A DNA stretch of 64,000 nucleotides from a virus (IMGVR_UViG_3300046028_006919:1-64000), one strand, 5' to 3'; shown: positions 1 through 64,000, counted from the stretch's first letter. Translations and numbers: made by a program. Notes: generated from the letters alone by a model not told the origin.

Positions 1-200
1 AAGGTATATTTGGTTGTTATATTGTCTTTCGCATTATAATACCAAAATTCGGGTGAATTTCCTTGAATAGTAACATCAAGCGTTTTGCTTTGTTCTATTT
101 GGGTGCTTGTTATATCATCTGAACTGCAAGATGAAAATAAACCGATAAGCAAGATTGTAACAACCAATAAGATTGCTTTGATAACTAATAATTTTTTCAT
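1..200 (-). CDS. Lipoprotein, 3' end cut by the window edge
   Basis: The reading frame starts MKKLLVIKAILLVVTILLIG and continues to the window edge with no stop. A basic n-region, a long hydrophobic core and a lipobox-like FSSC at about residues 22-25 indicate a signal-peptidase II lipoprotein exported to the envelope. The rest (about 40 residues) is polar and not recognised. It has its own promoter just upstream. The function is unknown. Confidence 0.75.
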   Translation of the reverse strand, partial: MKKLLVIKAILLVVTILLIGLFSSCSSDDITSTQIEQSKTLDVTIQGNSPEFWYYNAKDNITTKYT

Positions 201-228
201 AATATACTTTATTTGGTTAAACTTGGTA

Positions 229-260
229 CAAAAATATAACGATTATTTTACACTACCAAA
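229..260 (-). promoter_or_regulatory. Promoter of the 1-200 lipoprotein
   Basis: On the minus strand -33 TTTGGTAGTG is followed by TATATTTTTG as a slightly longer -7 element. The leader is about 25-30 nt. It sits just inside the 3' flank of the upstream gene. Confidence 0.7.
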
Positions 261-263
261 TAT

Positions 264-491
264 TTAATCGTAAATTTTTTCTATTGGTTTATTTGGGTCT
301 AATATAACTCTTTCAAGTGCTTTTACCCAAAAGATTGGCAAACTTGGATGTTGTCGTTCAAACTCAATTTCACCTTTCTTTATGGCGTCTTTTTCGTCAG
401 TTGCCATAACTCTTAAACCATATTTTTGGTGGTTGTCTTCTTCGTTGTCGCTTGGGTCGATAGACATTATTGTAATATGAAACTCTTTCAT
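264..491 (-). CDS. Hypothetical protein, 75 aa
   Basis: Small acidic soluble protein beginning MKEFHITIMSIDPSDNEEDN. It has a central basic/acidic stretch (ATDEKDAIKKGEIEFERQ) and no signal peptide or membrane segment. It lies 12 nt downstream of the 504-671 gene and has no promoter of its own, so the two are probably co-transcribed. Not recognised. Confidence 0.7.
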   Translation of the reverse strand: MKEFHITIMSIDPSDNEEDNHQKYGLRVMATDEKDAIKKGEIEFERQHPSLPIFWVKALERVILDPNKPIEKIYD

Positions 492-503
492 AATATGCTT
501 TAT

Positions 504-671
504 TTAATATTTGTTATTGGTTTCATTTTTAAATTCGTACCACGCATCGTATAATTCGTCTACGTTAAGCGTTCTTCCTTTGTAGATACGAGAAGGTCCC
601 ATAGCATCACCTTTTTGGGTGTGAATGATTAACCACGTTGCGAAATCTTTTGCTCTTAATTCTGGTGACAT
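504..671 (-). CDS. Hypothetical protein, 55 aa
   Basis: Short frame starting MSPELRAKDFATWLIIHTQK and ending TNNKY. The start is placed by its position about 30 nt after a strong promoter and by the A/T-rich leader ATATAAATTTAATTGG common to this arm. Coding character is plausible (mixed amphipathic helices, no low complexity). Not recognised. Confidence 0.6.
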   Translation of the reverse strand: MSPELRAKDFATWLIIHTQKGDAMGPSRIYKGRTLNVDELYDAWYEFKNETNNKY

Positions 672-699
672 AATATATAAATTTAATTGGTTTAACGAT

Positions 700-732
700 G
701 CAAAGATATAACAAATATTTTACATTACCAAA
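700..732 (-). promoter_or_regulatory. Promoter of the 504-671 / 264-491 pair
   Basis: -33 TTTTGGTAATG, -7 TATATCTTTG, with GTAAAATATTTGT between. It directly abuts the terminator of the upstream gene. Confidence 0.85.
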
Positions 733-762
733 AAAAACCCCACTTTTTATTGGTGGGGTTAT
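731..762 (-). terminator. Intrinsic terminator after the 768-1025 gene
   Basis: Minus-strand RNA folds AACCCCAC / GTGGGGTT around a 9-nt loop and is followed by seven T. Confidence 0.9.
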
Positions 763-767
763 TTAAT

Positions 768-1025
768 TTATCTACTGCGTTTGTGTCGGTGGTCGAACTT
801 ATATAATAGTTCATTATATATGTGTGCTCTAATACAACCAAAGTAATAGAATTTAATTTCGTTCATAATCTTAACACTTACCGCACACATATTCAATCCT
901 ACGGGTGAAATGTGTTGGAAATTGCCTTGACCTTTAAGTGTTAACTGCATTTTGTTGTTGATGTTTGCTTGGCAAAAGTCAGCAAGTTGTTGCTCTGATG
1001 CGTTGAATAATTGTTCGTTTGTCAT
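768..1025 (-). CDS. Hypothetical protein, 85 aa
   Basis: Start is MTNEQLFNASEQQLADFCQ. The longer frame upstream (beginning MLYICRS) is simply the promoter and leader read as codons. The N-terminal half is acidic/helical; the tail is basic (KFDHRHKRSR). It is monocistronic between its own promoter and terminator. Not recognised. Confidence 0.75.
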   Translation of the reverse strand: MTNEQLFNASEQQLADFCQANINNKMQLTLKGQGNFQHISPVGLNMCAVSVKIMNEIKFYYFGCIRAHIYNELLYKFDHRHKRSR

Positions 1026-1055
1026 AATTAATAAATTAATTGGGTTAATACTTCT

Positions 1056-1088
1056 GCAAATGTATAACAATTATTTTACACTACCAAA
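1056..1088 (-). promoter_or_regulatory. Promoter of the 768-1025 gene
   Basis: -33 TTTGGTAGTG, -7 TATACATTTG, leader about 28 nt. Confidence 0.85.
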
Positions 1089-1099
1089 TATATTTCAAT

Positions 1100-1131
1100 A
1101 AAAAAATCCCCAATAAATTTATTGGGGATAA
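1100..1131 (-). terminator. Terminator of the tRNA-like RNA A transcript
   Basis: Perfect hairpin ATCCCC-AATAAATTTATT-GGGGAT followed by seven T on the minus strand. The loop and upper stem are the AATAAATTTATT palindrome that recurs through this arm. Confidence 0.9.
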
Positions 1132-1188
1132 TCCAAATCAATTTTAACCAAAAAAAATCTATTGTCTATGGAAACTAATAAAAATTTG

Positions 1189-1282
1189 TTATCAGGACAG
1201 GACTTGAACCTGCAAGGTATTAGAAGCAGACTAATACCATACGACAAACGCCGTACTCGTTTACCAATTTCGCCACCTGACA
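1189..1282 (-). tRNA. tRNA-like RNA A, aberrant anticodon arm
   Basis: A 7-bp acceptor (TGTCAGG/CCTGATA), a leucine/serine-type D arm (GCGAAATTGGTAAACG) and a canonical T arm (GCAGG TTCAAGT CCTGT) are all present. No CCA is encoded. Where the anticodon arm should be, TACGGC-GTTT-GTCGTA folds with a tetraloop (or a 6-nt loop if the two inner pairs open). It is followed by an 8-bp arm GGTATTAG-TCTGCTT-CTAATACC in the place of a long variable arm. No 7-nt loop with U33 can be drawn, so no amino acid is assigned. It is downstream of, and probably co-transcribed with, the 1406-1657 gene. Confidence 0.65.
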
Positions 1283-1289
1283 AATTTAA

Positions 1290-1395
1290 GAAGCTTGGTT
1301 ACCCTCTTTGACCGTTTAGCAGGTTGAAGCTGTTTCCTTATAAATCCTCAGCGATGCACCGCCACAAGAAACTGGGGAAACGTTGTTTCTACTTG
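1290..1395 (-). ncRNA. Structured RNA segment next to tRNA-like RNA A
   Basis: There is no open frame here. Minus-strand RNA can close GTTTCC with GGAAAC (1376-1381 and 1332-1337) around an inner GCG/CGC hairpin, followed by a small AGC-loop-GCT hairpin. It may be leader or processing RNA of the tRNA-like gene, or a separate small RNA. Folding was done by eye only. Confidence 0.35.
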
Positions 1396-1405
1396 TTTAA
1401 TTTAT

Positions 1406-1657
1406 TCACCTTATAGCAATTCTTCCCAATGTTTTAAATGTTGGAATATTATCTTTTTTAATTTCTACCTCAACACATCTATTTTTTCTCCAATAGCGTT
1501 TATTTTTACCACAACTTGAACAACTCATAAAGAGTGTTGCAATCAAGAGTGCCAACCCAATGGTTGTAACTCGGTTTAATTTAATGGTTGTTATTGAATT
1601 GGCAACCCAAACAAATAATACAACGATAAAGAATTTATGCCATTTAATATTTTTCAT
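1406..1657 (-). CDS. Small membrane protein, 83 aa
   Basis: Two hydrophobic stretches (about residues 8-23, FFIVVLFVWVANSI, and 31-47, IGLALLIATLFMSCSSC) are followed by a basic cytoplasmic-type tail of about 35 residues. The SCSSC cluster could be a lipobox-like feature but follows the second segment. It is the first gene of the transcript that ends with tRNA-like RNA A. Function unknown. Confidence 0.7.
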   Translation of the reverse strand: MKNIKWHKFFIVVLFVWVANSITTIKLNRVTTIGLALLIATLFMSCSSCGKNKRYWRKNRCVEVEIKKDNIPTFKTLGRIAIR

Positions 1658-1687
1658 AATCTAAAGGTTTATTAGGTTAATAGTGGT

Positions 1688-1720
1688 GCAAATGTATAAC
1701 AATTAATTTACACCACCAAA
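1688..1720 (-). promoter_or_regulatory. Promoter of the 1406-1657 gene and tRNA-like RNA A
   Basis: -33 TTTGGTGGTG, -7 TATACATTTG. Confidence 0.85.
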
Positions 1721-1736
1721 AAAAGTTATTAACAAT

Positions 1737-2135
1737 TTATTTAAGACTTTCAGCACATTCCAAAAGTTCCTCATAAGTGAATAAATTTAATCGTTTTACT
1801 CTTTCTTTTAACCTATCCACGTTTTCGGGACTTACTGCAATAGCATCGTGAATACTTTGCATACGTTTCCATTCTTCGTTGGTTAGTGTTCCAACAACTT
1901 CGGGTTTAAATATTCCATGTTGTTCGTTGTCATTTTCTTCAAGCATATCATCAATACCTTTATACACCGCAAACTTGGGTTCAATCATGTTTTTACCCGC
2001 AACACACATATTGCCATTGAGGTCAAGATATTGACAGTTAGTACTATCTTTGTCATAACCGCAAGTGCTTGGGTTTTTCAAATAAGGTGCTAATTGTGAT
2101 AATGCAAATTCTTTTATTTCTTCGGGTGTTTTCAT
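1737..2135 (-). CDS. Hypothetical protein, 132 aa
   Basis: Begins MKTPEEIKEFALSQLAPYLK. Four cysteines cluster at about residues 25-45 (STCGYDKD, TNCQYLD, NMCVAG), which suggests a small metal site or disulfides. The C-terminal half is helical and charged. It follows the 2142-2297 gene by 6 nt in one operon. Not recognised. Confidence 0.8.
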   Translation of the reverse strand: MKTPEEIKEFALSQLAPYLKNPSTCGYDKDSTNCQYLDLNGNMCVAGKNMIEPKFAVYKGIDDMLEENDNEQHGIFKPEVVGTLTNEEWKRMQSIHDAIAVSPENVDRLKERVKRLNLFTYEELLECAESLK

Positions 2136-2141
2136 AGTGGT

Positions 2142-2297
2142 TTAATTTATTGGGTTTTCAACAATATCAAAAGCATAATTTAATGAATAAGAATAAAGTT
2201 GTGCATCTTCCAACGTGTGGAAACTCTTAACCTCATTTAAAAATACTCCATCGTCTGTACATGAAAAGTAAGGGATAACTGTGTAGATTGTTTTCAT
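2142..2297 (-). CDS. Hypothetical protein, 51 aa
   Basis: Frame MKTIYTVIPYFSCTDDGVFL ... ENPIN. It is the first gene after its promoter and the stop lies 6 nt before the next start. The composition (aromatic, acidic, no membrane segment) looks like a real small protein. Not recognised. Confidence 0.65.
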   Translation of the reverse strand: MKTIYTVIPYFSCTDDGVFLNEVKSFHTLEDAQLYSYSLNYAFDIVENPIN

Positions 2298-2325
2298 ACT
2301 AATTTAATTTATTGGTTAAACATGG

Positions 2326-2359
2326 TGCAAAGATATAACAATTATTTTACACTACCAAA
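2326..2359 (-). promoter_or_regulatory. Promoter of the 2142-2297 / 1737-2135 operon
   Basis: -33 TTTGGTAGTG, -7 TATATCTTTG. The -33 element overlaps the last codons of the 2352-2702 gene. Confidence 0.85.
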
Positions 2360-2702
2360 TATTTTTTCTTTTTAAATAATCTTTTTTTTCTTTTCGTTGT
2401 TTAAGATTTATTTCAGAATACATACCACTTAACACTCTTTGCAATTCTTGGTTAGGAATAAGACAAGTATCAAAGTTTGGGTGCAACATAATAAATTTAT
2501 TCAGTTGTTCTCCATAGTAACCAAACTCATGTGTTGGTTCACCACTTTCAATCGTTTCTATTGTGCCATTATCAAACGCTTGGATATATTCCATTAGCTT
2601 AGGGATATCTTGGCTTAAATCGATTAATTCAATAGGGTTGCCACCAAAATACTCATAGATTGGTGGCAATAAGTTAGAATATTGTTCGTTGTGGTATCTC
2701 AT
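2352..2702 (-). CDS. Hypothetical protein, 116 aa
   Basis: Starts MRYHNEQYSNLLPPIYEYFG and ends with a strongly basic tail (KQRKEKKDYLKRKNIW) that could bind nucleic acid. No standard promoter precedes it. Instead the TGTACAC palindrome with an adjoining TATACGCGTA palindrome lies about 15-45 nt upstream. Not recognised. Confidence 0.75.
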   Translation of the reverse strand: MRYHNEQYSNLLPPIYEYFGGNPIELIDLSQDIPKLMEYIQAFDNGTIETIESGEPTHEFGYYGEQLNKFIMLHPNFDTCLIPNQELQRVLSGMYSEINLKQRKEKKDYLKRKNIW

Positions 2703-2716
2703 TTAATTTATTGTGT

Positions 2717-2748
2717 TATATACGCGTATGACACAAAAGTGTACACTT
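2717..2748 (-). repeat. TGTACAC palindrome, copy 1
   Basis: Minus strand reads AAGTGTACACTTTTGTGTC and then ATACGCGTATATAAC. It lies in the gap upstream of the 2352-2702 gene, where a promoter is otherwise missing. The copy at 12.6 kb shares the adjoining TATACGCGTA. It may be an operator or an alternative promoter. Confidence 0.6.
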
Positions 2749-2750
2749 GG

Positions 2751-3215
2751 TTAAAATATTTTTACGTATTGTCCTTGTTCCATTAAATAAACAATATCTT
2801 TTAATTTATCGTTTAAATAAATATCGTTTATATTTAAAGGAATTGAAATAACAACTCTGTTTAAATTATTGGGGCGACTGACAAAATTATCCGTATCTTT
2901 TGACCATTCTTTGTATTTCTCAAATACAACCCCAAGTGGTTTTTTATTACCCGAATAATACCCCAAACAATGTGCGTTGAAAAATAATGCGTTTTTATCA
3001 GCTATAATAGTAAATGCATTATAATAATTTGATGAGAAACTTGTTTTCATATAGATAACAACTCTATCACATTCATCTTGTACTTTATCATACGTTCTAA
3101 AGACCTTGCTCAAATTATTTAAAATTCTCATTGCAAAAGCCTTGTTATCTTTGATAGCGTTAATCTCATTTAATTTATCGCTATCCATAGCGTTTAAGAA
3201 TAAATTGTCAGTCAT
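2751..3215 (-). CDS. Hypothetical protein, 154 aa
   Basis: Starts MTDNLFLNAMDSDKLNEINA. A mixed alpha/beta soluble protein with a helical N-terminal third and hydrophobic beta stretches such as RVVISIPLNIND. No motif was recognised. It is transcribed alone from the adjacent promoter. Confidence 0.8.
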   Translation of the reverse strand: MTDNLFLNAMDSDKLNEINAIKDNKAFAMRILNNLSKVFRTYDKVQDECDRVVIYMKTSFSSNYYNAFTIIADKNALFFNAHCLGYYSGNKKPLGVVFEKYKEWSKDTDNFVSRPNNLNRVVISIPLNINDIYLNDKLKDIVYLMEQGQYVKIF

Positions 3216-3238
3216 AATAAATTTATTTAATTTGTTGG

Positions 3239-3273
3239 TACAAAGATATAACTATTTTTTAAACTACCAAACT
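3239..3273 (-). promoter_or_regulatory. Promoter of the 2751-3215 gene
   Basis: -33 TTTGGTAGTT, -7 TATATCTTTG. Confidence 0.85.
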
Positions 3274-3287
3274 TTTTTACATTTATT

Positions 3288-3785
3288 TTACAATCTTAAC
3301 CCAAACCCTATTGTTGCTTGGCTAAAGCTATCAAAACCTAATATAATTCTAAGTCTATTATTGACTTGATAGCCAATAAATCCACCAACCATAACTGTAT
3401 ATGATGTAGTTTGTTTTTCTTGGGTGTTTGGGTTGTTTTGTGTTGGTACCCATTTAGCCTCATTTTGTTTGCCAATTCTACCACCGTAAATAAATTTATT
3501 GGGTTTATACCCATAAGACAAATACAATGTTTCATTTTTATATTGTTCATCTTTGTATTGGTTCACATTCCCAGCATAACCAATTCCAATTATACTCTTG
3601 TTTAATTTAATGGTTACTTCACCACCCAACGATTGTAGTATTCCAAGATTAACAACCAAAGTAAATTTACTTTCTTTTGGTAATTGGTTATATGGATTGT
3701 CATAATCAATATCCATTGGTGGTTTTGGTTGTCCAAAAGAAATGGTACAAACAAACAAACTTAAAACTAATAATAATTTTTTCAT
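3288..3785 (-). CDS. Exported beta-rich (outer-membrane barrel-like) protein, 165 aa
   Basis: Residues 1-18 (MKKLLLVLSLFVCTISFG) are a clear signal peptide with the Bacteroidota-style cleavage end FGQ. The mature part is rich in alternating beta strands (GGEVTIKLNKSIIGIGYAG, LYLSYGY) and ends ATIGFGLRL, resembling the terminal strand of a small outer-membrane beta barrel. It is the last gene of a three-gene operon. A phage-encoded envelope protein could alter adsorption or superinfection, but that is inference. Confidence 0.7.
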   Translation of the reverse strand: MKKLLLVLSLFVCTISFGQPKPPMDIDYDNPYNQLPKESKFTLVVNLGILQSLGGEVTIKLNKSIIGIGYAGNVNQYKDEQYKNETLYLSYGYKPNKFIYGGRIGKQNEAKWVPTQNNPNTQEKQTTSYTVMVGGFIGYQVNNRLRIILGFDSFSQATIGFGLRL

Positions 3786-3792
3786 AGGTCAT

Positions 3793-4080
3793 TTAATTAA
3801 TTAACAGATTAAACTTGCCATACATAAAAATATCAGCAAGGGTTACTTTATCTTCGTCAGTAAATTTACTCAAACGATATTCAAGTATTACTTTTCTAAA
3901 GTTCTTTGCAATTATTTTATGGTTGCCCGATAACTCATAAGTAAATCGTTGCGTTCCATTATTTTCTATTGCAATATATGTTGGGTTTGGTGCGGATTTA
4001 TATTTTAAATAAATATTAAAAGTGCTACCCTCATTGGCTCTTTCTTCGTTTAATTCAATATCTTCAAGTATCAAATGCAT
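3793..4080 (-). CDS. Hypothetical protein, 95 aa
   Basis: Starts MHLILEDIELNEERANEGST. Beta-rich and probably a single small domain; no signal peptide. Middle gene of the operon between the membrane peptide and the exported barrel-like protein. Not recognised. Confidence 0.75.
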   Translation of the reverse strand: MHLILEDIELNEERANEGSTFNIYLKYKSAPNPTYIAIENNGTQRFTYELSGNHKIIAKNFRKVILEYRLSKFTDEDKVTLADIFMYGKFNLLIN

Positions 4081-4083
4081 AGG

Positions 4084-4218
4084 TTATATAAATATTAAAA
4101 TTAAAATACATAAACATATAGCGACAAAAATATATGCCATTACATTTTTTTTCTTTTTTATTATTGTAATAGGTTCATCACCCATTTCATTAGCGGTATA
4201 CGAATAATGTTTTTTCAT
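4084..4218 (-). CDS. Single-pass membrane peptide, 44 aa
   Basis: MKKHYSYTANEMGDEPITII is followed by KKKK and one C-terminal hydrophobic helix (VMAYIFVAICLCILILIFI). Too short for many gene callers, but it sits 3 nt before the next start and directly after the promoter, so it is very likely real. The tail-anchored topology is predicted from sequence only. Confidence 0.7.
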   Translation of the reverse strand: MKKHYSYTANEMGDEPITIIKKKKNVMAYIFVAICLCILILIFI

Positions 4219-4238
4219 AATTTAATTAATTTAACAAT

Positions 4239-4272
4239 GCAAAGATAAGAATAAAAATCGGTACTACCAAAT
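4239..4272 (-). promoter_or_regulatory. Promoter of the 4084-3288 operon
   Basis: -33 TTTGGTAGTA, -7 TTATCTTTG. The -33 element lies in the loop of the upstream gene's terminator. Confidence 0.7.
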
Positions 4273-4287
4273 GATAATACCGATTTT
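4248..4287 (-). terminator. Terminator of the 4296-4871 gene, overlapping a promoter
   Basis: AATCGGTA pairs with TACCGATT around a loop containing TTTGG, followed by TTTATT on the minus strand. Terminator and promoter share DNA. Confidence 0.65.
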
Positions 4288-4295
4288 AAATAAAT

Positions 4296-4871
4296 TTATT
4301 TACTCAACTCTACCAACTTCAACTCAAATTCTTCAAGCGTTGGTATTGTTGGTTGCACTCCAATTTTGTAATGGGTTGCAACCATGTTTTTGATGTGTTC
4401 GCCACAACCTTTGAAGTTTTCAACAACCAACTGCAAGTCTAATAATTTTTGTTCGTCAACTGAAAGCAACTCCCAAACCTTGAAATTTTCACCATACATT
4501 TTTTTAAGGTCGTCGCTTTCCAACATAGCCATACAAATAGCACGTTTTTGTTCTTCGTTGGTAAAATCTAATTTATTACCCATTTTTTCAAACCCCAAAT
4601 CCTTGATTTTGTTTTTTAAGTTAGAAAGGGAGTCAACCTCTAAACCATCAAAAATTAAATCTTCGGTATCGTTAACGTCCCAATCATCGATTGAAATAAT
4701 ACCTTTGTGTTTGATTTCAGAAACTCTTGCATAAAAGCAAATAACCATACTGAAATTACCACGCTCAATCTTAACACTACCACTAAATTCAATTTGTGTG
4801 TGAGTTGACCTTGAAGTTGCTTTAACTTCTCCCTCAAGTCCTTTAAGACTTTGTAAAATACCTAGTTCCAT
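4296..4871 (-). CDS. Hypothetical protein, 191 aa
   Basis: Starts MELGILQSLKGLEGEVKATS. The first ~60 residues are beta-rich; the remainder is charged and helical. No catalytic motif was recognised. Monocistronic, with its own promoter and terminator. Confidence 0.8.
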   Translation of the reverse strand: MELGILQSLKGLEGEVKATSRSTHTQIEFSGSVKIERGNFSMVICFYARVSEIKHKGIISIDDWDVNDTEDLIFDGLEVDSLSNLKNKIKDLGFEKMGNKLDFTNEEQKRAICMAMLESDDLKKMYGENFKVWELLSVDEQKLLDLQLVVENFKGCGEHIKNMVATHYKIGVQPTIPTLEEFELKLVELSK

Positions 4872-4900
4872 AATAATATAAATTTAATTGATTAATTCTC

Positions 4901-4934
4901 TGCAAATGTATAACAATTTTTTAACCTACCAAAT
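4901..4934 (-). promoter_or_regulatory. Promoter of the 4296-4871 gene
   Basis: -33 TTTGGTAGGT, -7 TATACATTTG. Confidence 0.85.
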
Positions 4935-4952
4935 AATAAAGTGTTAAAATTT

Positions 4953-5226
4953 TGTTAAAAGTAAATTGGGGCAAATAAATTTATCCACCCCAATTTCAGT
5001 ACCATAATTATATGGGGTCAGTCTTTTATCTTATTTTCAGCTATGAATACTCCATATCCCTCGGGATACCCTCACAGAACAACTGATTAACAAATAAATT
5101 TATTTGCATAAGATAATGCCTACATTGCCGACAAGCAAGGATTTTAATTAGTTCCGCAAGGGGAAACAAAACAACTATGTATTTTAAAACCCATTTAATT
5201 TATTGGGTTAGTATTTTATGTTTTTA
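4953..5226 (-). ncRNA. Independently transcribed ~270-nt RNA of unknown function
   Basis: A promoter (5234-5268) and a 9-bp hairpin AAATTGGGG/CCCCAATTT (4963-4996) frame a stretch with no frame over 22 codons. The RNA begins with hairpin AACCC-AATAAATTAAAT-GGGTT and has several GC-richer segments that stand out against the AT-rich surroundings. Two tiny frames exist: 5144-5194 (MGFKIHSCFVSPCGTN) and 5041-5109 (MQINLFVNQLFCEGIPRDME...). It could be a small regulatory RNA or a leader carrying micropeptides. I looked for tRNA, tmRNA and 6S features and saw none that convinced me. Confidence 0.5.
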
Positions 5227-5233
5227 ATTACTA

Positions 5234-5268
5234 TGCAAAGATATAACTTTTAATTTACACCACCAAAT
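5234..5268 (-). promoter_or_regulatory. Promoter of the 4953-5226 RNA
   Basis: -33 TTTGGTGGTG, -7 TATATCTTTG. It overlaps the last codons of the DnaA-like gene. Confidence 0.85.
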
Positions 5269-5654
5269 AATTCTTTCTCTTTTTCTAAATTTTCTTTGTG
5301 TTCTCTTAATAAATTTATTTGGTCTTCAAGCCGTTTGATTTCATCATCGATTGAAGTGATTGCATAAAATTTATGTTCAAGTTTATAACGATTTATCATA
5401 ACATCTTTCAACCTATTAAGTTCTTTGTTATATGTTGAGTAAACATCAAACATATTCAAAGAATGCATCACAGTTGCGTGATTAAATCCAACACTACCAC
5501 CAATGGCGCCAAATGTTGTATTTGGTTTAAGTATCTTGACAACCTTATAAAACAACCCACGCATTTCAATTACTTCACGTTTTTTTGTTTTAATATTAAT
5601 ATCGATACCACTTTCATTTATTAATATATCTTTAATTATTTCAATATCGCTCAT
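5250..5654 (-). CDS. Stand-alone DnaA domain-IV-like DNA-binding protein
   Basis: Residues 22-70 match the C-terminal DnaA-box-binding domain: KKREVIEMRGLFYKVVK aligns with the basic recognition helix region, and GGSVGFNHATVMHSLNMF matches the signature (G-x-D/N-H-[AT]-TV-x-H). The AAA+ ATPase domain of DnaA is absent. Residues 95-134 form a charged coiled coil (DDEIKRLEDQINLLREHKEN). Such proteins recur in Bacteroidota and their phages. The role, a replication-origin or transcription factor that could bind DnaA boxes, is inferred. It is in an operon with the 5661-5837 gene. Confidence 0.8.
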   Translation of the reverse strand: MSDIEIIKDILINESGIDINIKTKKREVIEMRGLFYKVVKILKPNTTFGAIGGSVGFNHATVMHSLNMFDVYSTYNKELNRLKDVMINRYKLEHKFYAITSIDDEIKRLEDQINLLREHKENLEKEKELFGGVN

Positions 5655-5660
5655 AGTCGT

Positions 5661-5837
5661 TTAATTTATTAAGATTGGATTTTCAGTTCCCTCAACCCAA
5701 CCTTTTAATTTTTTCCACTTGTTGATTAACTTAGTTCCGTTTACAACATCATCTTTGGTTAAAAACTCTTTAAAGAAAATAAATTTAACTGTTATTTCAA
5801 TTGTTTTAATTTCTAATTCTATTTTTGTTGGTTTCAT
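5661..5837 (-). CDS. Hypothetical protein, 58 aa
   Basis: MKPTKIELEIKTIEITVKFI ... PILIN. Beta-rich start and basic centre (NKWKKLKGW). Its stop lies 6 nt before the DnaA-like gene. First gene of this operon. Not recognised. Confidence 0.65.
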   Translation of the reverse strand: MKPTKIELEIKTIEITVKFIFFKEFLTKDDVVNGTKLINKWKKLKGWVEGTENPILIN

Positions 5838-5869
5838 AATTCAAATAATTATATTGGGTTAAACATAGG

Positions 5870-5903
5870 TCAAAGATATAACATTTAATTTACACTACCA
5901 AAC
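5870..5903 (-). promoter_or_regulatory. Promoter of the 5661-5837 / DnaA-like operon
   Basis: -33 TTTGGTAGTG, -7 TATATCTTTG. Confidence 0.85.
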
Positions 5904-5910
5904 TTTTTTT

Positions 5911-5948
5911 TAAAAAAATGGTATCACCCAAAAAATGAGTGATACCAA
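5911..5948 (-). terminator. Terminator of the ParB-like gene
   Basis: GGTATCAC pairs with GTGATACC around an 11-nt loop, followed by A and seven T. Confidence 0.9.
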
Positions 5949-5954
5949 GTAAAT

Positions 5955-6704
5955 TTATTCAGTAAATGTTTCATTATATATTCCCAATAACTGTACCTTG
6001 AACGTTTTTTCGTCAGCTGAAAATTCGTTTTGTTTATTGTTTGCAAATTGAATAATTGCATTAGCCAATTTCTTATAGTCATTGGTTTGTTTCATTACTC
6101 TCCAAGCACTTCTACGTGTAAAAGAATGTTTTGGCAAATGCTTTAATAAACGCTTAACTTGTTCAAATTTTTTGTCGCTTTCTTTTTCGTCTTTGAATGT
6201 TAAATTACCCAACTGAAAATCCTTTGTTGTACCACTACCTGTATATAAAAATAACAAGTCAGTAATAGTCAATTTGGTTTCGTCCATTAGTTGTTTGAAT
6301 TTAACATACTCTTTAACGTTACTAGCAACGTATATTTCCAAATACATTATGTTAGTCCAACGTTTTAACTTGTTATTCAAACATGAAATAAAATGCTTAA
6401 CGTTTTCTTTCGTATCGTCATTTAATTTAATCACCTTTAAATCCAAAGGTAAATTCAATAACCTTGCCGATGTACTTCTGTGATTTCCATCAGCATTTAT
6501 TCTAATCTTTTCACCAAATGCTTCTGTTTCAAGTATGATAACAGTCGTTGCTTCTGCCCCATACATTGCCATGCTTTCCATGATTTCTTTAACGTGGTCA
6601 TCATCAACTTTTCTTGACACTCCTTCAAGTATCGTGTACTTTTTATAATCGAATGTTTGTTTTTGTTCCTCGATTACTCTTGCTAAATTTTTAATTTCTG
6701 TCAT
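5955..6704 (-). CDS. ParB/sulfiredoxin-fold protein
   Basis: 249 aa. Residues 28-90 carry the ParB N-terminal-like pattern: a substrate-loop region followed by INADGNHRSTSARLLNLPL, i.e. the D-G-x-H-R motif that binds nucleotide in ParB and sulfiredoxin proteins. The rest is helical with no recognisable ParB HTH. In phages such proteins act as nucleases, CTP/ATP-dependent DNA binders or regulators; which applies here cannot be told. Monocistronic, flanked by promoter and terminator. It ends FTE-stop followed by the ATAAATTTA motif seen after several genes in this arm. Confidence 0.7.
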   Translation of the reverse strand: MTEIKNLARVIEEQKQTFDYKKYTILEGVSRKVDDDHVKEIMESMAMYGAEATTVIILETEAFGEKIRINADGNHRSTSARLLNLPLDLKVIKLNDDTKENVKHFISCLNNKLKRWTNIMYLEIYVASNVKEYVKFKQLMDETKLTITDLLFLYTGSGTTKDFQLGNLTFKDEKESDKKFEQVKRLLKHLPKHSFTRRSAWRVMKQTNDYKKLANAIIQFANNKQNEFSADEKTFKVQLLGIYNETFTE

Positions 6705-6733
6705 TTTAAATTAGTTTAATTGATTAATACTTC

Positions 6734-6767
6734 TGCAAAGATATAACAATTTTTTAACCCACCAAAT
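6734..6767 (-). promoter_or_regulatory. Promoter of the ParB-like gene
   Basis: -33 TTTGGTGGGT, -7 TATATCTTTG. Confidence 0.85.
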
Positions 6768-6785
6768 TATTTTACAATTATTTTA

Positions 6786-6820
6786 CAAAAAAAATTCGCA
6801 CCCCTTTAAGAATGCGAACT
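6786..6820 (-). terminator. Terminator of the 6838-7092 gene
   Basis: TTCGCA/TGCGAA stem with a 12-nt loop, followed by eight T. Confidence 0.85.
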
Positions 6821-6837
6821 AATGTATATTTATTCAA

Positions 6838-7092
6838 TTAATCTAACAACGTGTAATATTCGTCGGGATAAAGTTTTCTGAATAAATTTAACGATAAACT
6901 CATTTTATCGTATAACCCCATTGCCTCACAACCTATCACATAATCGTAAAGGGCAACCCCTTGTGAGTCTAACTCACAACTAAAACCACTATAAGGGTTT
7001 TTAATCGTTTGTTTCTCTGTGCTTTCTCGGTTAAAACTTAATTGACTAATTAAGTTAGTTTCTGTCTTGTTTAATTTAACTTTTGTTGCCAT
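6838..7092 (-). CDS. Hypothetical protein, 84 aa
   Basis: Start MATKVKLNKTETNLISQLSF; the longer in-frame N-terminus (MLYLCRS...) is promoter DNA. Helical, with a hydrophobic core segment DYVIGCEAMGLYDK. Compact promoter-gene-terminator unit, like its neighbours. Not recognised. Confidence 0.75.
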   Translation of the reverse strand: MATKVKLNKTETNLISQLSFNRESTEKQTIKNPYSGFSCELDSQGVALYDYVIGCEAMGLYDKMSLSLNLFRKLYPDEYYTLLD

Positions 7093-7121
7093 AACTGAAA
7101 TATTTAATTGGTTAATACTTC

Positions 7122-7155
7122 TGCAAAGATATAACAATTTTTTAACCCACCAAAT
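7122..7155 (-). promoter_or_regulatory. Promoter of the 6838-7092 gene
   Basis: -33 TTTGGTGGGT, -7 TATATCTTTG. The core and downstream leader are nearly identical to the promoter at 7509. Confidence 0.9.
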
Positions 7156-7174
7156 TATTTTACAATTATTTTAC

Positions 7175-7210
7175 AAAAAAAAATCCGCACCTATAAAAGA
7201 TACGGATTTT
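7175..7210 (-). terminator. Terminator of the 7240-7479 gene
   Basis: AATCCGTATC/GGTGCGGATT stem (one wobble, one mismatch) and nine T. Confidence 0.9.
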
Positions 7211-7239
7211 CAGCTGTGTTGTTCAGCGGGTAGTTTAAT

Positions 7240-7479
7240 TTAATCACCACTATCTACACTATAAACTACTTTGTAGATAGTATCTTCGATATTAACATCA
7301 AATGAATACTCATTGTAACAACGACCTAAATTTTTAGACTCTTGTGATTGAGGTATCATTTGTTCTCTTAACTCTTTACAGAATTGATTTGTTTTTACAC
7401 CCCAACCATTTGCCGTACCCAAACTGATAACGTTGTTTACCGCTTTTTCTTTTACTTGTTCTGCTAATGTGTTTTCCAT
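7240..7479 (-). CDS. Hypothetical protein, 79 aa
   Basis: Start MENTLAEQVKEKAVNNVISL; upstream codons are promoter and leader. Helical N-terminus, beta-rich C-terminus (EDTIYKVVYSVDSGD). Not recognised. Confidence 0.75.
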   Translation of the reverse strand: MENTLAEQVKEKAVNNVISLGTANGWGVKTNQFCKELREQMIPQSQESKNLGRCYNEYSFDVNIEDTIYKVVYSVDSGD

Positions 7480-7508
7480 AACTGATATATTTAATTGGTT
7501 AATACTTC

Positions 7509-7542
7509 TGCAAAGATATAACAATTTTTTAAACCACCAAAC
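7509..7542 (-). promoter_or_regulatory. Promoter of the 7240-7479 gene
   Basis: -33 TTTGGTGGTT, -7 TATATCTTTG. Confidence 0.85.
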
Positions 7543-7558
7543 TTTTTTTAAATTATTT

Positions 7559-7801
7559 TTATTCATTACCAAATACTTCTTCATCGCATTCAGAACAAAT
7601 TGGACCAAAACCAAATATGGTTGTTTCAGCTTCTGCACCGCATATACATAATTCAGGTTCGTCCTCTTCCTCTGTCGGGTTAAAGGTTACTTCATTATCA
7701 ATAGTAAAGTCAGCACCACAATCATCACAACATAACATTGTTTCGGGGAAATCAAAATCTTCTCGGATATTTGTTCCTATACAAATTGGGCAAGTTTCCA
7801 T
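7559..7801 (-). CDS. Double zinc-ribbon protein, 80 aa
   Basis: The N-terminal CPIC and CCDDCG pairs (residues 4-29) form one knuckle set, and CICG with CSEC near the C-terminus form a second. That gives four Cys-x2-Cys-like pairs consistent with two Zn ribbons. The linker is very acidic (NPTEEEDEPE). Likely a nucleic-acid or protein-binding adaptor. It follows the 7814-8065 gene by 12 nt. Confidence 0.75.
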   Translation of the reverse strand: METCPICIGTNIREDFDFPETMLCCDDCGADFTIDNEVTFNPTEEEDEPELCICGAEAETTIFGFGPICSECDEEVFGNE

Positions 7802-7813
7802 AAGTCATTTAAT

Positions 7814-8065
7814 TTATAATGCAATTAACCAATCCGTTACTTCCCAATTAACGCTCGATGAAACGCTATACCCTTTTTCTCTTAATCGTTGAGCAACGAT
7901 AGGCATATACATATATTCTTCAACACTCCAACCATAAACGGGTGCTTTGGAACAAGTTTCAAATTTTGTGGTTAATCTGCCATCTTCAAATCGGTCTTCA
8001 ATTTGTTTCTGCAAAGTAGCAATATATTGTTCTTTGCGTTCTTGTGGTGTCAACGTAGTTTCCAT
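7814..8065 (-). CDS. Hypothetical protein, 83 aa
   Basis: Start METTLTPQERKEQYIATLQK; the longer frame is promoter sequence. Helical, with tyrosine-rich VEEYMYMPIVAQRLREKGY. First gene of a two-gene operon with the zinc-ribbon protein. Not recognised. Confidence 0.75.
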   Translation of the reverse strand: METTLTPQERKEQYIATLQKQIEDRFEDGRLTTKFETCSKAPVYGWSVEEYMYMPIVAQRLREKGYSVSSSVNWEVTDWLIAL

Positions 8066-8092
8066 AACTGATATATTTAATTGGTTTAACGA

Positions 8093-8126
8093 TGCAAAGA
8101 TATAACAATTATTTAAACCACCAAAC
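8093..8126 (-). promoter_or_regulatory. Promoter of the 7814-8065 / zinc-ribbon operon
   Basis: -33 TTTGGTGGTT, -7 TATATCTTTG. Confidence 0.85.
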
Positions 8127-8135
8127 AATATTGTG

Positions 8136-8498
8136 TTAAATATTATAAGTTTCTTGCAATCTTGTTATCATCAACGCTTTGGCTTGGGTGTCAGTTAATT
8201 TACTTATAGTATGTTTAATTAAATCACATCTGTAATACTGCCCATCTTCATCAATAATCAATTGATAAGTTGAAGTTTTTATCAGCGGTATTTGTTTTTT
8301 TTGTAACTTTGCCGTATGTTTTGACTTGGCACGTTCTTGTGGGTTGTCAGTATCCGTACCCATGGTAATGTGTGCCTTGTTCGCTGCAATAACCCTTGTT
8401 GATACACCAAATTGGTCAGCAAGCATTTGGTCTGTGTAATGACGATTTGCTCTTATAAAAGTTCTAATCGCTTTGTTGTCATGTGTTTTGTTTTTCAT
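8136..8498 (-). CDS. HTH DNA-binding protein, 120 aa
   Basis: Residues 20-45 (YTDQMLADQFGVSTRVIAAN) form a helix-turn-helix of the kind that reads 'T-D-x-x-[LI]-A-x-x-[FL]-G-V-S'. A lysine-rich linker follows (ERAKSKHTAKLQKKQ), then a beta-rich C-terminal domain. Probably a small regulator of phage or host transcription. Its -7 element is present but its -33 region differs from its neighbours, so it may be expressed differently. Confidence 0.7.
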   Translation of the reverse strand: MKNKTHDNKAIRTFIRANRHYTDQMLADQFGVSTRVIAANKAHITMGTDTDNPQERAKSKHTAKLQKKQIPLIKTSTYQLIIDEDGQYYRCDLIKHTISKLTDTQAKALMITRLQETYNI

Positions 8499-8528
8499 TT
8501 ATTAATAAATTTAATTAGTGTTATAATA

Positions 8529-8560
8529 CAAAGCTACTAACTAATTTATTAAGATGCAAT
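8529..8560 (-). promoter_or_regulatory. Divergent-sequence promoter of the HTH gene
   Basis: -7 TTAGTAGCTTTG with -33 TTGC. The intervening bases differ from the common GTAAAATAATTGT spacer. Confidence 0.5.
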
Positions 8561-8644
8561 GTTTGGTAGTTAAATTTATTAGACTTATTTTAAAACGATT
8601 TAAGACACGATAATAAATTAAATGACTTATGATATCATTTAAAT

Positions 8645-8679
8645 AGAAAAAGAGTACCTAAGCAAGCTTAAATACCCTT
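8645..8679 (-). terminator. Terminator of the tRNA-like RNA D transcript
   Basis: GGGTA-TT-TAAGC pairs with GCTTA-GG-TACTC, followed by TTTTTCTATTT on the minus strand. Confidence 0.8.
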
Positions 8680-8723
8680 ATCATTGTTTACCAATTAAAT
8701 TCAATTATGACAGATTGAATTTG

Positions 8724-8792
8724 TATCTACCGCAGGAGTCGAACCTGCGACCTCACTTGTTAGTGCGCTCTTCCCAACTGAGCTACGTAGAC
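8724..8792 (-). tRNA. tRNA-like RNA D, anticodon arm short by about 5 nt
   Basis: Canonical D arm (GCTC-AGTTGGGAA-GAGC), variable loop AGGTC, T arm (GCAGG TTCGACT CCTGC) and acceptor GTCTAC/GTAGAT with a mismatch at pair 7-66 and G1-U72. Between the D stem and variable loop lie 13 nt, G then CACT-AACA-AGTG, rather than the usual 18. This is a 4-bp stem with a tetraloop, so no anticodon can be read. No CCA is encoded. It has its own terminator, and the TGTACAC palindrome lies about 65 nt upstream in place of a normal promoter. Confidence 0.7.
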
Positions 8793-8854
8793 CCTCGCCC
8801 AAAAGTTGTCGACTACTTTGAACTTGGTCCATTGGACCCATTTAATTTAACGCC

Positions 8855-8876
8855 CATAGACACAAAAGTGTACATA
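8855..8876 (-). repeat. TGTACAC palindrome, copy 2
   Basis: Minus strand TTATGTACACTTTTGTGTC. It is followed within 50 nt by hairpin GGTCC-AAT-GGACC and then tRNA-like RNA D. No standard promoter is visible for that RNA, so this element is a candidate start or control site. Confidence 0.6.
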
Positions 8877-8878
8877 AG

Positions 8879-9082
8879 TTATCTTTTATGATATGCGTCT
8901 TGTCTAGCGGTCATTTGATTTAACCAACCTCGCCATTCAGGTTCTTGTTCTACTGACGGTTCAGGGTTTTCATAGCCTTCATCATTAACAATATCAGTTC
9001 CACATTCACAACGAATATACATTTCAATTTCTTTTGCATTTCCAAATTCGGTATGACAATTAATACAAGTAACTATATTCAT
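8879..9082 (-). CDS. Zinc-finger protein, 67 aa
   Basis: Start chosen at MNIVTCINCHTEFGNAKEIE, preceded by AAACTTATTAAAG; an in-frame ATG 13 codons upstream is the alternative. CINC and CECG form a Cys4 knuckle at residues 6-31, followed by an acidic linker and a helical tail (RGWLNQMTARQDAYHKR). Probably a small metal-binding protein. Confidence 0.7.
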   Translation of the reverse strand: MNIVTCINCHTEFGNAKEIEMYIRCECGTDIVNDEGYENPEPSVEQEPEWRGWLNQMTARQDAYHKR

Positions 9083-9129
9083 ATCTTTAATAAGTTTATT
9101 TAAAAATGTTGATACCGACATTCCCTACT

Positions 9130-9190
9130 CGATTATCGGTGTTTAAGGGTTGCGTATACATAGCAGTCCGAACCCTCAACATATTTTGAT
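9130..9190 (-). other. Structured 5' leader of the zinc-finger gene
   Basis: Minus-strand RNA can pair AGGGTT with AACCCT (9171-9176 and 9146-9151) between the promoter at 9194 and the start codon. A 28-codon frame beginning MLRVRTAMYTQPLNTDNRVG also spans it. The leader is about 110 nt, longer than others in this arm, so it may regulate translation. Confidence 0.35.
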
Positions 9191-9193
9191 AGT

Positions 9194-9227
9194 GCAAAGA
9201 TATGGTAAAGTTTTCACTCTACCAAAT
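9194..9227 (-). promoter_or_regulatory. Promoter of the 8879-9082 gene (variant spacer)
   Basis: -33 TTTGGTAGAG, -7 CATATCTTTG with spacer TGAAAACTTTAC. It is identical over the core to the promoter at 9384, so the two are a recent duplication. Confidence 0.85.
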
Positions 9228-9243
9228 CTTTTACAACTTTTTT

Positions 9244-9363
9244 TTATGTGAACAGATACAATAAAATTAGTATGAAAGGTAATAGAATGTAAAACCCAAT
9301 TGGGTCAAATGGATGAAGTATTTTTTCTATTTCCTTATGTATGTTAATAAACATATTTTTCAT
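9244..9363 (-). CDS. Single-pass membrane peptide, 39 aa
   Basis: MKNMFINIHKEIEKILHPFD followed by a C-terminal membrane helix (IGFYILLPFILILLYLF). It is bounded by two copies of the same promoter and is likely a real tail-anchored small protein. Confidence 0.6.
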   Translation of the reverse strand: MKNMFINIHKEIEKILHPFDPIGFYILLPFILILLYLFT

Positions 9364-9383
9364 AATTTTTGTTTCTTTTCTTG

Positions 9384-9418
9384 TGCAAAGATATGGTAAA
9401 GTTTTCACTCTACCAAAT
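9384..9418 (-). promoter_or_regulatory. Promoter of the 9244-9363 gene (variant spacer)
   Basis: Same core as the promoter at 9194: -33 TTTGGTAGAG, -7 CATATCTTTG. Confidence 0.85.
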
Positions 9419-9434
9419 CTTTTACAACTTTTTT

Positions 9435-10130
9435 TTAACTTTCTGCAACAATCAGCGTTTCGTACTCAACTTGTGTCAAATGGCGAGGTGTTGTCAAAGG
9501 TTCGTACTTGCCTTGTGGTTCAATCAAAATGCAATCGCCTTGTCTTATAATATCTTTGATATTGCCTTTCGGTACATTGGTTGTAATTGTCCAAGCAACA
9601 CACTCAATAGCGTTTAGTTCCTTGTAACTTTCATCACGTTTATACCAACTGCTATCTCTGTTGGTGTTATAAACGCTTCGTGGTTCAATCCAAATAAGAT
9701 ATTCTCTATCGGTTGAAGTATCTTTGCATTTCACATAGAAACTATCTTCCATTGTTTGGTGGTTGCTTAAACCTTGACTAAACACTTCACCTTTCACTCT
9801 ATAAAGTTCGTAAGTATCATCATAGTTAAATGTATGTAACTCACCATTTTCATTTACCCAAGTGGTACTTTTGTTAAGTGTTTTTCTATCGATTAATTCG
9901 GGGTTCACTTCGGAAATAAGTCTATCTATTCCCAATGCACTTATTCCAATTCTGCGTTGTTCCAAGTTTGGAAGTTGTGCAATATCTGAAAAAGTTGCGG
10001 GTACAATATCATTCCAAAAGTCAGCCAAAGGACTTAATACTTCGGGACATTCACCACCATACTTTAATCTTGCAATCTTGCAACCCAAGTCGTAATCAAA
10101 AGATACATTGTTTAATACTAATTTTGCCAT
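9435..10130 (-). CDS. Hypothetical protein, 231 aa, paralogue of the 29233-30006 product
   Basis: Starts MAKLVLNNVSFDYDLGCKIA. The C-terminal ~130 residues align with the protein at 29.2-30.0 kb: both have a Y-D-x-x-Y-E segment, a VKC-x-x-TST-x-[RK]-E-x-x-[IL]-W-I motif, a RQGD-x-[IL]-L stretch and a similar carboxyl end (L-x-x-x-x-Y-x-x-L-[IL]-VA-[EQ]-S). The cysteine-tryptophan pattern suggests a folded beta domain. Function unknown; duplication within this phage is evident. Confidence 0.8.
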   Translation of the reverse strand: MAKLVLNNVSFDYDLGCKIARLKYGGECPEVLSPLADFWNDIVPATFSDIAQLPNLEQRRIGISALGIDRLISEVNPELIDRKTLNKSTTWVNENGELHTFNYDDTYELYRVKGEVFSQGLSNHQTMEDSFYVKCKDTSTDREYLIWIEPRSVYNTNRDSSWYKRDESYKELNAIECVAWTITTNVPKGNIKDIIRQGDCILIEPQGKYEPLTTPRHLTQVEYETLIVAES

Positions 10131-10159
10131 AATTATTTTTTATTTAATTGTTTAACTCT

Positions 10160-10193
10160 GCAAATATATAACAATTATTTCACCCTACCAAAT
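10160..10193 (-). promoter_or_regulatory. Promoter of the 9435-10130 gene
   Basis: -33 TTTGGTAGGG, -7 TATATATTTG. Confidence 0.85.
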
Positions 10194-10219
10194 TTATATT
10201 GAAATATTTTTGATAGGGT
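10182..10219 (-). repeat. Inverted repeat using the promoter -33 element as one arm
   Basis: ACCCTATCA (10211-10219) pairs with TGGTAGGGT (10182-10190). The second arm is the -33 box of the next promoter. It may form the 3' end of the upstream mRNA, but no T tract follows. Confidence 0.5.
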
Positions 10220-10227
10220 AAATAAAT

Positions 10228-10884
10228 TTAGTTACTTGCGTCTTTGTAAACGTAACTATCATAATACAAAGTAACTTTTAATTTGTTACCCTCAATCGTA
10301 ATTACATTTTCATCTTCGTTGGTATTCAACGACATATCAGTTTCACTATTTTCACCTAATAGTTCGGGTTCGTAATCATCGTAGAATTTTGTCAGTTTTT
10401 CATCAATGCTTTTTTCGAGTTCTTCGTGTCGGTCAGTTTGAATAAAATCGGTAGCATAGTTGAAGTTCATATCATCACCCCAACCTGTATTTATATTGTT
10501 TACATATAAACTTATGTATTCAATTTCTTCATCACTCAACTCAATCATTACATCAAAATCTTCACGTTCATTGTATTCTTCCGTTGAACTTTTTGAGTAA
10601 GAAAAATAAGGTTCTTCCTCATCTTCTTCTTCTTCAAGATAAACATTAACATTACCACGTTCACCCATATAGTGTCCGTCAGAATTTACATAAAATTCTA
10701 CATTGTTATAGATTTCGTTTTCAAAGTAATCTTCAATTTCTTTGCACTCAATAAGATTTCCCTCTTTGTCGAAAATGTTAAGGGTTGTTTCACCCATATC
10801 ATCACCACCACAATCGAACTCATAGTCGATGTTAGCTACTCCTTTTTCTTTCCATAATTGGATAATCTTTTCTTTTTCTGCCAT
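10228..10884 (-). CDS. Highly acidic protein, 218 aa
   Basis: Starts MAEKEKIIQLWKEKGVANID. Residues 20-60 contain FDCGGDDMGETTL. A run LEEEEDEEEPY at about 80-90 and many Asp/Glu throughout give a strongly negative charge, as in DNA-mimic or metal-binding proteins. It is co-transcribed with the 10896-11315 gene (11-nt gap). Not recognised. Confidence 0.8.
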   Translation of the reverse strand: MAEKEKIIQLWKEKGVANIDYEFDCGGDDMGETTLNIFDKEGNLIECKEIEDYFENEIYNNVEFYVNSDGHYMGERGNVNVYLEEEEDEEEPYFSYSKSSTEEYNEREDFDVMIELSDEEIEYISLYVNNINTGWGDDMNFNYATDFIQTDRHEELEKSIDEKLTKFYDDYEPELLGENSETDMSLNTNEDENVITIEGNKLKVTLYYDSYVYKDASN

Positions 10885-10895
10885 TGTTATTTAAT

Positions 10896-11315
10896 TTATT
10901 TGGTTAATTGTTCTTCTTCTTCTTCTTGTAACTTTGCAATCAAATCGGTTGCAAATTGTGTTGCCATTGGATTTTCAACATCTTTCACTCCGTTATGTAT
11001 CCAAGCTGGAAGTGTTAAGTGTTTTAGATAATCTTCAAGCGTTGGTACAAACTTCATACGGAAATCTTCTGCAACGTGCAACATAGCAATATCAATCGTA
11101 TCAACTCTTTTTCCATCAGAATTGATAAGGTTGTAACCAAAAATTTTAGGTATTATATGGTAACAAAACCATACATTGTGTGTAACAAGTCTTGATGAAT
11201 TGTTATTCATACTTGCTTTCGGACTATCAATAAGTTCGTGCAAATTTATGTAATCTTCAACTTTGCCACCCCAACGCTTAACAGACGATTGAGAATGAAT
11301 TTGTGCATTTGCCAT
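10896..11315 (-). CDS. Small phage protein resembling the DUF6915 family, 139 aa
   Basis: The N-terminus SQSSVKRWGGKVEDYINLHELID matches the conserved pattern S-x-K-[RK]-x-GG-x-x-E-D-Y-x-x-[IL]-H of a small family common in phages and mobile elements. A helix with histidines follows (THNVWFCYHIIPKIFG), and a second conserved stretch DIAMLHVAEDF. Family assignment is from memory and moderate. First gene of the operon with the acidic protein. Confidence 0.65.
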   Translation of the reverse strand: MANAQIHSQSSVKRWGGKVEDYINLHELIDSPKASMNNNSSRLVTHNVWFCYHIIPKIFGYNLINSDGKRVDTIDIAMLHVAEDFRMKFVPTLEDYLKHLTLPAWIHNGVKDVENPMATQFATDLIAKLQEEEEEQLTK

Positions 11316-11341
11316 AATATAAATTGTTTAATTGATTAACT

Positions 11342-11377
11342 CTGCAAAGATATAACTTTTAATTTACACCACCAAAT
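11342..11377 (-). promoter_or_regulatory. Promoter of the 10896-11315 / 10228-10884 operon
   Basis: -33 TTTGGTGGTG, -7 TATATCTTTG. Confidence 0.85.
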
Positions 11378-11378
11378 T

Positions 11379-11621
11379 TTATTTAGAATTTTTTAAAACT
11401 TCTTTGATAGCAACCTTTAACCTTTTTAGGTCTTTTCTAGTCATCAAAGGTATCATCATTCTATTATACCCTAAATCACGCCTTTCAGTTCTACTATCAT
11501 CGTCAGGATATAACCTAGTATCAGTTATATCAATATAACCAACATCACCTGTCAATCCAATAGAAACATCAAACCCTTGACCAACTGATAAACTTCGGTC
11601 TTCATAATTTTGATTTGCCAT
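11379..11621 (-). CDS. Hypothetical protein, 80 aa
   Basis: Starts MANQNYEDRSLSVGQGFDVS; a beta-rich half followed by a basic helix (RKDLKRLKVAIKEVLKNSK). No promoter is seen. The gene begins about 25 nt after the terminator of the 11700-11966 gene and presumably relies on read-through. Confidence 0.7.
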   Translation of the reverse strand: MANQNYEDRSLSVGQGFDVSIGLTGDVGYIDITDTRLYPDDDSRTERRDLGYNRMMIPLMTRKDLKRLKVAIKEVLKNSK

Positions 11622-11645
11622 AATTCATTTAATTTAATAGGTTAA

Positions 11646-11683
11646 TAAAAAAACAACCCACTAAAAATATAATGGGTTGTTTA
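11646..11683 (-). terminator. Terminator of the 11700-11966 gene
   Basis: AACAACCCA/TGGGTTGTT stem (one A opposite) with an A/T loop, then a T-rich stretch. Confidence 0.9.
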
Positions 11684-11699
11684 ATTTATTGAGTATGGG

Positions 11700-11966
11700 T
11701 TAATCCCAAACTCTTGATACCGATTGTGAGAATGGGTTGTACTCGACTTGTTGTCCCATTACTTTTTTACCACTCTTAACTTGTAACCCTTCGTGTTCAT
11801 TGGAATGTTGCCCATTGGGTTTTTCGTGTCTTAATACACTATTCTTTTTTACATTGATAGGTGCGAAATCTTTAACGATACTATCGTTTTCCATTTCAAA
11901 TTTTCCAACCAACGTATGTTGGTGAATACCCTCTCCAAGGAGAATAGTTTTTCTTGTGTGTAACAT
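11700..11966 (-). CDS. Hypothetical protein, 88 aa, paralogue of the 27941-28174 product
   Basis: Start MLHTRKTILLGEGIHQHTLV, preceded by AATTATAATATT. It shares a layout with the 77-residue protein at 27.9 kb: an H-T motif near the N-terminus, a central K-[KN]-x-S-V-L-x-H/E region and a carboxyl end Q-[VE]-x-x-N-P-x5-7-W-D. Both genes are single-gene units with strong terminators. Confidence 0.75.
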   Translation of the reverse strand: MLHTRKTILLGEGIHQHTLVGKFEMENDSIVKDFAPINVKKNSVLRHEKPNGQHSNEHEGLQVKSGKKVMGQQVEYNPFSQSVSRVWD

Positions 11967-11995
11967 AATATTATAATTTAATTGATTATTATTTG

Positions 11996-12028
11996 ACAAA
12001 GATACGATTAAATTTTAATCTACCAAAC
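11996..12028 (-). promoter_or_regulatory. Promoter of the 11700-11966 gene
   Basis: -33 TTTGGTAGAT, -7 CGTATCTTTG. Confidence 0.75.
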
Positions 12029-12044
12029 TTTTTTTAAAGTTTTT

Positions 12045-12323
12045 TTAACGTACCTTTATCACTTTATTTATTTGGTCGTCAGTAAATTTATTACTGGCGT
12101 GACAAACTAAATTTTTTCTCTGACCATCTCTAGGATGTTGCCTGTGTCTAAAGCTATGAATAACTTTATCGTCTTGTTTGTATGACCCCATATATTGCCA
12201 AGCTTCATTATCGTTAACCGCTTCTCTTGGGTTTTCAATACCCTCATTGATTGGGTGACTTTCAAGCCATTGCCACATATATTCCCACTCTGGGGTATCG
12301 CGTTCTATTAATACTAAATCCAT
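12045..12323 (-). CDS. Hypothetical protein, 92 aa
   Basis: Starts MDLVLIERDTPEWEYMWQWL. Rich in Trp and His (SFRHRQHPRDGQRKNLVCHA), with a charged C-terminal helix DDQINKVIKVR. Possibly nucleic-acid binding. It lies downstream of the 12347-12556 gene. Not recognised. Confidence 0.75.
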   Translation of the reverse strand: MDLVLIERDTPEWEYMWQWLESHPINEGIENPREAVNDNEAWQYMGSYKQDDKVIHSFRHRQHPRDGQRKNLVCHASNKFTDDQINKVIKVR

Positions 12324-12346
12324 ACTTATAAATATACTTAATAAAT

Positions 12347-12556
12347 TTATTCAGTAAATAATATTTCGTGTAAAAAAACTTGTGCTTCCGAACCCTCACC
12401 ATATTGAATTAATATCGGAGTATCACGTTCAAAATCATCATCAATAGGTTCAATATAAGTAATGGAATAATCGTTGTCTTTGATAGGGTCAGGGTCATTC
12501 CAAACTAATTTTTTATTTTCAGCAATAGCTTTTTTTAATTCAGCAAAATTTTTCAT
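12347..12556 (-). CDS. Hypothetical protein, 69 aa
   Basis: Starts MKNFAELKKAIAENKKLVWN; acidic after residue 20 and ends HEILFTE. Its upstream region holds a TGTACAC palindrome instead of a TAnnTTTG promoter, as for the gene at 2352. Confidence 0.75.
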   Translation of the reverse strand: MKNFAELKKAIAENKKLVWNDPDPIKDNDYSITYIEPIDDDFERDTPILIQYGEGSEAQVFLHEILFTE

Positions 12557-12574
12557 AACTAAATAGTTTTAATC

Positions 12575-12612
12575 GGTTATATACGCGTACTAGACACAAA
12601 TGTGTACTTGGG
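12575..12612 (-). repeat. TGTACAC palindrome, copy 3
   Basis: Minus strand AAGTACACATTTGTGTC then TAGTACGCGTATATAAC. It shares the TATACGCGTA neighbour and its spacing to a gene start with copy 1. Confidence 0.6.
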
Positions 12613-12629
12613 TGATTTAATTAAAAGGG

Positions 12630-13217
12630 TTATTGATTAACCACTTGTCTATCTTCATCTTGCAAACATTCAGCTTCCCATTGTTGAGCATAGTGTAACA
12701 CTTCTTCAAGTGTATCAATATCCATATCGTGATACGATAAAAAATAGCCATCAATTTCATTCTCACCACCATCTTCGTAAACTTCAACTTCTGCATTATC
12801 ATAGTTAAATATATTTGCCAAATGAATATGATTACCGTTAGTTGGTATTGATACATCACTATCAGCACTAATATCAGCAGTAGAAAAACTACCAAATTCT
12901 TTAACGATTTTTTGTATATCGTCAATTAATTTATTTTTGATAAACATTGGGTTATCATTGTTTGGCAACACAGCATCAGCATCATCTTCGGATAAATCAA
13001 CTGTAAACTTTTCTTGAGTTAATTCGTTGGTAACATCATAAACCATTGCATCAGCTTCCGATAACCATTTAAGAATTTTCTTGGTTGCTTCCAACGGATT
13101 TTTAGCATCAATATCAGTAAAGGTTAAACTTACTGAATACGTTTGCGTATTGTCCACGTGTTCTGTATTGTCGGAGTTGTGTTTACCACCGTCCATTCCG
13201 TCCATATAATTTGACAT
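12630..13217 (-). CDS. Hypothetical acidic protein, 195 aa
   Basis: Starts MSNYMDGMDGGKHNSDNTEH. Residues 25-70 look like a small alpha/beta domain (YSVSLTFTDIDAKNPLEATK) followed by acidic and Asn-rich linkers. The carboxyl part has a conserved-looking helix TLEEVLHYAQQWEAECL. No enzyme motif recognised. Monocistronic. Confidence 0.8.
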   Translation of the reverse strand: MSNYMDGMDGGKHNSDNTEHVDNTQTYSVSLTFTDIDAKNPLEATKKILKWLSEADAMVYDVTNELTQEKFTVDLSEDDADAVLPNNDNPMFIKNKLIDDIQKIVKEFGSFSTADISADSDVSIPTNGNHIHLANIFNYDNAEVEVYEDGGENEIDGYFLSYHDMDIDTLEEVLHYAQQWEAECLQDEDRQVVNQ

Positions 13218-13253
13218 AATATATTTTGTTTAATTGATTAACTCTGCAAAGAT

Positions 13254-13288
13254 ATAACAAATAATTAACCCTACCAAATTTATTTTAA
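13254..13288 (-). promoter_or_regulatory. Promoter of the 12630-13217 gene
   Basis: -33 TTTGGTAGGG, -7 TATATCTTTG. Confidence 0.85.
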
Positions 13289-13306
13289 ATTATTTTTGAT
13301 AGGGTT
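13267..13306 (-). repeat. Inverted repeat using the promoter -33 element as one arm
   Basis: AACCCTATCA pairs with TGGTAGGGTT across 20 nt of A/T. Same architecture as at 10182-10219. Confidence 0.5.
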
Positions 13307-13313
13307 GTTTAAT

Positions 13314-13883
13314 TTACCAACTTGAACTATAACAAATAACTTGCGTTTTGAAATCTGTTTCTTCCAACACTTTCTCAATCAATTCAATAGTTTCTTCAAC
13401 ATCGTTGAAATACCATTCGTTAAATTCAGTTCCACCAAAGAAGAAACCACTTGTAGTTGGCAAATATTCTTCAATACCCTCACCATCTTTAAGTATTCCA
13501 TCATTCAAATATATATCTTTGACAGATATAGCTTTCTTGCAACGCTTTAATAAGTCCTTTAAATGTTTTTTTCTTACAATAGATAACTGACATTCATCGA
13601 CACCATCTTGGCACTCTTGAACAAAGAAATTGTGTATGGCGTTGGCTTTTCTCCAATAGCCAATATCCTCAAATATTGATAACCAACTAAAATGTTCTCC
13701 ACGTTCTTTGACAACTTCATCAAATTGTGAATAAGCTTCTTTGGTTCTACCTTTGATACTTTCACGTACTGACTTAAAAGCTTCTTTGGGTACATCGCTA
13801 ATAGTATTATCCACTTTAGAATAATCTTTAGCCGTAAGTCCTTTGACTTTTTTTGTTCGGTATAACATCATATCTAATCCCAT
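13314..13883 (-). CDS. Widespread phage protein (MGLDMxLY family), 189 aa
   Basis: The protein has the three hallmarks of a family seen in many unrelated phages: an N-terminal GLDMMLYRTKKVKG, a central IGYWRKANAIHNFFVQ and a C-terminal TTSGFFFGGTEFNEWY. The family has no agreed function. The motif spacing and length are normal, so the gene is intact. It follows the 13889-14176 gene in one operon. Confidence 0.85.
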   Translation of the reverse strand: MGLDMMLYRTKKVKGLTAKDYSKVDNTISDVPKEAFKSVRESIKGRTKEAYSQFDEVVKERGEHFSWLSIFEDIGYWRKANAIHNFFVQECQDGVDECQLSIVRKKHLKDLLKRCKKAISVKDIYLNDGILKDGEGIEEYLPTTSGFFFGGTEFNEWYFNDVEETIELIEKVLEETDFKTQVICYSSSW

Positions 13884-13888
13884 AATTC

Positions 13889-14176
13889 CTAATTTTTAAA
13901 AGTTACTTTAGTTTTAATCCAATCCATAATTTCACCTGCCCAATAAGAAGTAGTCAAGTCAAATAGAAACCAGTCCACATTGCTTTCAGCATCACCACTC
14001 GATAAATTTACTTCAAGTCTGTTCCACTCTTTAGCACCACTTTGGTCGCTACCTTTGTTCCAACCCTTTGAAGCATCCCACGCTTTAGCAATAACTTTTA
14101 CTTGCGTTTTTGTTGTTTCAATGGTTACAACACCACCTCTACAAACTTCACCTAATTTCCACGTTTTTGTTGCCAT
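13889..14176 (-). CDS. Hypothetical protein, 95 aa
   Basis: Starts MATKTWKLGEVCRGGVVTIE. A small beta-rich protein with many Trp residues (WDASKGWNKGSD, WFLFDLTTSYWAGE). First gene of the operon with the MGLDMxLY-family protein. Not recognised. Confidence 0.75.
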   Translation of the reverse strand: MATKTWKLGEVCRGGVVTIETTKTQVKVIAKAWDASKGWNKGSDQSGAKEWNRLEVNLSSGDAESNVDWFLFDLTTSYWAGEIMDWIKTKVTFKN

Positions 14177-14204
14177 AATAAATTTGTTTATTGATTAATA
14201 CAAT

Positions 14205-14238
14205 GCAAATATATAACATTTATTTTACTCTACCAAAT
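14205..14238 (-). promoter_or_regulatory. Promoter of the 13889-14176 / 13314-13883 operon
   Basis: -33 TTTGGTAGAG, -7 TATATATTTG. Confidence 0.85.
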
Positions 14239-14254
14239 TTATTTTGTTTAAATA

Positions 14255-14563
14255 TTATAGGTTTTTAAGACTATTTATTAACGGATTTTGAATACGTGGG
14301 TTTTTACTTGTGAAAAAATCCAAATGTTCTAAGAAAGTAACATCATGGTTCAAGAACAAATCGACTGCTACTAATTCTTCTTCTTCGCTACAAAATTCGT
14401 CATTGTGTAAACATAAAGGTTCATCTTGTGCGTTCTCAAATAATGTTATAGTTTGTCTATTTGTGTGTTCACAAGTAGTAACTCTTAAAAAAGGGTAAAC
14501 ACCTTTTTCTACTTCTATAAAAATAGATTTTTCATCATCTACTGTAAAAATTGTTTTAGTCAT
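14255..14563 (-). CDS. Hypothetical protein, 102 aa
   Basis: Starts MTKTIFTVDDEKSIFIEVEK. Alternating beta strands and acidic loops, with two cysteines in the middle (TTCEHTNRQT, EPLCLHNDEFC). Monocistronic. Not recognised. Confidence 0.75.
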   Translation of the reverse strand: MTKTIFTVDDEKSIFIEVEKGVYPFLRVTTCEHTNRQTITLFENAQDEPLCLHNDEFCSEEEELVAVDLFLNHDVTFLEHLDFFTSKNPRIQNPLINSLKNL

Positions 14564-14590
14564 AATAAATTTGTTTAATGGTTAATACAT

Positions 14591-14625
14591 TGCAAAGATA
14601 TAACATTTATTTTACAACTGCAAAA
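14591..14625 (-). promoter_or_regulatory. Promoter of the 14255-14563 gene
   Basis: -33 TTTTGCAGTTG, -7 TATATCTTTG. It overlaps the end of the winged-helix gene. Confidence 0.75.
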
Positions 14626-15011
14626 CAATATCCAACTTTTTTTATTGTTAAAATTCTTTCTTTACCAATAATTTGTCTTAACTTGCATACACATACATCA
14701 ATAGTTCGTGTTACAACACATACATCATCACCCCATACATCACGCATAAGAATTTCTCTAGGTACATTTGTACCTTGTCTTTCTATAAGATAAACCAATA
14801 AATTAAACGACAACTTTTCAAGTCTAGTTTTTTTACCCTTGACTGAAACAGTCATATCGTTTCTATCTAATTTAATGACACCACACTCAATAACTTTAAC
14901 TTCGTCATCTTTGGTAACACTCAATACCAATTTAAAGATTTCAGCTTGGGTTAAACTTTCTTGTTGTGTACGCTTAACGGCGTTAATAATATTCTCGGCA
15001 ATTCTGCTCAT
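14607..15011 (-). CDS. OmpR/PhoB-type winged-helix DNA-binding protein
   Basis: 134 aa. Residues 40-134 are a trans_reg_C domain: the four-strand start CGVIKLDRNDMTVSVKGKKT, the helix LEKLSFNLLVYLIERQG, recognition-helix region TIDVCVCKLRQIIG and the hairpin LTIKKVGYCFAV. There is no receiver domain; the first 40 residues are a short helix. A phage regulator using a host-type output domain, probably constitutive. Its promoter has a weaker -33 element than its neighbours. Confidence 0.85.
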   Translation of the reverse strand: MSRIAENIINAVKRTQQESLTQAEIFKLVLSVTKDDEVKVIECGVIKLDRNDMTVSVKGKKTRLEKLSFNLLVYLIERQGTNVPREILMRDVWGDDVCVVTRTIDVCVCKLRQIIGKERILTIKKVGYCFAVVK

Positions 15012-15024
15012 AGATTTTTTTTTT

Positions 15025-15057
15025 ACAAATATAATAATAATTTTTTAACTTTCAAAC
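15025..15057 (-). promoter_or_regulatory. Promoter of the winged-helix gene
   Basis: -33 TTTGAAAG, -7 TTATATTTG. Confidence 0.65.
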
Positions 15058-15059
15058 TT

Positions 15060-15458
15060 TTAATCACAATAAATTTTCAACACACCAATTACACTCGCAT
15101 CACGATATTCAATATCGACTGGTTTTCTATACTCTTCCCAAATACCGTCTTCACCAAAATTGAAGTCATACTCACAAACCATTTCAGTAAATTTCTTATT
15201 TAAACCAAAACCCATATAAGAAATAACAAAATAACCATCTTGACTATCGTCAATAAATTTAACGTGATACATATTGTCAGGGTCTTGCGCCAGTAAATTT
15301 AATATCAACTCTTCATCTGTACCCTCATCACCAGCAACTTGCTCAAGGATATCCAACGGCAAACGTTGTTCAAGAATACCCAAATCACCCTCTTTGTACA
15401 TTTGGTACAATTCAGCGTAATTCTTTACGCTGAACGTATGCAATACTTTTGCTACCAT
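15060..15458 (-). CDS. Hypothetical protein, 132 aa
   Basis: Starts MVAKVLHTFSVKNYAELYQM. An acidic helical first half is followed by a beta-rich half with GYFVISYMGFGLNKKF. It follows the 15466-15771 gene by 7 nt. Not recognised. Confidence 0.75.
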   Translation of the reverse strand: MVAKVLHTFSVKNYAELYQMYKEGDLGILEQRLPLDILEQVAGDEGTDEELILNLLAQDPDNMYHVKFIDDSQDGYFVISYMGFGLNKKFTEMVCEYDFNFGEDGIWEEYRKPVDIEYRDASVIGVLKIYCD

Positions 15459-15465
15459 AATAAAT

Positions 15466-15771
15466 TTATTCAGTTAAAACAACTCTTTCTTTTAGCTTAT
15501 CGCTTTGCTCTTTCATCATATCCATTTGTTTTTGGAGTTTAATTAAATCAGCTTCACGTTTATCATGCAATCTGCGAATAAGCGAAAGCATTATATCATT
15601 TTGTTCCGACATATCAAAATCTCTGCGTAACAAATAAAGTGTTTTCTCAATCGCTTCAGCTTTCATCATTGGCTCATGGCGAGTAAAGTCGTCAAACTTT
15701 GCTTTCGCTTTGCGTTTTAACGCTTGGAAAAGCAAACCCGCTTTTCTCATTTTTGTAACTTCTGTTCTCAT
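15466..15771 (-). CDS. Coiled-coil basic protein, 101 aa
   Basis: Starts MRTEVTKMRKAGLLFQALKR. Strongly basic N-terminus, then nearly continuous helix with heptads (LIKLQKQMDMMKEQSDKLKE). It could be a nucleoid-like or scaffolding protein. First gene of a two-gene operon. Confidence 0.75.
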   Translation of the reverse strand: MRTEVTKMRKAGLLFQALKRKAKAKFDDFTRHEPMMKAEAIEKTLYLLRRDFDMSEQNDIMLSLIRRLHDKREADLIKLQKQMDMMKEQSDKLKERVVLTE

Positions 15772-15799
15772 AATTAAAATAGTTTTATTGATTAACTCT

Positions 15800-15832
15800 G
15801 CAAATGTATAACATTTATTTTACACTACAAAA
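15800..15832 (-). promoter_or_regulatory. Promoter of the 15466-15771 / 15060-15458 operon
   Basis: -33 TTTTGTAGTG, -7 TATACATTTG. Confidence 0.8.
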
Positions 15833-15955
15833 TTATTTTACAATTATTTTATATTTAATTTTACGCGTGTATTTTTTCTTGTTCTTATAAACGTTAGGAC
15901 GCGTAGCCATTCTACGCTCCTCTAACGTTATTACAATCATTTTTAATGCTCCCAT
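15833..15955 (-). CDS. Very basic small protein, 40 aa
   Basis: MGALKMIVITLEERRMATRP is followed by a Lys/Arg/Tyr-rich tail (NVYKNKKKYTRKIKYK). It lies 12 nt after the small zinc-ribbon gene. It could bind nucleic acid; short length leaves coding status open. Confidence 0.5.
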   Translation of the reverse strand: MGALKMIVITLEERRMATRPNVYKNKKKYTRKIKYKIIVK

Positions 15956-15967
15956 AGGTCATTTAAT

Positions 15968-16081
15968 TTATTCAGTTTCTTGTTCGTGGCACTTCTCACA
16001 TACACCCTCAAACCATTGGTCATGCCTACCTTGTTCTTGCCCACACTCGGAGCAACCCCAAATATCGTCTTCTCTAGTCAT
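15968..16081 (-). CDS. Mini zinc-ribbon protein, 37 aa
   Basis: MTREDDIWGCSECGQEQGRH ... CEKCHEQETE. CSEC and CEKC, spaced 17 residues apart, form a complete Cys4 ribbon. It ends ACTGAATAAATTAAATG, the same termination context as other genes in this arm. Confidence 0.7.
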   Translation of the reverse strand: MTREDDIWGCSECGQEQGRHDQWFEGVCEKCHEQETE

Positions 16082-16087
16082 ATAACT

Positions 16088-16270
16088 TTATTTTTCGTTT
16101 AACCCAACAAATATGGTGATACTATCTTCCCCATCATCCCACACTTCAAGTTTGTCAAAATACATATCAGTATCTTCATCTTCTGGGTTACCTGTGTTAC
16201 CCAACAATACAATATCTGCGTTGGGTTTATTTAACGCTTTTAATTGGTCAATAAGTTCTTGAATTTTCAT
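16088..16270 (-). CDS. Hypothetical protein, 60 aa
   Basis: Starts MKIQELIDQLKALNKPNADI and has acidic loops. The pattern '[IL]-x2-L-x2-L-x5-P-x-x-x-[IV]-x-[IVL]' with later 'D-x-L-x-V' is common in small phage proteins. Precedes the mini zinc-ribbon gene. Not assigned. Confidence 0.75.
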   Translation of the reverse strand: MKIQELIDQLKALNKPNADIVLLGNTGNPEDEDTDMYFDKLEVWDDGEDSITIFVGLNEK

Positions 16271-16291
16271 AGTATTGTTTTTTTAATGATG

Positions 16292-16326
16292 GTGCAAATG
16301 TATAACAATATATTTACACCACCAAA
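16292..16326 (-). promoter_or_regulatory. Promoter of the 16088-15833 operon
   Basis: -33 TTTGGTGGTG, -7 TATACATTTG. Confidence 0.85.
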
Positions 16327-17352
16327 TTATTTAACTCTTTTTATTGCATAAAATACCATTGGTGATTTTGTCTTATATGGTATTTTTTCAACTAGTGTAA
16401 ATTTGTCAGTCATTAAGTCTTTTAATAATTGGTTATTAGCAAAATCACTATCAGTCATTTTGGTATTGTTCATTTTTCGATATGTATTGAATATCAAAGC
16501 GTAATCACCTTTGACTACTTTTCTTACTCTTTGAGTAAAAGTCAAAAACAAGTAACCACCAACTTGTACCAAATTATTGTCAATAGCATAAGCAACCGAC
16601 TTCGCTTGTGTTGGTAAAACACCGCAAAAATCCATATTGATATGGGCAAATGAATTGCTAGGGTACTGCGATATAACATCGCACACATCACCAAAAGCCA
16701 TACTACCAACAAGTCCTAACAAGTCTTTTTTAATATTAGCACCGCTAAAAACATTCAAGTTGTTTGCTATACCCAAGTAAGTATTATTTTTGGCATATTT
16801 GTTTATAAAAACTTCACCCAACCAATCAAAATGCGGTAAGCAACCTATAAGACCAAATACACCACTTTCCAACACCAACTCACCAACTCGATTTCTTACA
16901 TCATTTTTACCCCCAAAATCTTTATCAGCATAAGCGTTTTTAGAAAGCGATTTTAGGTAAGCACTTCTATACACCTCAACTTCTTTGTATAAGCGAGAAG
17001 TTCTATATTCGTCAGCAAATACACCTTTACGCAACCCAGTTATTCGTCGCCAAGAAACTTGGGGAATTAACTCGCTTATTTGCATTGGTCTTAACGTAGG
17101 GTTTTCAAGTATGATAGCCCTAACTTTATCATCAGAAAACTCTGTATCGTTGATAGTTAAAACTTTATCTAGTTCTCCCTTGATAACCTCAAATACAAGA
17201 CCTTGACGTACTAATCGTTTACGAATAGCACCAAATTGTTTTCTTGAAATAGTTGGGTGTAAATCATTTAATTCATTTACACTAAGTTCTTTGTCTTTAA
17301 GAATTAGTGAAGTAACATAAGAAGTCGGGTAATTTAACGTAGATAATTCCAT
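16327..17352 (-). CDS. Winged-helix plus methyltransferase-like (Rossmann) protein, 341 aa
   Basis: Residues 1-125 contain two HTH-like segments (LSVNELNDLHPTISRKQFGA and RPMQISELIPQVSWRRITGL). From about residue 160 a Rossmann-like pattern follows, with FAHINMDFCGVLPTQAKSVA as the probable acidic motif-IV strand and VGGYLFLTFTQRVRK as a later strand typical of class I SAM-dependent methyltransferases. A glycine-rich motif I is not obvious, so activity is uncertain. It might be an RNA or DNA modifying protein. Monocistronic. Confidence 0.6.
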   Translation of the reverse strand: MELSTLNYPTSYVTSLILKDKELSVNELNDLHPTISRKQFGAIRKRLVRQGLVFEVIKGELDKVLTINDTEFSDDKVRAIILENPTLRPMQISELIPQVSWRRITGLRKGVFADEYRTSRLYKEVEVYRSAYLKSLSKNAYADKDFGGKNDVRNRVGELVLESGVFGLIGCLPHFDWLGEVFINKYAKNNTYLGIANNLNVFSGANIKKDLLGLVGSMAFGDVCDVISQYPSNSFAHINMDFCGVLPTQAKSVAYAIDNNLVQVGGYLFLTFTQRVRKVVKGDYALIFNTYRKMNNTKMTDSDFANNQLLKDLMTDKFTLVEKIPYKTKSPMVFYAIKRVK

Positions 17353-17381
17353 AATATCATAAGTTTTTAATTGTTTAACTC

Positions 17382-17415
17382 TGCAAAGATATAACGTTTT
17401 TTTAAACTACCAAAC
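17382..17415 (-). promoter_or_regulatory. Promoter of the methyltransferase-like gene
   Basis: -33 TTTGGTAGTT, -7 TATATCTTTG. Confidence 0.85.
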
Positions 17416-17443
17416 TTTTAATGAACTTTTTTTAATCTAAATG

Positions 17444-17479
17444 TAAAAAAAAATCCGTACCCTTTATAGGTACGGACTT
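17444..17479 (-). terminator. Terminator of the 17503-18075 gene
   Basis: GTCCGTACC/GGGTACGGAT stem with a 6-nt loop and nine T. Confidence 0.9.
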
Positions 17480-17502
17480 TAAACCATTATAAGACGTTTA
17501 AT

Positions 17503-18075
17503 TTATTCGTCTTCATCAACTAAATTCATACTTTCCCAATCTTCGTCTTCACTCTCATCTGCATGAATAAAGATAACAGAAAAATGAACATACTCACCAC
17601 TACCGTCTTTCGCACCATAAACATCATAAGAACCGTCACCGAAACCACTTGACGATACGACACCGTTTGACATTACACCCCAATTTTCTTCACCCAATGT
17701 TTGTTTTGAACAAGCACGATACCAAGCATCGCCCTCTTGAACATCATAGTTAGCACCGAAATCTTCTTTCTCCAAATCTTTGGCAAGTTCGTCATTACGA
17801 TAAAAATCTTTATCGAAGAAACCAAATTGCCCACTATCAACACCACCAACAAAATTCATAATATCAACGTTTGCCTCTGGCTCATTAATATCTTTGTGGT
17901 TAATCGATAACAACGCAATACGTTTACCCCAATCGCCCTCATCGGTTACAATAACCTTAGCAACCCAAGTACCATTTTTTACATTCTCAACAATACCTTG
18001 ACACCAAGTCGGTATTGAATAACAAGGGTCACTACATACAATAGCACCACTCTTAACTTCAAATTCTTTTTGCAT
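17503..18075 (-). CDS. DUF4241-like protein, 190 aa
   Basis: Features of this family are visible: an N-terminal CSDPCYSIPTWCQG, then NGTWVAKVIVTDEGDWGKR, a central VDSGQFGFFD and a C-terminal SSGFGDGSYDVYG. Seen in phages and bacteria, function unknown. Family name is from memory. Intact single-gene unit. Confidence 0.65.
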   Translation of the reverse strand: MQKEFEVKSGAIVCSDPCYSIPTWCQGIVENVKNGTWVAKVIVTDEGDWGKRIALLSINHKDINEPEANVDIMNFVGGVDSGQFGFFDKDFYRNDELAKDLEKEDFGANYDVQEGDAWYRACSKQTLGEENWGVMSNGVVSSSGFGDGSYDVYGAKDGSGEYVHFSVIFIHADESEDEDWESMNLVDEDE

Positions 18076-18100
18076 AATAAATTTAATTGATTAATAACAC

Positions 18101-18133
18101 CGCAAAGATATAACAATTATTTAATTGACAAAA
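18101..18133 (-). promoter_or_regulatory. Promoter of the 17503-18075 gene
   Basis: -33 TTTTGTCAAT, -7 TATATCTTTG. Confidence 0.75.
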
Positions 18134-18204
18134 CTTTTTTACAATTATTTTTTAATTATATCTTTGCACCACTAGTTAACTATTATTCTATATACTGAAT
18201 AAAT

Positions 18205-18561
18205 TTAACCACGTGACGGGAATAACTTCTCCATTGCTTTACGTTGGTTAATCTTTTCAACAATATCTTTCTTGGTTAACCTTTCCACATATTGATACTC
18301 CCATGCATCCCACAACGGTATGTGAATTAATTCAACTGGCGACAATGAAGCTACCATATATTCTGCGTAACTATCAGCAACAGGGAATTGAATTATAACC
18401 CCAAGGTTTTCATCGGTTACACCCGTATTTGCCGCACGATTAATACACCATTGTTTTAAGTCTTCAATAAATTTTTTGTTGGCCGACTCATACGCGGGAA
18501 TGTCTTCCCAATTAAAATCAGGAACTTTAATCTCAGCAGGTAATAAAAATACTTTTGCCAT
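18205..18561 (-). CDS. Hypothetical protein, 118 aa
   Basis: Starts MAKVFLLPAEIKVPDFNWED. A helical segment KKFIEDLKQWCINRA is followed by a conserved-looking hydrophobic core (YMVASLSPVELIHIPLWDAW) and a basic tail. Single gene. Not recognised. Confidence 0.8.
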   Translation of the reverse strand: MAKVFLLPAEIKVPDFNWEDIPAYESANKKFIEDLKQWCINRAANTGVTDENLGVIIQFPVADSYAEYMVASLSPVELIHIPLWDAWEYQYVERLTKKDIVEKINQRKAMEKLFPSRG

Positions 18562-18589
18562 AATAAAATGTTTTAATGATTAATAACTC

Positions 18590-18624
18590 CGCAAAGATAT
18601 AACAATTATTTTATCCCACCAAAT
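18590..18624 (-). promoter_or_regulatory. Promoter of the 18205-18561 gene
   Basis: -33 TTTGGTGGGA, -7 TATATCTTTG. Confidence 0.85.
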
Positions 18625-18668
18625 ATTTTTTGAATTATTTTAATCCCATAAAACCACTGGACCCCAAT

Positions 18669-18688
18669 CGTACACAAAAGTGTACATA
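18669..18688 (-). repeat. TGTACAC palindrome, copy 4
   Basis: Minus strand TATGTACACTTTTGTGTACG. It lies between a terminator and the promoter of the 18205-18561 gene. Confidence 0.6.
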
Positions 18689-18699
18689 ACATGTATATA

Positions 18700-18736
18700 A
18701 AAGAAAATGACCTCCCAATAAAGGGAAGTCACTTTC
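18700..18736 (-). terminator. Terminator of the 18787-19335 gene
   Basis: AGTGACTTCCC/GGGAGGTCATT with a 6-nt loop, followed by TTCTTTT. Confidence 0.85.
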
Positions 18737-18786
18737 AGCGTTAAATCAATTAAACTATTATGGATTACTAGTTTCTCTTCTCATGG

Positions 18787-19335
18787 CTACGCCTCAATTA
18801 AATTAAATTCAATTTCCTTGTAACCTTTTGGTACTGTATCATCAGCGCTAATCAAATGGCGCGCCCATGAACCAACCAATTTATTAGGGTCATTACCCCT
18901 AAAATCACCACCACCTGAACCGTTTCCGTCACTGGTTAACAATGGCAACGGGTGAATACGATAATCTGAATCACCAACCCATTCAGCAGTTATTCTAGGT
19001 ACTTTGGTAGTATCAACAAATAACTTTTTGGTATGGTTGATAATAAATTGACAATCTTTTTCATAAGCTATCAATTCTGAACCAACATTATTTTTGTCGT
19101 TACAACGCCCATATGTATTGGTTTTACGACCAGAACATGGCTTTGCGTAATCACCACCCCAAACAACAATTTGTGGGTTTCTATAAATAAGGCTTTCAAA
19201 AGCTCTTACAAAATTGTTACCAATCCATGAATGCTCCATAAGCTTAAGCCCATTGTCAAAGTCATGTGAATACATCCATTTAATAACTGTTTTTTTGTTT
19301 TTAGCCAATATAACTGGCTTGTAATACTGTCCCAT
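18787..19335 (-). CDS. Widespread phage protein (MGQYYKPV family), 182 aa
   Basis: The start MGQYYKPVILAKNKKTVIKW and inner motifs LMEHSWIGNNFV, VVWGGDYA and YRIHPLPLLTSDGNGSGGGD are those of a family found in many phages. No established function. Length and motif order are normal. Single gene between promoter and terminator. Confidence 0.85.
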   Translation of the reverse strand: MGQYYKPVILAKNKKTVIKWMYSHDFDNGLKLMEHSWIGNNFVRAFESLIYRNPQIVVWGGDYAKPCSGRKTNTYGRCNDKNNVGSELIAYEKDCQFIINHTKKLFVDTTKVPRITAEWVGDSDYRIHPLPLLTSDGNGSGGGDFRGNDPNKLVGSWARHLISADDTVPKGYKEIEFNLIEA

Positions 19336-19362
19336 AATAAAATGATTTATTGATTAATACTT

Positions 19363-19397
19363 GGCAAAGATAAAAAGAATAATTTACATTACCAAAT
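19363..19397 (-). promoter_or_regulatory. Promoter of the MGQYYKPV-family gene
   Basis: -33 TTTGGTAATG, -7 TTTATCTTTG. Confidence 0.8.
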
Positions 19398-19653
19398 AAA
19401 CTTGATTAATTTTTTCATTTTTATCATAATGAACCTCTAAGGTCCTGTCTTGATAGTTGATAGCAATTATCTCATCATCAACTTTGCCATGCTCATCATC
19501 CATTTTATAATCAGAACTCAATCTTTGAATCGTTCCAACTCCATGCGGGATACGTTCAAAAACCTTCAGCTGTTTTATATCATGCTTCTTCTTGAAGCTC
19601 TTCATAACTTTGATAACCAAATCATCCGTTGGTATTGGTAAATGTCCCGCCAT
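19384..19653 (-). CDS. Hypothetical protein, 89 aa
   Basis: Starts MAGHLPIPTDDLVIKVMKSF. Basic helix at residues 15-35, then beta-rich with charged loops. Last gene of the 20568-19384 operon, 2 nt after its neighbour. Not recognised. Confidence 0.75.
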   Translation of the reverse strand: MAGHLPIPTDDLVIKVMKSFKKKHDIKQLKVFERIPHGVGTIQRLSSDYKMDDEHGKVDDEIIAINYQDRTLEVHYDKNEKINQVYLVM

Positions 19654-19655
19654 AA

Positions 19656-20027
19656 TTAATACGCAATTAATTTATTACCTATTGTTTGTAATTTGTCAAA
19701 CTTCCAATTGTCAGCAACTTTACCGTTACACATCCAATGCGGATATACCCTTGGATTATATGATACCTCAATACCCTTGTCAGTCATATATCGCATTGAT
19801 ATAGATTCACACCATACCCACGCACATACAACCTTCTCACCACCTTTATGAATACTAGCAGCTGTACCTTTCCTGTTATGTAACTGACAATTATATAACA
19901 CCATGTTATGCTCAGCTGGATTGATAAATTGATAGTCACCGTTTGGATATTCTATTTTCCAATGTTGGTAATGCTCACCAGCACCCAAATGAAATCTAAC
20001 TTTAATTCTGTTGTCTTTGGCTCTCAT
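19656..20027 (-). CDS. Hypothetical phage-type protein, 123 aa
   Basis: Begins MRAKDNRIKVRFHLGAGEHY. The pattern YPNGDYQFINPAEHNMVLYN ... VVCAWVWCESI and PHWMCNGKVADN is compact and Trp/Cys/His-rich, suggesting a small metal-binding or beta-barrel domain. It overlaps the gene before it by 26 nt. Function unknown. Confidence 0.8.
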   Translation of the reverse strand: MRAKDNRIKVRFHLGAGEHYQHWKIEYPNGDYQFINPAEHNMVLYNCQLHNRKGTAASIHKGGEKVVCAWVWCESISMRYMTDKGIEVSYNPRVYPHWMCNGKVADNWKFDKLQTIGNKLIAY

Positions 20028-20568
20028 AGAAATCGCGTGATGTAGGAAATTGCTCCCTGTGTTTACTAATCAATTCTTTGTACTCCTCCAGCGGTTTAAC
20101 CTCATCTCGTTTGAAAATATACATACCTTCACCGCCATAACCTGGTTTTGCATATAGCTTATCAGGATTCTCATTGCACACTGGATAACGCAAATCAAAA
20201 TCATGCGCATAACCATTAATGTGAGATAAACTTGTATCACTCAATTCAGCAAATTTTTTCTTGCTAGTAGTAACACATAACAATTGTAATTCAACTCCCC
20301 TGTGATATGTGGTAAGCCCATACGTCTTATGCTTCTTGGTTAACGGCTGTTTAAAACCAAATGCTTCAATACCTTGAACATAGTCAATAACTTCATTCTC
20401 CTTACATATTTTGATAGCGTCAGTAAATTTACTTGCACTACCTACAGTCATTCCAAGTACCGTATCTTGAAAGATAGTATACTTATCCAGCTGTGGGTGA
20501 TTTTGCTCTTGTATAAAACATCCTTTGAACCACCACTCACCAACCTCTATTTGAAACGGTTTATTCAT
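20002..20568 (-). CDS. Hypothetical protein, 188 aa
   Basis: Starts MNKPFQIEVGEWWFKGCFIQ. N-terminal beta domain (residues 1-55), then a mixed region with ICKENEVIDYVQGIEAFG. First gene of a three-gene operon. No recognised motif. Confidence 0.8.
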   Translation of the reverse strand: MNKPFQIEVGEWWFKGCFIQEQNHPQLDKYTIFQDTVLGMTVGSASKFTDAIKICKENEVIDYVQGIEAFGFKQPLTKKHKTYGLTTYHRGVELQLLCVTTSKKKFAELSDTSLSHINGYAHDFDLRYPVCNENPDKLYAKPGYGGEGMYIFKRDEVKPLEEYKELISKHREQFPTSRDFYESQRQQN

Positions 20569-20596
20569 AATTATTATTCTTTAATTGTTTAACAGT

Positions 20597-20630
20597 ACAA
20601 AGATAATACTTTATTTTAATATACCAAACT
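20597..20630 (-). promoter_or_regulatory. Promoter of the 20568-19384 operon
   Basis: -33 TTTGGTATAT, -7 TATTATCTTTG. Confidence 0.75.
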
Positions 20631-20635
20631 TTTTA

Positions 20636-20672
20636 ATAAAAAAAATTAGGGTACCAGAAAAACTAGCACCCA
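20636..20672 (-). terminator. Terminator of the 20716-21516 gene
   Basis: GGGTGCTAG pairs with CTGGTACCC (two wobbles) around five T, followed by TAATTTTTTTT. Confidence 0.85.
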
Positions 20673-20715
20673 AAGTCTGCCGCCACTCAATTATAGTTTT
20701 CGAAACTCATTTAAT

Positions 20716-21516
20716 TTATTCACCCATTACAAGCTCTTCATTCTTGATAAATTCATAGGTAACAACCGTATTAGAAACTTTAACAATAAAGTCATTCTCA
20801 CTATAATCATTTTTACCTTTGCTACCTGCACCTGTAAGATTTTTATAATGCAATCCAACAACAACATTTTGCTTGTCTTTAAACCTTAAATCCGTTTCAT
20901 CACCATTGATAACCTCAAAACCCATATACGTTTTTGGCAATGCTTGATTTTTATTCAATCCAAACACAACCGCAACATTAAAACCACGCTTCAATAACTC
21001 CAAAGATTTTCCATGATTATTTTCAGAACGTGAAAACGTTAAATGATAATTAGAATAGTTAACTTTGTCAAATCTTAAATGATTTTTTGTATAATCATAA
21101 AATTGTACACTTGGAAACAACTCGAATATATTCTTATCGTCAACAACCTTAAATTTCTCAAATGGAATATCACTAGTACCATTTAATCTAATTGCAATAT
21201 CCCACTTAGAACTATGCAATCTAACAATAGTCTCAATTTCACTCTTCAATTGTAACATGAAATTTTTTCTATCAGCCAAATAATATTCTGTCTTGTTTAA
21301 TTTACCAGCTTGAACACCAGTAAATCTAGCAGCACCGCTACCAAATAAACAAGCCTTGGCACAACCCTCTGTAGCATGACTACATAAATTTATTCCCTTG
21401 GAATTTTGTGTGTGTGGGGCTAAATACAATATAGCAGTCTTAACACCCAATTTTTCACCCTTAACAGTCTTCGCATTCTTAAAGCTCAATAGCTTTTTTG
21501 GTACATTGTAACTCAT
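20716..21516 (-). CDS. Widespread cysteine-motif phage protein, 266 aa
   Basis: The N-terminal part NAKTVKGEKLGVKTAILYLA then NLCSHATEGCAKACLFGSGA matches a family common in phages of many hosts, with its C-x5-C-x3-C cluster. The following AIRLNGTSDIPFEKF block is the second family signature. The cluster resembles a small metal or Fe-S site, but no activity is established. The carboxyl half includes VVVGLHYKNLTGAGSKGKND. Intact, single gene. Confidence 0.85.
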   Translation of the reverse strand: MSYNVPKKLLSFKNAKTVKGEKLGVKTAILYLAPHTQNSKGINLCSHATEGCAKACLFGSGAARFTGVQAGKLNKTEYYLADRKNFMLQLKSEIETIVRLHSSKWDIAIRLNGTSDIPFEKFKVVDDKNIFELFPSVQFYDYTKNHLRFDKVNYSNYHLTFSRSENNHGKSLELLKRGFNVAVVFGLNKNQALPKTYMGFEVINGDETDLRFKDKQNVVVGLHYKNLTGAGSKGKNDYSENDFIVKVSNTVVTYEFIKNEELVMGE

Positions 21517-21542
21517 AATAATAAATGTTTAATTGTTTAACA

Positions 21543-21577
21543 GTGCAAAGATATAACAATATTTTAAACCTGCAAAC
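21543..21577 (-). promoter_or_regulatory. Promoter of the 20716-21516 gene
   Basis: -33 GTTTGCAGGT, -7 TATATCTTTG. Confidence 0.8.
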
Positions 21578-21605
21578 TTTTTTACAATTATTTTTAAATT
21601 ATTTT

Positions 21606-21872
21606 TTACATCCAACCTTGTTTCACTATTTCTGGCCTGCCGTTTACCATGGACCAATGCTCAAACCATTCTCCCCATTCCCCGCGGCGATGACGATATA
21701 CACACACTTCATTGTCATTGGATATTTCTAACAGGTCCCTCATCCGACGCTTTACTTCAGCATAGGTACCAAAGCTTTGTTGCAGCTTGCCGTTGGATAT
21801 CTTGAAATTATTCTCATCCGAATAATTCCTAACCACATTTACATACACACTAGGTTTAAAACTTCTGGCCAT
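21606..21872 (-). CDS. Hypothetical protein, 88 aa
   Basis: Start MARSFKPSVYVNVVRNYSDE; an in-frame ATG three codons upstream is less likely. A beta-rich N-terminus is followed by a basic/Trp-rich tail (RHRRGEWGEWFEHWSMVNG). Single gene. Not recognised. Confidence 0.7.
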   Translation of the reverse strand: MARSFKPSVYVNVVRNYSDENNFKISNGKLQQSFGTYAEVKRRMRDLLEISNDNEVCVYRHRRGEWGEWFEHWSMVNGRPEIVKQGWM

Positions 21873-21897
21873 AATAAACATTATTTAATATTAGGAC

Positions 21898-21931
21898 GCA
21901 AAGATAATACATATATTTGTAACCACCAAAT
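21898..21931 (-). promoter_or_regulatory. Promoter of the 21606-21872 gene
   Basis: -33 TTTGGTGGTT, -7 TATTATCTTTG. The spacer is unlike most others here. Confidence 0.75.
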
Positions 21932-21939
21932 TTATTTCA

Positions 21940-22090
21940 TTTACTTTAAATAATCCTTAACTCTTCAGGTCCCTATTGCAACATCCAAAAAATCTTCGAA
22001 TCTTTGCAGCATGATTCTAACCCACATATATCCCATCCTATTATGATGGAGTCTCATCCCAGCAGCATGCACACCCGCGTAGCGGGCCCA
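21940..22090 (-). other. Non-coding stretch with GC-rich hairpin
   Basis: About 150 nt with no frame of note. It contains hairpin CCCGC-TAC-GCGGG and several GC-richer blocks just downstream (minus strand) of palindrome copy 5. It may be a small RNA or a border of the plus-strand HNH insertion. Nothing else supported. Confidence 0.3.
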
Positions 22091-22108
22091 GACACAAATG
22101 TGTACATA
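22089..22108 (-). repeat. TGTACAC palindrome, copy 5
   Basis: Minus strand TATGTACACATTTGTGTC, 70 nt before the HNH gene start. Confidence 0.6.
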
Positions 22109-22153
22109 GGGAAAATATTTTTTAAGTAGTATTTACTTTTTGTGTCATATTAC

Positions 22154-22170
22154 ACATATTTATAATAAAA
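22154..22170 (+). promoter_or_regulatory. TATTTATAATAAA-type upstream motif of the HNH gene
   Basis: CATATTTATAATAAAAC ends 7 nt before the ATG. The same core precedes both other homing endonucleases and several minus-strand genes right of 40 kb. It is a candidate promoter for a second sigma class. Confidence 0.45.
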
Positions 22171-22177
22171 CTGTAAT

Positions 22178-22606
22178 ATGAAATACAATGAAAAGAAAAG
22201 ATTGCAATTAGGTCTAAGAAGACTTTATACTGGGGAGGCGCCTAGCAAAGAGTTATTAAATTTAATAGGTACCGATAAGGATACCTTTGTTAACCATGTT
22301 AACGCTTATAGATTGTCTGGGATGACGGATGAGAATTTTGGGAAAGAATGGACACTGGACCATATAGTACCAGTAGATATCTTTGACATTTCTGATGAGC
22401 AGCAATTAAAGCTTTGTTATAACTATCATAACATAATGCCCATGTTTCTAAATGACAATAGAATAAAAGGTGCGAGCTCGCACTTCAGCTTGATTAAATT
22501 AAACCACATGAAAAATAACCCTAAACTAAACAATGAGATGGTCAATAAATTAATCACCGAGTGCGAACAACACAACGATAAAATATACGCGAAATACCTA
22601 GTTTAA
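22178..22606 (+). CDS. HNH homing-type endonuclease, 142 aa
   Basis: Residues 60-105 carry the HNH fold: WTLDHIVPVDIF (D-H), the middle N in NYHNIMP and a final N-x3-K (NDNRIKG). The N-terminus is basic and could contact DNA. It is one of very few plus-strand genes, stands alone between two TGTACAC palindromes and is not inside another gene, as for free-standing phage homing endonucleases that nick or cut rival genomes and promote their own spread. Target unknown. Confidence 0.85.
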   Translation: MKYNEKKRLQLGLRRLYTGEAPSKELLNLIGTDKDTFVNHVNAYRLSGMTDENFGKEWTLDHIVPVDIFDISDEQQLKLCYNYHNIMPMFLNDNRIKGASSHFSLIKLNHMKNNPKLNNEMVNKLITECEQHNDKIYAKYLV

Positions 22607-22833
22607 AAATTTTCTGGAGAAAAAGTTGTGAGAGTAGATGAAGCATATAAAGCTTTCTATACTTTTCTAATACTATATAGTTTACCACTATCTACCACCC
22701 TTTCCCACCATTTACCATTTTATGAATCATTTTAAGGCCTGATTTCTTTTAAAATGATATCATATACCTATTTTTTGTTATTTGCCCTTAAAAAGCTCAT
22801 ACGGGCTTGTAGGTGTACTTATATTATATATAG

Positions 22834-22855
22834 AATGTACACAAATGTGTACATA
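22834..22855 (-). repeat. TGTACAC palindrome, copy 6 (most symmetrical)
   Basis: TATGTACACATTTGTGTACATT is an almost perfect 20-bp palindrome. With copy 5 it brackets the HNH gene (about 750 bp apart). Confidence 0.65.
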
Positions 22856-22864
22856 CAAGTTATA

Positions 22865-22960
22865 TTATTCTTCTATATTAAAAAGATAATCAACAATAAT
22901 ATATATACATCCAAGTAATGTTATTATAGGAATAGTTATTGGTCTAAGTATTTTTCTCAT
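22865..22960 (-). CDS. Single-pass membrane peptide, 31 aa
   Basis: MRKILRPITIPIITLLGCIY ... DYLFNIEE. One hydrophobic helix with a basic N-terminus and acidic C-terminus. It is 11 nt from the stop of the 22972-23166 gene, so it is probably the last gene of that operon. Confidence 0.5.
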   Translation of the reverse strand: MRKILRPITIPIITLLGCIYIIVDYLFNIEE

Positions 22961-22971
22961 GTGTCATAATC

Positions 22972-23166
22972 TTATTTGTTTTTAAATTGTTCAGGATATA
23001 AAATATTATATCTTCTAGTAATACACCATTTAGCATACATTAAAGGAATGCCCCAGAACTTATCTAATACTGGTTTTACAAATCTTTGCCCTTTATAATC
23101 TCCACTTAATAAATAACTACCATAGCTATAATCGTGGTCTATGTTCCATTTTATTATTTCATTCAT
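22972..23166 (-). CDS. Hypothetical protein, 64 aa
   Basis: Start MNEIIKWNIDHDYSYGSYLL, chosen because it overlaps the stop of the preceding gene by 8 nt (GATTATGAATGA); the longer frame runs inside that gene. Aromatic-rich with a C-terminal RRYNILYPEQFKNK. Not recognised. Confidence 0.7.
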   Translation of the reverse strand: MNEIIKWNIDHDYSYGSYLLSGDYKGQRFVKPVLDKFWGIPLMYAKWCITRRYNILYPEQFKNK

Positions 23167-24181
23167 AATCCTTTTTCTTTTTATATTGTTCAAACCATAC
23201 TTCAAAACTTTCATATACTGGTGGCATATTCTTTTCAAAGATTAATGCTTGTCTTGATTGCTTAAATGCTTCTTTTAAATCTTCCTCGCTATACCTTCTC
23301 TCTTGTTGTGAGATACCAGCATCATACCCTTCACTAAATGTATTAATGTTTTCAAGTTCACATTTACATCTTTCATCTAATCTAATACTATCTTCATCAA
23401 GTTTGTCTTGCTCTTGTTGCCATTTAGCACCAAACACACTTCCTCTAACATAAGCATCTACTTCATCTCCATAATAAGATAATTGAGCTTGTTTTAGAGC
23501 AGCTTCTTCAAGTGTTTCAACTATCTTAATTTTAGAGGCTATTTCTTTAGCATCATGTAAATTATCATAATTGAATTGTTGCTTTTGTGCCTCTTCAAGA
23601 GTAGTTTCTTGTTGAGGTTCTTCAGGTCCGCAATCACAAGTTGTAGTATGACCACAGTAGCATTTTGTTTGTTCATACAGTCCTAACTCTTCATCTGATT
23701 TCATTATATCAATTAAATGTTGTTTAGGTTCTTCACTTGGAATTACAACTCTATATTCCTTCTTAACATTGTAAGCAGGCATTGTCCAATTAATCTCAAC
23801 ATCCTCACAACTTGGATTCTTAACAAACCATTCTAAAAACTCATCATCAATAGCTTGTACACCATTTTTGATTAAGTCTTGGTCTGTAGTCATTATAATT
23901 TTTTTACACATATTTCCATTGTTCATATATGTGTGGAACTTTCCAGCAGCAATAGTATCTTTGTTAATATAGATTGGTGAAAATATATGTCTTGTTTTAT
24001 TGTAAATATCAATAAAATATAAACCAATTGAATATTCTGTAACTATTTCATCAGAAGTGATGTAGATGTTTTTACATTGACTTGAACGAACATTACCACT
24101 ATATAAATCTAATTTTTTAGTGGTTGAGTTATATACTAACCTACTTGGTTTATCTGTTGGTAATATGTGTATGTTTTTCAT
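23159..24181 (-). CDS. Large hypothetical protein with MKNIHxLPTxKPSRL leader, 340 aa
   Basis: Start MKNIHILPTDKPSRLVYNST, overlapping the previous stop as ATGA. The first ~75 residues (KNIYITSDEIVTEYSIGLYF) match an N-terminal module I know from many Bacteroidota phage proteins. Residues 175-195 hold CYCGHTTTCDCG, a compact Cys cluster. The C-terminal half is acidic and helical (coiled-coil-like), with DERCKCELENINTFSEGYDAG. The N-terminal module is repeated in the mini-gene at 24363-24410. Function unknown. Confidence 0.8.
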   Translation of the reverse strand: MKNIHILPTDKPSRLVYNSTTKKLDLYSGNVRSSQCKNIYITSDEIVTEYSIGLYFIDIYNKTRHIFSPIYINKDTIAAGKFHTYMNNGNMCKKIIMTTDQDLIKNGVQAIDDEFLEWFVKNPSCEDVEINWTMPAYNVKKEYRVVIPSEEPKQHLIDIMKSDEELGLYEQTKCYCGHTTTCDCGPEEPQQETTLEEAQKQQFNYDNLHDAKEIASKIKIVETLEEAALKQAQLSYYGDEVDAYVRGSVFGAKWQQEQDKLDEDSIRLDERCKCELENINTFSEGYDAGISQQERRYSEEDLKEAFKQSRQALIFEKNMPPVYESFEVWFEQYKKKKDYE

Positions 24182-24366
24182 AAACAACTAATTGTTACTA
24201 TATTATTATCGTAATCATAATGTACGTTTTTCACATCATAACTTTTGCTATCATGTGTAAATCTTTCTCCTTCTCTTGGAATTATTTTCCAAAGAGATTT
24301 AACCTTTATTTTCTCAGTAGTATAATCTCCTACTATTTTACTGTGAATTTTAAAAACTATTTTCAT
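24178..24366 (-). CDS. Hypothetical protein, 62 aa
   Basis: MKIVFKIHSKIVGDYTTEKI ... VTISCL. A small, all-beta pattern of a kind seen in phage-encoded SH3-like proteins. It overlaps both neighbours by ATGA, indicating translational coupling. Confidence 0.75.
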   Translation of the reverse strand: MKIVFKIHSKIVGDYTTEKIKVKSLWKIIPREGERFTHDSKSYDVKNVHYDYDNNIVTISCL

Positions 24367-24410
24367 AATCTACTTGGTTTAGGTGTTGGTAATACGTGTA
24401 TGTTTTTCAT
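24363..24410 (-). CDS. 15-residue mini-gene duplicating the neighbour's N-terminus
   Basis: MKNIHVLPTPKPSRL then TGA. It matches the first 15 residues of the 340-aa protein at 13 of 15 positions, and the DNA around both starts is nearly identical. It overlaps the upstream gene and the downstream gene by ATGA at each end. Either a maintained micropeptide gene or a stranded remnant of a duplication whose ends still fit the operon. Confidence 0.55.
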   Translation of the reverse strand: MKNIHVLPTPKPSRL

Positions 24411-24625
24411 AATTTATATTTTTTATATTCTCCTTGTTTATAATAATACAGTACATCATCGTGTTTTCTGAACACAACATCATCAGGACAGTAGTATATA
24501 GTATCTCTAACCAATATTTTCTTATTGATAATAGTGTATTTTACTTGGTTAATTGTTATTGATGATTTTCTTATACAGATTGTAGATTGAAACAGTATTA
24601 GTAACAAGAGTGATAGGTTAATCAC
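24407..24625 (-). CDS. Small exported or membrane protein, 72 aa
   Basis: It appears to use GTG (GTGATTAACCTATCACTC) and starts with a hydrophobic segment INLSLLLLILFQSTIC, either a signal peptide or an anchor. The mature part is Tyr/Lys-rich (YYYKQGEYKKYKL). It lies 2 nt after the previous stop. Confidence 0.65.
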   Translation of the reverse strand: MINLSLLLLILFQSTICIRKSSITINQVKYTIINKKILVRDTIYYCPDDVVFRKHDDVLYYYKQGEYKKYKL

Positions 24626-24627
24626 TA

Positions 24628-25014
24628 TTATTCTTTATGAAATTCAACTAAATATCCTTTTGCAATCAGCACTCTTAAACACTTATCATCTTCATACAAT
24701 TGAAGCATCACTGTTTTACCTTCTTCTGTTAAACATTCTATTAATTGATAATTCATACCATTTTCTGATACACCTGTAGTAACATCTCCTATTTGATAAT
24801 AAGTGTATGTGTTACCATTTGGAAAATAGAATTTAACTTCTGATTTTCCTTCAGGGTTAAACACGACAGTGGTTTCTTTATACACCCATTCACCTACTAC
24901 ATCATCTTCTTTTGATATCATAGATGTGTATTTTTTTACAAAGGTTGAATTCTCTTGTGCAATACATGCAAAGCTGCTCAATAGTAGTAGAGCTCCTAAT
25001 AGTAATTTTTTCAT
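24628..25014 (-). CDS. Exported protein, 128 aa
   Basis: MKKLLLGALLLLSSFACIAQ is a signal peptide ending A-Q, typical of Bacteroidota; the SFAC could alternatively be a lipobox. The mature part is beta-rich (VGEWVYKETTVVFNPEGKSE) and resembles small lipocalin-like secreted proteins of this phylum. Start overlaps the previous stop (TTATGA). Confidence 0.75.
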   Translation of the reverse strand: MKKLLLGALLLLSSFACIAQENSTFVKKYTSMISKEDDVVGEWVYKETTVVFNPEGKSEVKFYFPNGNTYTYYQIGDVTTGVSENGMNYQLIECLTEEGKTVMLQLYEDDKCLRVLIAKGYLVEFHKE

Positions 25015-25184
25015 AATAGTTTTTCTATTTGGTTGGTTTTTGTATTAAACAGCAAATTATCACCCACGTATTCGTATAGGGTTCCGTTTCTCTCAATGGT
25101 TTTGCCATGTTTTTTTGCTTTGGTTATTTCTTTGAGTGTTGTTGATGTATCTTCACACCAATATCTTTTGGGTTGTTTTGCCAT
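25011..25184 (-). CDS. Hypothetical protein, 57 aa
   Basis: MAKQPKRYWCEDTSTTLKEI ... QIEKLL. First gene of the 25184-22865 operon, about 20 nt downstream of a promoter. A KHGKTIERNGTLYEYVGDN segment recalls the HG/NG spacing of the neighbouring MORN-like units, but weakly. Confidence 0.7.
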   Translation of the reverse strand: MAKQPKRYWCEDTSTTLKEITKAKKHGKTIERNGTLYEYVGDNLLFNTKTNQIEKLL

Positions 25185-25204
25185 GATTTATTTTGTATTA
25201 TGGG

Positions 25205-25238
25205 ACAAATATACCACATTGTTTTTATATATGCAAAT
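25205..25238 (-). promoter_or_regulatory. Promoter of the 25184-22865 operon
   Basis: -33 AATTTGCATA, -7 TATATTTG. The -33 box begins immediately after the stop of array unit 20. Confidence 0.8.
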
Positions 25239-25415
25239 TTATCTTGCATAATATATTTGGTCTTTTAAATTACTTTCATGATAATAATACCTTACCCATA
25301 AACCAAATTGTTCACCATTGATATAATTACCCATATTGCATAGATTCCCATTTGTCCAATACCATTCCCACAATCCGTGGCGTTGGCTTCTTCTATGTGG
25401 TCTTTTATCTTGCAT
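25239..25415 (-). CDS. MORN-like unit 20, 58 aa
   Basis: Start MQDKRPHRRSQRHGLWEWYW inside the end of unit 19 (11-nt overlap). Both MORN-like strands are present (RHGLWEWY, YINGEQFGLW). Ends QIYYAR, and the hinge ATGCAAGATAA survives at its stop although no unit follows; the next bases are a promoter. Confidence 0.85.
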   Translation of the reverse strand: MQDKRPHRRSQRHGLWEWYWTNGNLCNMGNYINGEQFGLWVRYYYHESNLKDQIYYAR

Positions 25416-25584
25416 AGTAATCAAATTCTATTCCAAGTTCATCAAAAAAAAGATATTCTACCAACCCTTTTATTTCGTTGTTTACATAATTACATTTATA
25501 GTAGAATTCTCCATTGGTTTGGTGCCAATATCCTTGTGCTCTTGCTTGTCCATCTGTTTGGTTTATTTTGTTATCTTGCTGCAT
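25405..25584 (-). CDS. MORN-like unit 19, 59 aa
   Basis: Start MQQDNKINQTDGQARAQGYW. Its overlap with unit 18 is 14 nt because of an extra codon-length insertion in the hinge (ATGCAGCAAGATAA). Second strand YVNNEIKGLVEYLFF is degenerate. Ends DYYAR. Confidence 0.8.
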   Translation of the reverse strand: MQQDNKINQTDGQARAQGYWHQTNGEFYYKCNYVNNEIKGLVEYLFFDELGIEFDYYAR

Positions 25585-25741
25585 ATTGTTTACGTATTTT
25601 ATTATTAAAATTGTGTTCAAAATATCCATACCATGCTCCGTTTATATAGTTGATTCTAAAAGATGGTTGACCGTTTCCATGGTATATTTCCCAATAACCA
25701 TGCGCTTCACCTTGTTCGTTAAGTGGTTTTTTATCTTGCAT
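25571..25741 (-). CDS. MORN-like unit 18, 56 aa
   Basis: MQDKKPLNEQGEAHGYWEIY ... YINGAWYGYFEHNF, ending QYAAR. Its first 28 codons are close to unit 17 (NEQGExHGYWEIYHxNGQPS), a recent duplication. Confidence 0.8.
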   Translation of the reverse strand: MQDKKPLNEQGEAHGYWEIYHGNGQPSFRINYINGAWYGYFEHNFNNKIRKQYAAR

Positions 25742-25979
25742 AATAACTTTTACCTATTGTTTTAATTTGTGGATAATTAGATTCACAGTATCCTATGAAA
25801 TCATTATTGACTATATTTACTTTATAATCTAATACGCCATCATCAAAATATTTTTCATAAAAACCACATATTTCTCCGTTACTGTATACTGTTTTAAAAG
25901 ATGGTTGACCGTTTTCATGATATATTTCCCAATAACCATGTCGTTCACCTTGTTCGTTAAGTGTGTTTTTATCTTGCAT
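25731..25979 (-). CDS. MORN-like unit 17, 82 aa
   Basis: MQDKNTLNEQGERHGYWEIY; long form with three MORN-like strands (HGYWEIYHENG, YSNGEICGFYEKY, IVNNDFIGYCESNY). Ends KSYYAR. Confidence 0.85.
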   Translation of the reverse strand: MQDKNTLNEQGERHGYWEIYHENGQPSFKTVYSNGEICGFYEKYFDDGVLDYKVNIVNNDFIGYCESNYPQIKTIGKSYYAR

Positions 25980-26139
25980 TATATATTAAAATAAGAGGGT
26001 TAGAAGATTTAATTTCTTCAAGACCTAATATAACACCATTGACATAGTTTCGTTTAAAATAACGTAGTTTATCGCTACTGTATTGTTCCCAATAGCCATT
26101 TCGTTGACCTCGTTCGTTATATGGTTCATTATCTGGCAT
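25969..26139 (-). CDS. MORN-like unit 16, 56 aa
   Basis: MPDNEPYNERGQRNGYWEQY ... YVNGVILGLEEI, ending IYNAR. H of the HG motif is replaced by N. Confidence 0.8.
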   Translation of the reverse strand: MPDNEPYNERGQRNGYWEQYSSDKLRYFKRNYVNGVILGLEEIKSSNPLILIYNAR

Positions 26140-26314
26140 AGTATGTTTTGGTTATTCGTTTGGTATATAAATTTTTTGCTTCACGGAAACCACATCGTTC
26201 ACCGTTAACATAGTTTGTTCTAGAACATAGACCACCGTCATGCCAATATAGAATCCATAGTCCGTGTCGTTCGCCTTGTGCGTTATGTGGTTCTTGTCCT
26301 TCTCTATGGTACAT
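26129..26314 (-). CDS. MORN-like unit 15, 61 aa
   Basis: Start MYHREGQEPHNAQGERHGLW. The hinge has a different sequence (ATGTACCATAG) yet keeps the 11-nt geometry, so unit 14 ends YHVP instead of YYAR. Ends KTYYAR. Confidence 0.85.
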   Translation of the reverse strand: MYHREGQEPHNAQGERHGLWILYWHDGGLCSRTNYVNGERCGFREAKNLYTKRITKTYYAR

Positions 26315-26495
26315 GATAAAATATTTCTCCGTTACCCCATTTTTCATGTCCGTATTCCACACCGTTGACATAATGACATTCATACCAGAAAGTACCATCT
26401 ATCTTGTGGTATATTACCCAATGACCATGACACTGTTTTTTTTCGTTTAGTGGCGCTAAGCTTTCTTCATTCATATATCTTATTGAGTCCTGCAT
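26304..26495 (-). CDS. MORN-like unit 14, 63 aa, first of block III
   Basis: Start MQDSIRYMNEESLAPLNEKK, 1-5 nt downstream of the promoter -7 region, so its mRNA is nearly leaderless. HGHWVIYHKIDG and YVNGVEYGHEKW follow. Ends EIFYHVP. Confidence 0.8.
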   Translation of the reverse strand: MQDSIRYMNEESLAPLNEKKQCHGHWVIYHKIDGTFWYECHYVNGVEYGHEKWGNGEIFYHVP

Positions 26496-26498
26496 AAT

Positions 26499-26531
26499 GC
26501 AAATATACAATTTATTGTTTTATCTTGCAAT
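26499..26531 (-). promoter_or_regulatory. Promoter inside the MORN-like array (block III)
   Basis: -33 TATTGCAAG, -7 TATATTTGC. The -33 region is the mutated hinge (TTGCAAGATAA) at the end of unit 13. Confidence 0.7.
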
Positions 26532-26690
26532 AAAACTTTTATTTAGATAAGAATTGTTTTGTGTTATCCAATAACCATATACACGACCATGGATATAATA
26601 TCCTTTGCTATATACATTATCAGCGTAAATGGTTTCCCAATAACCGTGACAGTCATTATCTTTGGTGACTTGATTTATTTTATTTTGCAT
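26520..26690 (-). CDS. MORN-like unit 13, 56 aa, last of block II
   Basis: MQNKINQVTKDNDCHGYWET ... YIHGRVYGYWITQ, ending SFIAR. At its end the hinge start codon is TTG rather than ATG, so overlap coupling stops here. Confidence 0.8.
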   Translation of the reverse strand: MQNKINQVTKDNDCHGYWETIYADNVYSKGYYIHGRVYGYWITQNNSYLNKSFIAR

Positions 26691-26844
26691 GGTATTCGTT
26701 AGAGATTAATTTTGTTTCTCTAATATATTGATAGTGGCCGCATATGGTGCCACCAATATATGTTTGTTTATACGATGACAAGCTCCATTGGCATGACCAA
26801 TCACCGTGTCGTTTTCCGTTCTTGTGACTTAGTTTATCTGGCAT
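26680..26844 (-). CDS. MORN-like unit 12, 54 aa
   Basis: MPDKLSHKNGKRHGDWSCQW ... YIGGTICGHYQYI, ending NEYHAK. The C-terminal K matches the hinge variant ATGCAAAATAA that starts unit 13 with MQNK. Confidence 0.85.
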   Translation of the reverse strand: MPDKLSHKNGKRHGDWSCQWSLSSYKQTYIGGTICGHYQYIRETKLISNEYHAK

Positions 26845-26998
26845 AATATTTTCTAAAAAGTTTTTCATTCTCACACAATTCCCATAGACCAAATCTAATA
26901 CCGTTTAGGTAATGACCCTCAAAATAACCTTCTTTAAGAACCAAAGACCATGGGCCATGATGTTGTCCTTTATCGTTAAAATTTCGTTTACCTCGCAT
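26834..26998 (-). CDS. MORN-like unit 11, 54 aa
   Basis: MRGKRNFNDKGQHHGPWSLV ... YLNGIRFGLWELC, ending RKYYAR. Confidence 0.85.
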   Translation of the reverse strand: MRGKRNFNDKGQHHGPWSLVLKEGYFEGHYLNGIRFGLWELCENEKLFRKYYAR

Positions 26999-27158
26999 AA
27001 TATTCTCTATCTTCTCTTCCATGCCAATCAAAGAAATAGTATCCGTAACGGACTCCGTTGATGTAATTGGTTATATACCATAAACTATCGCTGCACCAAT
27101 ATTTTTCCCAATACCCATGTTTTTGACCTAATTCATTATATGGCGTTTTATCTAGCAT
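26988..27158 (-). CDS. MORN-like unit 10, 56 aa
   Basis: MLDKTPYNELGQKHGYWEKY ... YINGVRYGYYFFDW, ending REYYAR. Closely similar to unit 4 (both MLDK-x-PYNEL). Confidence 0.85.
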   Translation of the reverse strand: MLDKTPYNELGQKHGYWEKYWCSDSLWYITNYINGVRYGYYFFDWHGREDREYYAR

Positions 27159-27324
27159 AGTATTCTTTTTTTGATGAACTGTTAGACCAGTCCCAATATT
27201 CAAAACAACCATATTCTAAACCGTTTATGAAGTATCCGTTAAACCATAGTCTATCGTTGCTGTGGTGTATTATCCAATACCCGTGGGCTTGTTTTTTTTC
27301 GTTATGTGGTTTTTTATCTTGCAT
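27148..27324 (-). CDS. MORN-like unit 9, 58 aa
   Basis: MQDKKPHNEKKQAHGYWIIH ... FINGLEYGCFEYW, ending KEYYAR. Confidence 0.85.
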   Translation of the reverse strand: MQDKKPHNEKKQAHGYWIIHHSNDRLWFNGYFINGLEYGCFEYWDWSNSSSKKEYYAR

Positions 27325-27562
27325 AGTATCGATTATCTAGTTGATTATCACCAAAGTGGTGTTCACCATACCCATGAAATTGACTATTTATGTAATTGAT
27401 TATGGAGATTAACTTACCGCTATTCCAATATCTTTCAATCTTACCGAAAGCGTAGCCATTTACATATAACCCTTTAAATTCCAGAACACCATTAGAGGCG
27501 TAATAAACTTCCCAATATCCGTGTTTTTGACCTTCTTTATTTGTTGGTTTTTTATCTTGCAT
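27314..27562 (-). CDS. MORN-like unit 8, 82 aa
   Basis: MQDKKPTNKEGQKHGYWEVY; long form with three MORN-like strands (YVNGYAFGKIERY, YINSQFHGYGEHHF). Ends NRYYAR. Confidence 0.85.
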   Translation of the reverse strand: MQDKKPTNKEGQKHGYWEVYYASNGVLEFKGLYVNGYAFGKIERYWNSGKLISIINYINSQFHGYGEHHFGDNQLDNRYYAR

Positions 27563-27731
27563 AATATTCTAATACTAACAATTTACCGTTATGGTTAAAA
27601 TTTTGATATAACCCGAATGCGTTTCCATTAATATAATGTAGCTTATACCATAGAGTACCATACATAGAATGGTAAGCTTCCCATAATCCATGTGCTTGTC
27701 TATTTTTGTTAAATGGTTTTTTATCTTGCAT
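27552..27731 (-). CDS. MORN-like unit 7, 59 aa
   Basis: MQDKKPFNKNRQAHGLWEAY ... YINGNAFGLYQNF, ending EYYAR. Confidence 0.85.
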   Translation of the reverse strand: MQDKKPFNKNRQAHGLWEAYHSMYGTLWYKLHYINGNAFGLYQNFNHNGKLLVLEYYAR

Positions 27732-27900
27732 AATATCTATTTTGGTCTAAATTACCGTTTGGGTCATATACCTTGCTATGACCAAATCTAAATCCGTTAA
27801 TGAAAAATGAATGCCATCTTATGTTGTTGTTACTCCATAAGTTTATCCATTCTCCATGACGTTCTTCATTAGCGTTACGTAGATTAATTTTATCTTTCAT
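27721..27900 (-). CDS. MORN-like unit 6, 59 aa, first of block II
   Basis: MKDKINLRNANEERHGEWIN ... FINGFRFGHSKVY, ending RYYAR. Its ATG lies immediately after the T tract of the preceding terminator, with no separate promoter, so expression needs read-through. Confidence 0.8.
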   Translation of the reverse strand: MKDKINLRNANEERHGEWINLWSNNNIRWHSFFINGFRFGHSKVYDPNGNLDQNRYYAR

Positions 27901-27902
27901 AA

Positions 27903-27936
27903 TAAAAAAAGGGTAGCTTTTGGCTACCCTTTGGTG
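27903..27936 (-). terminator. Terminator of the 27941-28174 gene, abutting array block II
   Basis: AAAGGGTAGC/GCTACCCTTT stem with a short loop and TTTTTTT on the minus strand. Confidence 0.9.
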
Positions 27937-27940
27937 TTTG

Positions 27941-28174
27941 TTAGTCCCAAGCGTTTTGTAGCTTTTTGGTTACTGGGTTCAACTCTTGTTGAACGTACTT
28001 GATAACGTGAGGTGCTTCTATTGCTATGGTCCCGTGTTCTCCGTGCAAAACTTGGCTGTTTTTACCAGCTTTGATTTTAAGGATGTTCTCATCGATTTTT
28101 TCAACTTCTACAACGTTAGTCATTGTGTGTGTGTTTGTACTTGGTTCAAGCACGATAGTCTTCTGATTTCCCAT
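27941..28174 (-). CDS. Hypothetical protein, 77 aa, paralogue of the 11700-11966 product
   Basis: Start MGNQKTIVLEPSTNTHTMTN. A beta-rich core (VVEVEKIDENILKIKAGKNS) and the carboxyl end QELNPVTKKLQNAWD shared with the 11.7-kb protein. It has its own promoter and terminator and interrupts the MORN-like array between units 5 and 6. Confidence 0.75.
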   Translation of the reverse strand: MGNQKTIVLEPSTNTHTMTNVVEVEKIDENILKIKAGKNSQVLHGEHGTIAIEAPHVIKYVQQELNPVTKKLQNAWD

Positions 28175-28207
28175 GTTTTTATTTTTAAATGGTTTGTTAT
28201 AATTACA

Positions 28208-28243
28208 ATACAAATATACTACTTAGTTTTTAATTGTGCAAAT
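28208..28243 (-). promoter_or_regulatory. Promoter of the 27941-28174 gene
   Basis: -33 ATTTGCACAA, -7 TATATTTG; the -33 region starts at the stop of unit 5. Confidence 0.8.
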
Positions 28244-28245
28244 TT

Positions 28246-28425
28246 TTATCGACAATAATAACTTTTTATTTTTGGTCGACCTTCAAACCAGCAAGTTATT
28301 TCACTATATCCATATGCTACATCGTTAACATAGTGCGAAGTTTCCCATGGTCGCCCATCATCACGATAGTCTTGAAATGGTCCATGTAGTTGTCCTTTTT
28401 CGTTTCTGGTATACTTATCTCGCAT
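28246..28425 (-). CDS. MORN-like unit 5, 59 aa, last of block I
   Basis: MRDKYTRNEKGQLHGPFQDY ... YVNDVAYGYSEIT, ending SYYCR. Its hinge is degenerate (TTGTCGATAA, no ATG), so no unit is coupled to its end. Confidence 0.8.
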   Translation of the reverse strand: MRDKYTRNEKGQLHGPFQDYRDDGRPWETSHYVNDVAYGYSEITCWFEGRPKIKSYYCR

Positions 28426-28591
28426 AGTATTCTTCATCTTCAATATCGTTATTTTTGTTTCTCCATATAAAGTACCCATACTTTACACCATTAAGATAAT
28501 AACCTATATAGAAAGCAACATCGTTGGACCAATATTCTTCCCAATGTCCGTGTTTTCGTTGTAATTCGTTATAGGGTCTTTTATCTAGCAT
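28415..28591 (-). CDS. MORN-like unit 4, 58 aa
   Basis: MLDKRPYNELQRKHGHWEEY ... YLNGVKYGYFIW, ending EEYYAR. Confidence 0.85.
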   Translation of the reverse strand: MLDKRPYNELQRKHGHWEEYWSNDVAFYIGYYLNGVKYGYFIWRNKNNDIEDEEYYAR

Positions 28592-28820
28592 AATATTTTT
28601 CATCAATTTCTTTGGTGAATTTTGTATAAATAAATTGTTTAGAATAACCATGAGCTCTATCATTGATGTATGATTCCATAAAGTTAAAACCACCATCAGC
28701 AAAATGTTTTATCCATTGTCCGTGACGTTGCCCTTTTTTGTTTCTTGGTATAACATCATTTTGATAAACATATTTTCTAGGTTCTCCATTTTCGTTTTTT
28801 GGTTCTAAATTATCTGGCAT
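28581..28820 (-). CDS. MORN-like unit 3, 79 aa
   Basis: MPDNLEPKNENGEPRKYVYQ then NKKGQRHGQWIKHF and YINDRAHGYSKQF; a ~20-residue N-terminal insertion duplicates the start motif. Ends EKYYAR. Confidence 0.85.
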   Translation of the reverse strand: MPDNLEPKNENGEPRKYVYQNDVIPRNKKGQRHGQWIKHFADGGFNFMESYINDRAHGYSKQFIYTKFTKEIDEKYYAR

Positions 28821-29004
28821 AATAATTATTATAATTTCCATCAATAGAACCTCTACCAAATCTCAAATGATGTCCAAATCGTTCACCGTTGATATATGGT
28901 CCAGAGAACCATAGCTCACCATTTGGTGAATATACTTCCCAATACCCATGACGACGATTTAGTTTGTTCTTGGGTCTCTTGCATTTTGGTTGTTTATATT
29001 GCAT
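28810..29004 (-). CDS. MORN-like unit 2, 64 aa
   Basis: MQYKQPKCKRPKNKLNRRHG then YWEVYSPNGELWFSG and YINGERFGHHLRF. Ends NNYYAR. Its MQYK start dictates that unit 1 ends YYAI. Confidence 0.85.
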   Translation of the reverse strand: MQYKQPKCKRPKNKLNRRHGYWEVYSPNGELWFSGPYINGERFGHHLRFGRGSIDGNYNNYYAR

Positions 29005-29167
29005 AATAATGTTTACCTTTTGATTTTAAACCTAAATAATAACATTCATAGTACCCATGTCGAACAGAACCAACAAAAAAAGCTTTGTACCATAGTTGAC
29101 CACCATTGTAGTATAGTTCTCTATAGAAGCTTTTATCTGTTAATATTATTGTTTTATTTTTTTCCAT
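28994..29167 (-). CDS. MORN-like unit 1, 57 aa, first of block I
   Basis: MEKNKTIILTDKSFYRELYY; divergent N-terminus, then GGQLWYKAFFVGSVRHGYYE, ending HYYAI. Starts just after a terminator, as unit 6 does. Confidence 0.8.
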   Translation of the reverse strand: MEKNKTIILTDKSFYRELYYNGGQLWYKAFFVGSVRHGYYECYYLGLKSKGKHYYAI

Positions 29168-29173
29168 AGTTTT

Positions 29174-29216
29174 AAAAAGAAAACCACACACCAATTACTA
29201 GCGTGTGGTTTTCAAA
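29174..29216 (-). terminator. Terminator of the 29233-30006 gene, abutting array block I
   Basis: GAAAACCACACGC pairs with GTGTGTGGTTTTC (one wobble), followed by TTTTT. Confidence 0.9.
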
Positions 29217-29232
29217 GGGAATAAAAAATTTA

Positions 29233-30006
29233 TTATGATTGTGCTACTAACAGACCAAAGTATTGTTCTTTGGTTAGTGATACCATTTCACCTTCTGGTT
29301 TCACATCTTCATCCATTTCAGTAAGCAAGATATCACCTTGGCGTTTCAATGCTTTGATATGTGGAATGATGTTTTTGTGAACGACAAACGTTGATGCGAT
29401 TGCGGTAAGTGGGTCGTCTTTGTATTGGTCGTCAATCCATAACCAATGTTCTTTGTTGGTTGATGTGCACCAGCATTTTACTGCGTATAGTGATTCATCA
29501 AGACCTAACTTCTTGCCCTCGATTTCGTGAGTTTCGTAGATGTTGTCATATTCTTCAACGCCAGTGAAATTACCCTCAGCATCATATTGTCTATGATTAA
29601 CTTTGACACCATCAGTTTTGATTCTTTTGGCACCCAACTCATTAATCATTTGAGGGATATCGATTGACGAGAATACAAGAGCTTGAAACTCTCTACCATC
29701 TAACTCAAAAGATTCTTTGAAAGTAAACGGTTCCACTGTATCATACATTTCAGCAAGGCTGTCGAAGAATTTTACGGTTTTATCGTAATCCTCTTCTGAT
29801 ACTTCTTTAAGACCAGCGATTTTATGTTCTGGGTATCCGTTAAGAAAAATGTTTTTCTTTACATTGATGAAACGATTCATAAATCTTTCATAGTTTGTAT
29901 GAACACCTTTAAGGTATTTTACCAATTCAGTTGGGGTACAACCTACCATTTGTTCTGTGTCAGTTTCGAAGTAGACACCATTGAATGCTGTGAAAATAAT
30001 TTTCAT
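29233..30006 (-). CDS. Hypothetical protein, 257 aa, paralogue of the 9435-10130 product
   Basis: Starts MKIIFTAFNGVYFETDTEQM. The C-terminal half contains LYAVKCWCTSTNKEHWLWID and ALKRQGDILLTEMDE, matching the 9.4-kb paralogue, and ends YFGLLVAQS. The N-terminal half differs. Strong promoter and terminator suggest substantial expression. Function unknown. Confidence 0.8.
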   Translation of the reverse strand: MKIIFTAFNGVYFETDTEQMVGCTPTELVKYLKGVHTNYERFMNRFINVKKNIFLNGYPEHKIAGLKEVSEEDYDKTVKFFDSLAEMYDTVEPFTFKESFELDGREFQALVFSSIDIPQMINELGAKRIKTDGVKVNHRQYDAEGNFTGVEEYDNIYETHEIEGKKLGLDESLYAVKCWCTSTNKEHWLWIDDQYKDDPLTAIASTFVVHKNIIPHIKALKRQGDILLTEMDEDVKPEGEMVSLTKEQYFGLLVAQS

Positions 30007-30029
30007 ATGTTATTGTTATTTAATTACTG

Positions 30030-30064
30030 TGCAAATATACTATATTGTTTTTATATGTGCAAAC
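30030..30064 (-). promoter_or_regulatory. Promoter of the 29233-30006 gene
   Basis: -33 GTTTGCACAT, -7 TATATTTGC. Confidence 0.8.
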
Positions 30065-30068
30065 TTTT

Positions 30069-30464
30069 TTAACTATTTTTTATCAACTCAGCAATAAGTT
30101 TGCTTTTTTCCAAGATTGATAAGTCTTTTTTCTCTAACAATTTAATGGTTGTGTAAACCTTATATTGTTCTTCATCAAATTCAAAATTACCAGTTTCACT
30201 TAACCAATCAATTTTGGTTTGAATCAAATCAATTTTAGATTTCAACGAACTTTTTTCAACATCTAATTCTTCCAAAGTTATTGTTTTATCAATTTCATAA
30301 TCATAAACCCAACCAGAATCTCTACCGCAAATACTTTTGATATAATTTTTATTGCATTCAAAAGTTGAGGTGATGATAAACTCTTCGTTTTTGCCCATGT
30401 GAATGTTATTTGATGTTTGTTTACCCACTGGGGTACATTTTTTTAATTTAATTGTTTTTTCCAT
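30069..30464 (-). CDS. Hypothetical protein, 131 aa
   Basis: Start MEKTIKLKKCTPVGKQTSNN chosen after AACGTAAAAATAAAA; an alternative start 20 codons upstream overlaps the previous stop as TAATG. An N-terminal beta part with a Cys pair, then coiled-coil helices (LEELDVEKSSLKSKIDLIQT). Not recognised. Confidence 0.7.
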   Translation of the reverse strand: MEKTIKLKKCTPVGKQTSNNIHMGKNEEFIITSTFECNKNYIKSICGRDSGWVYDYEIDKTITLEELDVEKSSLKSKIDLIQTKIDWLSETGNFEFDEEQYKVYTTIKLLEKKDLSILEKSKLIAELIKNS

Positions 30465-30523
30465 TTTTATTTTTACGTTAAAAAATTTAATAATATTGCG
30501 TTTTATTTTATTGTATGATTTCA

Positions 30524-30808
30524 TTACTCTATTGTTATTTTTGTTTTGTCATGGTATTGGTGAGCATCGTAGCCATCGATTCCATTTTTTTGGAAATCAG
30601 CATCGTTTAACCAATATACTTTACCATCATCTTTTGCACATTTAATGATGTGTCTGGAACCTGTGTTCCATATGGTATAATTGCCTTTGGGTAGTCTTTC
30701 AACGGTACCCATGTCGTTTTTATCTCTAGGAGCGTTGCAGTTAACTAGTGTTATCATCATTCCCAACGAGAATAGGAACACTATTGCAAATGTTTTAATT
30801 TCTTTCAT
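30524..30808 (-). CDS. Probable lipoprotein, 94 aa
   Basis: MKEIKTFAIVFLFSLGMMIT then LVNC gives a signal peptide with a lipobox at residues 21-24. The mature part is small and beta-rich (GNYTIWNTGSRHIIKCAKDD). Start and stop overlap neighbours by one base, typical of this operon. Confidence 0.7.
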   Translation of the reverse strand: MKEIKTFAIVFLFSLGMMITLVNCNAPRDKNDMGTVERLPKGNYTIWNTGSRHIIKCAKDDGKVYWLNDADFQKNGIDGYDAHQYHDKTKITIE

Positions 30809-31023
30809 TATAATCGATTGTTTATAGTTAACACTTCAACCAACTCTGGTCTTGTTTTAGTTCTACATTGTGAGCATGTGCATTTTTCCCCTTCTCGGAA
30901 TCTACCACAACCAACATTGAATGTATAACCTTCTTTGATAGTTTCATCAAACCACCCAAAATCAATCCAGCGTTGTAAAGTTTTAGGGTTGCTTATTCTT
31001 GTTGTTCCTGAATAGTTTTCCAT
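30808..31023 (-). CDS. Hypothetical zinc-site protein, 71 aa
   Basis: MENYSGTTRISNPKTLQRWI; GCGRFREGEKCTCSQCRTK supplies four cysteines in a compact Zn-ribbon arrangement. Overlaps the preceding stop by 1 nt. Confidence 0.7.
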   Translation of the reverse strand: MENYSGTTRISNPKTLQRWIDFGWFDETIKEGYTFNVGCGRFREGEKCTCSQCRTKTRPELVEVLTINNRL

Positions 31024-31313
31024 TATTGTTTTCTTATCATATTAATGATTTCTTGATTGCTTAAATAGTCTACTGAGCGAACATCGTCACCAATTAGTGC
31101 GTGGCTTCTACCCATGTTGTATGCTCTGTTTTTGATTGGTGAACCAAAATCATAGTCTAAGTTGTTATCCAATTCATCCATGAATCCATGCATGTAAAAA
31201 CCCAACAGTTCTTCATCTGAAACTGAGTTCGCTTGCTCAATTGATTCAAGCAAGCGTTCTTTGTTTTTGTCAGACGACATCAAGTGTTCAGTATCATCTA
31301 ATTCTTCAGCCAT
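31023..31313 (-). CDS. Hypothetical acidic protein, 96 aa
   Basis: MAEELDDTEHLMSSDKNKER; the carboxyl half AYNMGRSHALIGDDVRSVDY resembles a motif (A-Y-x-x-G-x-x-H-A-x-x-G-D) found in small Bacteroidota phage proteins. Function unknown. Confidence 0.75.
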   Translation of the reverse strand: MAEELDDTEHLMSSDKNKERLLESIEQANSVSDEELLGFYMHGFMDELDNNLDYDFGSPIKNRAYNMGRSHALIGDDVRSVDYLSNQEIINMIRKQ

Positions 31314-31316
31314 GGC

Positions 31317-31619
31317 TTAATTGTTTTTAAGGTAATGGTCGATGATTCTTTTAGACAATTTAATACAGTAGTTTACGTCTTCTTCTTCAATTGACCCAGT
31401 GGTTTCTTTTACCTTGCTCAAATGGTATTGAGTTGCTTGGTGGTTGAAGTCCATTAGTTGAACTAGATTGTCTTTTTGTTCTGACAGTTTCTCATTCTTT
31501 GAAACAAGGTTGTTGATATCTCTAGTGAGTCTATCTCTAAGGTCTTGTTCTGTTGGTTTTGGTTTATGTTTACCATTACCTCTTCTATCACTTTTTCTTT
31601 GGTTAGGATTCTCGCCCAT
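31317..31619 (-). CDS. Charged coiled-coil protein, 100 aa
   Basis: A basic, disordered N-terminus (NQRKSDRRGNGKHKPKP) is followed by helix with heptads (LTRDINNLVSKNEKLSEQKD). First gene of the 31619-30069 operon. Confidence 0.7.
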   Translation of the reverse strand: MGENPNQRKSDRRGNGKHKPKPTEQDLRDRLTRDINNLVSKNEKLSEQKDNLVQLMDFNHQATQYHLSKVKETTGSIEEEDVNYCIKLSKRIIDHYLKNN

Positions 31620-31640
31620 AATTATTATTTTTAAAGTTAT

Positions 31641-31673
31641 ACAAATATACTAATAAAAAATCAATCTTGCAAT
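31641..31673 (-). promoter_or_regulatory. Promoter of the 31619-30069 operon
   Basis: -33 AATTGCAAGA, -7 TAGTATATTTG. Confidence 0.75.
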
Positions 31674-31676
31674 TTT

Positions 31677-31886
31677 TTATATTTTTTTATTGTCAATATA
31701 TTCACCAAACAGCATCATAATGTAACCAACAAATGGTGTTGGCAACGCCCACAAGAAGTTTAACCATGAGGTCCAAGTTGTTCCTTGTGTTATTAATGTA
31801 TATAATTGAAGAAACATACACGTTGCAAATGTAATACAAACTATCGTTAGTAGTACTAGAAACGCTCTAATCATTTTATTTTCCAT
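31677..31886 (-). CDS. Two-helix membrane protein, 69 aa
   Basis: Two membrane segments (AFLVLLTIVCITFATCMFL and LNFLWALPTPFVGYIMML). Its start overlaps the previous gene by 11 nt (ATGGAAAATAA), the same geometry as in the MORN-like array. Function unknown. Confidence 0.75.
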   Translation of the reverse strand: MENKMIRAFLVLLTIVCITFATCMFLQLYTLITQGTTWTSWLNFLWALPTPFVGYIMMLFGEYIDNKKI

Positions 31887-32109
31887 GCTTTATGTATTTA
31901 CGTTTTAATTTAGTTTGTTGTTTGTTTAACACTATGATGTAACGTTGTCCGATACTGGTTTTATACACTTGGTATCTTACATCATTTTCATAATACCATT
32001 CGTTGGTATAAGAATGTTCATGTATTCTTTTTTCAACATCACAGGACAAAGATAACCAGAATAAACATAAGAATAAAAATATTTTTGTTAACAAATTGTT
32101 AATTCTCAT
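31876..32109 (-). CDS. Lipoprotein, 77 aa
   Basis: Start MRINNLLTKIFLFLCLFWLS then LSC lipobox at residues 20-23. The mature part is basic and Tyr-rich, ending KRKYIKHGK. The longer upstream frame runs inside the neighbour. Confidence 0.75.
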   Translation of the reverse strand: MRINNLLTKIFLFLCLFWLSLSCDVEKRIHEHSYTNEWYYENDVRYQVYKTSIGQRYIIVLNKQQTKLKRKYIKHGK

Positions 32110-32110
32110 A

Positions 32111-32539
32111 TTAATAAAAATCAATTTTGTTTGCGAACATTTGAACCACAACGTTTTCTGGAATCTCATATTCTTCGATTTCGTTTGCTATGTCGTTTAT
32201 GTGACCAGCGATTCTGGTCAACGCTTTGTTGATAGGAACTGAATACTCTATGATACCTCTAAGACCATCAACGACAGTATCAAGGTCTAGGTCTTTAAAC
32301 TCTTTGGTTTCATTATCGTAATTGTCGTAGACTTCGTAGTGGATAACAGACTCAGGTTCATCTTTTGGAACCAAGTTGTATTGAATAGCAATTGGTCTAT
32401 TTGAGTTTTCAAGGTCAAATTCAATAAACATTGATACTATCAATATACCTAGATAAACTTCTATGGTACAATCACCATCAAAAGAAAATCTAAATTGTTC
32501 GTCGTTTAATTTATTGACTATGTCGTTAATCGTTGTCAT
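32111..32539 (-). CDS. Hypothetical protein, 142 aa
   Basis: MTTINDIVNKLNDEQFRFSF; alternating strands and acidic loops, C-terminal helix with INDIANEIEEYEIPENVV. Not recognised. Confidence 0.8.
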   Translation of the reverse strand: MTTINDIVNKLNDEQFRFSFDGDCTIEVYLGILIVSMFIEFDLENSNRPIAIQYNLVPKDEPESVIHYEVYDNYDNETKEFKDLDLDTVVDGLRGIIEYSVPINKALTRIAGHINDIANEIEEYEIPENVVVQMFANKIDFY

Positions 32540-32551
32540 TTTAGTTTGGTG

Positions 32552-33070
32552 TTATTTACCGTTAATACATTTAATATCCTTTACAACAAAATTAGTAAAC
32601 GCGTTAATGAAGAAAGACTCCTCAGCATCTTTAAGTTGGTAAGTAAAGCTAGTCCCATCAAGACCGTTTACATATTTGATTGAAGTTAGTGGATAATTTT
32701 TAAGAACATAAATGTCTGATACACTTGCATAGAAATTGGTAATTCCACCATATTCATCAATTATGTTGTATGCTTTTAACATAACTGTTTTTCTACCAGA
32801 AAAACGAATTATTAATTTATCAGTTTTGCTAGATTTTCCAATATTAAGTTTAATAACCGAAAAACCATTTGGTATTGGGTTGATTGTACTAGTTAGGTAT
32901 GTTGGTACCATAGCAAACCACTTAGTTTTAGTTTCATTGGAACAAATAAGCCCAGTTTTTGGTTGAAAAGTAGAACTATCCAAACAGTATTCAACAACAA
33001 ATTCTGATTGTTGTGAGTTGATATTTTGCGATACAAGTAATATCGTTAATAATGTGAATATTTTTTTCAT
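32552..33070 (-). CDS. Exported protein, 172 aa
   Basis: MKKIFTLLTILLVSQNINSQ is a signal peptide with the Bacteroidota-type S-Q cleavage site. The mature chain is beta-rich with two cysteines (VEYCLDSS, GLICSNE) and another near the end. Probably periplasmic or surface; function unknown. Confidence 0.75.
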   Translation of the reverse strand: MKKIFTLLTILLVSQNINSQQSEFVVEYCLDSSTFQPKTGLICSNETKTKWFAMVPTYLTSTINPIPNGFSVIKLNIGKSSKTDKLIIRFSGRKTVMLKAYNIIDEYGGITNFYASVSDIYVLKNYPLTSIKYVNGLDGTSFTYQLKDAEESFFINAFTNFVVKDIKCINGK

Positions 33071-33073
33071 AAT

Positions 33074-33460
33074 TTAAAGTTGAGGGAATTCTAATAAGAA
33101 TTCAACACTATTCATATCATTCAAGGTAATCAACTTTGTTACAGTTGATGTATCTTGTTTGATGACGATGTGTTGAAAACGTTCGTATACTTTGTAGTCG
33201 ATAGCCTCAAACTCATGAATAAACCATCCATGGTCTTGTAGTTTTTGAATATCGTCTTTCGTAAACCAACGCCATAGTTGTTCTAGACTTTCGGTTGCAG
33301 ATAACCAACCCACAATTTCTGGGTCGAAATCCATAAGTAATTCATTGTTGGCACAGAAATTTAAATCCTCATGGATAAGCCCTGTGAAGTTACCTTTGTA
33401 ATCGTACCAAAGGCCTTGTAATGTGTGTTTATGACACACTCTGTAGAATTTCTTTTTCAT
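33074..33460 (-). CDS. Conserved phage protein (KKKFYRVCHKxTLQGLWYD family), 128 aa
   Basis: Start MKKKFYRVCHKHTLQGLWYD. The following GNFTGLIHEDLNFCANNELL and IVGWLSATESLEQLWRWFTK and GWFIHEFEA blocks are those of a family I know from several large phages. No function established. Upstream codons belong to the neighbour's region. Confidence 0.75.
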   Translation of the reverse strand: MKKKFYRVCHKHTLQGLWYDYKGNFTGLIHEDLNFCANNELLMDFDPEIVGWLSATESLEQLWRWFTKDDIQKLQDHGWFIHEFEAIDYKVYERFQHIVIKQDTSTVTKLITLNDMNSVEFLLEFPQL

Positions 33461-33462
33461 AG

Positions 33463-33636
33463 TTAGTCGATTTCGACATATTGTAACTGATAAGAACATC
33501 CAAAGATGACATCTTGAATCAATACAAGTCTAAGTTCTAATTTTTTCATACCGTTTTTTGTTAATCTATAATATGCTGACGCTTCGTAAGTCATTGACTC
33601 ACCGCCCAACATAGATAAAAGTTTATTGTTGCTCAT
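33463..33636 (-). CDS. Hypothetical protein, 57 aa
   Basis: Start MSNNKLLSMLGGESMTYEAS, preceded by AAATAAAGTAACA; an upstream in-frame ATG is possible. Ends QLQYVEID just before the next gene. Not recognised. Confidence 0.6.
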   Translation of the reverse strand: MSNNKLLSMLGGESMTYEASAYYRLTKNGMKKLELRLVLIQDVIFGCSYQLQYVEID

Positions 33637-33643
33637 TGTTACT

Positions 33644-33943
33644 TTATTTAATAATGTAATCGTTGCCATACCATGAACTGGTTCTAACCCACATCACTTG
33701 TGGTTTATTCAAACTATCTTTCACATTTAGCTTCCAAATATATTCACTTTTGTGAACATAATTGAAAGGACTACCAATATTGGTCAATTGCCAATCTTCA
33801 TCAACTATAGTATAGTTATGGTCAGTAGTCCACTGATGAATTTCTTTTTGTTGGTTATTGAAATGGTTTACGTTAATTAACCACGCAATACATATAGCGA
33901 TAGGTATTAACACAAACACCAAATAAATTTTTATATTTTTCAT
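33644..33943 (-). CDS. Membrane-anchored protein, 99 aa
   Basis: N-terminal membrane segment (IYLVFVLIPIAICIAWLI) then a soluble ~70-residue domain rich in Trp (IHQWTTDHNY, YIWKLNV, VMWVRTSSWYG). Likely anchored in the inner membrane and facing the periplasm. Confidence 0.75.
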   Translation of the reverse strand: MKNIKIYLVFVLIPIAICIAWLINVNHFNNQQKEIHQWTTDHNYTIVDEDWQLTNIGSPFNYVHKSEYIWKLNVKDSLNKPQVMWVRTSSWYGNDYIIK

Positions 33944-33944
33944 T

Positions 33945-34166
33945 TTATTCGTCTTCTGGGTCCAATTCAGAACCTTCTTCGTAGGTTATTGGTGCATATT
34001 TTTGTTGAAACTCACGTTCATAGTCGTGTAGTGCTTTAAGTGCGGCACCACTATTCTGCCAATCTTCTGGAAAAGGTTTAGCTTTAGAACCAAAGCTTAC
34101 GATTTGTTGAGCAATTACTTTACCTGATTTGCTTCTTATAGTAAATTTGAAATCCTTTTTTGACAT
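33945..34166 (-). CDS. Hypothetical protein, 73 aa
   Basis: MSKKDFKFTIRSKSGKVIAQ; basic N-terminus, acidic C-terminus (EEGSELDPEDE). First gene of the 34166-32111 block. Not recognised. Confidence 0.75.
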   Translation of the reverse strand: MSKKDFKFTIRSKSGKVIAQQIVSFGSKAKPFPEDWQNSGAALKALHDYEREFQQKYAPITYEEGSELDPEDE

Positions 34167-34183
34167 TTTAAATTGTTTTACAG

Positions 34184-34217
34184 TACAAAGATACTAATTA
34201 ATTTTGGATTACCAAAT
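34184..34217 (-). promoter_or_regulatory. Promoter of the 34166 operon
   Basis: -33 TTTGGTAATC, -7 TTAGTATCTTTG. Confidence 0.8.
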
Positions 34218-34366
34218 TATTTATCATCTTTTTCGTGTTCAACACCAAATATTTCCACTAATAGTTCAAAAAGACCAACAATAATAGCCATAGCTATTGC
34301 AAATAACAAAATTATAGCTTCTGGTGATATGATTAGTATTATTAGTAATATCAATAACCAAATCAT
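34217..34366 (-). CDS. Small membrane protein, 49 aa
   Basis: MIWLLILLIILIISPEAIIL and LFAIAMAIIVGLFELLVEIF form two close membrane segments, with a charged tail EHEKDDK. Its start overlaps the 16-residue mini-gene stop as ATGA. Confidence 0.65.
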   Translation of the reverse strand: MIWLLILLIILIISPEAIILLFAIAMAIIVGLFELLVEIFGVEHEKDDK

Positions 34367-34413
34367 AGTGTATCGTTTTTAAAGTATAACCAGTAAGGTT
34401 TATTTTCACTCAT
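34363..34413 (-). CDS. 16-residue mini-gene
   Basis: MSENKPYWLYFKNDTL then TGA, which overlaps the next start (CTATGATT). It stands 4 nt after the 34418 gene's stop. It could be a coupling leader for the membrane protein or a micropeptide. Confidence 0.4.
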   Translation of the reverse strand: MSENKPYWLYFKNDTL

Positions 34414-34417
34414 AATA

Positions 34418-34963
34418 TTACAATTTACCTTCTTGTCCTGATAAGAAATCCCCATCAACTTCTTTCCAATTATCTCTAATCCATCTAGCCACGTGAATAA
34501 AACCTGATTTGGCTTTGGTGAACTGTTCAGCAGTAAGACTGCCCTTCTCTGACACAATTCCAAAAGCAAATCTCAACCCATTGCTTAGCATCGCTTCATC
34601 ACTAAAGTTAAGCGTTTTTAACACTGGTGTGTTGTCTGGGTCTGGAACACTACCAACCTCTTGTAACGCTGACATGGCGTGGTCGTTTAATTTTTTAAAC
34701 AACTCTTGACCCTTTAATTTTTCAGCGACCTCTTTTAATTTGTCGCTTTGTACCACGATAGCCATTGGTTCAAATTCACCACCATTTTTCAAATTAGGAC
34801 AATCCTTGATTGTGAACCAACCCGTTTGGTTTTCTTTAGCGTATCTTGTATTGTTTGGATGCAACATCACTTGTTCAAAGTGTTGTTCATCACCATCTTC
34901 TACTTTATAACGTACTTCCCAAGTTCCCTTGTTGGAAATATATTGTCCATTTACTTTGCTCAT
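34418..34963 (-). CDS. Hypothetical protein, 181 aa
   Basis: MSKVNGQYISNKGTWEVRYK; a beta-rich N-terminal half with DEQHFEQVMLHPNNT and a helical C-terminal half ending in ARWIRDNWKEVDGDFL. Not recognised. Confidence 0.8.
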   Translation of the reverse strand: MSKVNGQYISNKGTWEVRYKVEDGDEQHFEQVMLHPNNTRYAKENQTGWFTIKDCPNLKNGGEFEPMAIVVQSDKLKEVAEKLKGQELFKKLNDHAMSALQEVGSVPDPDNTPVLKTLNFSDEAMLSNGLRFAFGIVSEKGSLTAEQFTKAKSGFIHVARWIRDNWKEVDGDFLSGQEGKL

Positions 34964-34971
34964 ATTATTAT

Positions 34972-35442
34972 TTATTTAAACCATTCAGGTGTTTCTCGGT
35001 TTTTCCAAACCGCTATTTTTCTTTTCTCTGTTCTATAATATTCTCTATAGCTATCCACAGCATCACCAACCTTGCATTCATCTGGCATAGCCAAAACAAA
35101 TGGTGTTAAATCATCCATGTATTGTAATTTAGGTTTGTGTGTTAGACACCATTCAATTACATCTTGTGACTTATGTCTTTTCTCGTAACGATACGTGTAT
35201 TCTTTACATAATTCAAGACCTAAATCACAAAGCCAAATATAGTTTTCAATACATTCTCTGGCCCATATAGCGCTTGGGTGATTTTTATGTGATAGTTTAT
35301 AAGGAATCTCATAACCAGATTCTACTACGTGGTGAACACCACATAGCAATTGTGCATATTCAACTATCATCTTGGTACAATGGCGATTTACATGGTATTT
35401 TGCACATTTTTTAACATCTAAATCTAAAACGAATATGTTCAT
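34972..35442 (-). CDS. Conserved phage protein related to pyrimidine-dimer-glycosylase-like family, 156 aa
   Basis: MNIFVLDLDVKKCAKYHVNR, CTKMIVEYAQLLCG, HKNHPSAIWARECIENYIWL and ETPEWFK are signatures of a protein widespread in large phages. Databases sometimes link it with the T4 endonuclease V/pyrimidine-dimer glycosylase group, but the catalytic assignment is not proven. It could be a DNA-repair enzyme. Intact. Confidence 0.75.
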   Translation of the reverse strand: MNIFVLDLDVKKCAKYHVNRHCTKMIVEYAQLLCGVHHVVESGYEIPYKLSHKNHPSAIWARECIENYIWLCDLGLELCKEYTYRYEKRHKSQDVIEWCLTHKPKLQYMDDLTPFVLAMPDECKVGDAVDSYREYYRTEKRKIAVWKNRETPEWFK

Positions 35443-35459
35443 AATTTTAATTTTTATTA

Positions 35460-35492
35460 TACAAAGATACTATTTTATTTTAAATTACAAAA
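35460..35492 (-). promoter_or_regulatory. Promoter of the 35442-34217 operon
   Basis: -33 TTTTGTAATT, -7 TAGTATCTTTG. Confidence 0.75.
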
Positions 35493-35566
35493 TTAATATC
35501 TATATTTTTTAAAAATATTTTCAGAATTTTTTGTTAATTTCACAATACCAGATAAAATTAATTCAA

Positions 35567-35638
35567 TTATTTTTTGTTTTGTAACATAGCATACAACACA
35601 ATAGCTATTCTGTTTCTAAATTCAACTTTTGTTTTCAT
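35567..35638 (-). CDS. Possible 23-residue peptide
   Basis: MKTKVEFRNRIAIVLYAMLQ NKK. Amphipathic, basic, with an AAAATAAGCAAA leader. The rest of 35493-35671 shows no other frame or signal. Weak call. Confidence 0.35.
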   Translation of the reverse strand: MKTKVEFRNRIAIVLYAMLQNKK

Positions 35639-35671
35639 TTTGCTTATTTTAGTTATTAATTTAAAATACCG

Positions 35672-36424
35672 TTAGCTACAATGCTTTAAGTAGTTGTTTA
35701 AAATACCAAGTATGTTATCCGCACCTACGGGATTAGCAGAATGAACGTAAAATATAGGTAACGATTGATTGTTATCAATACAATAATCGACAAGCCATTT
35801 AGCACAATCCATTCCCGTTTTTTCTTGATAATTTTGTGCGTCTTGGTATTCTTTGCTAATTTGGTAATCGTGCCAGTATTCTTCGGGTGTATAATGTTCA
35901 TCCGCTAAATCGTGGTCAAAAGAAATTATCTTTGGTAATCCGTGTTTTTCAATCCATTGAACAAATTGCTCATAATTTAAAACCCAGTCAATTATTAGAT
36001 TTTCTTTTGGAACTCTACCCTCAATATTTATAAAAGGGTTTCTTAAATCATCGAGCCATAATATCCTATCCGCACTGTAGCTAACAGCCATTTGGCAAGA
36101 TTGGGTATCGGAATTTTCAACAGCACTAAAAATTTCATAGCTAGATTCGCGTTCAATTGGGTTCTCATCTGTTGATTTAGAAAACGACAACAACAAACGT
36201 AACTCAGCCAATTGGCTATAGTCCATTTTTTTTGAAGCTTTGCTAAGTTTAATACCATTACCATCGTCAACCATTTTTAGTAGCTTAGTGCCACGTAAAT
36301 CAAGTCTCCAGAATTCAGCATCTGAATAGAATAGTGTCAGGATTCTACAACCCTTTTTGTTCTTTGATTCCGTAATGGTGTATTCATGCTGACCATCCAG
36401 CATCACAATATATTTCTTTTCCAT
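35672..36424 (-). CDS. Cyclic-phosphate-processing receiver (cREC) domain protein, 250 aa
   Basis: Start MEKKYIVMLDGQHEYTITES. Residues 125-250 form a receiver-like domain with the cREC hallmarks: ILWLDDLRNPF (acidic pair), PKIISFDHDLADE, KTGMDCAKWLVDYC and FYVHSANPVGADNI. The N-terminal ~115 residues are a separate uncharacterised module. cREC domains are proposed in the literature to process 2',3'-cyclic phosphate ends during RNA repair, often linked with ligases. That links this gene to the Thg1-like and HAD proteins further right. Activity is inferred. Confidence 0.8.
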   Translation of the reverse strand: MEKKYIVMLDGQHEYTITESKNKKGCRILTLFYSDAEFWRLDLRGTKLLKMVDDGNGIKLSKASKKMDYSQLAELRLLLSFSKSTDENPIERESSYEIFSAVENSDTQSCQMAVSYSADRILWLDDLRNPFINIEGRVPKENLIIDWVLNYEQFVQWIEKHGLPKIISFDHDLADEHYTPEEYWHDYQISKEYQDAQNYQEKTGMDCAKWLVDYCIDNNQSLPIFYVHSANPVGADNILGILNNYLKHCS

Positions 36425-36435
36425 TTTTATAATTT

Positions 36436-36762
36436 TTAATAGTCGTCTTCGTAACCACAGGTTGAACATTTGTAATATGTTTTGTGACTATCATTACCAG
36501 AGTAACGCATAAGACTTTCATCATCCTCATCTTTGTGGGTGCAAACATCTTGGAAACCTTCTATCGCTTTTGTGAAACCTTTAATTTGATTTGTAGTATC
36601 ATCATATTGATAACGTAACAAACCTATAGTTTCTGTTGCACATGTTGGGATTTCTTTACCTTTGTAAAATTTTTCTAACCCACCTAGCGCTTTCCAAATT
36701 TCTGATTGTTTTTCAACCAAATTTTGTTTCTCTTCTTGAAGTTTTTTAATACTTTCTTTCAT
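36436..36762 (-). CDS. Coiled-coil zinc-finger protein, 108 aa
   Basis: Start MKESIKKLQEEKQNLVEKQS. An N-terminal coiled coil, a central helix, and a C-terminal zinc site from C-T-H-K and YYKCSTCGYEDDY. Such a layout is common in small phage accessory proteins. It lies 5 nt from its neighbour. Confidence 0.75.
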   Translation of the reverse strand: MKESIKKLQEEKQNLVEKQSEIWKALGGLEKFYKGKEIPTCATETIGLLRYQYDDTTNQIKGFTKAIEGFQDVCTHKDEDDESLMRYSGNDSHKTYYKCSTCGYEDDY

Positions 36763-36767
36763 ATTTT

Positions 36768-37076
36768 TTAATTTAAACAAACCAATGGTAAGTCTTTAAT
36801 TTTAACAAACGATTTCATTTCCATTGAATCTAGAACTGACACCGCTATTTTTATGTTTTTAAAAACATAATCTAACTGAGTATCCATGAATTTCATTTCA
36901 CTAAGCATTTCTGGGGTTAAATAACCGTCTTCTTCTTCCGTTAACTTGATTTCATCCAAAGAATATTCTAAGTCTTCAGCAACTTCTAAAAGTCCTTCTA
37001 GGAAAACAACTAAGTCTCCGTATTTTTTCGTTTTTAAATGCTCAGCTGAAAATAATTTTGTGTTTATTGTGCTCAT
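36768..37076 (-). CDS. Hypothetical protein, 102 aa
   Basis: Start MSTINTKLFSAEHLKTKKYG. Acidic and helical (EGLLEVAEDLEYSLDEIKLT). First gene of the 37076-35567 block. Not recognised. Confidence 0.75.
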   Translation of the reverse strand: MSTINTKLFSAEHLKTKKYGDLVVFLEGLLEVAEDLEYSLDEIKLTEEEDGYLTPEMLSEMKFMDTQLDYVFKNIKIAVSVLDSMEMKSFVKIKDLPLVCLN

Positions 37077-37093
37077 GATGTTATTATTTTGAT

Positions 37094-37127
37094 GCAAATA
37101 TACAACTTATTTTTTAACTACCAAATT
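37094..37127 (-). promoter_or_regulatory. Promoter of the 37076-35672 operon
   Basis: -33 TTTGGTAGTT, -7 TGTATATTTG. Confidence 0.85.
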
Positions 37128-37157
37128 TTTTTTTAAAAAAATTGAGGGCCAATAAAA

Positions 37158-38318
37158 TTAGTCCTCAGGATTTTCTTCGTTAGCAACTGCCCACCATACA
37201 CAACCAACTGAAATCAATATAGTCATTATATAAACAAACCATAACTGACCAGATGTCGGCTCAAACGATAAGTAGTTAAAATCTTTGAATGATTTGTAGT
37301 GCCAGTGAGTGCTTATACCTTTCATATAAGCGTTGTAAAAGGCTTTCTCATCTTTAACTGGTGCTTCCATCAAATCTTCTCGAATGTCTATTAAAACTCG
37401 CTTATTATCGCACCATGAAAAAGGTTTAACCCATTCAATGTTACCTAAATTATCCAGACCAACGCAAACGATAATTTCATTCTGGTTCCCACCATCCCAA
37501 TACGCTTCTTGCTGGAACGCAGTACTGATATCTCGGTTCTTATAGAACAGTGTAAACACTTTTACTTTATATTTTCGACCATACGCACCATTTATATAAT
37601 CAAGGGTTTTAATGATTTTACCTTTTGATTTTGAATTTAAGTCTTTAATTCCGATAACACTAGATTGATAATTATAATCAACTACCTCTGGGTATTCATA
37701 TAAACCAGAAGTTTTGGCTTTTTCTTTTTCAATAGTTGGGTAATTAAACGCCGAGTGATTTGATTTTAAGATATTAGTAAAAGATTTAGTGTGTGTTGTT
37801 ATTATGGAAGTATTAATATCTCTATCCCAAAAAATTCTGTACATATCACCATCTTTACCACAACTACCACGATAATTAATATCTCGATTTAATTCAACAA
37901 ACTTAGGGTTAGATTTCCATTGTTTTATCAACGACTTGTACTTTGTTTCACTAATACTAATTTCGTTTCCATCAGAGTCAATCATAACATAATATTCTGA
38001 ATTGTAATCACAATAAGAACAATCATAATATACAGTATGTGTTGTTCTATGCTTACCAGTACCAGTGCTGTAGGTTCGACTACATGTTTTCTTAACCCAT
38101 GTTTGCCATGGCTCGTAATACCTAGCTTCGGTTACAATAAAACCGTTGTATTCCACATCTTCAAGTGTTATTGATTTCATTGTATAATACGATATAAGTA
38201 TAAACAACGCACTACCAGCAACTGGTATAAGAATTTCCCACCAAACTATTTTGTTTTTAAACAAAACCCATCCTATCACAGCGGCTAGGATGGGGATTAT
38301 AAGTGCATACCAAACCAT
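37158..38318 (-). CDS. Membrane protein with large exposed domain, 386 aa
   Basis: Membrane segments at residues 3-20 and 25-47 (WYALIIPILAAVIGWVLF, ILIPVAGSALFILISYY) and a third near the C-terminus (FVYIMTILISVGCVWWAV). Between them is a ~290-residue domain with a YDCSYCDYNSEYYV Cys cluster and two more Cys. Its start overlaps the LemA-like stop by 1 nt, and the pair look like one envelope unit. Function unknown. Confidence 0.75.
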   Translation of the reverse strand: MVWYALIIPILAAVIGWVLFKNKIVWWEILIPVAGSALFILISYYTMKSITLEDVEYNGFIVTEARYYEPWQTWVKKTCSRTYSTGTGKHRTTHTVYYDCSYCDYNSEYYVMIDSDGNEISISETKYKSLIKQWKSNPKFVELNRDINYRGSCGKDGDMYRIFWDRDINTSIITTHTKSFTNILKSNHSAFNYPTIEKEKAKTSGLYEYPEVVDYNYQSSVIGIKDLNSKSKGKIIKTLDYINGAYGRKYKVKVFTLFYKNRDISTAFQQEAYWDGGNQNEIIVCVGLDNLGNIEWVKPFSWCDNKRVLIDIREDLMEAPVKDEKAFYNAYMKGISTHWHYKSFKDFNYLSFEPTSGQLWFVYIMTILISVGCVWWAVANEENPED

Positions 38319-38887
38319 TATAGGTCTAGTTTTATGTTATCGTCTTTTCCAGTTTTCATCACTTCTTCTGTAAGTGAAGATTTGATAGGTGTGTATTCCA
38401 ACTTGGTGCGTCCGTAAAAAACGTTATAGAACGAATTTGGAAACTTTTGTATCAAATTCTTGTGTTGTCTAACAACATCTTGCAGAACTTTTTCTTCGTT
38501 AAAGAACCCTTCACGTTGTGCTTCAACAGCACGTGATAAATCTTTATACAAGACACTAACTTCGGAATAATTTGCGTTTGGGTTAGATTCGGTTATCCAT
38601 TTCATAAACACACCCTCAGAGTCTTTACGACCTTCCATGATGATGTTAATGTTTTTTCTGAATGATTCATCATTCTTAACAGCAATTTGAGATTTCTGAG
38701 AAATCACTTTGTACATTTTATCGTAGAATGAAGTTCTTTCATCTATTTTTTGTTCAAAGGTATTTCTTAAGTCAATTTCATTGTTTGAAAACGAGATAAA
38801 GTTACCGATGAATACGAACAACATAATTACACCTAATCCAATTAGACCAAATTTGATTAATGTACCGTTACTGAATTTGTTTTCCAT
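38318..38887 (-). CDS. LemA-like membrane protein, 189 aa
   Basis: Start MENKFSNGTLIKFGLIGLGV, one N-terminal membrane helix. The helical remainder has the LemA layout: a long first helix (FEQKIDERTSFYDKMYKVIS), then LSRAVEAQREGFFNEEKVLQ and HKNLIQKFPNSFYNVFYG, close to the 'R-x2-YN-x2-V-x2-[YH]-N-x3-x-FP' region. LemA proteins are envelope coiled-coil proteins of poorly known role. Encoded just upstream of a membrane protein. Confidence 0.65.
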   Translation of the reverse strand: MENKFSNGTLIKFGLIGLGVIMLFVFIGNFISFSNNEIDLRNTFEQKIDERTSFYDKMYKVISQKSQIAVKNDESFRKNINIIMEGRKDSEGVFMKWITESNPNANYSEVSVLYKDLSRAVEAQREGFFNEEKVLQDVVRQHKNLIQKFPNSFYNVFYGRTKLEYTPIKSSLTEEVMKTGKDDNIKLDL

Positions 38888-38918
38888 TTTGTGTGTTTTT
38901 AAAGTTTTTAAATTAGAT

Positions 38919-38953
38919 TGCAAATATACATATAATAATATTAATGTACAAAT
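38919..38953 (-). promoter_or_regulatory. Promoter of the LemA-like operon
   Basis: -33 TTTGTACATT, -7 TGTATATTTG. Confidence 0.8.
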
Positions 38954-38956
38954 TTT

Positions 38957-39091
38957 TTATTGATTATTTTTTCTTTTTTTCTCTGAGTCGTAATAATGCT
39001 TGTTGATTGTTATCTTTGGGAATCCATGTAACATAATTGCAACACCAACAAAACACAAGGCAATTCCACCTAACGCATATAATGTTTCCAT
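38957..39091 (-). CDS. Small membrane protein, 44 aa
   Basis: METLYALGGIALCFVGVAIM is one membrane segment; the tail YYDSEKKRKNNQ is basic. It starts 3 nt upstream of the preceding stop's end, so it is coupled to the 39094-39243 gene. Confidence 0.6.
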   Translation of the reverse strand: METLYALGGIALCFVGVAIMLHGFPKITINKHYYDSEKKRKNNQ

Positions 39092-39093
39092 AA

Positions 39094-39243
39094 TTAATCT
39101 TGTATAAAATTAAAAATAAATATAATACCAATTAATACCGTTAATATTAAAGGTATTAATATTTCTTGACTATGAATAACACTAGATAAACATACGCCAA
39201 ACGCGATGCCCCACATAAAATTTTTAAATTTTTCTAGTTTCAT
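39094..39243 (-). CDS. Small membrane protein, 49 aa
   Basis: MKLEKFKNFMWGIAFGVCLS and PLILTVLIGIIFIFNFI give two membrane helices. It lies 2 nt after the 39246-39872 stop. Pair with the 44-aa protein. Confidence 0.6.
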   Translation of the reverse strand: MKLEKFKNFMWGIAFGVCLSSVIHSQEILIPLILTVLIGIIFIFNFIQD

Positions 39244-39245
39244 AA

Positions 39246-39872
39246 TTATTTCTTTTTATTAATTATAGATTCGGTTTGTTGTTTAAACGTTTTTACAACC
39301 GCGCTAATTTTACGACAATCTTCATCGGTAAAATTATCCCCACCACCTAATAAATCTTTGATAGTTCTATCTGATAATTTAACATAAATGTTTCTAACTT
39401 CATTCAAATCAATCATCGCTCGTTGTAGAGCAGTTGCTGGAAAATCTTGTTTTTTGACGTCTTCTAGAATTTTTTCTTTACCATAACGTCTAGGTAAAGT
39501 TTTTTCTTTTTTAGTTTTTTCGACGATAACTGTTTTTTCGGGTGCTACTTCTACTTTTACTTCTGTTTCTAACTTTGAAGAATAGTTTTCCCCTAATTTT
39601 TTAGAAACAAACCCAGAATTCTGTAAGTGTTGGTATCTTTCAGATAAACCTACCCCAGTTGAAATAAGTTTATCAAAAATTTCAAATATAACTTGTTTTG
39701 TTTCACTACTTACCGTGTCCCCACCATCTTTAATTAAAAGATACAACATATTAAAAGGTGTTTTAACCTTTTCTTCAAAAATTTCTTTTAACATATCATC
39801 AGTTTCAATAACATATAATGAAACCAATTCGTCAAATTTTAAATCAGCAACTTTTTCAAATGTAATACTCAT
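39246..39872 (-). CDS. Hypothetical protein, 208 aa
   Basis: MSITFEKVADLKFDELVSLY; acidic helical N-terminal domain, a Lys/Val-rich linker (EVAPEKTVIVEKTKKEKTLP), then a helical C-terminal domain with LSDRTIKDLLGGGDNFTDED. Not recognised. Confidence 0.8.
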   Translation of the reverse strand: MSITFEKVADLKFDELVSLYVIETDDMLKEIFEEKVKTPFNMLYLLIKDGGDTVSSETKQVIFEIFDKLISTGVGLSERYQHLQNSGFVSKKLGENYSSKLETEVKVEVAPEKTVIVEKTKKEKTLPRRYGKEKILEDVKKQDFPATALQRAMIDLNEVRNIYVKLSDRTIKDLLGGGDNFTDEDCRKISAVVKTFKQQTESIINKKK

Positions 39873-39896
39873 AATTTTTAATTTTTAATTATTGAG

Positions 39897-39930
39897 ACAA
39901 ATATACAACTTATTATTACAACTACCAAAT
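39897..39930 (-). promoter_or_regulatory. Promoter of the 39872-38957 operon
   Basis: -33 TTTGGTAGTT, -7 TGTATATTTG. Confidence 0.85.
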
Positions 39931-39949
39931 ATTTTTAGTTTTTTTTTAT

Positions 39950-39984
39950 AAAATAAAAAAACCCCGATAAAATCGAGGTTTAAT
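39950..39984 (-). terminator. Terminator of the 39988-40425 gene
   Basis: AACCTCGA/TCGGGGTT stem with a TTTTA loop, followed by seven T. Confidence 0.9.
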
Positions 39985-39987
39985 TTG

Positions 39988-40425
39988 TTAGTTATATGCT
40001 TGCGGGTTATCAACTACTTTACCCATTGCCGTTACTTTACTAAGCTTTGGGTGCCTTGTTTTACCATCAGCGTCTGGTTTACCAGATATTTCTTTTGCTG
40101 TAATCGACCTATCTGATGCGCTATCAGCGTTACACTTATGTTCGCCACACATAGCACCAGAGGCATCCATTACTTGTGATAACTTAAGAATTCTATTAGA
40201 ACCTTGTGTTGAATTTTTAATTTTAGTTGAAAGAGTTTTTACTTTTTTCTTTTCCCCAGCATTTAATTCTTCATAATCTTTATCCTCAGATGGTTCATCT
40301 TCTTTAGAATTATCCGTGGAAGATTTGTCTTTAGAGTCTTTTTTACTCTCAGAGTTTTTTCCAACTTCACGTATTCTAGACAATAAATCCTCTCTTACTA
40401 ATTGTTTTATAAAATTTTTATTCAT
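39988..40425 (-). CDS. Lysine/serine-rich hypothetical protein, 145 aa
   Basis: Start MNKNFIKQLVREDLLSRIRE. An N-terminal helix of the kind seen on phage virion or capsid-internal proteins is followed by a disordered K/S/D/E linker (NSESKKDSKDKSSTDNSKED) and a small C-terminal part with CGEHKCNAD. It is preceded by the TATTTAT-type motif, not a TAnnTTTG promoter, so it may be a late gene; that is inference. Confidence 0.7.
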   Translation of the reverse strand: MNKNFIKQLVREDLLSRIREVGKNSESKKDSKDKSSTDNSKEDEPSEDKDYEELNAGEKKKVKTLSTKIKNSTQGSNRILKLSQVMDASGAMCGEHKCNADSASDRSITAKEISGKPDADGKTRHPKLSKVTAMGKVVDNPQAYN

Positions 40426-40433
40426 GATATTCA

Positions 40434-40452
40434 CATTTATATATAAATATCA
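40434..40452 (-). promoter_or_regulatory. TATTTAT-type upstream motif of the 39988-40425 gene
   Basis: GTGATATTTATATATAAATG, about 10 nt before the ATG. Confidence 0.45.
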
Positions 40453-40469
40453 CAAAAACCTTAAAAATA

Positions 40470-41342
40470 TTAACTTTGAGCAATTAATTGAATTCTTTTT
40501 ATTTGGCTCATTTGTATTAGTGATTTAGTTTTCACTTGTCTTACCATCTCTCTAGTCAAACCAATTTCATTACCAACTTCTTGTAATGTCATTGGTTGAT
40601 AACCATTCATACCAAAAAGCATTTCCATTATTTTTTTGTTTCTTGGTTTAAGTGTTGATAAAGCACTGTTAATTTCTGATTTAACATCAGACTCACCCAA
40701 TAAATAATCAGTTTTATCATCGTTTTCATCACACATTAAATCAGATATGCTAACACCAGAACCTTCATCAGTTCCAACTTCACGGTCCATGGATTCAATT
40801 GAAAAACAATTTAACGAGTCCAATAGAACGAATTCATCAGCTGACATTTCTTTCGAAAATTGATTGATTACTTCTTCAATATCAGCTTTATAACAATTTT
40901 TTTGTTCAACAGCTGAAACATACTTATTTAATTTAGATAGCTCGTTTACACGATTTGCTGGAATACGAACACTTTTACCGTAGTTGGAAACAAACTCCAT
41001 TATAAGTTTTCTAACCCACCAAACAGCAAATGAAATAAATTTATAACCCTTGGTTGGGTCAAATTTCTCAACAGCTTTGATTAAACCGATGTTTCCTTCA
41101 TTTACCAAGTCTTCCAAGCTTATTTTATCAGTAGCGTATTGTTTGGCAACAGAAATAACAAAACGTAAATTTCTAGTGACCAATTCATCAGCTGCTGATT
41201 TGTCACCTTTTACAGCTTTTTCAGCCAAGTCATATTCTTCTTTAGGAGAAAGCAAAGGTATTTCATTAACCTCTCTTAAATATTGTTTAAATGATGAGAT
41301 TTCTCTGCTAGTAATTTTTTGATTGATTCTAAGTGTTTTCAT
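40470..41342 (-). CDS. RNA polymerase sigma factor (sigma-70 family), 290 aa
   Basis: Region 1.2 (FKQYLREVNEIPLLSPKEEY), region 2 (NLRFVISVAKQYATDKISLE; EGNIGLIKAVEKFDPTKGYK FISFAVWW split across 2.2-2.3) and region 4 (QPMTLQEVGNEIGLTREMVR HTH) are all present. Region 3 is reduced and acidic. It is close in length to the primary sigma RpoD of Bacteroidota (about 290 aa), so it was probably captured from a host and could redirect host RNA polymerase to phage promoters such as the TATTTATWATAAA motif. That link is inference. Confidence 0.92.
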   Translation of the reverse strand: MKTLRINQKITSREISSFKQYLREVNEIPLLSPKEEYDLAEKAVKGDKSAADELVTRNLRFVISVAKQYATDKISLEDLVNEGNIGLIKAVEKFDPTKGYKFISFAVWWVRKLIMEFVSNYGKSVRIPANRVNELSKLNKYVSAVEQKNCYKADIEEVINQFSKEMSADEFVLLDSLNCFSIESMDREVGTDEGSGVSISDLMCDENDDKTDYLLGESDVKSEINSALSTLKPRNKKIMEMLFGMNGYQPMTLQEVGNEIGLTREMVRQVKTKSLIQMSQIKRIQLIAQS

Positions 41343-41371
41343 AGATTTGGGTTTAAATGTTTATTTATTGG

Positions 41372-41405
41372 GCAAATATAATACTTATTTTTTATTCCCC
41401 AAAAC
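41372..41405 (-). promoter_or_regulatory. Promoter of the sigma factor gene
   Basis: -33 TTTTGGGGAA, -7 TATTATATTTG. Confidence 0.75.
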
Positions 41406-41853
41406 TTTTTTTCAATATTTTTTTCATATCTCTATCTAAATCTTTTTCTTTTATAGCTATAGATTTGTCTCTCACGTTTTTACCTTTGGCTAAACCCACA
41501 ACAATTTTTATAAGACCTTTGTCGTTTAGAACTATATTCAACGGGATTATGGTAAGTCCCTTCTCACCAACTTTTTGTTGTAACCTTTCAATTTCAACTT
41601 TTTTAGCTAAAAGCTTTCTATCTCTATTGGTGTTGTGAACATAATTATTGATACCACCATTGTGTGGTGCCACATACATTCCTTTTATAAACAACTCACC
41701 TTCTAAGATATAACAGTAAGCTTCACTAATCGATGTTCTAGAATCCTTTATTGGTCTTATTTCAGAGCCATGTAGTTGAACACCACACGATAATGTGTCT
41801 AATATTTGGTATTCGTAATAAGCTTTACGATTTGAAATTAAAATTTTATCCAT
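41392..41853 (-). CDS. smpB: SmpB, tmRNA-binding protein, 153 aa
   Basis: NRKAYYEYQILDTLSCGVQL, GSEIRPIKDSRTSISEAYCY, ELFIKGMYVAPHNGG, RDRKLLAKKVEIERLQQKVG and GLAKGKNVRDKSIAIKEKDL are diagnostic SmpB blocks. SmpB escorts tmRNA to stalled ribosomes. The usual central YE segment and the C-terminal basic tail that senses the empty mRNA channel are present (KEKDLDRDMKKILKKSFGE). Full length for the family. Its start lies 2 nt from the phosphoesterase stop. No tmRNA gene was found in this window, so it may use the host tmRNA or another RNA. Confidence 0.95.
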   Translation of the reverse strand: MDKILISNRKAYYEYQILDTLSCGVQLHGSEIRPIKDSRTSISEAYCYILEGELFIKGMYVAPHNGGINNYVHNTNRDRKLLAKKVEIERLQQKVGEKGLTIIPLNIVLNDKGLIKIVVGLAKGKNVRDKSIAIKEKDLDRDMKKILKKSFGE

Positions 41854-41855
41854 GT

Positions 41856-42569
41856 CTAATTATTATTGTTAAGAACTATTTTTCTGGCTAACGCTTCACC
41901 ATTTTGAATTACCAGATACTCTTTACTAGTACCAAGGCAATCAATTGCTATGACGCTATTTGTCATATGCATTTCTCTAATTGTAGTATGACCAATCACA
42001 TAGGTAAAGCCTTTTACCATATCTTTTAACAACGATGGTATTCTAACCCAAATTGGTGATTGGGTTATATCGTCACCACTTCTGTCTAAGTTTTCACCAT
42101 ATTCAAATTTAAATGATTCCATACTTTCCATAAACTTTACGTTTACCGATTCTTCAATGTTGAATAAATCAATTTCGTTGTTTTCACACCATGTTTGAGT
42201 CAACCCAGCATGTGAGAAAATATACTCATCAAAAACATGACATATTTGTAAATGACCAGAAGTTAATGCTGGTTGCAACACTTCGTTTATATCCACAGCA
42301 GCATACTGCTGATAACCAGAATAAGTTTCACCACAACCCTTAAGATAATGAAAATCGTGGTTACCGATAATCAATATCACTTTGTCTGGATTTTCTTTCT
42401 TAAATGTTAATATTTCTTTGAAGTTTTTAATTTGTGTTGACGCGTCTATGTCTTCTCTAGAGTCGAAGTAATCACCCACAAAAATAAATTTGTCAAAGTC
42501 TTCTTCAACTTTGACAATTTTTTTCCATATATCACGACCATGTGTATCGCCTAGCGCAACAATTTTCAT
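41856..42569 (-). CDS. Calcineurin-like metallophosphoesterase (PPP-like), 237 aa
   Basis: All metal motifs are present: GDTHGR (residues 7-12), GDYFDSRED (about 32), GNHDFHY (about 68), SHAGLTQ (about 118) and GHTTIREM (about 191). The arrangement is that of Ser/Thr-phosphatase-like bacterial enzymes and phage lambda phosphatase. First gene of the operon with smpB. Confidence 0.9.
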   Translation of the reverse strand: MKIVALGDTHGRDIWKKIVKVEEDFDKFIFVGDYFDSREDIDASTQIKNFKEILTFKKENPDKVILIIGNHDFHYLKGCGETYSGYQQYAAVDINEVLQPALTSGHLQICHVFDEYIFSHAGLTQTWCENNEIDLFNIEESVNVKFMESMESFKFEYGENLDRSGDDITQSPIWVRIPSLLKDMVKGFTYVIGHTTIREMHMTNSVIAIDCLGTSKEYLVIQNGEALARKIVLNNNN

Positions 42570-42583
42570 ACTTAGTAATTTTA

Positions 42584-42617
42584 TACAAATATACTAAATA
42601 AAATAATAAAAAGCAAA
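42584..42617 (-). promoter_or_regulatory. Promoter of the phosphoesterase-smpB operon
   Basis: -33 ATTTGCTTTT, -7 TAGTATATTTG. Confidence 0.75.
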
Positions 42618-42632
42618 TTTTTTTAGTTTTTT

Positions 42633-42809
42633 TTATGCGTATGACCAGTTAGATGAATCGTTGTGGTCATCTAGTTCACCATCATTATGATTGTTATTAT
42701 GATTGTGATGATTGTGATGATTTTCTTTAGGTTTACCACCAACAATGTTTTTAAATCTATTTCTGATTCGACTAGATTTTACAATTATATTTAAAAATTT
42801 CTTTTTCAT
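42633..42809 (-). CDS. His/Asn-rich basic protein, 58 aa
   Basis: MKKKFLNIIVKSSRIRNRFK then a HHNHHNHNNNHN tract and an acidic end. The histidine run could bind metal. It follows the glycosyltransferase by 4 nt. Confidence 0.6.
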   Translation of the reverse strand: MKKKFLNIIVKSSRIRNRFKNIVGGKPKENHHNHHNHNNNHNDGELDDHNDSSNWSYA

Positions 42810-42813
42810 TTTG

Positions 42814-43842
42814 TTAATTTTTTAATTTTATTAACCACTGTAGTTTGGCTTTTATGTTATATATGTTCAAATTAAAACTTTGTAACCATGTAATAACTCC
42901 TCTATATTTATATGCTAATTTTAATTTTCTAACAATACCCTTGTGTGATGTAGGTGACACCTTCATAATCCATGGCATCCAACTTATATCATCAGAAGCA
43001 ACTATTGGAACTTTAGCTGTTACAAAATCTGCTGTTACTATATTAAAAGATTCAGAAAAAGAAACTTGCATACCAATATCCATTTTAGATGCCGCTTCTA
43101 AAAATTCAGCATGTTTATACCATCTATGTTCAACTAACTCGTGTTTAGAATGTTCAAATAATGCTTGAATATTTCTTAACGCGTTGTCACCAGATTGTTC
43201 AGTTCTTGTTCCGTTGATATGAAATCTTAATGTTTTATCTATTTGTTCAGCAAACTCTATCGCAGCCATTGCTTGTTGATATGTATTTTTCATTGGTCTA
43301 ATAGCACCAAAAGAACCAATATCAACAAAGTCTTTGCTTTTCACATGTTTTTCAGGTGTGAATGGTTTCGCTTTATAAATGTTGGGTAAAAAAATAAACT
43401 TGCCTTCTGGAAAACAATAAGTTAATTGTTCTGTAAGTTCAGTTGTGTTAGGTGCTATCTCAATTTTTAACTCATTGATAGATGCGTATTGTTTTATCCA
43501 TCTAGTTGCAATACCTTCGTTGGCCAAAAATGGTGCTTTTGAATGTAGTCTAACTACCCATCTTCTATCCTTATGTCTTTGGATTTGAAATAATTCTTTG
43601 AACTTTGCTGGTGGAACCCAAATAGCTTCAATTACAACCACATCTGGGTTAAATTCAGTCACGACTTTATCAATAGAATTTGAGTCAGGCACTGGAGTTA
43701 TTTTAGCCTCAAAATCGTTTTCATTTAGATAATTAACAACAAAACTGGCAGAATTAAATAAGCCAGAAGTAACACCGTAATAATCTTTTACCTTGTCACA
43801 TGTTATAAATTGAATACGTTTTTTTGGGGTGATTTCTTTCAT
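42814..43842 (-). CDS. GT-B glycosyltransferase, 342 aa
   Basis: The second domain has the GT4/GT1 pattern: a strand-turn IGSFGAIRPMKNTYQQAMAA, then LRFHINGTRTEQ, a DIGMQVSFSESFNIVTADFV stretch equivalent to the sugar-nucleotide-binding E-x7-E region, and VPIVASDDISWM. The N-terminal domain is a plausible acceptor domain. It could decorate phage DNA, virion or host surface. Preceded by a TATTTATTATAAAA motif. Confidence 0.85.
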   Translation of the reverse strand: MKEITPKKRIQFITCDKVKDYYGVTSGLFNSASFVVNYLNENDFEAKITPVPDSNSIDKVVTEFNPDVVVIEAIWVPPAKFKELFQIQRHKDRRWVVRLHSKAPFLANEGIATRWIKQYASINELKIEIAPNTTELTEQLTYCFPEGKFIFLPNIYKAKPFTPEKHVKSKDFVDIGSFGAIRPMKNTYQQAMAAIEFAEQIDKTLRFHINGTRTEQSGDNALRNIQALFEHSKHELVEHRWYKHAEFLEAASKMDIGMQVSFSESFNIVTADFVTAKVPIVASDDISWMPWIMKVSPTSHKGIVRKLKLAYKYRGVITWLQSFNLNIYNIKAKLQWLIKLKN

Positions 43843-43851
43843 CGAAGTTGT

Positions 43852-43870
43852 TTTATAATAAATATATAAA
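43852..43870 (-). promoter_or_regulatory. TATTTATTATAAA motif upstream of the glycosyltransferase
   Basis: TTTTATATATTTATTATAAA, 10 nt before the ATG. Confidence 0.5.
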
Positions 43871-43908
43871 ACAACCTAGAAATAATATTTTTTTTATGTT
43901 AATTTTTG

Positions 43909-44027
43909 TGCCGAGGACTGGATTCGAACCAGCAATAGTACCATACTCACCAACTTTCGTTGACTTCAAGGATTCGAACCTCATCTCCCGTTTTCAGACG
44001 GGTGGTTTACCATTTCCCCACCTCGGC
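43909..44027 (-). tRNA. tRNA-like RNA B with two T-arm sequences
   Basis: A perfect 7-bp acceptor GCCGAGG/CCTCGGC plus discriminator A encloses a 119-nt RNA. The D arm is GGGGAAATGGTAAACC and the next arm CCCGT-CTGAAA-ACGGG has a 6-nt loop containing GAA. Then come AGG-TTCGAAT-CCT, a GNRA-capped hairpin TCAAC-GAAA-GTTGG, AGTA-TGG-TACT and a second T arm GCTGG-TTCGAAT-CCAGT. It looks like a tRNA(Phe)-like 5' part fused with the 3' part of another tRNA. No CCA. Confidence 0.6.
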
Positions 44028-44029
44028 AT

Positions 44030-44066
44030 TTTGAGAGGAATAGACCCCTTCACCTCTCATTGATAC
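44030..44066 (-). other. Spacer hairpin 1 of the tRNA-like cluster
   Basis: GAGAGGTG-loop-CCTCTC next to RNA B. Its arms are repeated at spacer 2 (44327-44358). Possible processing signal. Confidence 0.45.
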
Positions 44067-44079
44067 ACGTGTCACCTAG

Positions 44080-44190
44080 CGTTTATCATGTCCACTCCAA
44101 GGCTGTATCTTCTGCCTTTCTAAGTATCTGTGCTGACTAACATTTCGTTTCTTAGAATATACCAAGCAAGTGGCAGAGCAGTTTATTAAA
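44080..44190 (-). ncRNA. Structured RNA F between tRNA-like RNAs B and C
   Basis: TCTGCC pairs with GGCAGA and, inside, TTCTAAG with CTTAGAA. No frame of note. Probably part of the same precursor as RNAs B, C and E. Confidence 0.45.
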
Positions 44191-44197
44191 CTGATTG

Positions 44198-44326
44198 TAG
44201 TCAGAACAGGATTCGAACCTGTAACTGTGGATTTCCAAGCAGGACCTCGCATGGGCTTTTTTCATTCCACACCCACGATGAAGCTAGTACCTATCTTTTT
44301 GCGTCTACCAATTTCGCCACCTGACC
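44198..44326 (-). tRNA. tRNA-like RNA C with ~50-nt expanded centre
   Basis: Acceptor GGTCAGG/TCTGACT (G-U at both ends), a textbook leucine-type D arm GCGAAATTGGTAGACGC and T arm ACAGG-TTCGAAT-CCTGT. In place of a 17-nt anticodon arm are AAGATAG-GTA-CTAGCTT and a bulged hairpin TCGTGGG/CCCATGCGA, about 80 nt in all. No 7-nt anticodon loop is evident. Confidence 0.6.
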
Positions 44327-44358
44327 TGAGAGGATTAGGTATGGCTCACCCCTCTATA
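44327..44358 (-). other. Spacer hairpin 2 of the tRNA-like cluster
   Basis: AGAGGGGTG-loop-CCTCTC, similar in arms and length to spacer 1. Confidence 0.45.
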
Positions 44359-44390
44359 ACTGACGTCCTACCTTGACAGTCTTTGTTTTT

Positions 44391-44475
44391 GGTTAAGAAT
44401 AGGGTTCACACCTAAAAAGAGACTCACGTTCTCGATAACCCTTAGATTACCACCACCTTTTGCGACTTGTTAACC
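44391..44475 (-). tRNA. tRNA-like RNA E, first RNA of the cluster
   Basis: Acceptor-like GGTTAA/TTAACC closes 85 nt. The central arm is GGTAATC-TAAG-GGTTATC (7 bp, tetraloop), then GAGA-loop-TCTC as a variable arm and TAGG-TGTGAAC-CCTA in T-arm position but without the TTC consensus. The weakest tRNA-like call of the five. It begins about 10 nt after the promoter. Confidence 0.4.
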
Positions 44476-44484
44476 GATTTTGTT

Positions 44485-44519
44485 TTGCAAATATACTAAC
44501 TTTTTAAATACAAAGCAAA
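44485..44519 (-). promoter_or_regulatory. Promoter of the tRNA-like cluster
   Basis: -33 ATTTGCTTTG, -7 TAGTATATTTG. It drives RNAs E, C, F and B. Confidence 0.8.
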
Positions 44520-44522
44520 TTT

Positions 44523-45188
44523 TTAATTTTTTATTTCTACAACAATTGGTTTGTTTTGCACTTGGTAATTTAAGTTAAGTGTTGATGCGTTTACGAACAC
44601 ACCACCATCTGGGAACTCAAACTTACCGTAAGCTTCATGTATGTGACCACAAACGAATAATTTTAGGTTGGTCATCTCAGCGGACTTCTCCAATAAATAA
44701 GGACAGCCAGTTGATACACCTCTAGCAGTCATATCCAAGAAACCTTTCATTGGACCGTGCGTAACCAAAACTTGTATATCTAACGGTATCATATCCCAAT
44801 GTTTGCAAATATCAGTACCCATTCTGTTAAATGCCCAATCATAGAACCATGGGGTGACTCCACTACCATGAAATTTTAACCCTTCAATTTCTACATTAGT
44901 ATCATGTAAATAAATTATAGTTGGGTATTTTTCTTGTAACATTTCGTTAACAGCAAAAGTACTAACTTTTTCAAACCAAAAATCATGATTACCTGGAATA
45001 AAAATTTTATATTTATAATTTAAAGAATTATACCAACCTAGGAAATCTTCTACTTCTCTTAAGCTACCCCTTCCAGATATATCACCAGCGTGTATTATCA
45101 TATCAATAGAACCGTCTTTATTATCTAACCAATCTGGTGGTATATGAGAATGTTGATTATGCGTGTCAGAAATTAAAATTATCTTCAT
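44523..45188 (-). CDS. Metallophosphoesterase (MPPED/239FB-like), 221 aa
   Basis: SDTHNQHSHIP, HAGDISGRG, GNHDFWF, VTHGPMKGFLDM and CGHIHEAYG give the full set of metal ligands. The layout is that of the short cyclic-nucleotide-type class III phosphodiesterases. Substrate unknown; a cyclic or 2',3'-phosphate substrate is possible. Confidence 0.9.
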   Translation of the reverse strand: MKIILISDTHNQHSHIPPDWLDNKDGSIDMIIHAGDISGRGSLREVEDFLGWYNSLNYKYKIFIPGNHDFWFEKVSTFAVNEMLQEKYPTIIYLHDTNVEIEGLKFHGSGVTPWFYDWAFNRMGTDICKHWDMIPLDIQVLVTHGPMKGFLDMTARGVSTGCPYLLEKSAEMTNLKLFVCGHIHEAYGKFEFPDGGVFVNASTLNLNYQVQNKPIVVEIKN

Positions 45189-45214
45189 TTTTATATTATT
45201 TTTATTATTTTATA

Positions 45215-46003
45215 TTAAAACCCACCATAATTACTAGTTACTAATTTTTCAACAGCTTTCTCAACAGCTCTATCATACCATAAGTCGTAACGGTCCATGA
45301 TATATTCGTAAATAGAAGGTGATTGACTGCCAAATATGGATTCTATCTTGGGTCTATTCAATTCACCATGACCTATCCATGTAACTTTCCAGTTTCTAGG
45401 ACCCAACGTAACAATTAATTGACTTAGCAAATCATCTATTTTTTCATCAATTATAGTATCTTTATACCATTTTAGTAAATATTCTCTAACAAATTCTTGC
45501 TGTTTAAACCCTTCAAATTTCATTTGTGTTTCAAAATCTGAAATTGTTTTATCGTAAGTAAGTTTGTTTGAGTCTAAATTTTTAAGATACTCAACATGTT
45601 TTTTTAGTTTTGGTAATATAATCCTTTCATTGTAGTACTCAGAGGCATATTCTAACATAAAACCTTTATTATAAGTAAAATTGTCAGAATATTTTTTTAA
45701 CATTTTTTCTGAAATGTATTCAAAACCCTTGCTTAAATCCACACTTTTGACAAAGGAATGTAAGTCTTTAACCAAAAATCCTTTTTGTTCTGTAACCCAT
45801 TTCCTTACAATCTCTATAGCGTTATTATCGCCTTTGCCAAAATCACCTAAAATAACAACCATTTGAGAGTAAAACGACTCCATGCTAAGCATATTATGGT
45901 CAATTTTGTCATAGATTAGAAATTTATCAGATAACTGAACAGTGTAGTTTCTGTTAACAAAATTTAAAATGATTTTTTTATCTGTCATAACTTTAATTTT
46001 CAT
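45215..46003 (-). CDS. Hypothetical protein, 262 aa
   Basis: MKIKVMTDKKIILNFVNRNY; mostly helical and Lys/Tyr-rich, ending with an amphipathic helix DRAVEKAVEKLVTSNYGGF. Preceded by a TATTTATTTTAA motif. Not recognised. Confidence 0.75.
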   Translation of the reverse strand: MKIKVMTDKKIILNFVNRNYTVQLSDKFLIYDKIDHNMLSMESFYSQMVVILGDFGKGDNNAIEIVRKWVTEQKGFLVKDLHSFVKSVDLSKGFEYISEKMLKKYSDNFTYNKGFMLEYASEYYNERIILPKLKKHVEYLKNLDSNKLTYDKTISDFETQMKFEGFKQQEFVREYLLKWYKDTIIDEKIDDLLSQLIVTLGPRNWKVTWIGHGELNRPKIESIFGSQSPSIYEYIMDRYDLWYDRAVEKAVEKLVTSNYGGF

Positions 46004-46020
46004 ATAATATAACGTTTTTA

Positions 46021-46042
46021 TACGTTAAAATAAATACTAAAG
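46021..46042 (-). promoter_or_regulatory. Possible TATTTAT-type motif before the 45215-46003 gene
   Basis: AGTATTTATTTTAACGTATA overlaps the RNase R stop. A weaker match to the consensus. Confidence 0.3.
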
Positions 46043-48037
46043 ATTAATCAAAGATAAATTTATGTTCTTTTTTTCTATATCAACACTTGAAACAATCACA
46101 TGAACCATATCACCAAGTCTAATTTTATGACCTGTGTTGTAACCTTTTATACAATGATTGTTGGTATCTGCTTGATATGTGTCACCGTTGATATCCGATA
46201 GTTTTATGAAACCATCACATTTGTTCTCCAGTATTTCAACAAACAAACCATAATCGGTTACAGAACTAACAATACCTTGAAACACTTTGCCAATATTATC
46301 ACTCATATAAACACACTGCATGTATTTGATTGAATCTCTTTCAGCTTTAGCAGATTTAACCTCACGCTCAGACAAGTGTTGACATCTGCTTTCAAGTTTC
46401 TCAATCTTAGGTAGCGTTGGTTTATTCTCCAAGTACAACCCTAACAATCTGTGTGTTATAACGTCTGGATAACGTCTAATAGGACTGGTAAAATGGCTGT
46501 AGTCTTTGAACCCAAGACCATAGTGACCAATGTTTTTGGTTGAATAGTTTGCTTTCTGCATTGTTCTCACAACCAGATTGTTAATCATATCTTCCTCGGC
46601 AGTACCTCTTACGTCCGATAACAATTGGTTAAGTGTTCTGGTTGTTTCCTCTGGCGTATCAATACGAATTTCATATCCAAATTGTGATATAAAGTCTTTA
46701 AGGTTAGCCAACTTCTCGTCGTTAGGTTTGTCATGCGCTCTGTTTACGTTAGGCAACCCTCGGCTGTTGATGTATTGAGCAACGTGTCTGTTAGCCAACA
46801 ACATAAACTCTTCGATAAGTTTATTTGAATCCTTCGCAACCTTGAAGTGAATACCAACTGGTTTGTTGCTTTCATCCAACTTGAACTTAACCTCTTGTTT
46901 ATCAAACGAAATGGAACCTCTTTTGGAACGTTCTTTACGCATCATCTTAGCATATCTATCCAAAGCTTTGATTGATTCAGCTAACGCATTAGCTTCAAAC
47001 CATTTTGATTCATCTGTTAGTTTTTCTTTCAAACCACATTTATCAATTACTTCTTCGTTACATAAATCATCTTTTTTGCAACTCGCAGCTTCAATAATAG
47101 CTTGAGCTTCTTCATAACTAAATCTATGGTTAGAGTTTATAACAGTTTTACCAAACCATTCATCAACTACCTTACCTTGTTTATTTATTCTAAAGATTGC
47201 TGAGAAACATAGCTTGTCCTCATTAGGTCTCAACGAACACAATCCGTTAGACAAGTTCTCTGGCAGCATCGGAACGCATCTGTCAACTAGATACACACTG
47301 GTACCTCTGGCAAACGCTTCTTTGTCTAACTCTGTTTCAGGTCTTAAGTAGTGTGATACGTCAGCAATATGAATACCAACAAACAACTCACCGTCAACCC
47401 ATTCAACACTCAACGCATCATCAAAGTCTTTGGCGTCCGCTGGGTCAATGGTAAACGTAAGAACATCACGCATATCTCTACGCTTATCGATTTCAGCTTG
47501 TGTTATCTCTGTTGGGATAGCTCTAGCTTCTGCCAACACATCTTCTTCAAAGTCGTATGGTAAACCATACTCTTCTAGAATACTGTGTATTTCAGTTTCA
47601 TGTTCACCAGCATCACCTAACACTCGAATGACTTCTCCGTTAGGGTTTTTAGCATCATCTTTCCATTCAGTTAATCTAACCACAACCTTTTGTCCATCTA
47701 AACCTCCATTACGCGCGCTCAACGGAATAAAAAAGTCAATTGATAGTTTGTTACTATCTGGAATAAAAAACGCAAATTTAGGGCTTATTTGAAGCGTACC
47801 TACGAATTCTGTTCTGAACCGTTCAACAATTTCAATTACCTCACCTTCCATTGCGCGACCAACACCTTCTTTTATGCGTATTTTAACTTTATCCAAGTGC
47901 AAACCCTTATTGGTGTTAGACTTGTGAATGTATATGTCTTTTGGTAGGTTTGGGTCCGTCAAGTATGCTGAACCACTAGCGTTAACGCTTATTCTACCTT
48001 CTAATATATCATTAATTTTTATTTTTTCTTCTTTCAT
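46037..48037 (-). CDS. rnr: Ribonuclease R (RNB family exoribonuclease), 666 aa
   Basis: Domains in order: cold-shock-like domains (residues ~10-150), the RNB catalytic domain (~185-520) with TIDPADAKDFDDALSVEW, the acidic cluster that holds two metals, plus EFMLLANRHVAQYI and TSPIRRYPDVITHRLL, and a C-terminal S1 domain (VFQGIVSSVTDYGLFVEILE). The long helicase-like N-terminus and the basic tail of E. coli RNase R are shorter here, as in many Bacteroidota. RNase R degrades structured RNA and non-stop mRNA after SmpB-tmRNA rescue. Very unusual in a phage. Confidence 0.95.
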   Translation of the reverse strand: MKEEKIKINDILEGRISVNASGSAYLTDPNLPKDIYIHKSNTNKGLHLDKVKIRIKEGVGRAMEGEVIEIVERFRTEFVGTLQISPKFAFFIPDSNKLSIDFFIPLSARNGGLDGQKVVVRLTEWKDDAKNPNGEVIRVLGDAGEHETEIHSILEEYGLPYDFEEDVLAEARAIPTEITQAEIDKRRDMRDVLTFTIDPADAKDFDDALSVEWVDGELFVGIHIADVSHYLRPETELDKEAFARGTSVYLVDRCVPMLPENLSNGLCSLRPNEDKLCFSAIFRINKQGKVVDEWFGKTVINSNHRFSYEEAQAIIEAASCKKDDLCNEEVIDKCGLKEKLTDESKWFEANALAESIKALDRYAKMMRKERSKRGSISFDKQEVKFKLDESNKPVGIHFKVAKDSNKLIEEFMLLANRHVAQYINSRGLPNVNRAHDKPNDEKLANLKDFISQFGYEIRIDTPEETTRTLNQLLSDVRGTAEEDMINNLVVRTMQKANYSTKNIGHYGLGFKDYSHFTSPIRRYPDVITHRLLGLYLENKPTLPKIEKLESRCQHLSEREVKSAKAERDSIKYMQCVYMSDNIGKVFQGIVSSVTDYGLFVEILENKCDGFIKLSDINGDTYQADTNNHCIKGYNTGHKIRLGDMVHVIVSSVDIEKKNINLSLINL

Positions 48038-48039
48038 AT

Positions 48040-48068
48040 TGCAAAAATACTATTTTTTTATTTCAAAT
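48040..48068 (-). promoter_or_regulatory. Promoter of the RNase R gene
   Basis: -7 TAGTATTTTTG, -33 region ATTTGAAA. Confidence 0.6.
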
Positions 48069-48099
48069 ACAATAAAAAAACCCACTATTTTACTGTGGG
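48068..48099 (-). terminator. Terminator of the 48107-48628 gene
   Basis: AACCCACAGT/ATAGTGGGTT stem and seven T. Confidence 0.9.
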
Positions 48100-48106
48100 T
48101 TGTTTA

Positions 48107-48628
48107 TCAGTGCCTTGTAGAAGGCACAACATTTATGTTAAATTTGTTAAGTCTACCAGACTCAACTTGTTCATCACCCCAAGCTTGGAATATAGGTATG
48201 TGTTCTTCCCTATCATCCCATAACTCCACTTCTTTGATTGAAGGGTGCTGTGATAGAATTTGGTCAAATGTTTTCTTTTTAGCTGAATCTGTGCTACCAC
48301 CTCTATTGAAATGATATTCGTGAAATCTAAGACCATGTCTGTTAAGAATATCTTTGACAAAATCAGTTAATTTAACCATTCTACCAGTAACCATAACAAC
48401 CATAGTATCTGGGTTAGCGACTTCTTTCTTGTAATCGCTGATTACGTTTGGGATTGTTGGCATGTCAAACACGCTCATATCAAGGCTCATTGGTTGTCCC
48501 CACCATCCAGCGTGTGGCCAATCCTTGCCAGTTTTTTCTTTATATGTTTTTTTACCCTCTTCTGGTAGTGGAGTTGATATTAAAGTACCATCAAAGTCCC
48601 AGATAGTCAATTTTGTAAAATTTTTCAT
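48107..48628 (-). CDS. HAD domain of the Swiss-army-knife RNA-repair type, 173 aa
   Basis: IWDFDGTLISTPLPEEGKKT gives HAD motif I with the T-P that marks the HAD_SAK family, HAGWWGQPMSL is a second family hallmark, VVMVTGRMVKLTDFVKDIL is motif II, KKTFDQILSQH supplies the lysine and ELWDDREEHIPIF motif IV. These HADs occur in multidomain RNA-repair proteins together with polymerase or ligase parts. Here it is a stand-alone protein and could remove 3' phosphates or related groups from RNA ends (inference). Confidence 0.8.
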   Translation of the reverse strand: MKNFTKLTIWDFDGTLISTPLPEEGKKTYKEKTGKDWPHAGWWGQPMSLDMSVFDMPTIPNVISDYKKEVANPDTMVVMVTGRMVKLTDFVKDILNRHGLRFHEYHFNRGGSTDSAKKKTFDQILSQHPSIKEVELWDDREEHIPIFQAWGDEQVESGRLNKFNINVVPSTRH

Positions 48629-48632
48629 AATT

Positions 48633-49475
48633 TTAATTTTCTGTTTCTAGACGTTTTATAACGTCTTTAATGTTAATAAATGATATGATGATATATGGTA
48701 ATATTGAAACTGAAGCAACAAAATCAAATAGATATCTATATGTTGAGAACACACTACCAACACTAACAGTGTTGAATACAACATAATAAGTTAACAAAGC
48801 TGTTACAGTTCCATATGCTATGAATTGAATCAAAAAGATAAACTTAGCATCTAAGTTGGATAACTTTATTGATAGCAATTGTTTTCTTTTTAACAAGTTA
48901 TTAACCAAAGAAATCTTCCTATGATTGATTATTTCTGTTTGTTCTTCAGATATATCATTTGAATCTTTGGTAATTGCAGCAATTTTAGGTGAGAAATAAT
49001 AACTCACAATTAAAGTTAATATAGCACTAAAAATTAAATATGGTACCAATGTAACATCTACTAACGATATAAAATATATTGAACCTAATAAACCGAAAGC
49101 GGCATTTAATATGAGAATCATATCAGTTTCAAAAAATCTAACAACACTACTCATCAAAGTTAACCTTCCATTTATTTTTGTTGTTTCAACATTGTTGTCA
49201 AACTGGTTGCTAGTTTCAATAGAAGCAAATCTTCTGTAAATCTTAGAAAAAACAATAGTATCATAAACTCTACTTATGTAATTAAAAACCATCATCCCAA
49301 AAAAAGTTAACAACAGATAAAAAATAAAAGAATAATCTTTAGCGATTAAATGGTCAATAGATTCACCCAACACTTTTGGGTATATTAACATAAAGATAGA
49401 TTGCATTGAAAAAAGGAAATATGAAAATAAAATTGATTTCCAATTTTCTTTAAAAATAGTTTTTAATTTTAACAT
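48633..49475 (-). CDS. ABC-exporter membrane domain without ATPase, 280 aa
   Basis: Six predicted membrane helices from ILFSYFLFSMQSIFMLIYPK onward, with long cytoplasmic helices and the coupling-like segment RRFASIETSNQFDNNVETTK. The topology and order match the ABC transporter type 1 exporter TMD, but there is no nucleotide-binding domain here or next door. Stand-alone TMD proteins of this type exist; role in a phage unknown. Confidence 0.7.
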   Translation of the reverse strand: MLKLKTIFKENWKSILFSYFLFSMQSIFMLIYPKVLGESIDHLIAKDYSFIFYLLLTFFGMMVFNYISRVYDTIVFSKIYRRFASIETSNQFDNNVETTKINGRLTLMSSVVRFFETDMILILNAAFGLLGSIYFISLVDVTLVPYLIFSAILTLIVSYYFSPKIAAITKDSNDISEEQTEIINHRKISLVNNLLKRKQLLSIKLSNLDAKFIFLIQFIAYGTVTALLTYYVVFNTVSVGSVFSTYRYLFDFVASVSILPYIIISFINIKDVIKRLETEN

Positions 49476-49496
49476 TATTATTTTGAAGTTTTGTGA

Positions 49497-49883
49497 TTAA
49501 AAAATGAAACCAATTACAATAGAAACAAAAACAGCGACACATAATAAAGTGAAAGTACCTTTGTCAATTTTTATAAATTTACTTTCATTATTTTCATCGT
49601 TTAACAATGAACCGTATATTCTTTTTGTTGCTGAACCTATTAATTCTTTGGTTATTGGTCCGTGTGCGTGTATTGTTTGTTTAATAGCACCACTTATTCT
49701 TTTAGATTCTAGCACTTTATCTTTTTTCAACTTTTGAATAGTTGCTAAGTTAGCTTTTTCGTAATCTTCAACTATTGTCATCAACGTTTCAACGTCTTTG
49801 TCAGTTAGTTTGTTTTTTGGAAAATTATTAATTAATTTATTTCTTAATTTTCCGTTTCTAGTTTTTAAAATATTAAATTTCAT
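49497..49883 (-). CDS. Tail-anchored protein, 128 aa
   Basis: Basic helical cytoplasmic part (KNKLTDKDVETLMTIVEDYE; KKDKVLESKRISGAIKQ) and one C-terminal membrane helix (FTLLCVAVFVSIVIGFIF). Likely partner of the TMD gene just downstream in the same operon. Confidence 0.75.
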   Translation of the reverse strand: MKFNILKTRNGKLRNKLINNFPKNKLTDKDVETLMTIVEDYEKANLATIQKLKKDKVLESKRISGAIKQTIHAHGPITKELIGSATKRIYGSLLNDENNESKFIKIDKGTFTLLCVAVFVSIVIGFIF

Positions 49884-49894
49884 TTATTAAACAG

Positions 49895-49946
49895 TGCAAA
49901 AATACATCTTATTTTTGAGTTATACAACTCTTTTAATAAATATTTT
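49895..49946 (-). promoter_or_regulatory. Promoter region of the 49497-49883 / 48633 operon
   Basis: -7 TGTATTTTTGC with ATATTTATTAAAAG just upstream, so both promoter types may overlap. A 15-codon frame MKVKSDNFWNNENIY (49933-49980) lies across it. Confidence 0.45.
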
Positions 49947-50016
49947 CATTATTCCAAAAGTTGTCTGACTTGACTTTCATAGCCCATTATACTAACGGAA
50001 AACTAAAATGTAAAGA

Positions 50017-50523
50017 TTATTTCTTTGCTTTGGGTTTCAAAGTACATTGAAGTCTTTTCCCTTCAAGTTTTGGAATTGATTCAGCTGAACCATGTTCTTC
50101 AACGCTAATAATTAAATTTAACATCACTTCTTGTCCTTTGTCAACAAAAGCCATTTGACGACCTCTAAATTGCATAGTCAACTTGACTTTGTGGCCTTTT
50201 CCCAAAAATTCAATTATGTGTTTGGTTCTATAAGACAAATCATTTTCAGATGTGTTTGGACCCAATTTGATTTCTTTTATGTCTAAGGATTTATGCTTAG
50301 GTGTTTTGCTTTGTTGATAAATGAATTTTTCATAATCCATTATTTTACAAACTGGGGGTTGAGCGTTTTCGTTTATGAGGACAAGGTCTAACTCTTGTTC
50401 ATCAGCCAACTGTTGAGCTTCTTTTAAAGATAAAACACCATATTCACCAACCCTTACAGTTGGGTGGTTTATTTCAATATTAGTTTTATGTTGTTTTTCT
50501 TTTTGTTTGACTTTTTTGTTCAT
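50017..50523 (-). CDS. infC: Translation initiation factor IF-3, 168 aa
   Basis: The N-domain (VRVGEYGVLSLKEAQQLADE; LVLINENAQPPVCKIMDYEKF) and C-domain (IKLGPNTSENDLSYRTKHII; GHKVKLTMQFRGRQMAF) are both full length, including the conserved Tyr/Lys in the linker. IF-3 controls initiation and 30S recycling. A phage copy could bias host ribosomes or replace host IF-3; that is inference. It lies in an operon with the deoxyribosyltransferase-like gene. Confidence 0.95.
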   Translation of the reverse strand: MNKKVKQKEKQHKTNIEINHPTVRVGEYGVLSLKEAQQLADEQELDLVLINENAQPPVCKIMDYEKFIYQQSKTPKHKSLDIKEIKLGPNTSENDLSYRTKHIIEFLGKGHKVKLTMQFRGRQMAFVDKGQEVMLNLIISVEEHGSAESIPKLEGKRLQCTLKPKAKK

Positions 50524-50994
50524 TTACATGTGGTTTTTCATAAATTCTATTAATTCATCCATGGAATCAAATTGGTTGATACCATAGAACTCACACGTTA
50601 CGTCAATGTTACCTTTCTTCCAGAAACCATCTGGACAAACTACCATTACTTTTTGTTCTTTGGCGTGTAAACCCAACTCAAGCATACTTATCGGAGATAA
50701 TGTTTTAGGGTCAAATACCATAACTATAATATGTGACATTTCCATTGAATTTAACTCCCATTGGACTTGTTCTAAAAATTTAGGGTCATCCATTGTTTGA
50801 CCCCAAGATGAATCCCAATCATCTCTTCTTGGGTTAAGAAATCTGATATTTTTATCAGATAATGCGGCAATAAATTCTTTTTGCCATTCAATAGCTTTCC
50901 CCATTTCAATACTACCAGCCAAGAATATGTTGATGTATTCTTGGTCTATGGTAACTTCATTGGGTGCTTGTACTTCAATTGCTTTTTGTTGCAT
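50524..50994 (-). CDS. Nucleoside 2-deoxyribosyltransferase-like protein, 156 aa
   Basis: INIFLAGSIEMGKAIEWQKE, FLNPRRDDWDSSWGQ, VQWELNSMEMSHIIVMVFDP and SPISMLELGLHA are the hallmarks of the 2-deoxyribosyltransferase-like (Nuc_deoxyri_tr2) family. It may salvage nucleosides or act on nucleotide-derived signals. Overlaps IF-3 by 0 nt (adjacent). Confidence 0.8.
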   Translation of the reverse strand: MQQKAIEVQAPNEVTIDQEYINIFLAGSIEMGKAIEWQKEFIAALSDKNIRFLNPRRDDWDSSWGQTMDDPKFLEQVQWELNSMEMSHIIVMVFDPKTLSPISMLELGLHAKEQKVMVVCPDGFWKKGNIDVTCEFYGINQFDSMDELIEFMKNHM

Positions 50995-51003
50995 AAAATT
51001 TTT

Positions 51004-51222
51004 TTAATTTAAACTAATGTTGTAGTCATCAAACCCTTCTATATCAATATCGTCATCATTATCATCTTTGTTATCATTTTCACCTATAACATTGGTTATA
51101 ACAATGGTTTCAATCACATCGTGTAATTCATCCAATACTGATACTTCAATTGAGCCCGTTTCATTATCGTATTCTATTGTTACGATATATTCACCCAAAT
51201 CAACGGTTTTTTTGATTGACAT
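51004..51222 (-). CDS. Acidic hypothetical protein, 72 aa
   Basis: MSIKKTVDLGEYIVTIEYDN; a beta-rich N-terminus and a strongly acidic C-terminus (NDNKDDNDDDIDIEGFDD). Not recognised. Confidence 0.75.
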   Translation of the reverse strand: MSIKKTVDLGEYIVTIEYDNETGSIEVSVLDELHDVIETIVITNVIGENDNKDDNDDDIDIEGFDDYNISLN

Positions 51223-51228
51223 TTTTTT

Positions 51229-51381
51229 TTAATAGTTCATTGTATTTGGTGTTATTTTTCCAGAAATAATATCTGGTATTAACTTTTCTTGGTAATCGTT
51301 CAACAATTTCTCTTTGGTGGTTCCACCATCCAAAATAACTTCGAACTTTCCATCGTTAACGTGTTTTACTTTATTATACAT
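51229..51381 (-). CDS. Hypothetical protein, 50 aa
   Basis: MYNKVKHVNDGKFEVILDGG ... PNTMNY. Short alpha/beta pattern, its stop 6 nt from the next start, and the TATTTATTAATAAA motif 10 nt upstream. Likely a real small gene. Confidence 0.65.
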   Translation of the reverse strand: MYNKVKHVNDGKFEVILDGGTTKEKLLNDYQEKLIPDIISGKITPNTMNY

Positions 51382-51388
51382 AATTTTT

Positions 51389-51410
51389 TCATTTATTAAT
51401 AAATATCATG
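51389..51410 (-). promoter_or_regulatory. TATTTATTAATAAA motif upstream of the 51229-51381 gene
   Basis: CATGATATTTATTAATAAAT overlaps the stop codon of the Smr gene. Confidence 0.5.
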
Positions 51411-51633
51411 ATATTGTTATAAAATCAACTGTTATACTACCACCTAAATTAAAGAAATTACATGATTGTAAACCATAATCCATCAGTAAGTTTTTTACTA
51501 TGGTCTTCATTTCCGTTGAATTTCCCGTTATAATCTCAGCTTGGTCAACTCCAAGTCTAACACAATCCCAAACGAATGAATCTATCACTTCTGGGACTTC
51601 ACTATGTTTATATCCGTGTAAATCTAATCTCAT
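51406..51633 (-). CDS. Minimal Smr-domain protein, 75 aa
   Basis: MRLDLHGYKHSEVPEVIDSF has the catalytic-type D-L-H-G motif, and AEIITGNSTEMKTIVKNLLM matches the second Smr motif T-G-x-[GS]-x-x-x. The protein is just the Smr domain. Smr endonucleases such as SmrB cleave mRNA between collided ribosomes upstream of SmpB-tmRNA rescue. With phage SmpB and RNase R in the same region, a role in ribosome rescue is plausible but untested. It overlaps the Nudix start by 4 nt. Confidence 0.8.
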   Translation of the reverse strand: MRLDLHGYKHSEVPEVIDSFVWDCVRLGVDQAEIITGNSTEMKTIVKNLLMDYGLQSCNFFNLGGSITVDFITIS

Positions 51634-52085
51634 TCTGTTATTATTTCTTTAATCTTCCCAATACACGCAACTTGAGTATCATGTAAAACTTTAGAAGCTT
51701 CATCCAATGTAACCCATTTGTACCCATCCATTTCTGGAAAACCGCCTCGGTCTTCTGGAACGTTTGAGTTACATTTCAATTCAACTCCATCCCAATCAAA
51801 CTTAGAATCATTGTTTTCATGAACCAAAAAAGGGTAAAGCATTTTTTTCTTATGTTTATAGTTGACAGAATTCAATGGGTATATCGTGAAGTCAGTCGAA
51901 CCGTTAAGGTCCAAATTGGTTTCTTCGTAGGTTTCTCTGAAAGCAGCTTCTAAAAAGATTTCATCGTCTTCTACTTTACCCTTTGGTATACTGTAAAAGT
52001 TTGCTGGATGATTTGTTGGATGACAAATCAACAATTTCTTGTCTTTTCTGACAATAAACAAACCTGATGCAATTGTTTTACTCAT
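51630..52085 (-). CDS. Nudix hydrolase, 151 aa
   Basis: A complete Nudix box G-x5-E-x7-R-E-x2-E-E-x-x-x (GKVEDDEIFLEAAFRETYEE then TNL) at residues ~36-58. NFYSIPKGKVEDDE precedes it. Substrates of this class include NTPs, ADP-ribose and capped RNA; the substrate here is unknown. In an operon with an HAD phosphatase and the Smr gene. Confidence 0.92.
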   Translation of the reverse strand: MSKTIASGLFIVRKDKKLLICHPTNHPANFYSIPKGKVEDDEIFLEAAFRETYEETNLDLNGSTDFTIYPLNSVNYKHKKKMLYPFLVHENNDSKFDWDGVELKCNSNVPEDRGGFPEMDGYKWVTLDEASKVLHDTQVACIGKIKEIITE

Positions 52086-52495
52086 TATATTAAATTATTT
52101 GCGTTTAACATCAATTCTAAATAAAACCAATCAACAAATGGTCTTGGTGATAGTTCTTTATCAATTTTCAACGGAACACCAATAGCTATATCATCAATCA
52201 TAAGCTGACCATAAGCTTTAGGACTATCTGTCCATTCATGTTGTGTTGGGTTCGTGTTTATCCCATACAATGGAATATTATTTTTAGCAAACCAATCAAT
52301 AGCGTCTTGAAGACAATCTCTTGGTTTTCCATCTGGATGAATATAAGGTCTATGACTACGCATTGTAAACAATATAAGTTTATGTCCTTTTTCAACCAAT
52401 TTTTTTAAAACGGGTACAGAACCAATGTCTTTCCCAACAAATGGGAAGTCGTGTGTCGTACACGTGCCATCAAAATCCAAAATTATTTCTTTCAT
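52085..52495 (-). CDS. HAD-superfamily hydrolase, 136 aa
   Basis: MKEIILDFDGTCTTHDFPFV gives motif I (D-x-D-G-T), LILFTMRSHRPY motif II (T), YGQLMIDDIAIGVPL motif IV (D-D). Small phage family of predicted nucleotidase/phosphatase. First gene of the operon with Nudix and Smr. Confidence 0.85.
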   Translation of the reverse strand: MKEIILDFDGTCTTHDFPFVGKDIGSVPVLKKLVEKGHKLILFTMRSHRPYIHPDGKPRDCLQDAIDWFAKNNIPLYGINTNPTQHEWTDSPKAYGQLMIDDIAIGVPLKIDKELSPRPFVDWFYLELMLNANNLI

Positions 52496-52498
52496 AAT

Positions 52499-52532
52499 AC
52501 AAAGATACTAACATTATTTAACTTATACAAAT
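52499..52532 (-). promoter_or_regulatory. Promoter of the 52495-51229 operon
   Basis: -33 TTTGTATAAG, -7 TTAGTATCTTTG. Confidence 0.8.
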
Positions 52533-52576
52533 TATTTTAAATTTATTTTTAAAACTTTACTTTTTATTTTTTTTCT

Positions 52577-52597
52577 GTATATTTATTATTATACAAA
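52577..52597 (+). promoter_or_regulatory. TATTTATTATTATA motif of the homing operon
   Basis: GTATATTTATTATTATACAA, about 10 nt before the small RHH gene's ATG. Confidence 0.45.
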
Positions 52598-52606
52598 TAA
52601 ATTAAA

Positions 52607-52759
52607 ATGAAAAAAGAAAAACAAAAAGAAGTTGTGTGGCCAATAAGAATGTCACAAGAACTAAAAGACAAGTTTAAAACTTATTGTGACGATAAGGGTT
52701 ATTCAATGAATAAATTAATAAAAATATTAATAGAAAAAGAAATAAAAAATGAAAAATAA
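52607..52759 (+). CDS. Ribbon-helix-helix-like small regulator, 50 aa
   Basis: MKKEKQKEVVWPIRMSQELK fits an RHH beta strand (VVWPIRM) followed by two helices (SQELKDKFKTYCDDKG; MNKLIKILIEKEI), like Arc/CopG proteins and like small repressors paired with homing endonucleases. It overlaps the next start by 11 nt, so it likely controls or is coupled to the endonuclease. Confidence 0.75.
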   Translation: MKKEKQKEVVWPIRMSQELKDKFKTYCDDKGYSMNKLIKILIEKEIKNEK

Positions 52760-53585
52760 ATGGACACAAGACGAAATTAATTTTTTAATCGAAAATTATC
52801 CTTCATATGGAAAAGAATACTGCGCAAAAAAATTAAATAGAGAAGGTTCGTCAATATTTAAAAAAGCTAGTCGTTTAAAATTAAAAGTTATTTCAGATGT
52901 TAGATTAGCTAATAACATAAAAGCTCAAGTTAAATTTCAAAATGAAAGACCTAATAACGATTTTAATATTAATATTGAACAATTTTTAAATATTCAAAAA
53001 CCAGAAGTTGCATATATTTTAGGGTTCTTATGGGCTGATGGGTATATTATAAGAAATGAAATTAGACTTGAAATCGTTAAAGATGATTTAGACCATATTA
53101 AACCAATACTTGAGTCTATTGGTACTTGGACCTACAGTTATAGAGATAGAAATAGAAATGGTGTTAAAACTAAAACTAGTGGTCGTGCTGTAACATCAAA
53201 TAGAAAACTAAAAGAATTTTTAGCGTGCCATGATTATGATAAAAAATCATATATCTCTGCTGATAAAATACTTTCAAAAATACCTAACGAATTAAAACAT
53301 TATTTCTTTAGAGGTTTTGTGGATGGTGATGGTAATATTTATCCACCTAAAAAACGAATAACTTTAGCTGGGTCATTAAAACAAGATTGGAGTTTCATAT
53401 CTAAAATTTGTGATGAATTAAAAATTAAACATAACATTTATCGTAATAGTAATAAATCGACCAATTCCGTTGTTGAAATTAACGGTATAAATGGTGTTAT
53501 TTTCGGTAATTATATTTTTAAAGGAAATGAATTTGGGTTAAAACGAAAAAGTGATAAGTTTAATAAAATTAAAAAGGACGATTAA
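52749..53585 (+). CDS. LAGLIDADG homing endonuclease, 278 aa
   Basis: Two LAGLIDADG motifs are present: VAYILGFLWADGYII and HYFFRGFVDGDGNIY, each with the acidic residue for DNA cleavage. The N-terminus (KWTQDEINFLIENYPSYGKE) is an SANT/Myb-like DNA-binding module common in phage homing enzymes. Free-standing on the plus strand between two minus-strand genes. Confidence 0.9.
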   Translation: MKNKWTQDEINFLIENYPSYGKEYCAKKLNREGSSIFKKASRLKLKVISDVRLANNIKAQVKFQNERPNNDFNINIEQFLNIQKPEVAYILGFLWADGYIIRNEIRLEIVKDDLDHIKPILESIGTWTYSYRDRNRNGVKTKTSGRAVTSNRKLKEFLACHDYDKKSYISADKILSKIPNELKHYFFRGFVDGDGNIYPPKKRITLAGSLKQDWSFISKICDELKIKHNIYRNSNKSTNSVVEINGINGVIFGNYIFKGNEFGLKRKSDKFNKIKKDD

Positions 53586-53600
53586 TCGTCCTTTTTAATT
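53568..53600. terminator. Bidirectional terminator between converging genes
   Basis: AAAAAGGACGATTAATCGTCCTTTTT is a perfect palindrome with A and T tracts on either side; it can stop the plus-strand homing operon and the minus-strand transcript. Confidence 0.85.
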
Positions 53601-55185
53601 AATACTTAAAAGTAGTAAATTCTCCATTTATAAAATTAATATGCTGGGCACGTCCATCATTGTGGATTATCACGTGGCTTTGAAGCCAAGATGATGGACC
53701 TTGATTATACCCTACTCGTAAACGTGTACTAGTACCAACAGATAATGCTCCGTCTTTTCTTCCAGGAGAATGATAATGCCCAACTACAATTTTGGTATTT
53801 AATTTACGAAATTGTAGTAAACTACCTCTTGACCCATTAGTTCCTATATCACCGTGGGCTCCAAGTTCATAACCTTTAACTTTGTAAGAAGCTGCTCTTC
53901 CAAGTGTTTTGAATTTAGGGAATTTATCATTTATAAGTGTTGGTATAACACCTTTAACATTGTAAGGGTCTCTACCATACTGTTCTAACAAAATATCAGA
54001 ATACTTCATGTACAATCTAGAGTTCTTATATGTAGGTTGTTTTTTCCAATCCTCGTTCTTTAACCATCTATCCAAGAAATCATCGTGATTACTCCTTACA
54101 ATCACCACATTATTAAATTTCTCAAATGGTTCAAGACCAACCATCATAGCGTTGACTTCTTTTTCCAAATCATTGGTACCAGTCATTTCTTTACCATATT
54201 GAATAAATGGGTCTTTCATCTGGTGATGACTAATTGAATCACCGTCAAAAATATCATGTAAAACAACATGTTCTGGTTTTATTTTGTCCAAAAATGATAG
54301 CGTTGTGTCTAACACTTCTTGGTCATGATGACCGTAGTGTATATCACCCAATATAGCAGCAGCTATTGAGTTAATTTGACTTATACCACCATCTTCAACA
54401 CGATAAATTAAATCAGTAAAATTACCTGATTTATCATCGGCAGTTACTTGTCTAACAAAAAATGTTTCATCATCTTTGATTTCGACAATAGCGAAACCAA
54501 ATGTGTGGTGGAACTCTCCTACTTTACCAGCTTTAGCATCAGTGTAGTTCTTCATTGTAACAGCACCAGTGGTAAGCATGATTTTAGGTTTGTTTCCTTC
54601 CAACACAGGAATCATCTCTAGTTGTACCTTCGGACTACCAAAGACACATGAGTTAACCCCGCTAAGGGCTTGCATACCAGTCATTGGATTTACAGCTGTT
54701 GGTTGTACTTTGATATCTGACAAAATAGAAACATACTTGTGTATGTCGTGTCTGTTAGCATCTAAATAAGGTTCAACTTCTTTTTTCCAATGTTCTTCAT
54801 TTTTGTTATTGTTACTCCAGATACTCGTAGGGTTTTTGTAACGCCCAGCGATTACCAAGATTTCAGCATCAATGAATTCACCATAAGCTTCCATGTTTCG
54901 TAACAGTTTCTTATGCACTGGTGTGTTATTTTGTGCCCAACTAATAATGAACCTTTTCTTTTCATCACTATGTTGTTTTGTTTTGGCTTTGATGTACTGC
55001 TCTGGTTCAACTTCTTGTTTTTCTTTAAAACCAAGTTTTTCAGAACACCATTTTCTGACAGTACGTTCAGACTTACCGAAAAGGTTTACCAATAAACTCA
55101 TTCGTTCATCCCAAGACATGTCTTTGTTTAAGTAGATTTCTTTAGCTTCTTGAATGCGTTCATCCGTTAATTCATTAAATTTCAT
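53599..55185 (-). CDS. Metallophosphoesterase with HTH, T5 A1-like, 528 aa
   Basis: An N-terminal HTH (LVNLFGKSERTVRKWCSEKL) precedes a phosphoesterase domain in the C-terminal half: LGDIHYGHHD (about 284), HDIFDGDSISHH (about 310), VRSNHDDFLDRW (about 360), GAHGDIGTNGSRG (about 437) and VGHYHSPGRKDG (about 462). Metal ligands are complete. The layout resembles T5 pre-early protein A1-like proteins of large phages, which have been linked to host DNA destruction, but this link is by pattern only. Confidence 0.75.
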   Translation of the reverse strand: MKFNELTDERIQEAKEIYLNKDMSWDERMSLLVNLFGKSERTVRKWCSEKLGFKEKQEVEPEQYIKAKTKQHSDEKKRFIISWAQNNTPVHKKLLRNMEAYGEFIDAEILVIAGRYKNPTSIWSNNNKNEEHWKKEVEPYLDANRHDIHKYVSILSDIKVQPTAVNPMTGMQALSGVNSCVFGSPKVQLEMIPVLEGNKPKIMLTTGAVTMKNYTDAKAGKVGEFHHTFGFAIVEIKDDETFFVRQVTADDKSGNFTDLIYRVEDGGISQINSIAAAILGDIHYGHHDQEVLDTTLSFLDKIKPEHVVLHDIFDGDSISHHQMKDPFIQYGKEMTGTNDLEKEVNAMMVGLEPFEKFNNVVIVRSNHDDFLDRWLKNEDWKKQPTYKNSRLYMKYSDILLEQYGRDPYNVKGVIPTLINDKFPKFKTLGRAASYKVKGYELGAHGDIGTNGSRGSLLQFRKLNTKIVVGHYHSPGRKDGALSVGTSTRLRVGYNQGPSSWLQSHVIIHNDGRAQHINFINGEFTTFKY

Positions 55186-55217
55186 TTAAAATTATTTATT
55201 CTCTTGTTATGTTTTCA

Positions 55218-55250
55218 ACAAATATACACATAAAATGTTAATTATACAAT
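55218..55250 (-). promoter_or_regulatory. Promoter of the 53599-55185 gene
   Basis: -33 TTGTATAATT, -7 TGTATATTTG. Confidence 0.7.
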
Positions 55251-56066
55251 ATTATCCTCAATAATTTGAATTACTGGAATCAAATTATACAAATATTCTT
55301 TTTCTTGCGTAAAAATTGGTATGTTGTAGTCTGGCAACCACTTGCTTCTTTGAACTGGTTCACCGTTTTGACCGTCAACCCAAATGGTTTGTTTCTTTAT
55401 AACAACACCTCTTTTGTATTTAACTTTGTAATCGTCCCAGTTGATACCTTTCTCTTTGAAAAGCATTTCTTGTTTTTCACTACCAGATAACCCATGTAAT
55501 TGGAAATGACTGAAATTAGCACTAGCAGCCATACTAACACTATTTCTAGTACAATCTTGTTGTCTCCAAAGGAAATAGTTAGAAACTTCTCTAAAGTCTG
55601 GAATAACAAACACCCTTGAATCGAACACAGCGTCAATCTCAGCAAAATCTCCACGAGTAATTTTTTCAAACAATTCTTCTGGGTTATATTTGAACGACCC
55701 CAACAATCTAAGCATTGTCTTGTTAAATGCTGCTGTAACTTTTGAAGCTGAAATGCTACATAGCTTTTGTACTTTACCATCAAACGGCAATTCAGCATCA
55801 ATATTCTCAATAGTAGAGAACACAAGGCTAATCTCGTCTGATTGCGTATAAGCAAATAACGGATTCAAATATTTACATAGTTCAACAGTAGCGGCATCCA
55901 TCACGTTGGATAGAATATCATCAAATGGTTTGTCAAACATTGTTGTATATTTGCTAAACCCTTTACCATCAAGTCTTATGATAACATAAGACCTATTCGG
56001 AATTTTAAAATTATAGCAATTTTCGTATTCTTTCATACGGTCGCTAAAACTAGTGTTTTTTGCCAT
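55242..56066 (-). CDS. Thg1-like 3'-5' RNA polymerase (tRNA 5'-end repair), 274 aa
   Basis: VIIRLDGKGFSKYTTMFDKP has the first Asp and Gly-Lys-Gly-Phe of the palm; FAYTQSDEISLVF has the second metal Asp-Glu pair; VFDSRVFVIPDFREVSNYFL and WRQQDCTRNSVSMAASANFS are the Thg1 signature R-x6-N and Q-x2-C-x-R-N-S. Thg1-like proteins add nucleotides to RNA 5' ends in the reverse (3'-5') direction, repairing 5'-truncated tRNAs. In this phage it could act on the aberrant tRNA-like RNAs or on host tRNAs cut by defence nucleases (inference). Confidence 0.92.
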   Translation of the reverse strand: MAKNTSFSDRMKEYENCYNFKIPNRSYVIIRLDGKGFSKYTTMFDKPFDDILSNVMDAATVELCKYLNPLFAYTQSDEISLVFSTIENIDAELPFDGKVQKLCSISASKVTAAFNKTMLRLLGSFKYNPEELFEKITRGDFAEIDAVFDSRVFVIPDFREVSNYFLWRQQDCTRNSVSMAASANFSHFQLHGLSGSEKQEMLFKEKGINWDDYKVKYKRGVVIKKQTIWVDGQNGEPVQRSKWLPDYNIPIFTQEKEYLYNLIPVIQIIEDNIV

Positions 56067-56079
56067 TTTTTTTTATTAT

Positions 56080-57063
56080 TTAAAATCTAGCTTTTTTAAG
56101 TCCTTCGTAGCTTGATTGACTGTTGATTGCTACAACAGCGTATCCAATTTGTGTTGCGACTGAAATTGATTTAATTTTACTCATACCAAAACCAATTGGA
56201 CCAGTACCCTTATCCAAAGAATCACTAATAACCAATTCGGTAAGAACTGATTTCTCAATACGACCCAATGCTGGCCCAGACAACACACCGTGGCTAATAA
56301 TCGCTCTTACACTGTTAGCACCAGCTTCCATGACAACCTCAGCCGCTTTACATAGTGTACCAGCGGTATCAACCATATCATCTAAGATGATAACGTCTTT
56401 GCCAGTTACATCACCAATGATAATCATTTCATCGATTACATTGGCTTGTTTACGCGTTTTATCCAACATAACGTAATTGATTGAAATATCGTGATACTTG
56501 GCTAGTTGGTCTTTCATACGTTTAACTCTTTTTCCAGAACCAGCATCAGGCCCGCACAATATTGTGTTTTCGTTGTAGATACTAGCAATGTAGTTATCGA
56601 ATACGTTTTTACCTTCCAAGTGTGTTACTGGAATATTGAAGAACCCTTGGATTTGGTCTGCGTGTAAATCAAACGTAATAACACCAGTAGCCCCACGATT
56701 TTCAATCATTTCAACCATCACCTTCGCACCGATTGGTCCACGTGATTGGTCTTTTTTGTCTTGACGAGCATAAGGGAAATAAGGTAAAATAGCAACAATT
56801 TCTTTAGCAGCAGCACGTTTGGCTGCATCTATAGCTAAATTTAACTTGATGATTTCATCAGAGTTATTTGGGCTAGTTAACAAATAAACTCTTTTACCTC
56901 TAATCGAATTTGTAAAGTCAACACATAATTCACCATCGGAAAATTTCTGTGAGTTGACAGTATCAATAACAATTGGGTCTTTTTTTATTTGTTTGATTGA
57001 GTTAAGGATAGCTTGGGCCAAATCTTGTCGACCATCAATTGCTATAAGGACTGATTCTAACAT
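56080..57063 (-). CDS. prs: Ribose-phosphate pyrophosphokinase (Prs) family; possible ADP-ribose-PP synthase
   Basis: 327 aa. FSDGELCVDFTNSIRGKRVY, LPYFPYARQDKKDQSRGPIG (ATP-binding loop), TFDLHADQIQGFF and the PRPP loop VIILDDMVDTAGTLCKAAEV are intact. Canonical Prs makes PRPP. In the published NARP1 phage system, a Prs-like enzyme (Adps) makes ADP-ribose pyrophosphate and a Nampt-like partner (Namat) joins it to nicotinamide, rebuilding NAD+. The Nampt-like gene lies at 62.1-63.6 kb. Which reaction applies cannot be decided from the motifs I can see. Confidence 0.92.
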   Translation of the reverse strand: MLESVLIAIDGRQDLAQAILNSIKQIKKDPIVIDTVNSQKFSDGELCVDFTNSIRGKRVYLLTSPNNSDEIIKLNLAIDAAKRAAAKEIVAILPYFPYARQDKKDQSRGPIGAKVMVEMIENRGATGVITFDLHADQIQGFFNIPVTHLEGKNVFDNYIASIYNENTILCGPDAGSGKRVKRMKDQLAKYHDISINYVMLDKTRKQANVIDEMIIIGDVTGKDVIILDDMVDTAGTLCKAAEVVMEAGANSVRAIISHGVLSGPALGRIEKSVLTELVISDSLDKGTGPIGFGMSKIKSISVATQIGYAVVAINSQSSYEGLKKARF

Positions 57064-57078
57064 ATCTTGTAATTTTTA

Positions 57079-57112
57079 ACAAAGATACAAAATAAAAAAT
57101 GAATAACCAAAT
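57079..57112 (-). promoter_or_regulatory. Promoter of prs
   Basis: -33 TTTGGTTATT, -7 TTGTATCTTTG. It lies in the terminator hairpin of the upstream gene. Confidence 0.75.
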
Positions 57113-57126
57113 GGTTATTCATCTTT
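57095..57126 (-). terminator. Terminator of the 57115-57288 gene
   Basis: GATGAATAACC/GGTTATTCATT stem and six T, overlapping the stop codon. Confidence 0.8.
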
Positions 57127-57288
57127 TTTTAATTTTTTGCTCAACCAATAGGCTCCATAGGCTATTGCAGCTGCTATGGCTATGTATTTCACAAGGTGAA
57201 CAAAGATAACCACACCAACAAATACCATCTTGAATATGATTATAGCTAGCAAAGCTGCTAGGAAAAATAAGATTATTTTAAGTTTCAT
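57115..57288 (-). CDS. Small membrane protein, 57 aa
   Basis: MKLKIILFFLAALLAIIIFK and VFVGVVIFVHLVKYIAIAAA give two to three membrane segments, with a basic end KKLKKDE. Not recognised. Confidence 0.65.
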   Translation of the reverse strand: MKLKIILFFLAALLAIIIFKMVFVGVVIFVHLVKYIAIAAAIAYGAYWLSKKLKKDE

Positions 57289-57302
57289 ATATTTATTTTT
57301 TT

Positions 57303-57662
57303 TTAGTTAATTTTTTTCCACACTCTATCATGCCATTTTGTTTTATATAACCCCAACTCGTAGTTTCCATTGTACAAAACAATATCCAACGCTGTTGGAA
57401 GTTCATTGTATAAATTATCCCACTCGGCTTTTTGTTCATCTGTATATTCAATTGTTTCTTCGGTGTTAAATGGGTTAAAGTTGGTTGGTTTACCATTTAA
57501 TATAACATCAATCGCCTCATACAGATTATCTTCACCAAATGGTGGGATATAATCATCACCATCGTTATGCATGTTTACTATAAAACCACCCTTCATACCC
57601 CATCGCAAGTTCTTCAACAGTTTTACATGTTCTTCTTTTAATTCAAATTTAATTACACTCAT
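57303..57662 (-). CDS. Hypothetical protein, 119 aa
   Basis: MSVIKFELKEEHVKLLKNLR; alpha/beta pattern with GEDNLYEAIDVILNGKPTNF. Its start overlaps the Sir2 stop by 1 nt, so it is in the Sir2 operon. Not recognised. Confidence 0.75.
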   Translation of the reverse strand: MSVIKFELKEEHVKLLKNLRWGMKGGFIVNMHNDGDDYIPPFGEDNLYEAIDVILNGKPTNFNPFNTEETIEYTDEQKAEWDNLYNELPTALDIVLYNGNYELGLYKTKWHDRVWKKIN

Positions 57663-58414
57663 TATTCGTCATTTTTATTATCTCCAACGGCTTGTACCAT
57701 TAGATTATTTACTAGTTCTGTAACACCTTCAACGGCACCTTTTTTGATGTATGTGATGTCTAATTCTGGGTATTCTAACCCCAAAGACTTTGTAGGTTCT
57801 GGGTCAACGAAATAAATTGGTATGTTTTTTTTGCATTTACTAAAAAACTCATAAGTATAACCAATATTCATACTAGTACCTATCACAATTATAATGTCAG
57901 CTTCTATAAACGCTTCCAAGGCGTTATAAAAGAAGAATGGATACTCACCAAACCAAACAATGTGTGGTCTTAACTGTGCACCATACTCTTCGTCTTTATC
58001 CCCCATATTTATATCGTTATAACCAATATCATAAACAGTTTGAGTTGCAACTAGGTTTGGGTTGTTCATACCAAAACATGTTCTTGCTTTGGTCAACTCA
58101 CCATGCAAATGGATTATATTAGTTGAACCAGCTCTTTCCAATAAATCATCTACGTTTTGTGTAATGTGTATTACATCATATTTTGATTCAAGTGTGACCA
58201 ATGCATTGTGAGCATCATTAGGTTGAACAGTTGGGAGTTGTCTACGTCTAGCATTGTAAAAATCCAACACCTGAGAGCGGTCTTTTCTCCAACCTTCTGG
58301 AGTAGCTACTTCATCAATCTTGAAATTTTCCCATAATCCATTAGAATCTCTAAAAGTGTCAATACCAGATTCTTTACTAACACCAGCACCAGTAAATATT
58401 ACTATTTTTTTCAT
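57662..58414 (-). CDS. Sir2-family NAD-dependent deacylase (CobB/SIRT5-like), 250 aa
   Basis: GAGVSKESGIDTFRDSNGLW (NAD-binding), TQNVDDLLERAG and HLHGEL (catalytic His), ADIIIVIGTSMNIGYTYEF are intact. FYNARRRQL contains the Y-x2-R acyl-specificity motif of SIRT5/CobB. The zinc-binding cysteines are not visible; only one Cys (TKARTCFG) remains, so the zinc module is degenerate or replaced. Possible roles: reversal of host acylation or NAD-linked signalling. Surrounded by other NAD/ADP-ribose genes. Confidence 0.9.
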   Translation of the reverse strand: MKKIVIFTGAGVSKESGIDTFRDSNGLWENFKIDEVATPEGWRKDRSQVLDFYNARRRQLPTVQPNDAHNALVTLESKYDVIHITQNVDDLLERAGSTNIIHLHGELTKARTCFGMNNPNLVATQTVYDIGYNDINMGDKDEEYGAQLRPHIVWFGEYPFFFYNALEAFIEADIIIVIGTSMNIGYTYEFFSKCKKNIPIYFVDPEPTKSLGLEYPELDITYIKKGAVEGVTELVNNLMVQAVGDNKNDE

Positions 58415-58713
58415 TATCTACCGCTTATTAACTTTAAGATTTGAACTAAGATTTTTAACATGATGAAAAACCCACCAACAAATCCGAAATTATACCAAGC
58501 ACCATTGTTATGTATCGCATATACAGCAATATCATCCCAGATAAGACTACCAATAAAGCTTGGAAACATTATCATACCGTGCCAAGTCCCACCCCAAAAA
58601 CCATATATTTGTTCGTTAGGGTTGGTAAACGTAACATGTGCAACATCAGCACAGCTTATAGTCAACATTGCAACCAGCAACACTAACAAAATTGTAAATA
58701 TTCTATTTTTCAT
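58414..58713 (-). CDS. Lipoprotein-like membrane protein, 99 aa
   Basis: Start MKNRIFTILLVLLVAMLTIS then C (lipobox LTISC). A Trp/Gly-rich middle (FWGGTWHGMIMFPSFIGSLI) and a C-terminal membrane segment (FVGGFFIMLKILVQILKL). Longer upstream frame is less likely. Confidence 0.7.
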   Translation of the reverse strand: MKNRIFTILLVLLVAMLTISCADVAHVTFTNPNEQIYGFWGGTWHGMIMFPSFIGSLIWDDIAVYAIHNNGAWYNFGFVGGFFIMLKILVQILKLISGR

Positions 58714-58723
58714 TTGTATTTTA

Positions 58724-59167
58724 TTATTTATTCTCGCCATAATGGTTCAACATCAAATCATAAACCTCTTGCCATTCTGTTTCTGGGTTGAACCCAGCTT
58801 TGTCTTCAAACAAAACATTCATATAAGGTTTTTTATTGTAATTCCCATAACCGTTTGGGTCAGTGGGAACCTCTGGGTTCTCATTTACATATTTGAAATG
58901 AATATCGTTATCAACGAACAATTTTTGATACTCAACTATTTCATGTGGGTGAGAACACGTATACAAGAACATAACAACTTCTGATATCTTACCCAATAAT
59001 TGTAATGTTTCTTTTGCCATCGGATAAAACTCGTCAGGCGTGTTACCGTATTGGTAATTGGGTTTAAGTATGGTACCATGGATATCAAACGCCCAAAACG
59101 TTCTATCCCAATTTCTTTTTTCTTTCAGTTCGAAATGATTAATTTCTATTGCTCTTTTTACACTCAT
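58724..59167 (-). CDS. HAD-superfamily protein, 147 aa
   Basis: RTFWAFDIHGTILKPNYQYG supplies motif I (F-D-x-H-G-T), VVMFLYTCSHPHEIVEYQKL a motif II-like T, and YMNVLFEDKAGFNPETEWQE a late acidic motif. A phage HAD variant; substrate unknown. It overlaps its upstream neighbour by 4 nt. Confidence 0.8.
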   Translation of the reverse strand: MSVKRAIEINHFELKEKRNWDRTFWAFDIHGTILKPNYQYGNTPDEFYPMAKETLQLLGKISEVVMFLYTCSHPHEIVEYQKLFVDNDIHFKYVNENPEVPTDPNGYGNYNKKPYMNVLFEDKAGFNPETEWQEVYDLMLNHYGENK

Positions 59168-59343
59168 TGGAAAATTTTATTATAATCTAACACTTTCATC
59201 GAATAATAGGTATTACCTTGTTTAAAGAAAACCGTATTACCAAACTGTGATTTATTTACTGGTGACCATTTTTTAACAACACTGATAGCTATGTTTATTT
59301 CACCTTCGTTGGCAACACCAACTTTAACTGTTTCTTCAGCCAT
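59164..59343 (-). CDS. Hypothetical protein, 59 aa
   Basis: MAEETVKVGVANEGEINIAI ... KIFQ then TGA, which overlaps the next ATG. Beta-rich, single small domain. Not recognised. Confidence 0.7.
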   Translation of the reverse strand: MAEETVKVGVANEGEINIAISVVKKWSPVNKSQFGNTVFFKQGNTYYSMKVLDYNKIFQ

Positions 59344-59344
59344 T

Positions 59345-59911
59345 TTAAATATTTAAAAAACTTATTATCTTTTCTTTGACACCAGATTGTTTGATACCTT
59401 CGTATAGTCTTGGTGTGTGAACAAAATTCGTTAAACCACCGTTTGTTTCGCCGTCTATGTTTATGTATTCACCTAGTTGCATATCATCAACAGCTACCCA
59501 AGCATCAACTGAGTTATTCTTTAACCAATGGTTGATTTCAAGGATTCTAGCACGTTCATACCATCCTTTATAGTGGAATAAAACCTCACTATATTCGTCA
59601 AAATCCTTAAGATTTGGTGTTAGCGCTATGGGTTTTTTAATAATACCTTGCAACCCATAAAACTCACCTAACTCTTCAAGATTAGCCCATCTCTTCCAAT
59701 CAGACGAAACAACAATCTCAGCACCAGTTTCTTCTAGGATTTCATTAAGAACCTTGATTGCTTTAGAATTGAAATTGTCGAATCGTTCTATGACTGGTAT
59801 AGACCCGTCAGCTATTGTTTGTCCGACACTTCTGTTTTGTTTCTTGAATCTGCTACCAAATTCACTACCCAAACAAATTACGCCGTCATGGTCTAAAAAT
59901 AATGCTTTCAT
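59345..59911 (-). CDS. HAD_SAK_2-like (RNA-repair-associated HAD), 188 aa
   Basis: MKALFLDHDGVICLGSEFGS is motif I; ETGAEIVVSSDWKRWANLEE is the V-S-S-D-W variant of motif II typical of the HAD group found in Swiss-army-knife RNA-repair proteins; RARILEINHWLKNN and AWVAVDDMQLGEYI match the late region. Likely a nucleic-acid-end or nucleotide phosphatase. First gene of the 59911-57303 run. Confidence 0.8.
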   Translation of the reverse strand: MKALFLDHDGVICLGSEFGSRFKKQNRSVGQTIADGSIPVIERFDNFNSKAIKVLNEILEETGAEIVVSSDWKRWANLEELGEFYGLQGIIKKPIALTPNLKDFDEYSEVLFHYKGWYERARILEINHWLKNNSVDAWVAVDDMQLGEYINIDGETNGGLTNFVHTPRLYEGIKQSGVKEKIISFLNI

Positions 59912-59913
59912 AT

Positions 59914-59947
59914 TACAAAGATACGAATTTATTTTGAAAAATCAAAT
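59914..59947 (-). promoter_or_regulatory. Promoter of the 59911 operon
   Basis: -33 TTTGATTTTT, -7 CGTATCTTTG. Confidence 0.75.
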
Positions 59948-60604
59948 ATTTTTTCTTTTTTTTACTTCATTTAATCTGTCCCAATGATATCCACCAGCAG
60001 TTTTTTGTTTACCATCAAGACAACCTTGAATATCACCTTTACCTAACCATCTTTTAGCTTCGTTAATACTTTTAAAAATTTGATTAGTTTCAACACACTT
60101 AATAATAGAATAAACTCTTTTTTCTAAATTAGCTTTTGCGTTATTTTGTTTATGTTCTTCAGTATGTGTTTTACCAGAATGAGATATTTTAAGTTTTTCT
60201 TTAGTTTCTTTTGAATGATTATATTCACCTTTTTGTCTATAAACTCTTTTTTTTCGACTAACCATTTGTTTTTTAACATATTCTGGGTCAGACCATAGTT
60301 TTTTACTTACTTTAGATAAATGTTCAATAGATGATGTTAAACCACCATCACCACCCTTAGTTATATTGTAACCAACCAAAATATCTGTAGAATTATATTC
60401 TTTTATCCAGTATTGTTCTCTCGCTTTAAGTTCATCTTTATTTAAACATGTTTCAAGTATTTCTTTTTTAAAATTTTCTTTACCATATTTTTTAATAGAC
60501 CTAGTTATTAATAAACCAGAACCAATGTAATTTGGTGTATTTTTTTCATCTTTACCAATGTAAATTTTACCATTAATTAAATTTGTTGTTTTATATATTA
60601 TCAT
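59942..60604 (-). CDS. GIY-YIG homing endonuclease with NUMOD, 220 aa
   Basis: N-terminal GIY-YIG domain (IIYKTTNLINGKIYIGKDEK; PNYIGSG; E-x-N in EQYWIKEYNS). The region HSKETKEKLKISHSGKTHTE is a NUMOD3-type DNA-binding repeat, and VETNQIFKSINEAKRWLGKG resembles NUMOD1/IENR1. It is free-standing between the HAD_SAK gene and the macro/NADAR genes. Preceded by the TATTTATTAATAAA motif. Confidence 0.9.
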   Translation of the reverse strand: MIIYKTTNLINGKIYIGKDEKNTPNYIGSGLLITRSIKKYGKENFKKEILETCLNKDELKAREQYWIKEYNSTDILVGYNITKGGDGGLTSSIEHLSKVSKKLWSDPEYVKKQMVSRKKRVYRQKGEYNHSKETKEKLKISHSGKTHTEEHKQNNAKANLEKRVYSIIKCVETNQIFKSINEAKRWLGKGDIQGCLDGKQKTAGGYHWDRLNEVKKRKNI

Positions 60605-60607
60605 ATT

Positions 60608-60632
60608 ATTTGTTTATTAATAAATATCACGA
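60608..60632 (-). promoter_or_regulatory. TATTTATTAATAAA motif upstream of the GIY-YIG gene
   Basis: CGTGATATTTATTAATAAAC, 8 nt before the ATG. Confidence 0.5.
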
Positions 60633-60667
60633 ACCATATAAAAAAACAACTATAGGGTTAATTTTTA

Positions 60668-61336
60668 TTAAGGTTTATAATTAACAATCGTCACATCTTC
60701 ACCATTCATTTCTTCTTGGATAATTCTTTCAATAATATCCCAATCACCGTTTGCTAATCCAGCACCTATTTTTGGTAAACCAAACTTTTTACCTTTAAAT
60801 TTAATTACCATATTTTGTATAGACAATCTTAATGCATCATATTTAACCATAACTTCATTATAGTGCGTTTTGTTAAAATGGTACATACCATACAAGTTAA
60901 CAACGATAGGTGTTGTAGTTTCAGTGTAAGTTATTGTACCCAATTTTGATTGGTCCCCCGATGTGGTTGTACAATCAGCAGCATAAGCTTCTGGAAACTT
61001 GTGTTTAATTTGTGGGGCTATACCTGCACCCATCACGCAAAAACAATTACAGCAATGGGCTATAACGTCGTAGTTATCGGCATCCCTAACTAGGTCGCCA
61101 TCAATGTATTTTATCATAGTTAATATTGGTGTTGTAAATTTACGGTACAAGAACACAGTTTCAGCGCTGTATCTTCTTCTACCGTTTATAATTGTTGGAT
61201 TTAAAACCGTATCGATTGTTTTTAATCGATGTTTTCCGATTTTAAGAATGTGTTTTACTATTCCGCTTCTTAGCGTTTTAAATTTCCCAGTCTTTTTGAT
61301 TAGAAAATCAGTTTTTTGGTAATTGTCTTTTAACAT
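60668..61336 (-). CDS. Macrodomain protein with N-terminal extension, 222 aa
   Basis: From residue ~73, MIKYIDGDLVRDADNYDVIA, HCCNCFCVMGAGIAPQIKHK and GLPKIGAGLANGDWDIIERI are the macrodomain ADP-ribose-binding loops. The first ~72 residues are basic and of unknown fold. Macrodomains of this ALC1/DarG-related type can remove ADP-ribose from DNA or protein. Start overlaps the NADAR stop (TAATG). Confidence 0.9.
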   Translation of the reverse strand: MLKDNYQKTDFLIKKTGKFKTLRSGIVKHILKIGKHRLKTIDTVLNPTIINGRRRYSAETVFLYRKFTTPILTMIKYIDGDLVRDADNYDVIAHCCNCFCVMGAGIAPQIKHKFPEAYAADCTTTSGDQSKLGTITYTETTTPIVVNLYGMYHFNKTHYNEVMVKYDALRLSIQNMVIKFKGKKFGLPKIGAGLANGDWDIIERIIQEEMNGEDVTIVNYKP

Positions 61337-61818
61337 TATTTGCTTTCTTCGTCAAATTTATCTCTAACTTTCATAATAGCCTCACCAAGCCAGTTGGTTC
61401 CTTGCCATTTTGTTTTGTCGTTAATGTCTGGGTGTGATTCGTGCATACCAATACCCCAGATTTTATCTTCTGGACTAGCTTCAACTATTTCTAAATTACC
61501 ACTTCGTAACAATTCTTTTTTCATCAAAGGATTTTGACTAAACTTAGCGTAGTTAGCCTCATACACAACTTCACGACATATAGCTTCCCATTTGTCCTTG
61601 TTAAAGTTTTTAACCTTACGTCCGAGAGCTTTTTGTTCTTTAGGTCCTTTGGCATTCATTATTTTGTTGTAAGAATCAACGTCTTCAAACAATAAAGATT
61701 TTTTGGCCATCATGTATTGCTCACAACAGTTGTATTCAACACCATCGATTGTAAAGTTTGAGGGGTACCACTGACTGAATGTGCCACCCCAAAAGAATAT
61801 ATATTTATCTGTTTTCAT
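61336..61818 (-). CDS. NADAR-family N-glycosidase, 160 aa
   Basis: FFWGGTFSQWYPSNFTIDGV, YNCCEQYMMAKKSLLF, GRKVKNFNKDKWEAICREVV and SPEDKIWGIGMHESHPDIND are classic NADAR (YbiA) motifs. NADAR proteins cleave the glycosidic bond of ADP-ribosylated compounds; some reverse DarT-type guanine ADP-ribosylation of DNA. Transcribed with the macrodomain gene, so together they can erase ADP-ribose marks (inference). Confidence 0.92.
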   Translation of the reverse strand: MKTDKYIFFWGGTFSQWYPSNFTIDGVEYNCCEQYMMAKKSLLFEDVDSYNKIMNAKGPKEQKALGRKVKNFNKDKWEAICREVVYEANYAKFSQNPLMKKELLRSGNLEIVEASPEDKIWGIGMHESHPDINDKTKWQGTNWLGEAIMKVRDKFDEESK

Positions 61819-61840
61819 AATTACTAAATTAAAAATTCTA

Positions 61841-62086
61841 TTATTTTTTTGTTTTTATTAATGTTGGTTTAAAAATTAATCTTAGTCCGAACTCTTCGGA
61901 ACCATTAGTGAGCACATCAATCTCATGTCTTGATAAAATATTGTTTTCAACAAATTCAGTCATTAGAACATATTTGTTGCAAACTGCTTTATATAAAACC
62001 ATTAGTTTATCATTTTCCATTTTAAAAAATATATCATCACCATGTTGCGTTTTCTTAACAATTGGTTTTAACATGTTTTTACCCAT
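61841..62086 (-). CDS. Hypothetical protein, 81 aa
   Basis: MGKNMLKPIVKKTQHGDDIF; ends LIFKPTLIKTKK. The start overlaps the nadV stop by 8 nt. Not recognised. Confidence 0.75.
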   Translation of the reverse strand: MGKNMLKPIVKKTQHGDDIFFKMENDKLMVLYKAVCNKYVLMTEFVENNILSRHEIDVLTNGSEEFGLRLIFKPTLIKTKK

Positions 62087-63644
62087 TTAATTTAGCTCGT
62101 TCTCTTACTTCTTCAAAGGTCCATTCTTTAAGGATTTCACCATTTCTGAACACTTCAACCAGTTCGTCGGTTACACTATCGAAATCAGCATCCATCGATG
62201 TAACAGTTCTGTATGTACCATCTTCATTCTTAACCAATTTAAGTTTACCTTGTTTTGATTTTTTAAATGATTTGGTAATGTTGCCATCAGCATCCATTTC
62301 AGTTGGTGATTTAACAATGTTTCTTTCTTCACCATTAACGATTGCAAAACACGCTTTGGTGGCGAAGTTTTGTGTGTCGCGGTTGATGTCAGCTTGTAAC
62401 AATTTACCACCCATACCCAACGCTAAGTTCTCTGGTGAAATACCTTCAAAGTCTAACATTTCATAGATTTCTTTAATTGATTCTAAGTTCACACCATCAC
62501 CTTGGATAACACGCACTTGTGGTGGCAATACTTTGTAACCTTTATCATTCACAGTATATCCGAATTTATCGAACAATATGTGGAAAATCTCTCTTAATGA
62601 ATTGATTACGTGACCTGAGTCAGGTCTGATAACCAATTGATTACCTGGCTCACTTGGTCGTGATAATATAAGGTCAATAAGGTCTTGACCCCAATATTGT
62701 GAACATGCTCTAAAAATGTTGTAAGAATCAGACACACAAGCCACCAAACCAGTTGGGAACATGGTCAACACTTTTCTCATCATTTCCAATTCACCCTCTT
62801 CACCTTTAAGGGTCATGATAGAGTGTTCTGTTGCTGGAATAGATAAACCATAAATGATTTCTGTGTTGTAAATTTCTCTAATCATCTTAGAAGCAATTAC
62901 AGTATCTGAACCCTTGAAATTCACCAAGTGCGCTGAACCACCAATCTTAGCTGATTGAACACTTGATACGCCACGGAACCCAAAGTCATTCAACACAAAG
63001 TCAACCAAGAACTCACGTAACGCAGTGTCATAAGACGTACATTTTTGGAACGCAGAATCAACAATCTTTCTTACTTCTCTAGAAAGAGTAGCAACCGTAA
63101 TAGGGTACCATACTTGAAGCAAGATTGACTCTAAGAAGTTTGTCAACCAAGCACATTCTGGGTCAAGACTTTCAATTGTAAACAACACGTTTTTGGTTTC
63201 AACGACAGTCCCTTCTGGAACAGCTTTGATACTGATAGGTAATTTACCATCATATTTGTCAACGATATAATCAAACTTGCTTCTGTCAAATACATCATCA
63301 CGACCGAAGACACCTAATTTGGTACCTAAGTATTCGTAAGCTTCATCAACTTCTTCTTTTACGATTGCAATACCCTCAAGGTATTGTTTAAGGATAATTT
63401 GTAGACCGTAAAATACAGTGGTATTAAATTTACCACCTCTAGATTCCAAATATGAAATCATTTTGGTCATTTCAACACCGTAGAATCTGTGGTGTGAATA
63501 TTTGTAAGCATCGCTACACAAGATAAGGTTATCTGGTTTAACAAGTACTTTTGATAATACTTTTTGGATTGATTTGATATCATTCAAATCAGCGTTGGCT
63601 AACGCTCTCTCTAGTCTTCTGACTAAGTTTCTTTGTATACTCAT
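62079..63644 (-). CDS. nadV: Nicotinamide phosphoribosyltransferase family (NadV/Nampt; possible Namat), 521 aa
   Basis: NLILCSDAYKYSHHRFYGVE, MISYLESRGGKFNTTVFYGL, DFGFRGVSSVQSAKIGGSAH, VIRPDSGHVINSLREIFHIL and GMGGKLLQADINRDTQNFAT are Nampt landmarks including the substrate-binding Asp and the PRPP site. A ~38-residue N-terminal helical extension is present. Canonical Nampt makes NMN from nicotinamide and PRPP. In NARP1 phages a Nampt homologue joins nicotinamide to ADP-ribose-PP. Partner prs-like gene is 5 kb away. Confidence 0.93.
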   Translation of the reverse strand: MSIQRNLVRRLERALANADLNDIKSIQKVLSKVLVKPDNLILCSDAYKYSHHRFYGVEMTKMISYLESRGGKFNTTVFYGLQIILKQYLEGIAIVKEEVDEAYEYLGTKLGVFGRDDVFDRSKFDYIVDKYDGKLPISIKAVPEGTVVETKNVLFTIESLDPECAWLTNFLESILLQVWYPITVATLSREVRKIVDSAFQKCTSYDTALREFLVDFVLNDFGFRGVSSVQSAKIGGSAHLVNFKGSDTVIASKMIREIYNTEIIYGLSIPATEHSIMTLKGEEGELEMMRKVLTMFPTGLVACVSDSYNIFRACSQYWGQDLIDLILSRPSEPGNQLVIRPDSGHVINSLREIFHILFDKFGYTVNDKGYKVLPPQVRVIQGDGVNLESIKEIYEMLDFEGISPENLALGMGGKLLQADINRDTQNFATKACFAIVNGEERNIVKSPTEMDADGNITKSFKKSKQGKLKLVKNEDGTYRTVTSMDADFDSVTDELVEVFRNGEILKEWTFEEVRERAKLNG

Positions 63645-63646
63645 AA

Positions 63647-64000
63647 TTATTTTATTTTTACGTTTTCAAAATCAACATGTAAGTCAGTAGTAAATTCTTT
63701 CCCATATCTGTTTTTAACAACCTTGATATAAACATTTGGTTCTTTTTTCCAAAACATAAGTTTGTTCAACAATCTAACAAAAAATGTTTTTTCTTTTGAT
63801 TCTTTTCGAGTAACAACTGCAAATATATCCGTAGAATATAACGGAACCTTGTTGGTTTCAACCACACCTTCTTGTGGTTTAAATCGGTTTAATTGAATGC
63901 TAGTAATAACAGCAACACCATAATGTTTAGACAATTCAGATATTTTTTCAAATTGATTTGGTTTAACTTGATAATCAACCACTATTAAATCATAATCCTT
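63647..64000 (-). CDS. Replicative DnaB-type helicase, C-terminal fragment
   Basis: The frame enters from the window edge as KDYDLIVVDYQVKPNQFEKI, whose LIVVDY is a Walker B strand, followed by LSKHYGVAVITSIQLNRF (sensor-like motif of DnaB/RecA) and TDIFAVVTRKESKE, VVKNRYG and FENVKIK. The true start lies outside the window. An internal GTG (at 63982) is not a real start. Confidence 0.8.
   Translation of the reverse strand, partial: KDYDLIVVDYQVKPNQFEKISELSKHYGVAVITSIQLNRFKPQEGVVETNKVPLYSTDIFAVVTRKESKEKTFFVRLLNKLMFWKKEPNVYIKVVKNRYGKEFTTDLHVDFENVKIK

What the first reader, a model, noticed from the sequence alone, without database searches (positions are those of the whole stretch)
25239..29167. 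Twenty tandem MORN-like mini-genes with out-of-frame 11-nt overlaps
Twenty short genes (54-82 codons) occur head to tail, several below a 60-aa cutoff. Each carries two or three MORN_2-like strands (HGxWxxY, Y[IV]NGxxxG). Eighteen of the twenty are joined to a neighbour by the same overlap geometry, which implies translational coupling through the whole block. Such a large coupled family of near-identical-length proteins is not something I recognise from any described phage system.
Basis: partly seen in the sequence, partly recalled or inferred. Interest (0 to 1): 0.9.

Follow-up and report, generated by a model that had tools for sequence, protein, structure and literature searches.

The report
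Coupled MORN mini-gene array in phage
A piece of a huge Bacteroidota-type phage genome carries twenty small related MORN-like genes head to tail, each starting inside the end of the one before; relatives have similar arrays whose ends stay put while the middle is rebuilt quickly, which suggests a phage-made set of small variable binding proteins of unknown target.

Summary
On the minus strand at 29167..25239 lie 20 homologous genes (54-82 codons) in three runs, with 17 junctions: 16 are 11-nt overlaps (consensus ATGCNAGATAA, giving ...YYAR* upstream and M[Q/P/L/R]DK downstream) and one is 14 nt. The proteins are divergent MORN_2-like units with a confident four-strand sheet model. The same unit and junction occur in four other IMG/VR records. 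A wider search found a second type: tandem MORN_2 mini-genes joined by 4-nt ATGA overlaps in seven more viral contigs, three of which share a huge-phage marker gene with the window. Between two close relatives the flanks and array ends are conserved but the interior is turned over (20 versus 11 units). Units evolve under weak purifying selection (dN/dS 0.22-0.49 against 0.03-0.16 for neighbours). Different junctions in different lineages point to selection for stop-start proximity (translational coupling), not a frameshifted polyprotein. Runs A and B sit directly behind a conserved gene plus terminator hairpin; run C has its own Bacteroidota-type promoter. Best reading: a birth-and-death repertoire of separately translated small beta-sheet binding proteins, most likely against variable host proteins (inferred). 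Target and function remain untested.

The parts
28994..29167 (-). u1, MORN-like unit, 57 aa, most divergent; run A
28810..29004 (-). u2, 64 aa, 11-nt overlap with u1
28581..28820 (-). u3, 79 aa, 11-nt overlap
28415..28591 (-). u4, 58 aa, 11-nt overlap; orthologue in G001 (65% aa)
28246..28425 (-). u5, 59 aa, 11-nt overlap, end of run A; orthologue in G001 (72%)
27941..28174 (-). 77-aa non-MORN gene set between u5 and u6, 97% identical and in the same place in G001 (dN/dS 0.03)
28211..28241 (-). Bacteroidota-type promoter (TTG-N20-TATATTTG) of the 77-aa gene
27908..27932 (-). intrinsic terminator hairpin plus T-run just before the u6 start codon; conserved in G001
27721..27900 (-). u6, 59 aa, start of run B
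27552..27731 (-). u7, 59 aa, 11-nt overlap
27314..27562 (-). u8, 82 aa (one more MORN repeat), 11-nt overlap
27148..27324 (-). u9, 58 aa, 11-nt overlap; lead sequence of the structure model
26988..27158 (-). u10, 56 aa, 11-nt overlap
26834..26998 (-). u11, 54 aa, 11-nt overlap (ATGCGAGGTAA)
26680..26844 (-). u12, 54 aa, 11-nt overlap
26520..26690 (-). u13, 56 aa, 11-nt overlap, end of run B; 3' end is a ghost junction TTGCAAGATAA
26500..26530 (-). Bacteroidota-type promoter for run C (TTG-N20-TATATTTG), overlapping the end of u13
26304..26495 (-). u14, 63 aa, start of run C
26129..26314 (-). u15, 61 aa, 11-nt overlap with different letters (ATGTACCATAG)
25969..26139 (-). u16, 56 aa, 11-nt overlap
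25731..25979 (-). u17, 82 aa (extra repeat), 11-nt overlap
25571..25741 (-). u18, 56 aa, 11-nt overlap with u17
25405..25584 (-). u19, 59 aa, 14-nt overlap with u18
25239..25415 (-). u20, 58 aa, 11-nt overlap; orthologue in G001 (89%); its end keeps ATGCAAGATAA with no unit after it
29179..29213 (-). intrinsic terminator hairpin about 12 nt before the u1 start codon; conserved in G001
29233..30006 (-). 257-aa gene of unknown function upstream of run A, 98% identical in G001 (dN/dS 0.04), with a Bacteroidota-type promoter starting at 30062

Best explanation
This is a birth-and-death array of small, separately translated MORN_2-type proteins carried by a lineage of huge phages. Shown: the array, its homology, the fixed overlaps, the recurrence in other phage records, the fast interior turnover and protein-level purifying selection. 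Inferred: each ribosome that ends a unit restarts on the AUG just before the stop codon, so one message gives many small proteins in similar amounts; runs A and B are reached by read-through of a terminator behind a conserved gene, run C has its own promoter. Each product is a capped mini-sheet (N-cap P.N..G..HGYWE, conserved core W/Y/N-G/G, C-cap YYAR) with variable residues alternating with the core. The most likely job is a repertoire of cytoplasmic binding modules (inhibitors, decoys or antitoxin-like proteins) aimed at variable host proteins, kept diverse by unit gain, loss and divergence, as in bacterial homogeneous polyimmunity loci.
For: Homology and geometry. Same unit and 11-nt junction in G001, G002, G003, G004: 40 such junctions in G000-G002, one with a GTG start. 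Second junction type: 64 ATGA-coupled ends in other viral contigs, MORN_2 above the Pfam cut-off in four of six proteins tested. Shared huge-phage gene phrog_1745 in seven of eleven records. Turnover: flanks 79-92% DNA identity, ends u4/u5/u20 conserved, interior not; 20 versus 11 units; degenerate units in G001. Selection: orthologue dN/dS 0.46, 0.41, 0.22, 0.49 against 0.04, 0.03, 0.16 for neighbours. Fold: pLDDT 88.6, four-strand sheet; best solved matches SET7/9 and other MORN proteins; best viral match a 56-aa 'MORN variant' of an uncultured Caudovirales phage. Entropy: core G15, W17, Y32, N34, G39, Y55, A57 against variable 19, 22, 25, 37, 41, 43-46, 51-52. Promoters and terminators. Polyimmunity analogy: PMC3482391.
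Against: No expression data. No target or partner is known; no unit matches a defence or counter-defence family (only a stray hit at 0.0075). dN/dS below 1 shows constraint, not positive selection. The start-codon conservation test is confounded: uncoupled ends also keep a T-ending codon. MORN sheets often serve structural roles, so binding to host targets is not the only option.
Confidence: 0.5

Rival explanations
1. Structural heteropolymer: the units are sheet segments that assemble edge to edge into a long MORN fibre or a scaffold in the virion or infected cell, and coupling serves ordered co-translational assembly.
For: MORN units are open-edged single sheets; coupled translation gives similar amounts; relatives carry longer proteins with two to eight repeats.
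Against: Number and order of units differ between close relatives (20 versus 11), which suits a strict assembly poorly; the N and C caps are conserved in every unit; no virion gene was recognised next to the array.
Confidence: 0.2
2. Near-neutral tandem expansion: the array is mostly a by-product of unequal recombination in a large genome, the short overlap being merely the copied junction, with weak selection on a few units.
For: Elevated dN/dS, pseudogenised or truncated units in G001, junction inherited by duplication.
Against: All 20 window units are open; purifying selection on four orthologues; core residues kept across three genomes; arrays kept in many phages with two different junctions; stop codons differ between coupled ends (all 64 TGA) and uncoupled ends (19 TAA, 15 TGA, 2 TAG).
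Confidence: 0.22
3. One long MORN polyprotein made by programmed frameshifting at each junction.
For: The 11- and 14-nt overlaps both require the same shift (+1), so a read-through product is formally possible.
Against: No slippery sequence; serial shifts would yield almost no full product; the ATGA arrays would need the other phase; each junction carries a start codon.
Confidence: 0.03
4. YwqK-type antitoxins: the units neutralise a specific class of host or rival toxin.
For: Bacterial MORN_2 proteins are often annotated as YwqK-type antitoxins (own knowledge); tandem immunity paralogues exist in Bacteroidota (PMC3482391).
Against: No toxin among the neighbours scanned; no NCBIfam antitoxin hit; MORN is not mentioned in the part of that survey that is held.
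Confidence: 0.05

Closest known systems
MORN_2 repeat proteins (PF07661), bacterial and in giant viruses
   Same: Repeat motif GxWxxY..G.L..KG.Y.NG; single-layer sheet; expanded families in large viruses
   Different: Usually several to many repeats in one long protein, as in the seven Bacteroidota hits (open frames of 148-277 aa) and a Helicobacter equorum prophage (13 matches; one gene of 400 codons); here split into capped mini-genes with fixed overlaps, below the Pfam cut-off
Homogeneous polyimmunity loci (Zhang et al. 2012, PMC3482391)
   Same: Tandem same-strand arrays of one family, number and type varying between close relatives
   Different: Described in bacteria with families such as SUKH and Imm11; here in a phage, MORN-type, no known toxin link, and joined by fixed overlaps
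MORN variant proteins A0A6J5M5P7, A0A6J5M5J6, A0A6J5M6D9 of uncultured Caudovirales phage (BFVD)
   Same: 56, 84 and 180 aa; the first is 42% identical to the unit with TM-score 0.85
   Different: Database entries only; genome context not available here
SET7/9 N-terminal MORN sheet (1muf, 1n6c)
   Same: Among the best solved fold matches: Z 5.6, rmsd 2.1 over 55 residues
   Different: Part of a eukaryotic histone methyltransferase; no shared function implied

Membership tests
MORN_2 (PF07661) | Score above the curated gathering cut-off | tested here: not met
   Best 24.4 bits against 29.6 in the window; met by four of six ATGA-array homologues, up to 117.8 bits
MORN_2 (PF07661) | MORN-type antiparallel sheet | tested here: met
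   AF2 model pLDDT 88.6, strands 15-20, 26-33, 36-44, 51-56; SET7/9 and radial-spoke MORN matches at Z about 5.6; Z of this size is only moderate
MORN_2 (PF07661) | Sequence homology to accepted members | tested here: met
   Profile A3 finds the MORN_2-positive proteins of the ATGA arrays at E down to 1e-55
Homogeneous polyimmunity locus | Tandem same-strand paralogues of one family | tested here: met
Homogeneous polyimmunity locus | Number and type vary between close relatives | tested here: met
   20 versus 11 units between syntenic flanks
Homogeneous polyimmunity locus | Members are immunity proteins for polymorphic toxins | not testable with these tools
   No antitoxin, immunity or defence family match; needs experiment
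YwqK-type antitoxin | Toxin gene beside it | tested here: not met
   No toxin domain in the neighbouring genes scanned between 23159 and 30524
Translationally coupled genes | Start codon within or next to the preceding stop | tested here: met
   17 of 17 within-run junctions here, 64 ATGA junctions in relatives
Translationally coupled genes | Downstream translation depends on upstream termination | not testable with these tools
   Needs a reporter or ribosome profiling

The most novel reading that the evidence does not exclude
Huge phages of Bacteroidota-type hosts carry a dedicated, rapidly rebuilt repertoire of dozens of coupled MORN mini-proteins that act as a modular anti-defence or host-takeover binder library, with coupling by short overlaps present in at least two forms.
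Probability: 0.3. Interest if true: 0.85.

Novelty: new variant of a known kind. Interest (0 to 1): 0.64.

Why it matters
If the units are a diversifying binder repertoire, these arrays point to phage proteins in an arms race and give a ready series of natural variants on one scaffold to test against host defences. They also ask how a ribosome can be passed through eight genes in a row, in a phylum that mostly lacks Shine-Dalgarno initiation (own knowledge). Short genes of this kind are easily dropped by a 60-aa cut-off and break assemblies: MORN repeats were 37 times more frequent in long-read than in assembled marine data (PMC9238414).

Tried and rejected
Frameshifted polyprotein: rejected on phase, lack of slippery sites and presence of start codons. 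Start-codon conservation as proof of coupling (40 of 40 coupled ends T-ending at codon -3 while the neighbouring Tyr is TAC 20, TAT 18): withdrawn as proof because the uncoupled ends in the same table also end in T. Mosaic units by recombination: the split scan was dominated by length differences, not informative. INPHARED searches with units, the 77-aa and the 257-aa gene: no true relative. The 634 and 642 kb phages LR745206 and LR756502, best tblastn hits of the window's RNase R: no array. 395 Bacteroidota genomes: only single matches in longer open frames at E<=1e-7.

Full report
What is there. The window is part of a 76,474-base IMG/VR virus record. Its genes include RNase R, a sigma factor, NAMPT and PRPP synthetase and a tRNA-His guanylyltransferase; the best tblastn matches of RNase R are 634 and 642 kb phages. 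Fifty-six minus-strand and nine plus-strand sites fit the Bacteroidota promoter TTG-N18-21-TANNTTTG, against 6.3 on the minus strand in simulated sequence, so a Bacteroidota host is likely (inference).

The array. Twenty units run on the minus strand from 29167 to 25239. Run A is u1-u5, run B u6-u13, run C u14-u20. Sixteen of the 17 within-run junctions overlap by 11 nt and one by 14 nt. The consensus ATGCNAGATAA serves as ...Ala-Arg-stop in one frame and Met-x-Asp-Lys in the next. The free base N is silent for Ala but changes residue 2 of the next protein (Q, P, L, R), so the C-terminal Ala-Arg looks the more constrained side (what the sequence shows). At u14/u15 the letters are ATGTACCATAG, but the geometry is the same.

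The protein. All units align. Pfam MORN_2 is the only repeated hit but stays under its cut-off. With a 47-row alignment AlphaFold2 gives pLDDT 88.6 and four strands; Foldseek and VIA-align place it with SET7/9 and axonemal MORN proteins and, among viruses, with a 56-aa MORN variant of an uncultured Caudovirales phage (42% identity). Invariant or nearly invariant are G15, W17, N34, G39, Y55 and A57; positions 19, 22, 25, 37, 41, 43-46 and 51-52 are highly variable, alternating with core positions within strands.

Relatives. Junction-pattern scans of IMG/VR and profile checks found the same family in four more records: G001 (362 kb), G002 (38 kb, about 17 units plus five elsewhere), G003 (93 kb) and G004 (306 kb). 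Searching with subsets of the family then uncovered arrays in seven further viral contigs: units of 54, 58, 78, 83, 107 aa and more, differing mostly by whole repeats, with tails such as YYI, FYL or YYL and a 4-nt ATGA overlap at 64 ends. One 115 kb contig has 136 repeat matches. phrog_1745 occurs in G000, G001, G003, G004, G408, G409 and G411, so most of these belong to one extended huge-phage lineage or share its genes. In 395 Bacteroidota genomes no comparable array was seen at E<=1e-7.

Evolution. G000 and G001 share the 257-aa gene upstream (98% aa), the 77-aa gene inside the array (97%) and the 57-aa gene downstream (76%). Between these, u4, u5 and u20 have clear orthologues (65, 72, 89%), u9 a likely one (62%), and the rest do not. 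G001 has 11 units, one of them without a start, and a 28-codon remnant MQDK...VYIAR at its end. Orthologue dN/dS is 0.22-0.49 against 0.03-0.16 for the neighbours. This is birth and death with constraint.

Expression. The start codons of u1 and u6 lie about 12 and 8 nt behind intrinsic terminator hairpins that follow the conserved 257-aa and 77-aa genes; both arrangements are kept in G001 with changed letters. Run C begins at a promoter overlapping the end of u13. Hence runs A and B would be made by terminator read-through, probably at low level, and run C on its own (inference). The 77-aa gene with promoter and terminator sits at a unit junction, so it looks inserted there.

Mechanism. Two different short overlaps, in different phases, in different lineages, argue that stop-start closeness is what is kept; that is the signature of termination-reinitiation coupling. 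It does not prove it. The likely role, a repertoire of small binders against variable host proteins, rests on the variable residue set, fast turnover and the likeness to homogeneous polyimmunity loci (PMC3482391). Structural polymer and near-neutral expansion remain open.

Novelty. No paper found describes such arrays; the library lacks most subscription journals. MORN repeats are known to be over-represented in long-read viral data (PMC9238414). I rate it a new variant of a known kind: known repeat fold, known idea of tandem paralogue arrays, new combination and host.

Noticed in passing
window 43909-44027 (-): Rfam tRNA match of 119 nt with about 49 extra bases between anticodon arm and T arm, including a second T-arm-like GGTTCGAATCC; ARAGORN did not call it. 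Possibly a duplicated or interrupted tRNA.
   Followed up: partly
window 27908-28241: Promoter, 77-aa gene and terminator set at a unit junction; gene 97% conserved in G001 with no match in phage records.
   Followed up: partly
G408 (IMGVR_UViG_3300031963_008158), about 77-115 kb: 136 MORN repeat matches in several ATGA-coupled arrays, far larger than the array in the window.
   Followed up: partly
L199:4863-6267, L198:3518-5979: Uncoupled MORN proteins in the relatives carry other C-terminal tails (such as ...LTLSDIANKLGVDV...IKE or ...EMFPIF), as if a tag replaced the YYI cap.
   Followed up: no
L021:10941-11024 and L021:12154-12294: Decayed units in G001: a 28-codon remnant MQDK...VYIAR and a unit whose start is lost.
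   Followed up: partly
G004 end (306138-306463): The 306 kb contig ends about 140 nt after its last MORN unit, suggesting that arrays break assemblies.
   Followed up: no
window 55242-63644: Genes for NAMPT, PRPP synthetase and a Thg1-like tRNA-His guanylyltransferase lie close together, suggesting NAD salvage and tRNA repair by the phage.
   Followed up: no
L172:2363-3562: Helicobacter equorum prophage BK070118 has one gene of 400 codons at the best of its 13 matches to a unit consensus, perhaps the unsplit counterpart.
   Followed up: no
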